A stretch of 32,196 bases of DNA, taken from NCBI GenBank assembly GCA_903930255.1, contig CAIYYA010000262.1:1-32196 (forward strand). The letters run 5' to 3'. The notes below the pieces were generated by a model. It did no database searches. It was given only the letters and a program-made list of their open reading frames with translations, and was not told the origin of the DNA. The translations under genes and the position numbers were made by a program. Numbering within the stretch: the first letter of the stretch is position 1; each line of letters starts with the position of its first letter. Positions 1 to 32,196 of the stretch are shown here, piece after piece. This stretch comes from an uncultured beta proteobacterium (GTDB lineage: Bacteria; Pseudomonadota; Gammaproteobacteria; Burkholderiales; Burkholderiaceae_C).

Positions 1-1363
1 GTATGACAATGAGCGACTCTTCAGCGCGCACGCCCTGCATTTTCAGAACACTGGGAACGCGCCCGTCGAGCCGACTCGGGTCTGCCGCGTGGTATCGAAT
101 GCCATTTTTGTAAAGCAGTTGCTCAGTAGTCGCATCGTAACCCTCTGTGGGCGCACGAAAACCAACCACAGTGCTGATATTGGGCAGCACCGAAGCCAAT
201 TCAGCTTTCATGGTCTGAATGCGCTGCTCCTGTGTAAACGATGGCTGATCTTTAAAGCTGACATGAACATCGCCATGGTAGGCAATTTCAGCGTCGCGTG
301 ATAGTTGCTTGACCAGATCAGCAAACTGCACGCCCACCGAAGTCAGCACAAAAAAAGTGGGACGGTAATTAATGCTTTTCATCATGCTGGAAAAAGCCGA
401 CGCATTCTGAAAACCCTGTTCAGTGTCCATCTCGATCACTTGTGCCGCCAGCTTGCCATCAGGCCATGCCGCTCGCACAATGCTGGGCTGGCGCTGCAGC
501 CACTTCAAGGTGTCGTCAATCAACTGATGCATGACAAAGGGACGCGATTCCCAGGTGGTTTCGGCAAATGCAAACAAGGCCGCCCGCCCCGTGCCTGGCA
601 AGCCCTCGTTAAAAACAATGGCGCCCTCCTGATTGCGACCTTCCTCGGGAATACGTGCCCAGTTCATAAAACGTGCAGCGATTGATTCACCTGTAAAACG
701 CAGCAGGTTTTCGGTGGTTTTGCCCATCCAGATGCGCGCGCCAGCTGGTTGTTGTGTCGAAAGTGGCGACTCGCCATTGAGCGTGAGTTGACGAGATTCA
801 GATTCTGCCGGGATTTCACCCACCATCTTGGCACCCAAACTCTCCATCAGCTGCCAGCCAGCCCAATCGCCAGTGCCGCTGCGCGTGCCGCTGGCCCAGG
901 TCGCCAGCACACTGCCGCCCTTTGACCTGAAATTCAAAATGGCATCGCGCTCAGCGTCATTCAGTGCCAAGGCTGAAGGCAGAATCAGCACACCACTGGT
1001 CTGCTTCTGCAAGAGCAGTGGATCCGCTATTTCCCGAACCTGCATCTTACGGTCAGTGAAGTAACTGCGCCACGGCGTTAACAAGGTGTCGTAGTTGCCA
1101 CCTATTTTGGCGAAATAAGTTTTAGAGTTGGGTGAAGCATAAAGAAAGATGAGGTCGCTGGAAGCGCCAAAACTAAAACTGCCACCCTGCATCCCCAGAG
1201 CAGGGAGTTTCCAGCCAAGGATTTGCATCATCGACAGAAAAACCAGCACCGGCATCGAAATGCCCAAAATAATCATCACCGGCATGTAAGTGCCGATTCG
1301 ACGAAAAATAGAACGTTGATTCAGGTCAACAGGTGCGGGTTCTTCGAGTCGAATTTTTCGCAT
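1..1363 (-). CDS. Polysaccharide deacetylase-like protein, membrane-anchored (C-terminus beyond window)
   Basis: Reading the minus strand from the ATG at 1363 gives 454 uninterrupted codons that run off the left edge. A charged N-terminus is followed by one membrane segment (about residues 26-47). Next comes a flavodoxin/glutamine-amidotransferase-like domain containing GVLILPSALAL and GGSVLATWASGTR. A NodB-type deacetylase domain follows, with the acid in IEMDTE (D313), the metal-binding pair in YHGDVH (H363, H367) and GFRAPTEGYD (R403). The family removes acetyl groups from GlcNAc-type polymers; an outward-facing location is inferred from the single anchor. It is the last visible gene of the minus-strand operon starting at 6320, 10 bases after the small membrane gene. 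It is a paralogue of the genes at 6433 and 10224. The substrate is unknown, and the C-terminal motifs cannot be seen. Confidence 0.85.
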   Translation of the reverse strand, partial: MRKIRLEEPAPVDLNQRSIFRRIGTYMPVMIILGISMPVLVFLSMMQILGWKLPALGMQGGSFSFGASSDLIFLYASPNSKTYFAKIGGNYDTLLTPWRSYFTDRKMQVREIADPLLLQKQTSGVLILPSALALNDAERDAILNFRSKGGSVLATWASGTRSGTGDWAGWQLMESLGAKMVGEIPAESESRQLTLNGESPLSTQQPAGARIWMGKTTENLLRFTGESIAARFMNWARIPEEGRNQEGAIVFNEGLPGTGRAALFAFAETTWESRPFVMHQLIDDTLKWLQRQPSIVRAAWPDGKLAAQVIEMDTEQGFQNASAFSSMMKSINYRPTFFVLTSVGVQFADLVKQLSRDAEIAYHGDVHVSFKDQPSFTQEQRIQTMKAELASVLPNISTVVGFRAPTEGYDATTEQLLYKNGIRYHAADPSRLDGRVPSVLKMQGVRAEESLIVI

Positions 1364-1373
1364 GGCTTAGCCG

Positions 1374-1595
1374 TTAATCTGGTTTGAGATTGCCAACGTC
1401 AGCACCTACCGGAATATAGGGTGTTAAAAAGATCGGCTCCTGAAGCCCCCTGGCATCCATGGTTGCATCGCCACGCCCTTTCGTAGGTTTTCGCTTGTCA
1501 CGCAATTTAAACGCCGCATAAGCCCCCACGCCCACGACCATCGTGCCGACGGTCGTGATCAAAATAACAGTTGCCAGAATTGAAATCAGATCCAT
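1374..1595 (-). CDS. Small single-span membrane protein, unknown
   Basis: This 73-residue protein has an N-terminal hydrophobic stretch (about residues 4-30, rich in I, V, T and G). A basic stop-transfer segment (KLRDKRKPTKGR) and a short soluble tail ending in NLKPD follow. It lies 2 bases after the glycosyltransferase and 10 bases before the deacetylase, so it is almost certainly cotranslated with them. I do not recognise its family. By position it could be the small partner of the synthase, as PgaD is for PgaC or BcsF is in enterobacterial bcsEFG operons, but no sequence similarity to either is evident. It is shorter than PgaD and has only one membrane span. Confidence 0.7.
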   Translation of the reverse strand: MDLISILATVILITTVGTMVVGVGAYAAFKLRDKRKPTKGRGDATMDARGLQEPIFLTPYIPVGADVGNLKPD

Positions 1596-1597
1596 GA

Positions 1598-2953
1598 TTA
1601 AAGTTTACCCTCTCGCTCGAGTTTGCCCCAGGTCATCGTCGCACCGCGCCACTCTTCGATCGTAGCCAGCACCTTGGCGACATCGGTGATATTGATGTAA
1701 AAAAGACGAAACAACACAGAATAAAAAATAAGTGACGGGTCTTCCTCTTCGATCACCACGCAGTATGCAGCCGCTATCACGTCAAGCACGGCCAGCTGCA
1801 GCCACCAGTAAAACAACAAAGTGGCCAGACCAAACTGGAAGCTCACATAAATAAAAAACAGATTTCCCAGCACCGTCGAAAAAGGCCACATGATGCCTTC
1901 GAACAGCATATACCAGAGCATATAAAAATTAACACCTGATTTGCGCGGACTAAACAAGGCCTTGCTGTGTTTTTTGGTCGCCTGGAGAATGCCGCGCGTC
2001 CAGCGATAGCGTTGCTTGATCAGATCCAACAAACGACTCGGTGTTTCAACCCAGGCAATGGCAGCTGGTTCGTAAGAAATGGCCCAACCACGCATCAATA
2101 TCTTGAGGGTTAGGTCACAATCTTCAGCGAAAGTGTCGTGGTCGTAGCCCCCCACTTGCAATAAAACCGATTTGCGAAAAAATCCAAGCGGCCCTGGAAT
2201 GATATTCACAGAACGAATAAAACTTTGCGCTTTGCGCGCCATGGCCAAGCCTTCAACATACTCGAGCGCCTGAATATTCGTCCAGACGTTTTCACGGTTG
2301 ATGACCTTGACACTCCCGGCCACTGCGCCAACAGACGGGTTGTCAAAATGAGGGATGCAAACCCGAATCGTATTGCTCGAGAGTTTGGCATCACCATCCA
2401 TGTTCAACACAAACTCGCCCCGCGCCAGAGTCATGCCGGTATTCAGTGCCTCGGCTTTGCCCGCATTGCGTTTGGTGATGACGCGAATCGTCACATTTCG
2501 GCTGGTACGCGCAATTTCGAGGGCTTTCTCATAGGTATCGTCAGTAGAACCATCATCAATAACGATGATTTCATAATTCGGATAGTCCAACTCAGTCAGG
2601 GAGCGCAGCGCCGGTTGTATGACCACACCTTCGTTGTAGGCCGGCACCACAATCGACACCATGGGGAGTGAGCTTTCTTCAGAAAACCGAGGCGGCTCAT
2701 ACGCGCGTTTTTTGTAAATCGTTTCGATTTGCTCCATGAACGAGTACAGAATCAGCACCGCATAGCGCAGCACCAACAGCACCAAAAAAAGCAACAAATA
2801 CGCCGAAATAGCCGAAAGAATCCAGCTCTCCATCAGCGCGCTAAATGAACCCTCTTGCTTTTGTACCGTTCGATAACTCAGTGCCAAGATGGTAATCATC
2901 CCCCCCGTGACGACAACCATCAACACATAGCGATAAATTTTGTTTAGCGCCAA
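1598..2953 (-). CDS. Processive family-2 glycosyltransferase (PgaC/IcaA/BcsA-type), motifs intact
   Basis: This inner-membrane synthase of about 451 residues has N-terminal membrane segments, a cytosolic GT-A domain and C-terminal membrane segments. Motifs, numbered from the TTG at 2953, are VVPAYNE, IDDGS (D133/D134), NAGKAEALN, DGD (186-188), AEDCD (E277/D278) and QRYRW (314-318). This is the full set expected of a processive beta-glycan synthase. No PilZ domain is present. The reading frame is open to a GTG at 3025, but that start overlaps the upstream gene by 82 bases. TTG 2953, with a GGA about 7 bases upstream, overlaps by only 10 bases and keeps the first membrane helix; ATG 2920 is the alternative. 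It is the only glycosyltransferase in the window with a complete active site, so it is the likely polymerising enzyme. The sugar donor cannot be told from sequence. Confidence 0.85.
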   Translation of the reverse strand: MALNKIYRYVLMVVVTGGMITILALSYRTVQKQEGSFSALMESWILSAISAYLLLFLVLLVLRYAVLILYSFMEQIETIYKKRAYEPPRFSEESSLPMVSIVVPAYNEGVVIQPALRSLTELDYPNYEIIVIDDGSTDDTYEKALEIARTSRNVTIRVITKRNAGKAEALNTGMTLARGEFVLNMDGDAKLSSNTIRVCIPHFDNPSVGAVAGSVKVINRENVWTNIQALEYVEGLAMARKAQSFIRSVNIIPGPLGFFRKSVLLQVGGYDHDTFAEDCDLTLKILMRGWAISYEPAAIAWVETPSRLLDLIKQRYRWTRGILQATKKHSKALFSPRKSGVNFYMLWYMLFEGIMWPFSTVLGNLFFIYVSFQFGLATLLFYWWLQLAVLDVIAAAYCVVIEEEDPSLIFYSVLFRLFYINITDVAKVLATIEEWRGATMTWGKLEREGKL

Positions 2954-4326
2954 AGTTTTTCCAGGCTCACGTTGGCAGACTGCGCACGATAGGCAGAGTT
3001 TTCGCGCCAGCTTGCCATCGACCACAAATTGACATTCAAAGCGATATCACTGGTCAGCCAATGCTTGCCGCCCGCAGAGACGCTCCAGCTATTACCCGCA
3101 TCCCCATAAAGTGGTAAGCCTAGTTGCGCAGAGCCAAACAAATTCCATTCTGCAGCGCCCCATTCAGCCAAAATTCCGGCATAGGCTGTACCAGAGCCGT
3201 TCACGGGTGACCAGTAGGTTTTTGCTGAAGCACTCGCAGAGCGCCCCTCAATACCCGCAAAAGGTTTGAAATTGCTACCGAGTGGACGCCAAGCCGAGTT
3301 GAAATTCAGACTATGTGAAATGATCGAATTGCCATCAGAGACGCCGTAATAGTCGATGCGCCCCTGCACACTGCCCAACGCGAAGGACTGGGTGGCATTG
3401 GCACCCAAGTAGATAGCCGATAAATCATTGATCGACGCAATCGGATTAACCGACATTTTGCCCCAGTTAACCCGCCCCGCACCAACAGTGAGCTGCTCGT
3501 CAAAAAACTTAACTCGCCCAGTGGCATACAAGGACCGATTCAACTTGGTGGGCATATTCAACTCTAGACTGGGCTTCAGAGCCAAATCCAAACTTTGATA
3601 ACGCAGGGTCACCTCTTGCTGATTGGCCATGGCAGTCGGCAGCCAATCTTTCATGCCGGCAATTTCCACCTCAAAAATATTCGCACCTGAATCGTCGCGC
3701 CAACGGTGATTGAGTGTAGCCATGGTGCGCTTAAGTTCTGATGAATCGCTTGAACCCATTACACCCCAAGTGGTGCGCGGACTGAGTTCACGGCTGGCCA
3801 AATCGAAACCTTCGAGTGCGTCTGCATTGGTTGGGTCATTAGCCAGCACCGTTTGATACAAAGGCAACGCCAGGTCATGACGGCCACGCCAGCTGTTGAT
3901 GTTAGCCATGCCCACGTTGGCCGCATTGGCGAATTTACCTTTGCTCAACCCCTGATACGCGGGCACAGCTTGCTTCACACGTCCTGTCCATGCCAAACTA
4001 TTGGCAATGATGAGTTGCAGCTCTTCATCTACGCTTTGCGTCGCCATCAAGGCCAATCCCTCAGTACCAGCGGCGTGGTAGTCACCGGCAGCATTCAAAT
4101 CCACAATCTTTTGCAGCGCAGGCGCACGTTTGGGCGCATTTTCTTCGGGCGCTTTTTCTGCATTTCCAATGAATTTGAAAGGTTCGATCCAGCCCGAGCT
4201 ATTGCCAATTGGAGCGCCCTTGATCTCAGAGCCAGGACTGACAGAAAACCCGGTCGTTTGCGCCAACAGGTAAGAGGGCAAACAAACCCCAAGCAAACCT
4301 ATGTAATGGATGTATTTCATATTCAT
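2944..4326 (-). CDS. Outer-membrane polysaccharide exporter, TPR plus beta-barrel
   Basis: The 460-residue protein starts with a signal peptide (MNMKYIHYIGLLGVCLPSYLLAQ). A TPR-like helical part follows at about residues 60-180, for example around GDYHAAGTEGLALMA and HDLALPLYQTVLANDPTNADALEG. The remainder is rich in alternating polar/hydrophobic strands with aromatic ends, as in outer-membrane barrels, and ends VSLEKLWR. The arrangement matches periplasmic TPR scaffold plus porin exporters such as BcsC, PgaA and AlgK/AlgE, but with a much shorter TPR region than BcsC (about 1100 residues) or PgaA (about 800). It lies between bcsE and the synthase gene, 5 bases after the former and overlapping the latter. 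It most likely carries the nascent chain through the outer membrane. Confidence 0.75.
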   Translation of the reverse strand: MNMKYIHYIGLLGVCLPSYLLAQTTGFSVSPGSEIKGAPIGNSSGWIEPFKFIGNAEKAPEENAPKRAPALQKIVDLNAAGDYHAAGTEGLALMATQSVDEELQLIIANSLAWTGRVKQAVPAYQGLSKGKFANAANVGMANINSWRGRHDLALPLYQTVLANDPTNADALEGFDLASRELSPRTTWGVMGSSDSSELKRTMATLNHRWRDDSGANIFEVEIAGMKDWLPTAMANQQEVTLRYQSLDLALKPSLELNMPTKLNRSLYATGRVKFFDEQLTVGAGRVNWGKMSVNPIASINDLSAIYLGANATQSFALGSVQGRIDYYGVSDGNSIISHSLNFNSAWRPLGSNFKPFAGIEGRSASASAKTYWSPVNGSGTAYAGILAEWGAAEWNLFGSAQLGLPLYGDAGNSWSVSAGGKHWLTSDIALNVNLWSMASWRENSAYRAQSANVSLEKLWR

Positions 4327-4331
4327 GCGAT

Positions 4332-5516
4332 TTAATGAACGGCTCGCACAGCGCGCGTCGCACGCGGTGCATCTTTTTTACCCAATGTCGGAATGCTGGC
4401 CATGCCATCATATTCAAACACACTGTCGGATGCCTCTTGGGTCGGCAGTACGGGGGGTGCAACGACAACCTTCACTGGCGACTTGACAGCAGGTTTAGGC
4501 ACAGACCTGGGAAATTGCGCCTCGATGGGAGCCTCGTAGCGGGGCACTGGGGCGATCAATGGAGCAGGTGCAGCCACAGCGACAGCTTCAGCTGGGGCGT
4601 TTTTGAATAAACCTCCAAGCGGCAAGGGTTTTTCGGTAGGGGTAACTGGTGCAGATTGTGCGGGGCTCGCAGCCACGCGAGGCAACGTTTCCGGGGCAAA
4701 TTCTTGCGCTGGAGCGAGCTCTTTTGGGGGCGGTGGGCGCGACTGCGCCTGAGCTTGCGCCTGGGCTGCAGTAATCTCAGAAAAATCAGGCAGAGTTTCA
4801 TGCTCAGAAGCACGCAACAAGGCCGCCATTTCGGCCTGCATTTCTTCGCGGTTAACAACGAATCGGACGTCTCCAAATACATCATCGACCGGCATTCTGA
4901 AAAGGCGCGCCAGCGTTGGCAACAAGACAGTCTGCGGGCAGGCACTTAAAAAAACAAAAAAGTTTTCAGTATCTGTAGAGAACAAATCACCGGGTCTGTT
5001 AATGCCGTTGTTGGTGACCAAATCGATCATAGGTATATTGGATTTTGGTCGACCAACCACCATGGCACAAGGAATGTCAAGGGTTTCAGAACGCTCCAAA
5101 ACCACCTCGACTTCCCGCACAAATCGCTGCGCGATCAGGTAACCGCTGGCACGTGATGGCAAAACACTGCCCAGCGCTGCCTCAAAATTAATATCCACAT
5201 CACGGGTGAAAACTTGCCCCTTTAATGACCCAAACAGCAAAGGCAGTCGGCTCACCGGCACATCGCGATTGATCACCAGATTCAAACCGAGTTTCAGGAG
5301 TAATGCTTCGTTTTGGTAGCGCAGGGAAGCATCTTTTTCTTGCACCACGATGCTCGCATAGCGGCCCAATGACTGCCTGAGTGTGTGCACTGTTTCAGCC
5401 AATTGACGCAATACTGAACCCTGCTGGAACATCAGTATGCAGGTTACCGTTCGCATATTACGAGTTGCGTGCAGCATACCAACCAAGGTATCAACACGTT
5501 GCCACTTGCCCTTCAT
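4332..5516 (-). CDS. bcsE: BcsE C-terminal part: receiver-like and degenerate-GGDEF (RxGD) domains with Pro/Ala tail
   Basis: The 394 residues correspond to the last two domains of BcsE. A receiver-like domain (about 20-140) precedes a degenerate GGDEF domain (about 145-245) carrying RPGD (R174-D177). This is the RxGD I-site-like motif through which enterobacterial BcsE binds c-di-GMP. A low-complexity Pro/Ala-rich tail of about 130 residues ends in a basic stretch (PRATRAVRAVH). The first ATG (5516) is in the same frame as the upstream bcsE half, separated only by TGA plus six codons. A GAGGAA overlapping that stop lies about 14 bases before the ATG, longer than ideal spacing, so translation may be by re-initiation. 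It is a likely cytosolic c-di-GMP receptor that stimulates the polysaccharide machine. Confidence 0.8.
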   Translation of the reverse strand: MKGKWQRVDTLVGMLHATRNMRTVTCILMFQQGSVLRQLAETVHTLRQSLGRYASIVVQEKDASLRYQNEALLLKLGLNLVINRDVPVSRLPLLFGSLKGQVFTRDVDINFEAALGSVLPSRASGYLIAQRFVREVEVVLERSETLDIPCAMVVGRPKSNIPMIDLVTNNGINRPGDLFSTDTENFFVFLSACPQTVLLPTLARLFRMPVDDVFGDVRFVVNREEMQAEMAALLRASEHETLPDFSEITAAQAQAQAQSRPPPPKELAPAQEFAPETLPRVAASPAQSAPVTPTEKPLPLGGLFKNAPAEAVAVAAPAPLIAPVPRYEAPIEAQFPRSVPKPAVKSPVKVVVAPPVLPTQEASDSVFEYDGMASIPTLGKKDAPRATRAVRAVH

Positions 5517-5534
5517 TTGCTTGGCCAGGCTTCC

Positions 5535-5537
5535 TCA
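5535..5537 (-). other. In-frame TGA dividing bcsE into two reading frames
   Basis: The minus strand reads ...FFYMDPN, TGA, GSLAKQ, then the ATG at 5516, all in one frame. The N-terminal RecA-like domain of BcsE ends just before this stop and the receiver-like domain begins just after it. This is either a recent nonsense mutation, a natural split into two cotranslated subunits, or a sequencing error. Confidence 0.8.
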
Positions 5538-6320
5538 ATTAGGATCCATATAGAAAAACTGGGCATCACTGTCATTGATGACCTCTGGTTTTTCAAAGCC
5601 ACTCCCGGCACCCTCGACCACAACCGAATTGCTGCTTGCCTCATACAAACCGTTTTGAACCGCTTTGAGAAGATAACCACGCCCGGCAATGGTTCCTTCG
5701 GGGGATTGCCAATAATCAAAAGTCAGCTCCAAACCGCTTCGATTAGCCCCTAAACGGACAATGCCTGTCAGGCTGTCCATGAGCGCATTGATCGTGCTCG
5801 TTTGCGACTCATTGGTGCGGGTCAAAACCATCAACACCACCACTTGATGTTCTTTGGCCCATCTTCTGAGCACATCAACCTGATCGAGCGCCAACACCAC
5901 ATCATGCAAACTAAGCAGATCATCCGCTTGGTCGAAAATAACATAGCCTCTATCTGGGAATTCGTAATGATCGAGTTCTTCGACAAATGCTTCGGCGCCA
6001 TGGCGAAACATTTTTTTTGTAAATTCTTCCTGCATGACGTACATCTGCAGCAAGCGTTTTTGAATCGCTTGATTGACGTTCAAATTATCAAACGATTCCA
6101 ATCGTTGAACAAAAACTTCTGGATTTTGCGGCACCACAATTCTGCACTGAGTACCGCTACCAAGACCGTGAGCCAAAGTCGATGCCAAAATTGGAAAACG
6201 CGCAGAGGCTGTTTCAGCGATCATCAGATAAAGCCCACCAGGCATCAGCTGATCCGTCAGGCTGGGCAAGCCTGGGACACCTAATCTGACAATTTTTGCT
6301 TCAGCACCTTGCTCATCCAT
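5535..6320 (-). CDS. bcsE: BcsE N-terminal part: RecA/NTPase-like domain
   Basis: The 261 residues match the first domain of BcsE, a degenerate RecA-like fold. Recognisable stretches are the opening PGGLYLMIAETASARFPILAS, YVIFDQADDLLSLHD (about residue 125) and the strand VVLMVLTRTNE. No canonical Walker A is visible, as in known BcsE. The start ATG at 6320 has a good ribosome site (GAGAAAG about 8 bases upstream). It heads the minus-strand operon running to the left edge. In Enterobacteria this domain contacts BcsQ/BcsR; here the bcsP/bcsQ genes sit about 16 kb away in the other minus-strand operon. A complete BcsE would be this protein plus the 394-residue downstream product. Confidence 0.8.
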   Translation of the reverse strand: MDEQGAEAKIVRLGVPGLPSLTDQLMPGGLYLMIAETASARFPILASTLAHGLGSGTQCRIVVPQNPEVFVQRLESFDNLNVNQAIQKRLLQMYVMQEEFTKKMFRHGAEAFVEELDHYEFPDRGYVIFDQADDLLSLHDVVLALDQVDVLRRWAKEHQVVVLMVLTRTNESQTSTINALMDSLTGIVRLGANRSGLELTFDYWQSPEGTIAGRGYLLKAVQNGLYEASSNSVVVEGAGSGFEKPEVINDSDAQFFYMDPN

Positions 6321-6355
6321 TGATTCAACTTTCTCTTTTTAACATTTTATGATAA

Positions 6356-6384
6356 TTGAAATTGTGCAGGCCTGCGCATATTTT
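6356..6384 (+). promoter_or_regulatory. Candidate sigma70 promoter with palindromic spacer
   Basis: TTGAAA (6356-6361) and TATTTT (6379-6384) are separated by 17 bases in the divergent gap between bcsE (minus) and the lipoprotein gene (plus). The spacer contains the perfect 10-base palindrome GCAGGCCTGC (6366-6375), a possible operator. Initiation near 6391 would place the start site after the upstream ATG at 6349, supporting ATG 6433 for the downstream gene. This is prediction by eye only. Confidence 0.4.
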
Positions 6385-6432
6385 GTTAAAGTGCAAAAAC
6401 AAATTAACGCCATACTAACGGCTCAAACCAAC

Positions 6433-8433
6433 ATGATCTCTTTGGCAAGTCACTTTTTTCAACTCGGATGGTTATCCGTCTTGGCTTTATCGCTATTGCT
6501 TCAAGCATGTGGTTCACCACGAACCTTAGTCGCCAAAAGTGAGGTTAGTTCCGGAGCGACACCAATAGCTGGCTCAAAAATCGCTACTTTGATGCCACCA
6601 GGCAAATCCACTGAATTTTTTATTCCGAAAGATTTCTTTAAATCAAACAACAAAACCACAAAGAACACGGGACCACCTGTCACTCTAAACACCCCAATTG
6701 TTGGAACCGGAAACACACCAACAGTTAAATCGATGATTTGGTTGTATGCATCACCCACAGCCAAAGCGCATGCCGAGTCCGCGGGCATTGACTTTAAGGT
6801 GCAGGTGCGAATTTGGGAAACATTCCTTCGCAAGTATCACATCCCTTACAAAACGATCACATCCGTTGACGCCTTGGAAAGCAGTGCCCCAGGCGTCATC
6901 GTGCTACCTTCACTGGTTGCGTTAACTGAAAGAGAGAAACTTGCCGTTGCAAAATTTCGAGCACAAGGAGGCGGCGTTTTGGCGACATGGCTAACAGGAG
7001 TCCGTGACGGTAACGGTGCATGGCAAGGCTTTTCATTCATGGAAAACGTACTTGATGCCCGTGTAGTGGGAGACACAGCCAATGAAGAAGATGCCAATTT
7101 TTTGATGACTTACGGGGATGGCCCGATCACCTTCAACTTACCTGCAGGACAACGAATTTGGTTCGAAAGGGTAAAAGACATTTACCCTCTTCGCATGACC
7201 GGCCAGCAATCGGCTGCGAACATTCTGGATTGGTCACGAAACTCGGTACTTGACCAGGCCATTAACACCATTGTGATCGGTGAAAAACCCCAAACAAACG
7301 GAGTTATGTCACGTAGTGTTGTGCTGGGCTATCCAGAGCGCTTGTGGATGTCGACTTCACCTGCTGAAATGGAGGCAATTGCACACAATGCCTTGTTATG
7401 GTTACTCAGGCAACCCTCAGTGCACTTGGGCGCATGGCCGTACCCATTCACCAACGCAGTTTCAGTCGCAATTGATGCACCCGAAGTTGTTGATGAAGTG
7501 GACATTAAGTTTTCCAAACGGATCGAATTGTTAGGCGCCCGTGCCACCTACTATTTGGTAACGGAGAATTTGCTCAAATCAGCAGAGTCTCTGAAGAAAC
7601 TACAAACGCAAGGGCACGAGCTAGCCTTCATGGCGGATCATTTTGAGGGATTCAAAGGTCAACCCGAAGACAAGCAGCGCAAGCGATTGCTTGATATGCA
7701 GCAACAAATGAAAGCATCGGGCCTTCAAACTGGTTCAGATCATGGGTTTGCTGCGCCGATGGATGCCGCAGATAAAACCACTGTCGCCGTGCTCAACCAA
7801 CTTGGCATGGGGCACTATTTGGCACTCAATGACGCCACAGATGCTCGAATTCCAGTAACCCAGCCACGCCCATCGAGTGCTATTACTGATGAACCCAGCA
7901 TGGTGATGCTGCCCAGAACACTCAGCAGCCCAGAAGCCCTTATGAACGAAGGTGATCCTGAAGACGGATTGAGACAGTTTTTGGGAGAACTTGAAATTTC
8001 TTTGGCCATGGGAGGCCTTTCGCTGATCCGAACACCCAACCAAAGCTTGCTGTCCGAAGAAGAATGGCAGCCAATTTTCGATCGATTAAAAGGGAATAGC
8101 AAAAATGGTTGGTTTGCACTCACCAGTCAAGTCGCCCAGTGGTGGCGCGAGCGCTCGCGGGTAAGTGTCAGCATGGATATAACGTCTGGCACGCCCAGAC
8201 TCACGGTCAACCTCACAGGCACCAAGCCGCTCAGTCGATCGGCCTCAGCCATGGTCAACTTGCCAGCAGCGCACAGCAGTTTGCGTTTGTTTGCTGATGG
8301 GCATCCACACAAACTTACAACGATAACTGCGATTGACCCTTGGCGCGTTGCAGTTTCCTTGGAAAATCTGCCCCCCGGAACTTACCGATGGTTGATGCAA
8401 TTTGATCCGCTTATTGCGACTGCCGTGAAATAG
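6433..8433 (+). CDS. Polysaccharide deacetylase-like lipoprotein, catalytic motifs degenerate
   Basis: From ATG 6433 the 666-residue product opens with a lipoprotein signal (LSVLALSLLLQACG). An earlier in-frame ATG at 6349 lies over the predicted promoter and would give an over-long n-region. It is colinear with the proteins at 10224 and 1-1363: an amidotransferase-like domain (GVIVLPSLVAL, GGGVLATWLTGVRD), a NodB-like domain and a C-terminal beta domain. The NodB motifs are eroded. The acid survives in VAIDAPE (D348), but YHADIH of the paralogue has become FMADHF (M400, F404), the Arg of GFRAPT is A440, and the late motif His is R533. It is probably not a working metal-dependent deacetylase; a polymer-binding or scaffolding role at a membrane is an inference. 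The next gene is algF, 25 bases downstream. Confidence 0.8.
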   Translation: MISLASHFFQLGWLSVLALSLLLQACGSPRTLVAKSEVSSGATPIAGSKIATLMPPGKSTEFFIPKDFFKSNNKTTKNTGPPVTLNTPIVGTGNTPTVKSMIWLYASPTAKAHAESAGIDFKVQVRIWETFLRKYHIPYKTITSVDALESSAPGVIVLPSLVALTEREKLAVAKFRAQGGGVLATWLTGVRDGNGAWQGFSFMENVLDARVVGDTANEEDANFLMTYGDGPITFNLPAGQRIWFERVKDIYPLRMTGQQSAANILDWSRNSVLDQAINTIVIGEKPQTNGVMSRSVVLGYPERLWMSTSPAEMEAIAHNALLWLLRQPSVHLGAWPYPFTNAVSVAIDAPEVVDEVDIKFSKRIELLGARATYYLVTENLLKSAESLKKLQTQGHELAFMADHFEGFKGQPEDKQRKRLLDMQQQMKASGLQTGSDHGFAAPMDAADKTTVAVLNQLGMGHYLALNDATDARIPVTQPRPSSAITDEPSMVMLPRTLSSPEALMNEGDPEDGLRQFLGELEISLAMGGLSLIRTPNQSLLSEEEWQPIFDRLKGNSKNGWFALTSQVAQWWRERSRVSVSMDITSGTPRLTVNLTGTKPLSRSASAMVNLPAAHSSLRLFADGHPHKLTTITAIDPWRVAVSLENLPPGTYRWLMQFDPLIATAVK

Positions 8434-8458
8434 TACCTACACATTAAAGGAGCTTTCA

Positions 8459-9160
8459 ATGTTGTTACAACGCTTACTTGCTACCCTCTCAATGGTTATG
8501 GTGCTTGCGTACAGCTCTGCCGATCTCATGGCACAAACCAATGGACGCTTGTACGACCCTGAACCACCAGCCGATTCCGCTTATATTCGAATCGTACTTG
8601 CCGGTGACATGCTAAAGGTCGCGGTCAGTATCGATGGCAAACTCCGAATCCCGTCAGTCTCGACAAATCAAGCAAGTGACTACCTTGTAATTCCTGCAGG
8701 AAGACATCTGATTGAATTGCAAACACCTGGAAAACTCAACAAGTTAGTGTCAATGCCGCTAGAAGTGATTCAGGGACGAGCCATCACCTTGGTATTCACA
8801 TCAAGCCAAATGACTGAACCACCTATCGTCCTGGAAGATAAAACAGGCTCCAATAAATTGAAAGCGATGCTCAGCGTCTATCAATTGGCATCCAAGCAAA
8901 AAGCACTTGATGTAACGACCAGCGATGGCAAAACCAAAGTCTTTAGTAATTTGGAATACGGTAAATCTGCTGCTCTGGCAGTCAACCCCATTTCTACCGA
9001 GTTGCAAATTCAGTACCATAACGAAGCCGCAATTCTAGGAAAGACATCCATCAGCATGTCACAAGGGAATTCGTACAGCATTGTTTTGTTCGCGGAAAAA
9101 ACCGGGAAAGTTAAATCAGTGGTCGTACAAAACAAGGTTGAACGCTACACCGGAAAATGA
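8459..9160 (+). CDS. algF: AlgF-like periplasmic O-acetylation protein
   Basis: The 233-residue protein starts with a signal peptide (cleavage near LMAQTNG). Its mature start, GRLYDPEPPADSAYIRI, resembles the LYGP..P.GS.FVR opening of alginate AlgF. Two beta-sandwich repeats follow (about 35-115 and 125-230), the second with DVTTSDGKTKVF. AlgF belongs to the periplasmic relay that carries acetyl groups from AlgI/AlgJ to alginate; WssG is the equivalent in acetylated-cellulose loci. The ribosome site is strong (AAAGGAG, 7 bases before ATG). It lies between a degenerate deacetylase and an SGNH acetyltransferase-like gene, in keeping with polymer acetylation. AlgF has no catalytic residues to check, so the call rests on pattern similarity and context. 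Confidence 0.65.
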   Translation: MLLQRLLATLSMVMVLAYSSADLMAQTNGRLYDPEPPADSAYIRIVLAGDMLKVAVSIDGKLRIPSVSTNQASDYLVIPAGRHLIELQTPGKLNKLVSMPLEVIQGRAITLVFTSSQMTEPPIVLEDKTGSNKLKAMLSVYQLASKQKALDVTTSDGKTKVFSNLEYGKSAALAVNPISTELQIQYHNEAAILGKTSISMSQGNSYSIVLFAEKTGKVKSVVVQNKVERYTGK

Positions 9161-9200
9161 TCTCCATTCCATAGTACCTATCTAAATATATCTATTTACC

Positions 9201-10208
9201 ATGAACCACAAATTCCTCAATAAAGCATTCAAGGCCACCTTGCTCAGCTATGTTGTCTTGATTACCAACGTGGCTGTATCGCAAACATCGACTTCATCGG
9301 TCGTGGTTGGCAAAGACGACTGGTTATTTACACGCTACGAATTCGCTACTCCCGATGACGCACAAGACACCCAGGCCACAATTTCTCTGTTGACAAGCAT
9401 TAGTAAGCTCTTTGAACAGAAAGGCATCGCATTAGTCATGACCATGGTTCCATCAAAAATTAAGATTCACTCAGAATTCTTACCTGATGGAACTTCTGTG
9501 GATGCTTACACCGCTGGCAAATATGAGAGTGCCGTGAAAGTATTACAAACTTCGGGCGTAAATTTTGTCAATTTGAATCAACCCTTTCTTGCCAGCCAGC
9601 ACCGCCGAGGTGATACGACCATATTTTTGCATCAAGACACACATTGGTCTCACACAGGCGCGTTGCTTGCTGCTGAAACCATCAAGGCACAAATAGATAA
9701 AACCCCAGCATTAAAAGCAACACTTGAATCCATACCTGAAGAAAAATACACCCTTACTTGGGCCACCAATAAGGTTTCCACTCGTGCCCGAGATCTGGTC
9801 AAACTCATGCCAAAAGACTCCCCTGCTTACCCAACCGAAAAAGTTTTGCCCTTTAAGGTTGGTCGAGTCAATGAGTCAAAAGCAGGCTTGCTGGGTGGCT
9901 CCGATACGACCTTGATCACCGTGATAGGAAGTAGTTACGCAAACAAAAATACGGGTTACCCTGATGGATTGCGCTATACCTTGCAGCGAAACCTTCTGGA
10001 TATATCAATACCGGTTGATCAGGGCCCTTGGGTCGGCATGGAAGCCTACTTGCGCGATGACGCCTTCAAAACAAATAAACCAAAACTGATAATTTGGGAA
10101 ATCCCAGAACGCGAGCTACGCTCACCACCAAACTACAAGTACAGGGATGCTCGATACGTGATCGAAAATAACGCCTGGCTTAGCAAAGTTACCGAACTAC
10201 TTCGTTAA
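9201..10208 (+). CDS. AlgJ/AlgX-like SGNH O-acetyltransferase, secreted
   Basis: The 335 residues have an N-terminal signal segment (MNHKFLNKAFKATLLSYVVL..) ending near VAVSQ. An AlgJ/AlgX catalytic domain follows: VVVGKDDWLF, the Asp-His pair in QDTHW (D146, H148) and the Ser in GSSY (S245). The C-terminal signature WEIPERE is also found in the other two copies. The family transfers or relays acetyl groups onto periplasmic polysaccharide. It lies in the block 6433-13053, 40 bases after algF and 15 bases before the next deacetylase. No clear ribosome site precedes ATG 9201. It is clearly a paralogue of 12004-13053 and more distantly of 13064-14203. I cannot tell AlgJ-type from AlgX-type because no carbohydrate-binding module is evident. 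Confidence 0.8.
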   Translation: MNHKFLNKAFKATLLSYVVLITNVAVSQTSTSSVVVGKDDWLFTRYEFATPDDAQDTQATISLLTSISKLFEQKGIALVMTMVPSKIKIHSEFLPDGTSVDAYTAGKYESAVKVLQTSGVNFVNLNQPFLASQHRRGDTTIFLHQDTHWSHTGALLAAETIKAQIDKTPALKATLESIPEEKYTLTWATNKVSTRARDLVKLMPKDSPAYPTEKVLPFKVGRVNESKAGLLGGSDTTLITVIGSSYANKNTGYPDGLRYTLQRNLLDISIPVDQGPWVGMEAYLRDDAFKTNKPKLIIWEIPERELRSPPNYKYRDARYVIENNAWLSKVTELLR

Positions 10209-10223
10209 TAACTTAAATACGGC

Positions 10224-11981
10224 ATGTTGCGTTATTTTGTATCAATTTTGGCTTTTTTTATTGTATCTTCTACCGTAATAGAGGCAAACGCAGGATCAGA
10301 ATACCCGGTTTACCTTTATCTAAGTCCGCACACTGAGACCTATTTAAAAACAATTGGCGCTTCGTATGAAGACACTTTGGTGCGCTGGAGACAATACCTT
10401 AAAAAAAAATACCGACGAAATTTCAAAGAAATTGGACGAACTGAGTTATTAGGCAAACTTGAGTCAGGAGTGCTGGTTCTAGCCTCCGCACAAGCCCTCG
10501 ACATCGATGAAAAAAATGCAATTAGTCGCTTTGCATCCACAGGGGGTAGCCTCCTTGCGACCTGGGCGACTGGTCTGCGTGACGCGCATGGCATCGCCAG
10601 AGGTTACGGATTCATCGAAAACATGTTTAATGCACGTATTCTTGGACAGTTCAGTTCGGAGGGTGGCTTATTTTTGATGCCTTTTGGTGATGGACCACTG
10701 ACCTGGGGCTTGCCGGCCGGCCGACGAATGGCCATTGGGAGCGCTCCCAAAGAGGTGCTGCGCATGCATTCTGATCATCTTGCAGCTGTCTACATGAATT
10801 GGATACGCGCTAAAGATGAAGTTGGTCCAAACGGGGCGATTGCATTTCACGAATCAGCGTTATACCGAGGGGTGTATTTCTCCTTTCCTGAAACTGTTTG
10901 GGGCTATCACCCGCAAGCAGACATGAACCTTTTGCTTGATGGGACGCTAGATTGGCTTCGCCGTGAACCTAGAGTTTTCAAGTCTGCCTGGCCTGATGGC
11001 AAAATTGCTGCACATTTGATTGAAATGGACACCGAATTTGAATTTTTTTCAGCGCCAACCTTAGCAAATCACCTCGAAAGCATTGGAGCAAAGGGCACGT
11101 TTTATTGCCTCACGTCTGAAGCCATTCGTTATCCTGAAATTGTCAAAAATCTATTTGCCCGAGGTCATGAAATAGCCTACCACGCAGATATTCATACGGG
11201 GTTTAAATCACTCGCGGCAAACACTCAGGAAAAACGCATTCAAACCATGAGAGAACAAATGCGCAGTATTCTTGGTGATGATGTTCATGCAGCAACTGGA
11301 TTCAGAGCACCGACGGAAAGCTACGATGCGACGACCGAGGCCTTACTACGCAAATATGGAATACTGCATCATGCTGCTGATCCCAGCGCGAGTCAGGACA
11401 GATTGCCATTTTTTTCGCTAGCAGAATCAAATCTGGATGCCAATCGCGCGCTTGTCGTGCTGCCACGTACTCAACTTGATGATGTGAATTTCAAGCGACT
11501 TATTTATGGCACTGAACGCATAGAATCGAACTTGGCACATGACCTTGACATGATCGTCATGAGTGGTGCTTTTGGGCTACTCTCTGTGCACTCACAAAAT
11601 TATGTAGAAGATGGACTGATGCGACCGATTCTGGCGCGCTATATGGGCAAGGTTGCAACCTACAAGGATGTCTTATGGGTGGCTCGTGGCGATGAAATTT
11701 CAGCTTGGTGGCGTAATCGTGAAAAAGTCAGCATCACTCACACATCGCAAACTGATCAACTTAACTTTGTGATGACAGTCGAAGGAACTTCCAGTGTGAA
11801 GGGATTGACCGTATTTGTGACGCACCCAATCATGAACGCTGTGCCAATTATTGCAGCCAAAGAGAACACTTCGATCAAGTTTCTGATCAAACCAATAGAT
11901 ACCCAGAGATCTGCCCTGATATTTGATGAACTTAATTCCGGAAAATACGCTTTTTCTGTGAAATTTAAGCCTTCACGTTAA
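10224..11981 (+). CDS. Polysaccharide deacetylase-like protein with intact NodB motifs, secreted
   Basis: The 585-residue protein has a signal peptide (MLRYFVSILAFFIVSSTVIEANA). An amidotransferase-like domain contains GVLVLASAQAL and GGSLLATWATGLRD. The NodB-type domain retains IEMDTE (D269), YHADIH (H320, H324), GFRAPTESYD (R361) and SVHSQN (H456). A small C-terminal beta domain follows (about 500-585). The spacing of the first motifs matches the protein at 1-1363. The probable role is periplasmic or cell-surface N- or O-deacetylation of the exported glycan. The first motif is D-T-E rather than the common D-D, so exact chemistry is uncertain. It forms a pair with the SGNH protein 22 bases downstream, mirroring the 6433/9201 pair. 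Confidence 0.8.
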   Translation: MLRYFVSILAFFIVSSTVIEANAGSEYPVYLYLSPHTETYLKTIGASYEDTLVRWRQYLKKKYRRNFKEIGRTELLGKLESGVLVLASAQALDIDEKNAISRFASTGGSLLATWATGLRDAHGIARGYGFIENMFNARILGQFSSEGGLFLMPFGDGPLTWGLPAGRRMAIGSAPKEVLRMHSDHLAAVYMNWIRAKDEVGPNGAIAFHESALYRGVYFSFPETVWGYHPQADMNLLLDGTLDWLRREPRVFKSAWPDGKIAAHLIEMDTEFEFFSAPTLANHLESIGAKGTFYCLTSEAIRYPEIVKNLFARGHEIAYHADIHTGFKSLAANTQEKRIQTMREQMRSILGDDVHAATGFRAPTESYDATTEALLRKYGILHHAADPSASQDRLPFFSLAESNLDANRALVVLPRTQLDDVNFKRLIYGTERIESNLAHDLDMIVMSGAFGLLSVHSQNYVEDGLMRPILARYMGKVATYKDVLWVARGDEISAWWRNREKVSITHTSQTDQLNFVMTVEGTSSVKGLTVFVTHPIMNAVPIIAAKENTSIKFLIKPIDTQRSALIFDELNSGKYAFSVKFKPSR

Positions 11982-12003
11982 AGCTCATGCTATTCAAAAA
12001 ATA

Positions 12004-13053
12004 ATGAAAAATACCACTCAATTGAAACGAAGTCGACGCACATTTATTGCCAAATTGGCGCTATTTTTGACTTTTAGTTCTGTCGTTACAGCTTTTGCTG
12101 CAGATTCATTGGAGCAATACCCGGGTATTATTGGCAAAGATGAATGGCTTTTTTACCGAAACGAGTTAACAAGCTCAGAAGACGCACCAGGCGCAAAGAA
12201 CTCACTCTCGCTGATTCAACAATTTAATCAGGTATTGCAAAAAAAGGGTGTTCAACTATTAATTGTGATGGTGCCCATAAAAATGCGCATCCACGAGGAG
12301 CACTTGCCTGACGACATCAAAATCAATGATTACATGCGCAGCAATTATGAGCGCATGCTAGCAACTCTTCGTTCGTCTGGCGTCACCTCAGTCGATTTAA
12401 ATACAGCCTTCCTTAAAAGTCCGCACCGAACCAGTGATACCCCGTTGTTCTTTCGATTAGACACGCATTGGGCAAAAACTGGCGCGATGCTCGCAGCAGA
12501 AACTATCGGTGCAGAAATTCTCTCTAATCCTGTCCTCAAGAACACGATCAGTCAAATTCCTACTCAATCCTACACACTCACTACCGGCAAAGCCAAGGGC
12601 GCCACAAGGAGCAGAGATATCCTTCAGTTGCTTCCTCCAGATTCACCAGCCAGAAAATACCCTTACGAGAGATATTTTTCTATGTCAGTTAGTCGTACTG
12701 ACGTGAATAATTCTGATTTATTGGGAAAGCAGGAATCTCCTGATATTGGCTTGGTAGGTAGCAGTTACACCATTGATTGGACTGGCTTTGCCGATGGCTT
12801 GAGATATTCATTACAAAAAAATATCTTTAGCATTGGTGTCAGCGCCACCCAGGGATCCTGGGTGGGCATGGAAACCTATTTGCGTGACGATGCATTTCAA
12901 ACCAATCCTCCCAAATTATTGCTTTGGGAAATCCCCGAGCGCGATATGTACGCACCGCCTGATTACAAATATCGAGAAGCGCGCTATATTTTGTCCAACG
13001 CTGAATGGCTAAAGCGAGTGACGGATTTGGTCAACAAAGCCCCTACTCCCTGA
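12004..13053 (+). CDS. AlgJ/AlgX-like SGNH O-acetyltransferase, second plus-strand copy
   Basis: The 349-residue protein has a basic n-region and hydrophobic signal ending near TAFA. It is colinear with 9201-10208: GIIGKDEWLF, LDTHW (D153, H155), GSSY (S254) and WEIPERD. The two proteins share long near-identical stretches, for example WVGME.YLRDDAF and PPxYKYR.AR, so they arose by duplication. It is the last gene of the plus-strand block. It converges on the alginate-type algJ at 13064 with only 10 bases between stop codons, and no hairpin terminator fits there. Both catalytic dyad and Ser are present, so it is predicted to be active. Confidence 0.8.
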   Translation: MKNTTQLKRSRRTFIAKLALFLTFSSVVTAFAADSLEQYPGIIGKDEWLFYRNELTSSEDAPGAKNSLSLIQQFNQVLQKKGVQLLIVMVPIKMRIHEEHLPDDIKINDYMRSNYERMLATLRSSGVTSVDLNTAFLKSPHRTSDTPLFFRLDTHWAKTGAMLAAETIGAEILSNPVLKNTISQIPTQSYTLTTGKAKGATRSRDILQLLPPDSPARKYPYERYFSMSVSRTDVNNSDLLGKQESPDIGLVGSSYTIDWTGFADGLRYSLQKNIFSIGVSATQGSWVGMETYLRDDAFQTNPPKLLLWEIPERDMYAPPDYKYREARYILSNAEWLKRVTDLVNKAPTP

Positions 13054-13063
13054 TTGCAAAGGA

Positions 13064-14203
13064 TCAGTGGACTGCCAGCTGTTGGGTCTTGAGCCAGGTT
13101 GATTCCTGCGTCAGGGGCAAAGTCATAAACCGCTCCGGCACCTCCCAAACGATCACTTGCGGTGGCTCGGTCTTGAAAGCTTCATCTTTCAAATAATCTC
13201 CAGTCGCCTGCAAAAAGCCCCCCCCGTCTTTAGCGGCATTGAGAACCTGACTCGACAAGGCTTGTTGCAGGTGGCCATGGAAATTGCCCCTCAGCGAATA
13301 CGATGTGCCGGTCAAAACCACCGCTACGGCGCTTCCACCAAACAGGCTATTTTGTGACGTTGAGCTGATGGCATCGATTTTTTGTATTGCCTCTTGATCC
13401 GGCAAAGGCCGTAACCAATTTGGCACCTGCTCAAGCCCCATAAGCCGAATCAGGTCGCCGGCACGCTCACTGGCAGTGGTTGCCTGCACAATTCTGTAAG
13501 CCGTGTCGCCCAACGGCACCTGCATTTCACGTAATCGTTTGGCTAACGCCAGCGCAGCCACCTTGGCACCCACCTGATTCCAATGCGTATCCGTTCGGTA
13601 ATACACCTCTTGGGTTTTCGCTGCGTCTTGCAAGACAGTTAATAAATCAAGCACCGCAACACCGTGGCTTTGCAGGCCGGCAATGGCCGCCTGGTAACGC
13701 ATCGCGTTATATTCTGGGTAATGCCCTGTGGGCAAATACTGCTCATAAATCCGGGCTTTGTCGGGCACTACAGCCAGCAATAGTTGAACCCCTTTGCCTT
13801 GCAAGGCGTGCGCAGTTTGCCCTAGCAAACTCAACCTAGCCGCCATGTTGCGCTGTGCCTGCGCATCGTATTGCAACTCTTCTGTCAAAAACAACCAATC
13901 AGAGCGACCAACACGAACCTGCTCATTAGCACCTTGCAACAAGCTAAAACGCAGCGCGTTGGCACTCGCAATCAGAGAACTGCGTGCAGGCATTTTTTGG
14001 TCGATTTGTTTTTCTATAGCACCGGTTGTTCTTCCTTCCCGAAAATCAGATGCGGCTTGCGGAATCACCATATCCGACCATTGACCGATTGCTGAAGCAA
14101 ACTGCCATAAACCGGCAAGCATGACACCGACAAGAACACCTGCTGCCCAATGTGGCAAGCGTGTTTGCAACTGCACCGGGGCTTCTTGTTGAGTTGAATT
14201 CAT
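13064..14203 (-). CDS. algJ: AlgJ-like membrane-anchored O-acetyltransferase partner of AlgI
   Basis: The 379 residues begin with a cytosolic tail and one membrane anchor (about 18-40). An SGNH domain follows: VGRSDWLFL, RTDTHWNQVGA (D205, H207), GTSYS (S301) and WEVPERF. The gene starts 7 bases after algI, the usual algI-algJ arrangement, and is last in the long minus-strand operon that begins with bcsD. In alginate and acetylated-cellulose systems this protein accepts acetyl from the MBOAT and passes it to the polymer in the periplasm. A G8 run (13218-13225) lies in the coding strand near the C-terminal third. It is more diverged from the plus-strand copies than they are from each other. 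Confidence 0.85.
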   Translation of the reverse strand: MNSTQQEAPVQLQTRLPHWAAGVLVGVMLAGLWQFASAIGQWSDMVIPQAASDFREGRTTGAIEKQIDQKMPARSSLIASANALRFSLLQGANEQVRVGRSDWLFLTEELQYDAQAQRNMAARLSLLGQTAHALQGKGVQLLLAVVPDKARIYEQYLPTGHYPEYNAMRYQAAIAGLQSHGVAVLDLLTVLQDAAKTQEVYYRTDTHWNQVGAKVAALALAKRLREMQVPLGDTAYRIVQATTASERAGDLIRLMGLEQVPNWLRPLPDQEAIQKIDAISSTSQNSLFGGSAVAVVLTGTSYSLRGNFHGHLQQALSSQVLNAAKDGGGFLQATGDYLKDEAFKTEPPQVIVWEVPERFMTLPLTQESTWLKTQQLAVH

Positions 14204-14210
14204 GATGCGA

Positions 14211-15596
14211 TCAAAATTGAAAGTACAAAAATGGAGTAAACGATTGCGCCGATAAGGTAGCTACAGCCCACAAAAACAGCGGCAATATGGCATACCGCAG
14301 CGGTCCACCAGCATGCCGCTTCAGCCACGGCATGGCATACACAAGTACTATGCCCAATAGCCCGATTGACAAACGCTCAGGTGTGATATGCCAACTCATT
14401 GGGGCACTCAACGCCCAACCTTGCAGCCCCCCCATCCCCGCGAACATACGTCCTGCAGCCTCTATGTCTAGGGCACGAAACATGACCCAGCCAATGATGA
14501 CCAGCAGCATGGTTTTCATAACACGCAACCAGTCGGGCAGACGCGATGGCCCATAACGTTGCTCCAAAAACCGCTCCAAAGCCAAAATGGCGCCATGCCA
14601 GGCGCCCCACAAGACAAATGTCCAATTGGCTCCGTGCCACAAACCACCCAGCAGCATGGTTAAAAAAAGGTTGATGTAGGTTCGCAACACGCCTTTACGG
14701 TTACCCCCGAGCGAGACATACAAATATTCGCGCAACCAATTTGAAAGCGACATATGCCAACGCTTCCAAAACTCAGTGATCGAGCGCGAGGTGTAGGGAT
14801 CGTTGAAGTTTTCCGGAAATACAAAACCGATCATCAGCGCCAGCCCAATGGCCATGTCGGTATAGCCACTGAAATCAAAAAAGAGCTGGATCGTGTAAGC
14901 TCCCGCTCCCAACCAGGCATCGACCAGCGTCGGCGCTGGCAACGCAAAGGCCGCATCAGCCAACGGCGCCACGGTGTCGGCAATGAGCACTTTTTTACAA
15001 AACCCAACCATGAAGATCAAACTTCCACGCGAAAACCGTGTCATCGAATGCACGCGGCTTCTAAACTGCTCAGCGAGCAAGTGGTAGCGCAACACGGGTC
15101 CCGCCACCAAGTGGGGAAACAGCGCAATAAAGGCGGCAAAGTCGATCAAGTTACGCGCGGGCGGTGCTTCCTTGCGGTAAATATCCACCAAATAGCTGAT
15201 CGCGTGAAAGATGTAAAACGACAAACCTATCGGCAAAATGACGTGGGCAAACTCTATTGGCTCAAATCCTGCCGATTTAAGCGCAGCGTTGAAGCTTGCC
15301 ACACCGAAATTGGCATATTTGAAGTATGCCAAGGCGAGCAAATTCAATGTAACGCCGGCTGTCAGCCACCTGAACCGCTTAGCTTCAATGGACGTATGAT
15401 CGATCGCAAGAGCAATCACATAACTCATCAAAGTCACCGCCACCAGCAGTCCCAAAAAATCGGGACGCCACCAAGCATAGAAAAAATAACTGAAAAGCAA
15501 GATCAGAAAAGACTTGGCACGCCAAGGTGTCAGGTAGTAGCTGAGCAAAAAAATCGGCAGAAACGCAAAGAGAAAAATATTGGAACTAAAAACCAT
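14211..15596 (-). CDS. algI: AlgI/WssH-type MBOAT O-acyltransferase
   Basis: The 461-residue multi-span membrane protein opens MVFSSNIFLFAFLPIFLL, typical of AlgI. Conserved features include LPIGLSFYIFHAISYLVDIYR, FFDFSGYTDMAIG, FWKRWHMSLS.WLR.YLY and the catalytic GGLWHGANW (H321). It moves acetyl from a cytosolic donor across the inner membrane to AlgJ-like acceptors. The start ATG 15596 has GAGA about 8 bases upstream. It lies 46 bases after the GH18 gene, the largest gap in this operon, and 7 bases before algJ. It is a full-length member with no missing motif, and it is the single acyl-importer that could feed all three AlgJ/X-like proteins in the window. Confidence 0.93.
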   Translation of the reverse strand: MVFSSNIFLFAFLPIFLLSYYLTPWRAKSFLILLFSYFFYAWWRPDFLGLLVAVTLMSYVIALAIDHTSIEAKRFRWLTAGVTLNLLALAYFKYANFGVASFNAALKSAGFEPIEFAHVILPIGLSFYIFHAISYLVDIYRKEAPPARNLIDFAAFIALFPHLVAGPVLRYHLLAEQFRSRVHSMTRFSRGSLIFMVGFCKKVLIADTVAPLADAAFALPAPTLVDAWLGAGAYTIQLFFDFSGYTDMAIGLALMIGFVFPENFNDPYTSRSITEFWKRWHMSLSNWLREYLYVSLGGNRKGVLRTYINLFLTMLLGGLWHGANWTFVLWGAWHGAILALERFLEQRYGPSRLPDWLRVMKTMLLVIIGWVMFRALDIEAAGRMFAGMGGLQGWALSAPMSWHITPERLSIGLLGIVLVYAMPWLKRHAGGPLRYAILPLFLWAVATLSAQSFTPFLYFQF

Positions 15597-15642
15597 GCGG
15601 ATTTCTCGACTAATAAAGTGACAACACAGGATGTTCTATACG

Positions 15643-16758
15643 TTACTGAAACTGTTTGAACAATGCATCAAGATTTTTCGGGCCTCGACGCTGCAAATAA
15701 TAGTCCAGCAACTCGTTTTTGTCGTAACCCAATACAAAGAACGCAACACCACCGAGTTTTTCTTGCGTCAATAAATCAAATTTGCGGCCCAGCGACCACC
15801 AATCTTCAAACCAAGCTTCCACCCATTGCCCTTGATCGTTCTTGAATTTATAAAACGAAGAACCTGTAGAGGGATCATGCTGGGCGCCATATTGCGCGAC
15901 ACGTTCCTTTACGCTGATTCGAATATCTGGCATCTGCTCTTGCGTCAAGGCAGCAAAGGTGGAAATATTTCCAGCTTTGAGCGTCTTACTGCGCAGTTTG
16001 GCATCTGTCACAGGCCATTCATAGCCATAAAACGGAAAAGTCAACACCAACTGCTCACTGCGCACGCCCAATGCCAACCCATCCACGACGGCTGACTTCC
16101 ATGTCAAAGCGTCTGATCCTTGCAATGGCGCTATTGGCCCCGCATTGGGACTGCTTTTGTAATGCGTATCGTAGCTTTGCAGCACAACGTCATTCATCAG
16201 TTTGAGCGTTTCAGCATCGTACAAAGGACTCTCCGATTTGACAGGTACAAAAACAGACAAATGCCTCGCTGGTTGCAATTGCTTGAGCTTTTCTGACAAT
16301 CGTCTGAGAGCTTGGCGATAACGACCAATGGCAACAGCGTTGGCACCACTGTAAATTTCGAAATCAAACTGAAGACCGCTCACTGAGCTGGAAGTTGCCA
16401 GCTCTAGACAATTCAGCTCAAAGTGGCGCACCGCATCATCGGACGAGAACAGCGTATTAAAAACACCCACATCAAAAAGTGTCAGGGTCAAATCAATCGG
16501 TAAATTGTTTTTTTGGGCCGATTTTTGTAATTCAACCCATTCTTCTGGCCAGCCGTGGCGCTCAACAATCGCACCCGTAACATCGACCTTGAGTTCAAAA
16601 AAAAACAAACGATCCAACTGAGCCAATGGAGCGCTGCGCCAGCTCTCAGGCAGCCACCAAGCCTGATAAGCAAAAGCTTTGAGAGGCTGACTACCGGACG
16701 GCAGTTGCCAAAGTGCCAGCAACAACAAAAACAACCCGCGGCTTAGCAGCAACCTCAT
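15643..16758 (-). CDS. GH18-like glycoside hydrolase, secreted
   Basis: The 371-residue protein has a signal peptide (MRLLLSRGLFLLLLALWQLPSGS). Its core resembles GH18 chitinase/YaaH-type barrels: SGLQFDFEIYSG holds the end of the DxxDxDxE motif (D132, E134 as acid/base), FPFYGYEW, and a C-terminal AWFEDWWSL....LGGVAFFVLGYD. The first two Asp of DxxDxDxE are absent, but the catalytic Glu and the Asp two before it remain. GH18 enzymes act on GlcNAc-containing polymers. Its ATG overlaps the stop of the second parA (ATGA). In cellulose operons the equivalent slot holds the GH8 cellulase BcsZ, so this suggests a different polymer. It could also be a non-catalytic GH18-like binder. Confidence 0.7.
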   Translation of the reverse strand: MRLLLSRGLFLLLLALWQLPSGSQPLKAFAYQAWWLPESWRSAPLAQLDRLFFFELKVDVTGAIVERHGWPEEWVELQKSAQKNNLPIDLTLTLFDVGVFNTLFSSDDAVRHFELNCLELATSSSVSGLQFDFEIYSGANAVAIGRYRQALRRLSEKLKQLQPARHLSVFVPVKSESPLYDAETLKLMNDVVLQSYDTHYKSSPNAGPIAPLQGSDALTWKSAVVDGLALGVRSEQLVLTFPFYGYEWPVTDAKLRSKTLKAGNISTFAALTQEQMPDIRISVKERVAQYGAQHDPSTGSSFYKFKNDQGQWVEAWFEDWWSLGRKFDLLTQEKLGGVAFFVLGYDKNELLDYYLQRRGPKNLDALFKQFQ

Positions 16759-17504
16759 GGATCGGTACTATTCAGCAACCAGTCAGCGACATATTGAATG
16801 TCCAAACTCGCTTTGCAGCCTGGCTCATAATGAAGCACTGGGCGCTCATAAGCCAGTGCTTGCGCTACCCGCGCATCTCGGTGAATGGCCACCGGAACCA
16901 ATTGGCTGGCATAGTTGGCATAGAGAGCGGTTCTAACCTGATGGCCGAGCTTGCCGTTGACTGGCATTTGATTAATCAACAGATACATGCCAAAAAAATC
17001 AGCACGGTCAACGGTGTACTCCTGAACCAGTGCCGATATTTTCCCAATGGTGGCAAAAGAAGCGGCGTCCGCCAGAATGACAACCAAAGCACGATTCGCA
17101 GCGACCAGCGCCTGATGCAAATAGACCGAAGGACCCGGTGGGGTGTCCAGCACCACATAGTCAAACGCATCCGCACTCAAACTCTGAATACCATCACTCA
17201 CCCAGCGCGGATTTGCTTTGAGTTGGGATTCAAAGTCCTCAAGCTCGGGTTCAGTGACTCGACCAAAGGGGATGAAGCTAACACCATAAGGGCTGTCAAA
17301 AATCGAGCTAGCCGCAATCCCCTCACGCACCAAACCTGCAATTTCATCAGGATCCATTCCCAAATGAAAACGTTGGGCGTTCTGTGGATCCAAATCGATC
17401 AGCAGGACTTTTTTCTTACGCTGCGACAAAGCCGATGCCACATTGGCTGCTAATGTGGTTTTGCCAACGCCACCTTTACCCGAGATGAACGCAATAATGT
17501 GCAT
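16755..17504 (-). CDS. Second BcsQ/MinD-like ParA-family ATPase
   Basis: The 249-residue protein starts at ATG 17504; the longer open frame to 17666 lies inside bcsB and has no family similarity. Motifs are the deviant Walker A GKGGVGKTT near residue 10, LLIDLDPQNAQ, and the switch VVLDTPPGPSVY. It is clearly homologous to bcsQ at 21984-22748: both have LDPQNA, PPGPSVYL and a final YEP.....D. The gene sits 29 bases after bcsB and overlaps the GH18 gene by ATGA. BcsQ-type ATPases localise or assemble the Bcs complex at the inner membrane. Two MinD-like genes also bracket the Wss acetylated-cellulose operon of Pseudomonas (wssA, wssJ), so a duplicate is not unprecedented. Confidence 0.88.
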   Translation of the reverse strand: MHIIAFISGKGGVGKTTLAANVASALSQRKKKVLLIDLDPQNAQRFHLGMDPDEIAGLVREGIAASSIFDSPYGVSFIPFGRVTEPELEDFESQLKANPRWVSDGIQSLSADAFDYVVLDTPPGPSVYLHQALVAANRALVVILADAASFATIGKISALVQEYTVDRADFFGMYLLINQMPVNGKLGHQVRTALYANYASQLVPVAIHRDARVAQALAYERPVLHYEPGCKASLDIQYVADWLLNSTDP

Positions 17505-17533
17505 AGGTATTTTTTGCTGCGTGAAGAAAGTAT

Positions 17534-19876
17534 CTAAGATTTTGCTTTGGATTTTGCACGACGCGCGATCAAATTGCGCAGTGGTCGATAAGCAGCAACC
17601 CCCAGCAAAATACAAACTAAAACGGCGATGATGCCAACCCACATGGGATGATCTGCAAAAAGCCACTGCAAACGGCTCAATAAAGACAGCGAGCCAACAT
17701 AATAGGTGGCACTCACCTTCACATGGCTGAGTTCTTTTTCTTGAAAGACTGCCAGGTCTCCCTTGATCGTGCCGACACGTTCAACATCAGTCAGCGCATC
17801 GGTGACCTTTTGCAAATCAAAGGCCTTGTCAGCATGCACAAGAACCACGCTACGACCTGCTTTGAGGGGCGACTCAAAGGCCATGAGAGTCGCCAAATCC
17901 CCCCCCCCCATCAGATTCAACTCACCTTTCGGTTGTGGCACGAAATGCACGTCTTTTTGTTCCCATCGATAGGGCGGCAACCAAGTCGCATCGGGCTCAC
18001 GCACTCGACGCTCACCATTGACTTGCACCAAAGGCAAACGATCAGCCCATTTACTCATCAACGCCTGGCTATTGGCCGAGCCAATCACCAGCAGGTCTTT
18101 ATCTGCCACTGAATCGATTTCAGCAGCCATCAGCAGCGTGTGACGCAGCCCTGGGTAGCCGGTAGATTCCGCCATGCGCCCCATCAGCGCCAGATAAACA
18201 CTGATTTCGCTCGCGTTGGGTCGATCCGGCATGATCACAGCCGTTTCGGACAAGTCAGCTAAGCGGGTATAGGGAAACCCGATATTGGCAAAATAGGCGA
18301 GGTTTGGCAGTGCTGTGTAATGCGGAAAAATACTAAAGTCAAGCGTCGATTCAGGGTCAATTGCGCCTTGCAGGTTTTCAGGCGGCATGTTTTGGCATTC
18401 GCCATGTTTCAAAATATCGAAAAAATAACTCAGCTGCAATTGATCACGACCCGCCAACGCATAGGGCGGCAAAAACAATAAATCACTGCGTTTGGACATG
18501 TAATCACTGCCCACCAGATTCAGACGGTTACTGTCCTCCCCATTTTTCAGAGGCATATTCAACGGCAACGCATGAATGAAGTCATTGTTCAAGCTGATAT
18601 TCAGGCTGGAGCTCTTGTGCTCAGGCAAGCGTGTGTATCGGTACTTCAGGTTAAGCGGAACACCGGGTGTGCGCCAAGTGAAAAGGTCGGGAGCCAAGCG
18701 GTAGTTCAAGCGCACCACCTCGGGATACCAACCTTGCACACGCAACTCTTCTGGACGAGTCAATTCACCAAAACGAACCGGCCGATCCAACGGCACCCAG
18801 GCAGGTGCATCGTAAGGTTTACGTGGCGAAATTTCTATTTCTTTGGAGACCGTGACCGATGCGCCAGCCAAGCTCTTGCTAACCATGGCAATAGCCCGAG
18901 CCGAACGCAACAACTCAGCCTCATTGGATCCGGTCACAACCAACAGCTTTGCCAAAGGATTGACGGGGTGGGTTATCACACTCAAAGTAGGTCCAGGTGC
19001 ACTTTCAACACCCGTGATTTTTTCTCCAGCACCGACAAAAACGACTGCATTTCCATCTGGCAACGTATTCATCAGCGCCGGGAATTGCGCGCCCCGAGCG
19101 CCAGCTTGCATGGCAAACCAAGCAGCCACAAAACCGGCTGCCTTGAGCGTGCCAGGTGCCGGATTTGCAGAAAAAACAAACGGTAGCTTGAGTTGTGCAT
19201 CATCCCGCTTATCAAAGAACGGGGCTGGCAAAAATTTCAAGTCATTGGTGACTATTTTGGGCGCCAGCGTTAACTCTAGTCGACCCAAATCACTCAGAGT
19301 CAACCACAGTGACGAGTGAAAAGGATCTTCACATTGGCGCGTGTAATGTGCGATCAGGTTGAAGCGCAAATAGTTCACGTCACTGAACTGGCGTGGATCC
19401 AGATCAATATCACGATTGTTCCCCAGGTTTTTCCCCAACGGCAACGCCTCTACCGTGGCCACACGTTCATTCAGCAAAATCCTCAAATGACTCAACTCCG
19501 GTATCAATGCCGGGGAATAGTCATACTGCAGTTTTAGCTTGGCCGCCACCACCATTTCATCAGAGCGAACCGAAAAAGACAAGGTTCTGGAGCCATCCGC
19601 GCCTTTGACATTCACCGACGACCATGCCCCTAATTGTTTAAAACTCAGTGAAACAACACGTTGCGCATTCGATTTAACCAACGACACTCCGGTCACAGCA
19701 CTCGCAGCAGCGACCGAATTCACCTCGACAACCTCTTCCACTGCCTGAGTTTTCTTGGATTTTTTGGCTTTCGCCTGAGCTGAAAAACTCGCAAAGACCA
19801 CACCAAAGGCAATAACCAATGTAAAAAAGCCAATAACAATTCGCAATTTGCCCCAGGTGTTAACAATTGACTTCAT
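17534..19876 (-). CDS. bcsB: BcsB, periplasmic polysaccharide-guiding subunit of the Bcs complex
   Basis: The 780-residue protein has an N-terminal signal/membrane segment (about 10-33) and a K/A-rich linker. Alternating carbohydrate-binding and flavodoxin-like domains follow, with one C-terminal membrane helix (about 745-768, MWVGIIAVLVCILLGVAAYRPL). Length matches E. coli BcsB (779). Recognisable stretches include LSFKQLGA.....VKG, QFSDVNYLRFNLIAHYTRQCEDPFHS (residues split here for brevity: FRFNL-type strand then C-E-D-P) and YP.TRLADL. ATG 19876 overlaps the bcsA stop (ATGA) and has GGAAGA upstream, so it is preferred over an earlier start at 19891. BcsB normally pairs with BcsA through its C-terminal helix. 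Codons 656-660 contain a run of 11 G, upstream of that helix. Confidence 0.92.
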   Translation of the reverse strand: MKSIVNTWGKLRIVIGFFTLVIAFGVVFASFSAQAKAKKSKKTQAVEEVVEVNSVAAASAVTGVSLVKSNAQRVVSLSFKQLGAWSSVNVKGADGSRTLSFSVRSDEMVVAAKLKLQYDYSPALIPELSHLRILLNERVATVEALPLGKNLGNNRDIDLDPRQFSDVNYLRFNLIAHYTRQCEDPFHSSLWLTLSDLGRLELTLAPKIVTNDLKFLPAPFFDKRDDAQLKLPFVFSANPAPGTLKAAGFVAAWFAMQAGARGAQFPALMNTLPDGNAVVFVGAGEKITGVESAPGPTLSVITHPVNPLAKLLVVTGSNEAELLRSARAIAMVSKSLAGASVTVSKEIEISPRKPYDAPAWVPLDRPVRFGELTRPEELRVQGWYPEVVRLNYRLAPDLFTWRTPGVPLNLKYRYTRLPEHKSSSLNISLNNDFIHALPLNMPLKNGEDSNRLNLVGSDYMSKRSDLLFLPPYALAGRDQLQLSYFFDILKHGECQNMPPENLQGAIDPESTLDFSIFPHYTALPNLAYFANIGFPYTRLADLSETAVIMPDRPNASEISVYLALMGRMAESTGYPGLRHTLLMAAEIDSVADKDLLVIGSANSQALMSKWADRLPLVQVNGERRVREPDATWLPPYRWEQKDVHFVPQPKGELNLMGGGDLATLMAFESPLKAGRSVVLVHADKAFDLQKVTDALTDVERVGTIKGDLAVFQEKELSHVKVSATYYVGSLSLLSRLQWLFADHPMWVGIIAVLVCILLGVAAYRPLRNLIARRAKSKAKS
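17899..17909 (-). repeat. Homopolymer G11 tract inside bcsB
   Basis: The plus strand shows eleven consecutive C; the coding strand therefore reads ATG GGG GGG GGG GAT (M656 to D660). The frame is open at this length. Runs this long are prone to slipped-strand errors; gain or loss of one base would truncate BcsB before its C-terminal membrane helix. Confidence 0.9.
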
Positions 19877-21987
19877 GTTTTTTTCTTCCACTTCGTATTC
19901 ATTTGTGCAACTGCCAGCTTAATCGAACGTTTCGTTATGCTAAACCACAGCACACCAAGGCCACGCCCCAATCCTTCTATCGCCTTCATTAAACCATTCG
20001 GAAATATTTGATCAACCCGTTCTGCTGGTAACCATGCCGGCCAGTTGGATCCACGAGCCAATGCCGCCTGGGTAAACGCCTCGTATTGTGACTTGCTGGC
20101 TGGTTCTATGCACAAATCGACGCCAGACAGACCGACAGAAAGCACTTGTGCATCAAAAACAAATTCGTTGTAAGACTGGAAAATCGATAGTTGAATGGAT
20201 TGATTGGGCTCCAACTGGGCACCAGGTGGCAAACTTAAATGCAAGTTGACTGCCGGAAAATTGGATGTCTTACAACTTAAGGTTCGATTATTTTGCAGGC
20301 GAATCATGGCTGGCATTACTCTCAATGCCCGTTTATGTCGGGCAATTTCTTGGGTCTCACGAATCACTGCGTAGCGAGCAGCCATAACCATCACCACCAG
20401 AGCAGACCAGCCCAGATAAAAACCCAATGACTGCAGCTGTTCACCATTGGCGTGCAGCATCGTCCACCCCCCCCATAGCCACGCACAAGCATGCAGCCCT
20501 GCCAAACCACGCCATGCAACGGACTCCAAGGCAGGCGACTTCGATACCGTCTGTTTCAGTTCAGCGTTGCGCGCCTGTTTACGCTCGCGAAACTGCGTCA
20601 AAACCACAAAGATACTGGTCAGAACAAATATGTAGAGTGCTAGTAACAACTCCTGAAGTTCAATCAATAAAGGTAGGCGTTTTTTGGATTCCAGCCGGTT
20701 TGCCAAGAGCCAGGATTGTCCCCAATGGGGTACTAAATAGACTAATATGACCGGCACCGGCGACTGCACAGGTGCAATATTGGCCAGCAAATACAGTAAA
20801 GGCAACGTCAACAGCGCCAATGGCAACAAAGGGCGATAAAACGCCAGCACCGGGTTGGCAGCTTCCAATGCCATACGCCACCGCACAGCAGCGCCTGGAT
20901 AGGGATTAAGCAGCCCCCTGATTTGCTGGTTGTGCTTCACCACACAAATGTGACCCCAGCCGCTTTCCCTCAATCGGTTGGCCAGATGCTGGTCAACAGG
21001 ATCAATTGGCACGCCACCACACGACACCAGTACCGAGCGTTTTGCCACCAAAAACTCTGATTGTGTTCCCGATTCGCAGAACTCAAGTCGCAATGATTCT
21101 GTCAAAGCAGGGAGTAAAAAATGCTGCGCGGTGCTAACCAAGCCAAGCGCAGCTTCAGCCTGGAGCCAGCCTGCACTCAGACGTAAAAATTCATGCGCAG
21201 GCACATGCCCGGCCTGCAAAACAGCAATCAACTCCTCTTTGGAGTCCAATAATGCCCGGTTAATCAACCCTGCATTGCCGAGCAAAACTTCAGAATAAGT
21301 TAAATAGCTGGCTCGAAGTTCAGTGCAAATGCGCCGCAAATCAGCGCGATCAGTGGCATCCAAAACATAGATATTCAACCGATCTTGCTGCAATTTCAAA
21401 CCAGTGATGGCACTGATGCTGCGCTCAACATCCACTCTCGAAAATCCGCTAGCCAAAATAAACACGCCCAAACGCGGCTGCACAGCTAAACCTTCTGCGG
21501 AATCGACCCGGCTCAACCAAGCAGGCCAAAGTCGCTGCAAGGCATTGCAAACAAAGATAAAAACCCCGTAAAACTCCAGCAGAAGCAAGCCTAAGCGCAC
21601 AAAATAATCAACACTGTAGGCAGGAGCCAGTGAGTCCAGCAAACGCCAATCCAGGTAGCGAGCGGTACTGATGATGGCCATGCCTGCCAGCATCAAACTG
21701 ACAGCCTTGCCCTGAAATCGTCGAATCCAGAATGAAGCAGCAAAGAGCATCACTGAAAAAATAGTTTGCTCTGTCAGCGTAAATCGCACCGTCATCAAAA
21801 GTAAGGTTAGCCCAACAAATCCGGCGAGTGCCAGCAGACCTACACCTGGCAAACGCCCTGCCAGTGATTGCTGCCAGCGCTGATTCCAGTCGCTAATATT
21901 GCTGCTTTCGTACGGACAAACCAGATTTTTTGAATCGGCCTTGCCCCAACGCTCGCGCCAAAGCGACAGAAGTTGAAGCGGTGTCAT
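19873..21987 (-). CDS. bcsA: BcsA-like protein lacking glycosyltransferase and PilZ motifs (pseudoenzyme)
   Basis: The 704-residue protein aligns with cellulose synthase BcsA (872 in E. coli): N-terminal membrane helices (about 50-150, including ARYLDWRL), a GT-like domain (170-375), more helices (385-465, 485-545) and a PilZ-like domain (545-645). Substrate and catalytic motifs are gone. The acidic pair after LNI.(I/V)LD is LDAT; HAKAGN is LLGNAGL; DxDHVP is QAGHVP (258-263); TED is PVD (330-332); QRIRW is AAVRW (366-370). In the PilZ domain, DxSxxG is NFPAVN (576-581) and the first Arg of RxxxR is lost. Surrounding structure is well kept and there is no frameshift, so it looks selected as a non-catalytic subunit, not decaying. 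It has ATGA overlaps with bcsQ upstream and bcsB downstream. A G8 run lies at 20467-20474. Confidence 0.88.
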   Translation of the reverse strand: MTPLQLLSLWRERWGKADSKNLVCPYESSNISDWNQRWQQSLAGRLPGVGLLALAGFVGLTLLLMTVRFTLTEQTIFSVMLFAASFWIRRFQGKAVSLMLAGMAIISTARYLDWRLLDSLAPAYSVDYFVRLGLLLLEFYGVFIFVCNALQRLWPAWLSRVDSAEGLAVQPRLGVFILASGFSRVDVERSISAITGLKLQQDRLNIYVLDATDRADLRRICTELRASYLTYSEVLLGNAGLINRALLDSKEELIAVLQAGHVPAHEFLRLSAGWLQAEAALGLVSTAQHFLLPALTESLRLEFCESGTQSEFLVAKRSVLVSCGGVPIDPVDQHLANRLRESGWGHICVVKHNQQIRGLLNPYPGAAVRWRMALEAANPVLAFYRPLLPLALLTLPLLYLLANIAPVQSPVPVILVYLVPHWGQSWLLANRLESKKRLPLLIELQELLLALYIFVLTSIFVVLTQFRERKQARNAELKQTVSKSPALESVAWRGLAGLHACAWLWGGWTMLHANGEQLQSLGFYLGWSALVVMVMAARYAVIRETQEIARHKRALRVMPAMIRLQNNRTLSCKTSNFPAVNLHLSLPPGAQLEPNQSIQLSIFQSYNEFVFDAQVLSVGLSGVDLCIEPASKSQYEAFTQAALARGSNWPAWLPAERVDQIFPNGLMKAIEGLGRGLGVLWFSITKRSIKLAVAQMNTKWKKKT

Positions 21988-22748
21988 TGATTGATCGTGT
22001 CAATAACCCAGCTTGCCAGACGCGCCAAGTCAACGCTGGCTTGGCCATGGGGCTCGTAGTCGAGCACCGGTTGCTGGAACGCTAACGCCTCACCCACAGC
22101 CTCGTCAGCATGAATCTCGATCGGGCAAATACGGTTTCGCAGTTGCTGGCGAAGATACGCTGCAGTATCCCGATTGAGCGACTCACTGCGGTCAACTTGA
22201 TTGAGTAAATAAAACACTTTGCATCCAGCTTGGGTGTTATTAGTCTCAGCCAGCCAGGACTCCATTGCAGGAATGGTTGCATAGGAACCCGCATCGGCCA
22301 GCAACACCACTAGAACTAAATCAGCACAGGCGAACACCTGTTTCAGATAAACCGAAGGACCTGGCGGAGAGTCCACGATGACGATCGCGTCATTACTCAA
22401 ACCCGCACGCGCGATCTGTTCGCCAACCCAGTTTGGATGCAGTGCCAACAATGCCTCATAAGCCTCGCGATCAGCCTCAGAAACCGAGCCAAAAGGCAAA
22501 CAAGCCACATGGGCTGGGCTTTGCAACAATCCTTCACGCCAATCTGCTGAGCGTAAAGACTGCTCGCAGGCTCCGCCCGAATCATCGTCCGCCAAACCAA
22601 AATGCCAATGAAGTGCATTTTGCGGATCTAAATCAACCACACTTACCCGGTCTGGACCCAATTTTGCGACCATTGCAGCCGCCAAATTAGCTGAAGTCGA
22701 GGTTTTTCCAACCCCTCCCTTCATAGACACAACGCCCACAATACTCAT
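21984..22748 (-). CDS. bcsQ: BcsQ, MinD/ParA-family ATPase of the Bcs complex
   Basis: The 254-residue protein has the deviant Walker A MKGGVGKTS near residue 9, VVDLDPQNALHWHFG (Walker A' region and the BcsQ-typical continuation), VDSPPGPSVYLKQ, and a C-terminal LDYEPHGQASVDLARLA. In Enterobacteria BcsQ is needed for cellulose secretion and binds BcsR and BcsE at the inner membrane. The start ATG 22748 overlaps the bcsP stop by ATGA and the stop overlaps bcsA in the same way, so translation is coupled across bcsP-Q-A-B. It is homologous to the second copy at 16755. No unusual residues were seen. Confidence 0.93.
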   Translation of the reverse strand: MSIVGVVSMKGGVGKTSTSANLAAAMVAKLGPDRVSVVDLDPQNALHWHFGLADDDSGGACEQSLRSADWREGLLQSPAHVACLPFGSVSEADREAYEALLALHPNWVGEQIARAGLSNDAIVIVDSPPGPSVYLKQVFACADLVLVVLLADAGSYATIPAMESWLAETNNTQAGCKVFYLLNQVDRSESLNRDTAAYLRQQLRNRICPIEIHADEAVGEALAFQQPVLDYEPHGQASVDLARLASWVIDTINQ

Positions 22749-23596
22749 CGCCTCGCCAGTCGTCCTAGGAACGATGATTTCTTGACCGAGGAAGTTTGAG
22801 ACTCCGGTTTTTTAGGCGCCTGCAAACGACCAAAAAGACTTTTTAATGATTCTGTAGAACGTTGCGCCTCTTGCACCACAGTCGCTTTCGCCATAGAAAT
22901 TTTGGCTGCTGGCGCAACGGGTGCACTGCTGAGCACCTGTGCAGACACCGAGGCAGAGGCCGGTGCAGCGCTTAATTTAGGTGCCACTTTCGCAAGCGTC
23001 AATTTGGCAGGCGGCTCAGCGGGTTCGCTTGGTGGCGTGGACCGAGTTTGCAGCATAGGCACGGCTTGAGCTATTGGTTCTGGTGGCAACCGTGGCGCAA
23101 TAGGCAGACGCACAGGAGGCGGCAAATCTGGCGCCACTTGAGTGGGAGCCTTTGGGCTAGGTCGACTAATTGGCGCAGGCTCCAAAGGCGCTTTGGCAAG
23201 CAGAATCGGAGCGGCTTCAGCCTGTGGGTTCGGCTCTACCAACACCGGTGCTGCACTGCGTGCCGAAGATTTGGATTGAGCACGTGAACCAGCGCGTGAA
23301 CTCGGTTTACGGCCAACCATTTTGCTTAAGCCCTGAGCCAACTGCTCGTTCAGCCCAGGCATCGACAAGGCTGGCGCACGCTGAGAGCCGGCAGTCGTCT
23401 TGGAGCTTGCGCGATTTGTCTTCTCTTCCTCTGTCAAGGAGGGCGCCGCAGAGGGCTTAACGGGGGCAATTGCCCGAAAAAGAGGCCAGCGCTGCTCAGC
23501 ATCTTTGCCGGCAGCTGTGGCCACACTCGCTAAAGGTGCTTCGTTAGGGCGCAGTGATTTGAAAATGGGCGAGAGCTTGTCTGCTTGGGATGCCAT
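22745..23596 (-). CDS. bcsP: BcsP-like protein: BcsR-type N-terminal motif and Pro/Ala-rich linker
   Basis: The 283-residue protein has an N-terminal segment ending in EQRWPLFRAIAP (about residues 34-46), resembling the RWPLL core of BcsR (CBP_BcsR family). A long low-complexity Pro/Ala/Ser-rich region follows. The C-terminus carries ESLKSLFGRL and a final SSFLGRLARR. There is no membrane segment or enzyme motif. BcsP precedes bcsQ in many beta- and gammaproteobacterial bcs operons; BcsR-type segments bind BcsQ. The start ATG 23596 is fixed by a strong ribosome site (AGGAGA about 7 bases upstream). The gene follows bcsD by 33 bases. Low complexity makes similarity outside the N-terminus uninformative. 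Confidence 0.75.
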   Translation of the reverse strand: MASQADKLSPIFKSLRPNEAPLASVATAAGKDAEQRWPLFRAIAPVKPSAAPSLTEEEKTNRASSKTTAGSQRAPALSMPGLNEQLAQGLSKMVGRKPSSRAGSRAQSKSSARSAAPVLVEPNPQAEAAPILLAKAPLEPAPISRPSPKAPTQVAPDLPPPVRLPIAPRLPPEPIAQAVPMLQTRSTPPSEPAEPPAKLTLAKVAPKLSAAPASASVSAQVLSSAPVAPAAKISMAKATVVQEAQRSTESLKSLFGRLQAPKKPESQTSSVKKSSFLGRLARR

Positions 23597-23629
23597 GCAC
23601 GGTCTCCTGAGATTTTTATTGCACCACCA

Positions 23630-24103
23630 TCAAGCGCCTTGCGGCCCGAACTGAAGCGATACCAGCATGTCGGCACAAGCTTCATCCAACGCATGAACCT
23701 TCATCGACTCTCCAGCACCGAGCACCACAAAGATGCTCTGATAAAAACCCTCTAGCAATCCCACCGTCCAGAGCAGATGCTCGTCGCCAAACGCCTCCGC
23801 AAGCGGTAGCGCCTGGTGCTCAATCTGAATATGGCCTTTCGACTCTGAAAAGCTGACCCAACCCCAGTTCAGTTGAGCCCAAAACTCATTCAGTGCTTCT
23901 TCAAGTTCTGACAAAGTCTGCACAGACTCAAAGCGCTCTTGAACATCCTTCGCAAAACGTTCACCCACTTTGAAAAAAAGTTGCCTCAGCGCTGCACTGT
24001 CCGCACTGGCGGTCAGTTCCAGAGCCAACGCGCGCAACACAGGTAACCATTGAAGCGAAACCTGTTGTCCCCGAAAATAATTTTCAAAACCGGCATTTGA
24101 CAT
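23630..24103 (-). CDS. bcsD: BcsD, cellulose synthase accessory subunit D
   Basis: The 157-residue protein matches the BcsD family in length and pattern: FRGQQVSLQWLPVLRALALEL near the start, then EEALNEFWAQLNWGWVSF (about 85-102), PLAEAFG, LEGFYQSIF and GAGESMKV. In Komagataeibacter, BcsD forms a periplasmic octamer that organises glucan chains. Here no signal peptide is present, as is usual for BcsD. ATG 24103 is preferred to the TTG two codons earlier because GAAAG lies about 8 bases upstream. It is first in the long minus-strand operon and divergent from ampG. A typical cellulose-crystallising subunit beside an inactive BcsA is notable. Confidence 0.88.
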   Translation of the reverse strand: MSNAGFENYFRGQQVSLQWLPVLRALALELTASADSAALRQLFFKVGERFAKDVQERFESVQTLSELEEALNEFWAQLNWGWVSFSESKGHIQIEHQALPLAEAFGDEHLLWTVGLLEGFYQSIFVVLGAGESMKVHALDEACADMLVSLQFGPQGA

Positions 24104-24276
24104 AAACAACTTTCAAGCACAATAACATTAACACAAATTAATAGCAGACTATAGTTGATTTTATTAGCTTTAGTGGACATTCGTTGCATCAAATCAACAA
24201 TACTTTGACGGCCTTTGCTGAGCATATGGCAAGCCAATTACTTAATTTTCTAACTGCCGCTTATGATTCTTCACCC
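24104..24276. promoter_or_regulatory. Divergent intergenic region between bcsD and ampG
   Basis: This 173-base AT-rich gap must hold the promoter of the nine-gene bcs-alg operon (minus) and probably that of ampG (plus). The part next to bcsD (24110-24180) is strongly AT-rich. I could not fix a convincing -35/-10 pair or operator on either strand. The open frame of ampG extends into the gap to a TTG at 24184, which I consider non-coding. Confidence 0.4.
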
Positions 24277-25611
24277 ATGACGCCAACCCCTAGCCCTACG
24301 CCTCCAAAAGCCAGTCAATGGTTTTTCACTTTACGGGTCTACCGCGAACCTGCTGCATTGCGCATGCTACTACTGGGTTTTTCAGCGGGTTTGCCACTTT
24401 TGTTGGTGCTGGGCACCTTGAGTTTTTGGTTGCGCGAAGCAGGCATAGACCGCACCACGATTGGCTACTTAAGTTGGGTTGGCCTTGCCTACGCCTTCAA
24501 ATGGGTCTGGGCGCCCTTGGTTGACAGACTACCCATTCCCTGGATGACCCGCGCCTTAGGCCGACGACGCAGTTGGCTATTATTGTCACAACTGACCGTC
24601 ATGCTGGGGCTGGTGGTGATGTCTTTCAACGACCCACAGCTGGCATTGACTCCCGTCGTCTGGGGAGCACTACTGGTCGCCTTCGGTTCGGCGACACAAG
24701 ACATTGCACTAGATGCCTTTCGCATTGAGTCTGCTGGTGCGCAAAAACAGGCCGCACTGGCCGCTACGTACCAGACAGGCTACCGCTTGGCCATGATCTG
24801 GGCTGGTGCAGGTGTACTGTGGATTGCTGCACGGGCGCAATCCAGTGCGACTGCAGGCTATGAGCACAATGCCTGGCAAAGTGCCTATTGGGTGATGGCT
24901 CTGAGCATGCTGCTGGGGATGCTAACTGTTTGGTTTTCTGCTGAACCGCAGCAACCGGTGCTGGCACCGGCAAAAAACCCACTGCAATGGCTCAGAGGTG
25001 CACTGATCGAGCCTTTTGCAGATTTTTTAAACCGCTATCGTTGGCAGGCCGTGCTTATTCTGGCGCTTATAGCGATCTATCGCATCAGTGATGTTGTCAT
25101 GGGCATCATGGCCAACCCTTTTTATGTGGACATGGGCTACAGCAAGGACGAAATTGCAGCCGTCACCAAAATTTACGGCGTCATCATGACGTTGGTTGGT
25201 GCTTTTGTAGGGGGGGCACTGGCCATGCGTCTGGGTGTCATGCGTGTGCTGATGCTCGGAGCCGTGCTGAGTTCGGCCAGTAATCTGCTGTTTGCGCTGC
25301 TGAGCGCACGCGGGCACGACCTGAATGGTTTGATTTTTGTTATTTCTGCCGACAATCTGGCCAGTGGCATTGCATCGGCCAGTTTTATTGCCTACTTGTC
25401 GAGCCTGACCAACGTCAACTATTCGGCGACCCAATACGCCCTGTTTAGCTCCATGATGCTACTGCTTCCCAAGTTTTTAGCCGGCTACTCTGGCCGCTAT
25501 GTTGACAGCTTTGGTTACGCTGATTTTTTTGTGGCAACCGCCCTGCTCGGTCTGCCTGTGCTGCTGCTGGTGGCCCTGGTTTCACGCATAAAATCAACTT
25601 CTAGCGCATGA
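24277..25611 (+). CDS. ampG: AmpG-like MFS permease
   Basis: The 444-residue membrane protein has 12 or so hydrophobic spans. It shows AmpG-family features: LRMLLLGFSAGLPLLLV, LSFWLREAGIDRTTIG, SWVGLAYAFKWVWAPLVDRLP and FGSATQDIALDAFRIE. AmpG carries GlcNAc-anhydroMurNAc muropeptides into the cytosol for cell-wall recycling. The start is chosen at ATG 24277 because family members have only a short polar N-terminus; ATG 24226 or TTG 24184 would add residues without similarity. No strong ribosome site supports any of the three. It is divergent from bcsD and apparently monocistronic. A role with the nearby polysaccharide locus is possible for a GlcNAc oligosaccharide importer but not indicated. 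Confidence 0.85.
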   Translation: MTPTPSPTPPKASQWFFTLRVYREPAALRMLLLGFSAGLPLLLVLGTLSFWLREAGIDRTTIGYLSWVGLAYAFKWVWAPLVDRLPIPWMTRALGRRRSWLLLSQLTVMLGLVVMSFNDPQLALTPVVWGALLVAFGSATQDIALDAFRIESAGAQKQAALAATYQTGYRLAMIWAGAGVLWIAARAQSSATAGYEHNAWQSAYWVMALSMLLGMLTVWFSAEPQQPVLAPAKNPLQWLRGALIEPFADFLNRYRWQAVLILALIAIYRISDVVMGIMANPFYVDMGYSKDEIAAVTKIYGVIMTLVGAFVGGALAMRLGVMRVLMLGAVLSSASNLLFALLSARGHDLNGLIFVISADNLASGIASASFIAYLSSLTNVNYSATQYALFSSMMLLLPKFLAGYSGRYVDSFGYADFFVATALLGLPVLLLVALVSRIKSTSSA

Positions 25612-25627
25612 TGAATAAGCTTAGACA

Positions 25628-25644
25628 GCTATATATTGTATAGC
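25628..25644. repeat. Short inverted repeat between ampG and the response regulator
   Basis: GCTATA (25628-25633) and TATAGC (25639-25644) are perfect 6-base arms around a 5-base loop. No T-run follows, so an intrinsic terminator is doubtful; a regulator-binding site upstream of the response-regulator gene is equally possible. Confidence 0.35.
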
Positions 25645-25720
25645 GTTAATAGCAGCCACTATTTACCTAACTTTACGCAGCCTTCATGCCCTTGATGTGC
25701 GCCATAACTAGACTTGTTAC

Positions 25721-26425
25721 ATGAACCAACAATTGCTGATGATCGAAGACGATACGCGTTTGGCCGCCATGGTCAGCGCTTATTTGGGGCAGTCAGGCTA
25801 CAACGTCACCCACGCAGGTGACGCAATCAGCGGTCTGCAAGCTTTGCAAACCAAGGAAGTTGATCTGATTATTCTGGACTTGATGTTGCCTGACCTAGAC
25901 GGACTTGAGGTATGCCGGCGCGTCCGTGCATTGCCTGGTGCATTGGCACAAACGCCAATTTTGATGCTCACAGCCAAAGGTGATCCGATGGATCGCATCA
26001 TCGGACTTGAAATGGGTGCCGACGACTACCTGCCAAAACCCTTTGAACCACGCGAACTATTGGCGCGCATTCGTGCTGTATTGCGACGCAAAAATGAACC
26101 GGCATCCCAATTCCACAAACACCTGCGCTTTGGCTCGCTCGAGATTGATCTGGACTCGCGCAGCGTCAGCGTTTCAGCACAGCCGTGTGATCTCACCTCT
26201 TACCAATTTGATCTGTTGGTGGCACTGGCTGAGAGAGCGGGCCGAGTGCTATCACGCGACCAAATCATGGAAGCCGTGCGCGGTCGTGAGCTCGATGCCT
26301 TTGACCGATCGATCGACGTGCACATGGGGCGCATCCGCGCAGCCATTGAAATGGATGCCAAAGCGCCTAAACGCATTCTCACCGTGCGTGGTGTTGGTTA
26401 TGTGTTTGCCAGACAGCAGGACTAA
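25721..26425 (+). CDS. OmpR-family response regulator
   Basis: The 234-residue protein has a receiver domain (about 1-120) with the acidic pair E9-D11, phospho-acceptor D53 in LIILDLMLP, Thr in LMLTAKG and Lys in YLPKPF. A winged-helix DNA-binding domain (about 130-232) has LTSYQFDLLVALAERAGRVLSRDQIMEAVRG and VHMGRIRAAIE....RILTVRGVGYVF. Pattern is closest to RstA/CpxR/OmpR types. The gene is followed after 2 bases by its histidine kinase. The signal and targets are unknown. Whether it controls the neighbouring polysaccharide operon cannot be read from the sequence. Confidence 0.93.
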   Translation: MNQQLLMIEDDTRLAAMVSAYLGQSGYNVTHAGDAISGLQALQTKEVDLIILDLMLPDLDGLEVCRRVRALPGALAQTPILMLTAKGDPMDRIIGLEMGADDYLPKPFEPRELLARIRAVLRRKNEPASQFHKHLRFGSLEIDLDSRSVSVSAQPCDLTSYQFDLLVALAERAGRVLSRDQIMEAVRGRELDAFDRSIDVHMGRIRAAIEMDAKAPKRILTVRGVGYVFARQQD

Positions 26426-26427
26426 GG

Positions 26428-27711
26428 GTGTTTAACAAACTTTACGTTCGCATCTGGCTCGCCGTGGTGCTAACCGTTGCGATCCTCACGTTACTGGTAG
26501 GTTGGGTTTGGCGTCTGGCAGCTGAACCGCCTTTGCGCGATGTGGTGATTCGTGACCCCACTGGTCAGATCATCGGCAAAGGTCGTACACGCTTGGGCGC
26601 TGGTGAAGAAATGGCTGGACAGCGTCGTCCAGACGGAGCCGCACCAAGACGTCGGTTTCGCCAAGAAAGTGTTGCTAGTGATGCAACAAGCAGCACCGAA
26701 GCGAGTCCAGCACCCGGCGGCAGCGCCACTGAATTCGTTGTCCACATGCACGATGGCCAGATGATGCACATGAACTTGATGCGAGCACCGGCCTCAGTTT
26801 GGAGTCGCCCGCCCTTCGGGTTCGCCTGGATGCTGGTTTGGGTCGGCATCGCCGTGGCGCTGGCGACCTATCCGATTGTGCGCAAATTGACACGCCGGCT
26901 TGAACATTTACAAGACGGCGTGCAGCAATGGGGCGCAGGGGATTTGTCTTTACGCATCCCGGAAACTGGACAAGACGAAGTGGCTTTTCTGGCCAAGCGC
27001 TTTAACCAGGCGGCGCAGCGCATACAAACCTTGGTGCAATCACATGAAGCACTGCTGGCATCGCAAAAATCGCTTTTGGCAAATGCTTCGCATGAACTTC
27101 GCTCGCCACTGGCACGTATTCGCATGGGCTTGGAACTCATGGGAGCACCGTCCTCGCCCGAATTCAAAACTGAAATTGCGCGCAACATCAGCGAACTCGA
27201 CCAGCTCATTGACGAGATTTTGCTGGCCAGCCGACTCGATGCACGTGAAGCTGACCTCGGCAGCATTGAGTCAGTTGACCTAATAGGGTTAGCCGCTGAG
27301 GAATGTGCACGTGTTGGTGCGGAACTGCTGCTGCAACCAAATTCCAGTGCTAGCCCCTGCACCGAACTGGCGGTGCCAGGGGTGAGCAAACTGCTACGCC
27401 GGGCAGTGCGCAATTTACTGGAAAACGCCCGCCGCTACGCACCACAAGAAATTACGCTCAGCCTGAGCCAAAACGCCAAGCATGCGGTGATTCGGATTTG
27501 TGATCGAGGCCCCGGTGTGCCAGAGAACTTGCGCGAGCGCATTTTTGAGCCTTTTTATCGCCTTCCCGGAGCCACCGAGCGCGACGGCGGTGTCGGTCTG
27601 GGTCTGGCGCTGGTGAAATCGATCGCGCAACGCCACTCAGGTCAGGTTCTATGCGAAAACCGACCGGGTGGTGGCGCCTGTTTTGTGCTTGAACTACCAC
27701 TGTCAATTTAA
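26428..27711 (+). CDS. Sensor histidine kinase, partner of the preceding regulator
   Basis: The 427-residue kinase has a membrane helix (about 8-30), a periplasmic region (31-130), a second helix (131-151), HAMP (152-205), and HisKA with phospho-acceptor H222 in ASHELRSPLARIR. The ATPase domain shows N box NLLENARRYA, G1 DRGPGVPE, F box IFEPFYR and G2 GGVGLGLALV. All catalytic boxes are intact. Start is GTG 26428 with AAGG just upstream overlapping the regulator stop region. The periplasmic part has an Arg/Pro-rich, poorly structured stretch (51-98) and a His/Met-rich strand (H106, M107, H108, M112, M113, H114, M115). The stop overlaps that of ligB by 4 bases on the opposite strand. Confidence 0.92.
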   Translation: MFNKLYVRIWLAVVLTVAILTLLVGWVWRLAAEPPLRDVVIRDPTGQIIGKGRTRLGAGEEMAGQRRPDGAAPRRRFRQESVASDATSSTEASPAPGGSATEFVVHMHDGQMMHMNLMRAPASVWSRPPFGFAWMLVWVGIAVALATYPIVRKLTRRLEHLQDGVQQWGAGDLSLRIPETGQDEVAFLAKRFNQAAQRIQTLVQSHEALLASQKSLLANASHELRSPLARIRMGLELMGAPSSPEFKTEIARNISELDQLIDEILLASRLDAREADLGSIESVDLIGLAAEECARVGAELLLQPNSSASPCTELAVPGVSKLLRRAVRNLLENARRYAPQEITLSLSQNAKHAVIRICDRGPGVPENLRERIFEPFYRLPGATERDGGVGLGLALVKSIAQRHSGQVLCENRPGGGACFVLELPLSI

Positions 27712-28556
27712 AACTTTTCCAGCGCCAATAAGCCAGTCGCGGTGTTTGAAATCGGAATATGGTAGTTGCTGTGCACCTTGCGAACGCCTGAACTTTCGCC
27801 CACGGTGAGCGCCGCGCGCATGGCCAGCCAAGCCAGCAACTCAACGCCTTGCGTGCCGGTTTTTTCGACCAATTCGTGGATGCTGTATTGCGTGGCCCAC
27901 TCGGGGTTGCTCAGCAAGCTTTCCATGAATTGCAGGTCAAACGTCTTGTTGATAAAGCCAGCGCGCTCGCCATCCAACTGGTGACTCAGGCCGCCTGAGG
28001 CTACAAAAGCGACCTTTTTGCTACTGTCCCAAGCCGCAACTGCCTCACCCACCGCTTTGCCAAGTGCATACACACGACTGGCTTTGGGCAACGGAAACTG
28101 CACCGTGTTGATGCACACCGGCACCACCGTCACTGGGTAATTGCCCTCCGGGTAAAACAGCTTGAGCGGCAACGAGCAGGCATGATCAACCAGCATTTCC
28201 TGGCAGGTGGTCACGTCAAACTCTTTGTCAATCAGGTGGTTAATGATTTGCCACGACAGGTCCAACTCACCGCGCAGAGGCTCCAGCGATGGAATGCCCC
28301 AGCCTTCGTCCGAATTGACGTATTGCGGCGCAGCACCCACTGCAAACGTGGGCATTTTGTCGAGGAAAAAATTCAGTCCGTGGTCGTTGTAAAACATCAC
28401 CATCACGTCTGGCTTGACCTGACCAAGCCACTCACGAATGGGCGGGAAGCCGTCAAAAAACGGCTTCCAATAGGGTTCTTGTTGCGCGCCTCTGTGGATT
28501 GCGCCGCCGATTGCTGGAATGTGTGAGGTGCCCAGGCCACCGATGATTTTTGCCAT
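27708..28556 (-). CDS. ligB: Protocatechuate 4,5-dioxygenase beta subunit
   Basis: The 282-residue class III extradiol dioxygenase has iron-ligand regions GTSHIPAIGG (H12) and YNDHGLNFF (H59), a catalytic-His region GGLSHQLDGERAG, and GEL-type acid segments. Length fits LigB/PmdB (about 285-300). Together with ligA it opens protocatechuate between C4 and C5 to 4-carboxy-2-hydroxymuconate semialdehyde, in the cytosol. It lies 28 bases after ligA on the same strand. No further genes of the 4,5-cleavage pathway (for example the semialdehyde dehydrogenase ligC/pmdC) follow; the kinase gene converges directly. Gallate dioxygenase or a related substrate is a possible alternative because alpha and beta are separate here. 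Confidence 0.9.
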   Translation of the reverse strand: MAKIIGGLGTSHIPAIGGAIHRGAQQEPYWKPFFDGFPPIREWLGQVKPDVMVMFYNDHGLNFFLDKMPTFAVGAAPQYVNSDEGWGIPSLEPLRGELDLSWQIINHLIDKEFDVTTCQEMLVDHACSLPLKLFYPEGNYPVTVVPVCINTVQFPLPKASRVYALGKAVGEAVAAWDSSKKVAFVASGGLSHQLDGERAGFINKTFDLQFMESLLSNPEWATQYSIHELVEKTGTQGVELLAWLAMRAALTVGESSGVRKVHSNYHIPISNTATGLLALEKF

Positions 28557-28584
28557 GTTTAACTTTCTAATGCTTTTTTAAGAA

Positions 28585-28938
28585 TTACAGCCCAGCTGCC
28601 ACCAGCTTGGCCTTGAACTCGTCTTTGCTCATGCCAGTTTGCTGTGCACCAATGTCTTGCATATCCAGACCAAAAATGCCAGCGAACTTGGCCAGGTAAT
28701 AAGCGTTGCCGCCCGCTGCAATGAGCTGCAGCACGTTTTTGGCGCGAATAGCAGCGGCCTGTGGTTCGGTCAGACTGTATTTGCGCATATAGGCTTCTTC
28801 GTCTTGCAAAAACGCCGCACGGTTATCTGCCGTGTTAAACGAAAAGCACATTTTGTTCAGCGCATAACCTTTTTTGGCTTGTTCGCCGTCAAACGGTGTT
28901 GTGCCCGGGATGGGGGGCAAGGAATTGCTAGAGGCCAA
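28585..28938 (-). CDS. ligA: Protocatechuate 4,5-dioxygenase alpha subunit
   Basis: The 117-residue small helical subunit has the pattern PPIPGTTPFDGEQAKKGYALN, KMCFSFN, YSLTEPQAAAI and AGGNAYYLAKFAGIFG, typical of LigA. It caps the active site of LigB. The start is TTG 28938, because AGGAGA sits 6 bases upstream. An in-frame ATG at 28983 would add 15 residues without similarity and lies over the ribosome site. It is divergent from the LysR regulator, which probably controls it. Confidence 0.9.
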   Translation of the reverse strand: MASSNSLPPIPGTTPFDGEQAKKGYALNKMCFSFNTADNRAAFLQDEEAYMRKYSLTEPQAAAIRAKNVLQLIAAGGNAYYLAKFAGIFGLDMQDIGAQQTGMSKDEFKAKLVAAGL

Positions 28939-28950
28939 GTTTGTTCTCCT
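28939..28950 (-). promoter_or_regulatory. Ribosome site fixing the TTG start of ligA
   Basis: On the minus strand AGGAGA (28950-28945) is followed by 6 bases and then TTG (28938-28936). No better start lies nearby in this frame. Confidence 0.75.
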
Positions 28951-28973
28951 GTTTTTAAATGGACAGGGGCGAG

Positions 28974-28986
28974 TATTTGACAAATA
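28974..28986. promoter_or_regulatory. Inverted repeat in the ligA/lysR divergent region, candidate regulator site
   Basis: TATTTG, one base, CAAATA forms a perfect 6-base-arm palindrome about 40 bases upstream of ligA and 62 bases upstream of the LysR gene. LysR proteins bind short interrupted dyads in such divergent gaps, so this is a plausible operator; it is not the classic T-N11-A form. Confidence 0.4.
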
Positions 28987-29048
28987 TTAAATAAAATAAA
29001 CGCATGTATTCAGATGTTATGCATGAGCAAATTTGATGAATCAGCACC

Positions 29049-29951
29049 ATGAACAAGTTCAATTACGCCGACCTTGACGGCCATTTGCTGCAACTGCTGG
29101 TGGCCGTGGTCGAAGTTGGCTCAATCACCGGTGCAGCCCAGCGTCTGGGCGTGACGCAGTCTGCGGTGAGCCACCTGCTCGACAAATTGCGCGCCATCAC
29201 CGGCGACGCACTGTTTGTTAAATCAGGGCGCGGCATTGTGGCGACAGCACATGCCGAACAGCTTGCAGCGAAAGCGCGAGAATTGCTCACAGGCATGGAG
29301 AATTTTGCTCTAGCCGGTGAGTTTGCTCCGGCACGCTGGCGCACCACCTTCACCATTGCAGCCAACGATTTTCAGCGCGATGTGCTGCTACCTCCACTGA
29401 TGCACCACCTGCGCGAACAAGCACCGGGCGTGCTGCTGCGCGTGATTGCATCGAACATTCCCAGCCTGGACATGCTGCGCCGGGAGCACTGCCAATTGGT
29501 CATCAGCCCACGTCCACCCGAAGGCAGTGACGTGATGCAAAAGCGCCTGTTTGAAGATGAGCCCCGTGTTTTTTTTGACTCAACCCAGCGCCAGGCGCCA
29601 CAAACCCAGGCAGACTATCTGGCGGCTGAGCACATCACTGTGGTGTATGAACCCAGCCGCTCGCTCGACCTAGACCAATGGCTGTTGCAGCGTGGCATAC
29701 AGCGCAACTTTCGCGTCATGGTGCCCGGTTTTGCTGGCTTGCCAGCATTCATTCGAGGCAGCCAATTGCTCGCAACAGTGCCAAGCTTGCTGCAAAACCA
29801 TCTGCTCAAGGATCTGGCAAGTGCGCCGGTTCCCGTGCCCTGCCCGAAGATGCCGATGTATATGATTTGGCACAGACGCTATCATGATGATAGTGCTCAC
29901 CGCTGGCTGCGTGAGCAGTTGAGCCAAATTTCTTGCACAATTCGGGCTTAA
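29049..29951 (+). CDS. LysR-type transcriptional regulator, probable regulator of ligAB
   Basis: The 300-residue protein has an N-terminal helix-turn-helix (about 12-70: LLQLLVAVVEVGSITGAAQRLG and TQSAVSHLLDKLR), then an effector-binding domain (about 95-295) with FTIAANDFQRDVLLPPL. It lies divergently to ligA with a 110-base gap, the usual position for a regulator of the adjacent pathway, sensing an aromatic acid or its ring-cleavage product. The start ATG 29049 gives the standard family N-terminus. The 178 bases after its stop (29952-30129) hold nothing I recognise. Confidence 0.92.
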   Translation: MNKFNYADLDGHLLQLLVAVVEVGSITGAAQRLGVTQSAVSHLLDKLRAITGDALFVKSGRGIVATAHAEQLAAKARELLTGMENFALAGEFAPARWRTTFTIAANDFQRDVLLPPLMHHLREQAPGVLLRVIASNIPSLDMLRREHCQLVISPRPPEGSDVMQKRLFEDEPRVFFDSTQRQAPQTQADYLAAEHITVVYEPSRSLDLDQWLLQRGIQRNFRVMVPGFAGLPAFIRGSQLLATVPSLLQNHLLKDLASAPVPVPCPKMPMYMIWHRRYHDDSAHRWLREQLSQISCTIRA

Positions 29952-30129
29952 CCTGAAGGGTGTCGACTGGTCGTTCATCTGTCAGTAAGTGCGGACATTT
30001 GCATGACATTCAAACCGTGCATGTCTATTTTTCCAGCTGCTCAGAAGCGACTTTGGCCACAACTCAAACCCGCCTGCGTTCGCATATCAAGGTTTCATTT
30101 TTTGGCCAAATCGGCTTTGCCCGAGTTGG

Positions 30130-30750
30130 TCAGCCAGAAATGACCGAAGACGAGGTGATGCTGGTTACAAGAACCTCGCTACTAAACAACTCAATGGCAG
30201 TCTTGGCCACCTTATTGGTGTCATAGTAGGCGTAGCCACCGACCCCAAGGGCACCAATCACCGGTGCATACCTAGCCACGGTTTTGCCAATGGCGCGCTG
30301 ACCCACTTTGATGCTAATTTTTGCAACCAAACTCTGCATCATGCGTAAACTAACCGGCCGCACCAAGAACCGCTCACCTGAACGCATGATGACATCGCGC
30401 AGTAATTGCGAGGCCGTGTGCTTGAAAAGGCAATACACCATTTGTTCTTTTGTCAGCGTCGCCGTTTTTCCATAGGTGGCAGCGATGTCTGACACCATTT
30501 GAGCCTGCACCCGCCATACGCCTACGGTGTCGGGCAAGAGGCTTAGGATTCCCAGGGGTCCGGGGATAAGGGCTGCACTACCGGAAATACCGGCACTGGT
30601 TCTGGCAGCGGTTCGAGCCAACAAGCGTGCCCGGACATCTGGTGTACTGCTTTCGTGTTCACTGGATTTCGGAACGGTCGATATCAATTTGAGAATGACC
30701 TCAGTCACACGACTACTCAATCCGGTGTGCATAGCGCTAATTTCATTCAT
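30130..30750 (-). CDS. EcsC family protein
   Basis: The 206-residue protein has small-residue-rich helices and the EcsC-family pattern: SAALIPGPLGILSLLPDTVGVWRVQAQMV (shown in part), then KHTASQLLRDVIMR and a hydrophobic VIGALGVGGYAYYDT near the end. The biochemical function of the family is unknown; it is often membrane-associated. Start ATG 30750 lies one base after the stop of the DUF924 gene, so the pair is coupled. The longer open frame to 30930 overlaps DUF924 and lacks family similarity. No terminator is evident downstream. Confidence 0.75.
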   Translation of the reverse strand: MNEISAMHTGLSSRVTEVILKLISTVPKSSEHESSTPDVRARLLARTAARTSAGISGSAALIPGPLGILSLLPDTVGVWRVQAQMVSDIAATYGKTATLTKEQMVYCLFKHTASQLLRDVIMRSGERFLVRPVSLRMMQSLVAKISIKVGQRAIGKTVARYAPVIGALGVGGYAYYDTNKVAKTAIELFSSEVLVTSITSSSVISG

Positions 30751-30751
30751 A

Positions 30752-31291
30752 TCAGAACGATGAACCCGGCATTTCCAAAAAGGCATGCTCCTGCGAAGTG
30801 GACGTTCGCCCCAGAATGGGATTGCGATGGGGAAATCGTCCGAATCGCTCAATGATGACCTTGTGGCGAATTTCGTAAGCCAATGCCCCTTCCATGCCTG
30901 GCTGTGAGTAAAGCCGCTCAGCCTGGTCATGAATCAGCTTCGATTCGCTGTGCATGTAGGGCATGTAGGCGAAGATGCGTTGTTCGACTGACAACTCCAT
31001 ATCTCGCCTAGTTGCGACCATTTCTTGTGCAAGCGTAAGCGCCTGAGGGTCGTGCACGTAAGATTTGGGAGTGTCACGGAACATGTTTCGCGAAAACTGG
31101 TCTAGCACAATGATTTCCGCCAACCGCCCCAGTGCTGTAGCTCTCCAGCCGACCAACTCGCCGCACGCTGCGGCTAGATGTATGTCACCAAAGCGTTCAC
31201 GCATGGCAGCATCCAGCTTCTCATCCTTGGCGAAACGTTGCCTGTCGTTGAGTTCTTGAAACCAAAAATTGATGATGTCCTGGGGTTGCAT
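30752..31291 (-). CDS. DUF924 family protein
   Basis: The 179-residue protein begins MQPQDIINFWFQELNDRQRF, the family signature. It continues with WRATALGRLAEIIVLDQFSRNMFRDTP, FAYMPYMHSE and the late FGRFPHRNPILGR. These proteins are alpha-helical and TPR-like, with no established function. Start ATG 31291 is supported by GAGG about 8 bases upstream; the open frame to 31426 adds residues that do not match the family. The product is full length. Confidence 0.88.
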   Translation of the reverse strand: MQPQDIINFWFQELNDRQRFAKDEKLDAAMRERFGDIHLAAACGELVGWRATALGRLAEIIVLDQFSRNMFRDTPKSYVHDPQALTLAQEMVATRRDMELSVEQRIFAYMPYMHSESKLIHDQAERLYSQPGMEGALAYEIRHKVIIERFGRFPHRNPILGRTSTSQEHAFLEMPGSSF

Positions 31292-31334
31292 TGGAATACC
31301 TCGTCTAGTGAGCCAAATCAAGTTTGATTTTGAC

Positions 31335-31619
31335 CTAAATGGAAGCACTTGTTCGTTGAATAGGATCCATGGACGGTAAAACCCAACGGGTACCCTGCTG
31401 CTCCATGCCGGCGGCGATTTGAGCATCCGGTATGCCGCTGCTCAAAAGTAACAAGGCAAGTTCATGGTCATGCCCCAAGGTTTTTGCGATTTTGCGCATG
31501 GCTGGCATGGATAAACCCAAACGCCCTTAAGGATTGATGCCAAACCGTTCCATGCCAGAAAGCTGGTCTGGGCGAGCATGCTGCTCAAGTAATTTGAAGG
31601 CAAAGTCAAGTTGACTCAT
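31335..31619 (-). pseudogene. Decayed AlkD-like DNA-alkylation-repair gene remnant
   Basis: From ATG 31619 the minus strand reads MSQLDFAFKLLEQHARPDQL, then a segment ending GMERFGINP, then TAA (31529-31527). It continues in the same frame with LGLSMPAMRKIAKTLGHDHELALLL... to a stop at 31335. The pattern (GM.RFGI, then S.P..R.LAK.LG.DH.LA..LW.SGI..A...AGM) matches the N-terminal repeats of AlkD/HEAT-type repair proteins, which are about 230 residues. Here an in-frame stop interrupts it and everything after about 90 codons is missing. The last 20 or so residues no longer match. It is probably non-functional. Confidence 0.65.
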
Positions 31620-31996
31620 GATGGCACGACTTTACCGTGATGACCCAGCGCAGAATAATATCCGTCACGACTCAACTGGTGAAACTCAACCACCAGCAAA
31701 AGGGCAATATTTTGTGACCAAACGCTGAATTCGGTACCGTGAGAAAATAACCCCAAGTTGGACATTACAAATAAACTGCTTATGTGGTTTCTTTCCCAAG
31801 ATGCAATTCCAACAATCGAAAACGACCAAGCTCGTGTCATTCAGCGGTGCCCAAATTTTGCGCTGCTTTACATCCTTAGCGCCAGTTGAAATCTAGCTCT
31901 TTACCGGGCTTGAAGCTTAACGCTTTGTTACCAAAAATACATATTTCCGTCACGGTGATACGGTACGCTTGAACTTTCCACATAACAACCAAAACC
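31620..31996. other. Gene-free interval
   Basis: These 377 bases contain only short, unconvincing frames (for example one of 74 codons on the minus strand at 31616-31840). I see no RNA gene, clear repeat or hairpin terminator. The right end presumably holds the promoter of the gene beginning at 31997, but no convincing -35/-10 pair is visible. Confidence 0.5.
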
Positions 31997-32196
31997 ATGA
32001 TGTCTACAGCTACCTACCGTCTTGAGAGTTCTTACCCCATGTTCGGGCCACTGTTGCCTATTGCGGGTGCCAAATTACTGACCATTGTTGACCGCGCCAT
32101 GGCAACCGTCATGGCCGCAAAAAGCATGACTAAACCATGTGGGCATGAAATACGAGTCGTTCATGTTCCCACCGGAGAAGTTATCTTTCGCAAAAC
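31997..32196 (+). CDS. Unidentified protein, N-terminal part only
   Basis: An open frame starts at ATG ATG (31997) and runs 66 codons off the right edge. It begins MMSTATYRLESSYPMFGPLL and includes TIVDRAMATVMAAKSM and IRVVHVPTGEVIFRK. The composition and absence of stops suggest a real gene. There is no signal peptide or motif I recognise, and no clear ribosome site precedes the start. Confidence 0.55.
   Translation, partial: MMSTATYRLESSYPMFGPLLPIAGAKLLTIVDRAMATVMAAKSMTKPCGHEIRVVHVPTGEVIFRK

Follow-up and report, generated by a model that had tools for sequence, protein, structure and literature searches.

A BcsA-like protein that has lost its catalytic and c-di-GMP motifs while keeping the BcsA fold is encoded within the stretch of beta-proteobacterial DNA analysed here (contig CAIYYA010000262.1, 32,196 nucleotides, hereafter the window). 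The assignment of this protein, termed pseudo-BcsA, as a putative pseudoenzyme is well supported by sequence comparison. Rhodoferax and its relatives likely keep pseudo-BcsA as a scaffold for another synthase, with an amino-sugar coat as the predicted product. We give even chances to a model wherein pseudo-BcsA is the inner-membrane adaptor of a re-tooled Bcs machine, with a polymer predicted to come from a PgaC-like GT2 encoded elsewhere in the window rather than from BcsA.

The pseudo-bcsA gene (19873–21987, minus strand) was characterized by alignment, profile searches and a structure model. Its open reading frame comprises 704 codons with no internal stops, and four-base ATGA overlaps join it both to bcsQ (21984–22748) and to bcsB, whose start ATG lies at position 19876. 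These observations confirm the open frame and the coupling at both junctions that were described in an earlier sequence-only reading of this DNA, as well as its claim of a BcsA relative at this location, since E. coli BcsA matches the window protein over two stretches with a phmmer E-value of 3e-48. Given this E-value and a family of conserved relatives, chance resemblance is excluded. The protein scores far below the cut-offs of NCBIfam CelA (TIGR03030; 195.9 versus 699.1 bits) and PRK11498 (NF008558; 200.8 versus 992 bits). All five other pseudo members scanned also fall below the CelA/BcsA cut-offs, whereas both canonical members scanned exceed them.

Alignment with canonical BcsA places LDAT at the LDDG position, where the first aspartate (D210) is kept and the second is replaced by A211, and QAG (258–260) at the DCD position. 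At the TED position D332 alone is left, and D210 and D332 are the only catalytic residues remaining in this alignment. In the PilZ domain, RxxxR has become AxxxR (the first arginine is A549) and DxSxxG has become NFPAVN (576–581). Thus, the replacements DD to DA, DCD to QAG, TED to a lone aspartate and DxSxxG to NFPAVN stand as first read, but the proposed change of QRIRW to AAVRW does not. The QxxRW segment corresponds to an alignment gap (a deletion), and AAVRW (about 366–370) is instead matched to the beginning of the membrane part that follows; AAVRW is therefore rejected as a remnant of QRIRW. The FNVTxKGG gating loop is also missing. An AlphaFold model predicts the elements of the overall BcsA fold (TM helices, GT-A domain and PilZ barrel), with long helices where TM1–4 and TM5–8 belong and a whole-chain TM score versus BcsA of only 0.31–0.37.

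Pseudo-BcsAs form a single group spread over Comamonadaceae and Oxalobacteraceae, with hosts including Rhodoferax, Polaromonas, Hydrogenophaga, Noviherbaspirillum and relatives. An unrooted quick tree, in which L064 is a long branch, separates 22 pseudo-BcsAs from 31 canonical BcsAs by one branch with support of 100. Six rows were dropped from this tree (L001, a duplicate of the window, and L015, L023, L069, L070 and L082), and P0012, a near copy of P0011, is outside the tree but inside alignment A1. Rows of the tree and motif table were sorted as canonical or pseudo by the presence of TED and QxxRW, so the count of these motifs among the aligned pseudo-BcsAs (0/22) is predetermined. The single tree split and the counts for DDG, DxD, the gating loop and NFP are independent of this sorting: the first aspartate of DDG is present in 22/22, DxD in 4/22, and NFP stands in 22/22 where canonical BcsA has x-x-S. 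Four further pseudo-BcsAs (G436, G450, G454 and G577) carry neither TED nor QxxRW. Pattern searches also hit DxDH or DxSxxG in the sequences of four pseudo-BcsAs, but at other places in the chain, and these hits were rejected.

Pseudo-BcsA is under purifying selection that is looser than that on canonical BcsA. For the three least saturated pairs, dN/dS is 0.26, 0.265 and 0.23 (at dS of 0.14, 0.68 and 1.05, respectively) versus 0.05, 0.08 and 0.17 for three canonical pairs. Mean identity in the GT domain is 0.33 among pseudo proteins versus 0.67 among canonical ones, and in TM5–8, among the least conserved pseudo parts, it is 0.33 versus 0.56. Conservation among pseudo proteins peaks at the N-terminus (0.54) and in the C-terminal segment (0.51), and constraint, judged from these alignments, has moved away from the GT domain. 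Identity among pseudo-BcsAs is about 30% where that of BcsB is about 60%, and BcsB is about as constrained beside pseudo-BcsA as beside canonical BcsA. The sequence-only reading had argued for a selected non-catalytic subunit, and had named relatives retaining DxD, TED or QxxRW, or a dN/dS near 1, as signs of decay. Its proposal is supported by the absence of the TED and QxxRW motifs throughout the clade, and by dN/dS values in the purifying range. Strain-specific loss of the motifs is also rejected.

Among 60 genomes of the window's genus, pseudo-bcsA is present in 16 of the 18 that are BcsB-positive. The earlier suggestion that such a protein is standard in bcs operons holds only within a subset of Burkholderiales. 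Among the best 30 loci from a 399-genome family sample, G010 and G577 are pseudo, besides the window's own; G010 belongs to the same genus as the window, and G577 to another genus of the same family. The loci classified (at most 30 per search) from order (399) and class (369 genomes) samples add no pseudo members, with weaker matches, including two split matches (G597 and G494), lying outside the classified loci. Protein searches scored the 7995 candidates sharing most words and reported the best five proteins each, the window's own included, and a single-sequence scan of genome contigs found no relatives. Because the window protein was itself part of canonical profile A2, its score against that profile is inflated.

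The pseudo-bcs operon of the window lies on the minus strand and retains the scaffold genes of a Bcs system. It encodes BcsD (23630–24109; PF03500, 68.4 bits, cut-off 23), a proline-rich BcsP-like protein (22745–23596), the first BcsQ copy noted above (TIGR03371, 211.2 bits, cut-off 157.85), pseudo-BcsA, full-length BcsB (17534–19876; PF03170, 699.2 bits, cut-off 21; NF008323, 771.7 bits, cut-off 750) and a second BcsQ (16755–17504; TIGR03371, 191.4 bits). The BcsPDQ set characteristic of Type I/hybrid Bcs systems is present in full, with BcsD and BcsQ identified by profile and BcsP by its N-terminal FKSLRP...WPLF plug motif alone (the NCBIfam BcsP score, 16/55 bits, is below cut-off). These genes are accompanied by a GH18 glycoside hydrolase with a DxE motif in place of BcsZ (GH8) (15643–16758; PF00704, 83.2 bits, cut-off 29.6), an AlgI-like MBOAT O-acyltransferase (14211–15596; PF03062, 120.2 bits) and an AlgX-like acetyltransferase (13064–14203; PF16822, 248.6 bits).

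A gene inventory over all ORFs found BcsQ in 23/23 pseudo loci and BcsD in 21/23, the remaining two being cut upstream. A WPLF-like BcsP plug is encoded in 20 of the 21 loci with the upstream stretch covered (L061 is the miss). BcsZ is absent from all 23 pseudo loci and BcsC occurs there only as fragments or TPR-only forms, whereas canonical loci of the same genus carry BcsZ and a BcsC of 1260–1403 amino acids in 6/6. Outer-membrane BcsC (PF05420) was not found in genome G000 (93.67% complete), and G014, which has a pseudo locus, shows a partial match to BCSC_C that lies on a different contig. Among the 19 pseudo loci with the downstream stretch covered, GH18 was not found in six and AlgI was not found in seven. 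The catalytic DxE is present in all 13 loci carrying GH18, and the closest chains of known structure belong to GH18 proteins of spore germination and cortex lysis. By gene content, pseudo-bcs operons have gained GH18 and/or AlgI/AlgX, and have lost BcsZ and intact BcsC.

A candidate alternative synthase is encoded elsewhere in the window. The PgaC-like GT2 (1598–2953, minus strand), our proposed polymerase, retains DDG, DGD, AED and QRYRW by profile and motif analysis, and these motifs are intact in 14/14 orthologues checked. Its score of 216.3 bits lies below the PgaC equivalog cut-off (422.3), and PgaD (PF13994) was not found in 16 of 17 genomes (G000 and 15 of 16 others). On the same strand are a TPR plus beta-barrel exporter whose predicted fold is nearest BcsC, PelB and PgaA (2944–4326), a polysaccharide deacetylase truncated where the window ends (2–1363; PF01522, 30.9 bits) and BcsE, which is broken by one in-frame TGA into a C-terminal piece with an RPGD (RxGD) motif (4332–5516; PF10995, 185.8 bits) and an N-terminal piece that ends at the TGA (5535–6320; PF10995, 54.5 bits). 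The plus strand encodes two further polysaccharide deacetylases (6349–8433, PF01522, 27.2 bits; 10224–11981, 52.1 bits), an AlgF-like protein (8459–9160; PF11182, 70.7 bits) and two AlgX-like acetyltransferases (9201–10208, PF16822, 182.5 bits; 12004–13053, 205.5 bits).

Within the 60-genome sample, the GT2 is present in 16/18 BcsB-positive and 0/42 BcsB-negative genomes (Fisher p 1e-12, a value without relatedness correction). Its usual neighbours are BcsE, a BcsC/PgaA-like porin and deacetylases. Of the 14 genomes with this stretch covered, 13 have BcsE beside the GT2 cluster, and RxGD is present in all 11 copies read. Direct linkage was observed in G577, where GT2 lies directly upstream of the pseudo-bcs genes and one strand carries, in order, porin, GT2, deacetylase, BcsD, BcsP, BcsQ, pseudo-BcsA, BcsB, a BcsC fragment, BcsQ, AlgI and AlgX, with gaps of at most 85 bases except for 231 after GT2; no BcsE was found within 16.5 kb upstream. 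Elsewhere, the pseudo-bcs and GT2 loci are separated by 63 kb (G010) or about 1.35 Mb (G436), or occupy different contigs (G023). GT2 was not found in two genomes with pseudo-bcs, G025 (86% complete) and G441 (75%). Canonical bcs operons also have the GT2 cluster beside them (G018, G034, G027, G437 and G447), so the cluster is not confined to the pseudo type.

Pseudo and canonical loci occur together in five of the 16 pseudo-bearing genomes of the genus (G018, G033, G034, G437 and G447). The canonical locus is absent from the other 11, an absence that for G436, G441, G450 and G454 rests on a single BcsB locus each. No protein exceeds the CelA cut-off in seven pseudo-bearing genomes, one of which is a single complete contig. 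A general role as helper of a second, canonical BcsA is therefore rejected. In G018, G034, G437 and G447, BcsD and the BcsP plug are encoded at the pseudo locus and not in the canonical stretch covered, so in these four genomes the pseudo locus might be working for the canonical synthase.

Three roles had been proposed for the non-catalytic protein, and of these BcsB anchor and partner of another synthase, taken together, match the evidence best. In published E. coli structures and beta-proteobacterial models (PMC11470070), BcsR or the BcsP N-terminus occupies the BcsA GT-PilZ pocket and BcsQ sits on PilZ. In our model, pseudo-BcsA would anchor BcsB in the periplasm while its GT-PilZ face accepts BcsQ and the plug of BcsP, which would tie the cytoplasmic BcsPDQ scaffold to the export site. 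The dead BcsA would then be an adaptor linking BcsB to the BcsP/D/Q scaffold, partnered with the GT2 machine, and BcsE would take over c-di-GMP control. GT2 would make a polymer, probably of N-acetylated hexosamine, that would be partly de-N-acetylated and O-acetylated, trimmed by GH18 and exported by the TPR porin.

The third proposed role, a channel, fits less well because TM5–8 is poorly conserved and the QxxRW segment is deleted. Under this explanation, catalysis moved to GT2 and pseudo-BcsA with BcsB forms the inner-membrane export channel for the GT2 polymer. The long helices of the model, the sustained constraint on BcsB and the lack of a PgaD partner for GT2 are consistent with this idea; however, the gating loop is also gone, and processive GT2s, hyaluronan synthase among them, have a built-in pore. 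We judge a channel to be quite improbable. Slightly better placed, though still unlikely, is an explanation in which pseudo-BcsA, BcsB, BcsQ and BcsP make up a scaffold or envelope structure for other polysaccharides (for example exosortase-type EPS or the product of canonical BcsA) or for none, with the GT2 cluster as a frequent companion only. In G018 and G034, an EPS cluster (sugar transferase, exosortase) follows on from the pseudo-bcs/AlgI/AlgX genes, and those of L058 and L059 reach the first EPS-cluster genes. The unlinked loci of G010 and G436, the GT2 clusters beside canonical bcs and the placement of BcsD/BcsP in the four two-locus genomes point the same way. Yet GT2 tracks BcsB in 58/60 genomes, the G577 genes are contiguous and co-directional, BcsE, a Bcs subunit, is usually encoded beside GT2, the canonical locus of G027 likewise has an EPS sugar-transferase gene nearby, and most pseudo-bearing genomes have no canonical locus.

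Two other explanations appear very remote. Some sugar transfer via non-canonical residues might persist, given the predicted GT-A fold, the invariant first aspartate of DDG and the occasional DxD, but TED and QxxRW are missing from every aligned member, and the replacements vary between species with no new conserved site. Alternatively, pseudo-bcsA could be a decaying gene kept awhile by operon inertia or as a bcsB translation spacer, as its elevated dN/dS relative to canonical BcsA and the low identity among its members might suggest. We reject decay on the basis of dN/dS well below 1, the lack of frameshifts or internal stops in the copies examined, wide retention as one group across two families, and invariant new residues such as NFP.

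With odds somewhat short of even, the adaptor model would describe a new type of secretion system, in which a Bcs scaffold (BcsA fold, BcsB, BcsQ, BcsP, BcsD and BcsE) was captured by another GT2, BcsA became a non-catalytic subunit for structure and docking and the product is a modified amino-sugar polymer. If true, pseudo-BcsA would be a processive polysaccharide synthase pseudoenzyme retained as a subunit, an arrangement not found in the open-licence PMC literature. It would separate the structural roles of BcsA (BcsB holding and BcsP/BcsQ docking) from catalysis, offer a natural tool for asking what the Bcs accessory scaffold does, and establish the Bcs complex as a platform separable from cellulose synthesis. 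BcsB, BcsQ and BcsD genes alone could make such genomes look like cellulose producers, although the synthase motifs are gone.

Several known systems share parts of this arrangement. Beta-proteobacterial Type I/hybrid bcs operons (BcsP-BcsD-BcsQ; PMC11470070) have the same order of BcsD, BcsP, BcsQ, BcsA and BcsB and the same plug motif, but pseudo-BcsA differs in lacking catalytic and c-di-GMP motifs, and pseudo loci carry GH18 and/or AlgI/AlgX instead of BcsZ, with BcsC absent, shrunken or TPR-only. PNAG synthesis by PgaABCD resembles the linked PgaC-like GT2, PgaA-like TPR porin and deacetylases; here, in contrast, GT2 is below the PgaC cut-off and without PgaD, and a Bcs scaffold and BcsE are attached. 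The Wss cellulose synthase of Pseudomonas is catalytic, unlike pseudo-BcsA with its missing motifs. Wss operons, which produce acetylated cellulose, share with the pseudo loci the combination of Bcs genes and alginate-type O-acetylation genes (PMC7112194). The sfz1/sfz2 stalk genes of iron oxidisers likewise pair a BcsB-like protein with a non-BcsA GT2, and a BcsA-like pseudoenzyme is not mentioned in the available part of that source (PMC8250860). Finally, the BcsA-like orphan proteins of pseudomonads (PMC10237404) are also BcsA relatives with a different function, but those are proposed to be active GT2s fused to GH17 that make cyclic glucan.

The 704-residue BcsA homologue encoded on the minus strand at 19873-21987 (pseudo-BcsA) was aligned, as one of 22 such proteins, with 31 motif-intact (canonical) BcsA proteins. 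Presence of TED and QxxRW defined the two groups, so the counts of these two motifs (each 31/31 in canonical proteins and 0/22 in pseudo-BcsA, where the R and W positions are gapped in 21) are not independent evidence; the remaining motif counts and the split of the tree into 22 and 31 proteins are independent of the sorting. DDG and DxDH are each present in all 31 canonical proteins. Among the 22 aligned pseudo-BcsA proteins, the first Asp of DDG is retained in 22 and the second in 4, DxD is intact in 4, and the gating loop was found in none. NFP occupies, in 22/22, the place of D/E/N/Q-x-S in canonical proteins, and RxxxR is intact in 5/22 compared with 24/31. In the window protein these sites read LDAT, QAG, AxxxR and NFPAVN; TED is reduced to its D, and QxxRW is missing. 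A replacement of QRIRW by AAVRW, claimed in the sequence-only reading, proved to be a misalignment, and the other replacements claimed there for this protein are borne out by the alignment.

Among 60 relatives and named contigs, pseudo-BcsA is present in Rhodoferax, Polaromonas, Hydrogenophaga, Noviherbaspirillum galbum and N. malthae, and also in Comamonadaceae and Burkholderiaceae MAGs. The 53-protein tree, which was built by a quick method and is unrooted with one long branch, requires a single pseudo/canonical change (support 100). By the Nei-Gojobori method, the three least saturated pseudo-BcsA pairs yield dN/dS values of 0.26, 0.265 and 0.23 (dS 0.14, 0.68 and 1.05), and more distant pairs, one of them saturated, yield 0.13 to 0.35. 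Three canonical pairs yield 0.05, 0.08 and 0.17 (dS 0.38, 1.33 and 1.25). Values for BcsB are 0.08-0.12 in three usable pseudo-locus pairs versus 0.10, 0.11 and 0.23 in canonical-locus pairs, and those for BcsQ are 0.07-0.11. Constraint on pseudo-BcsA is real, yet looser than on a working synthase, and the protein is a conserved family rather than a wreck.

The location of this constraint has shifted between the canonical and pseudo proteins. Identity among canonical proteins is highest in the GT domain (0.67) and TM5-8 (0.56). Pseudo-BcsA proteins are most alike towards their two ends, with 0.54 in the N-terminus and 0.51 in the C-terminal segment, against 0.39 for PilZ and 0.33 each for GT and TM5-8. 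At matched BcsB identity (0.59-0.61), a canonical pair (genomes G027 and G018) reaches 0.79 in GT and 0.77 in TM5-8 compared with 0.22-0.31 in two pseudo pairs, and the N-terminus stands at 0.42 canonical versus 0.50 pseudo.

The window's minus-strand order is BcsD, BcsP-like, BcsQ, pseudo-BcsA, BcsB, BcsQ, GH18, AlgI and AlgX, with gaps of -4 to 46. Genes were inventoried across every ORF in 23 pseudo loci and in 6 canonical loci of the genus. The first BcsQ is present in 23/23 pseudo loci and BcsD in 21/23, the remaining two (G014 and L058) being cut upstream, and BcsZ is found in 0/23 versus 6/6 canonical loci. Each of the 6 canonical loci has a BcsC of 1260-1403 amino acids. Eleven pseudo loci carry a BcsC-like fragment no longer than 289 amino acids, two Noviherbaspirillum loci carry a TPR protein of ~900 amino acids that lacks the BCSC_C barrel domain, and the rest of the 23 gave no BcsC match. 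Four pseudo loci (G441, G447, L054 and L066) end in, just after or before BcsB. In the 19 that reach the second BcsQ, GH18 is found in 13 and AlgI in 12 (one a piece), with at least one of the two in 19/19; DxE is kept in 13/13 GH18 proteins, and the nearest solved chains to GH18 are spore germination and cortex-lytic proteins of that family.

Among the 21 pseudo loci with an upstream stretch, 20 have the WPLF-like N-terminal plug motif of BcsP, and L061 is the sole miss. In four genomes with both loci (G018, G034, G437 and G447; stretches L047, L048, L158 and L161 compared with L040, L042-L043, L159 and L162), BcsD and the plug are at the pseudo locus, and the fetched canonical stretches have neither. 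One report (PMC11470070) describes BcsR as plugging the GT-PilZ pocket of E. coli BcsA while BcsQ buttresses PilZ, and models beta-proteobacterial BcsP in the same plug role.

In several relatives the pseudo-bcs/AlgI/AlgX genes continue into an EPS cluster with sugar-transferase and exosortase genes, or into the first genes of one, and G027 has a sugar-transferase gene of this kind close to its canonical locus; the fetched stretches concerned are L041 (4244-19999), L042, L058, L059 and L045 (14977-16491). Next to the window's operon, at 24184-27711 on the plus strand, are genes for an MFS permease with a weak Acatn match, a response regulator and a histidine kinase, with comparable neighbours near pseudo-bcs loci in several relatives. 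Directly after GH18, genome G023 has a T2SSE/MshEN ATPase gene by Pfam (L028, 10164-12776), and G010 has a gene of like size at the same place (L030, 13753-16296).

The proposed polymerase, a glycosyltransferase at 1598-2953 on the minus strand (GT2), retains DDG, DxD, AED and QRYRW, as do 14/14 orthologues checked. Its best NCBIfam model is PgaC (216.3 of 422.3 bits), and a search of 17 genomes for PgaD found it in one, adjoining other PgaC-like genes there. Genome G001 carries two further PgaC-like genes (contigs C83 and C98), separate from GT2, each beside a PgaD match, one below the cut-off. GT2 adjoins a TPR/beta-barrel protein that by fold matches BcsC, PelB and PgaA best (structure 4y25, which we take to be PgaA); the other neighbours of GT2 are BcsE and deacetylases with AlgF/AlgX genes. 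BcsE adjoins this cluster in 13 of the 14 genomes whose stretch was covered, with none within 16.5 kb upstream in G577, and its RxGD is present in 11/11 copies read. The window's BcsE (4332-6320, minus strand) is two ORFs split by one in-frame TGA, which is either a true nonsense mutation or an error in the MAG; in relatives, each of ten translated copies is a single ORF. In G033 a second, divergent BcsB starts next to the GT2 cluster and is truncated by the end of contig C80 (L120, 5610-6324).

Across 60 genomes of the genus, GT2 is present in 16/18 BcsB-positive and 0/42 BcsB-negative genomes (Fisher p 1e-12, ignoring kinship); the two BcsB-positive genomes without it are 86% and 75% complete. 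Pseudo-BcsA is found in 16 of these 18, canonical BcsA only in 2 and both in 5. In G577, from another genus, the porin, GT2, a deacetylase and the pseudo-bcs set stand in a row on one strand, the largest gap being 231 bases, after GT2. Counting against a partnership, the GT2 cluster has a canonical bcs operon as its neighbour in five genomes, and G010 and G436 show no linkage between it and the pseudo locus. The simplest account is that one Bcs apparatus served both BcsA and GT2; the pseudo lineage would then have lost cellulose catalysis and kept the structural roles of BcsA. Input from c-di-GMP would in that case come through BcsE, in which RxGD is kept, though the window's own copy is split. 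The polymer, the contacts and the export route are those that we infer.

Titles and abstract openings in open-licence PMC, outside which most subscription papers lie, gave no report of a BcsA that has lost catalysis and serves as a subunit of its operon. A report on stalk formers (PMC8250860) describes a GT2 other than BcsA together with a BcsB-like protein, which offers a loose precedent.
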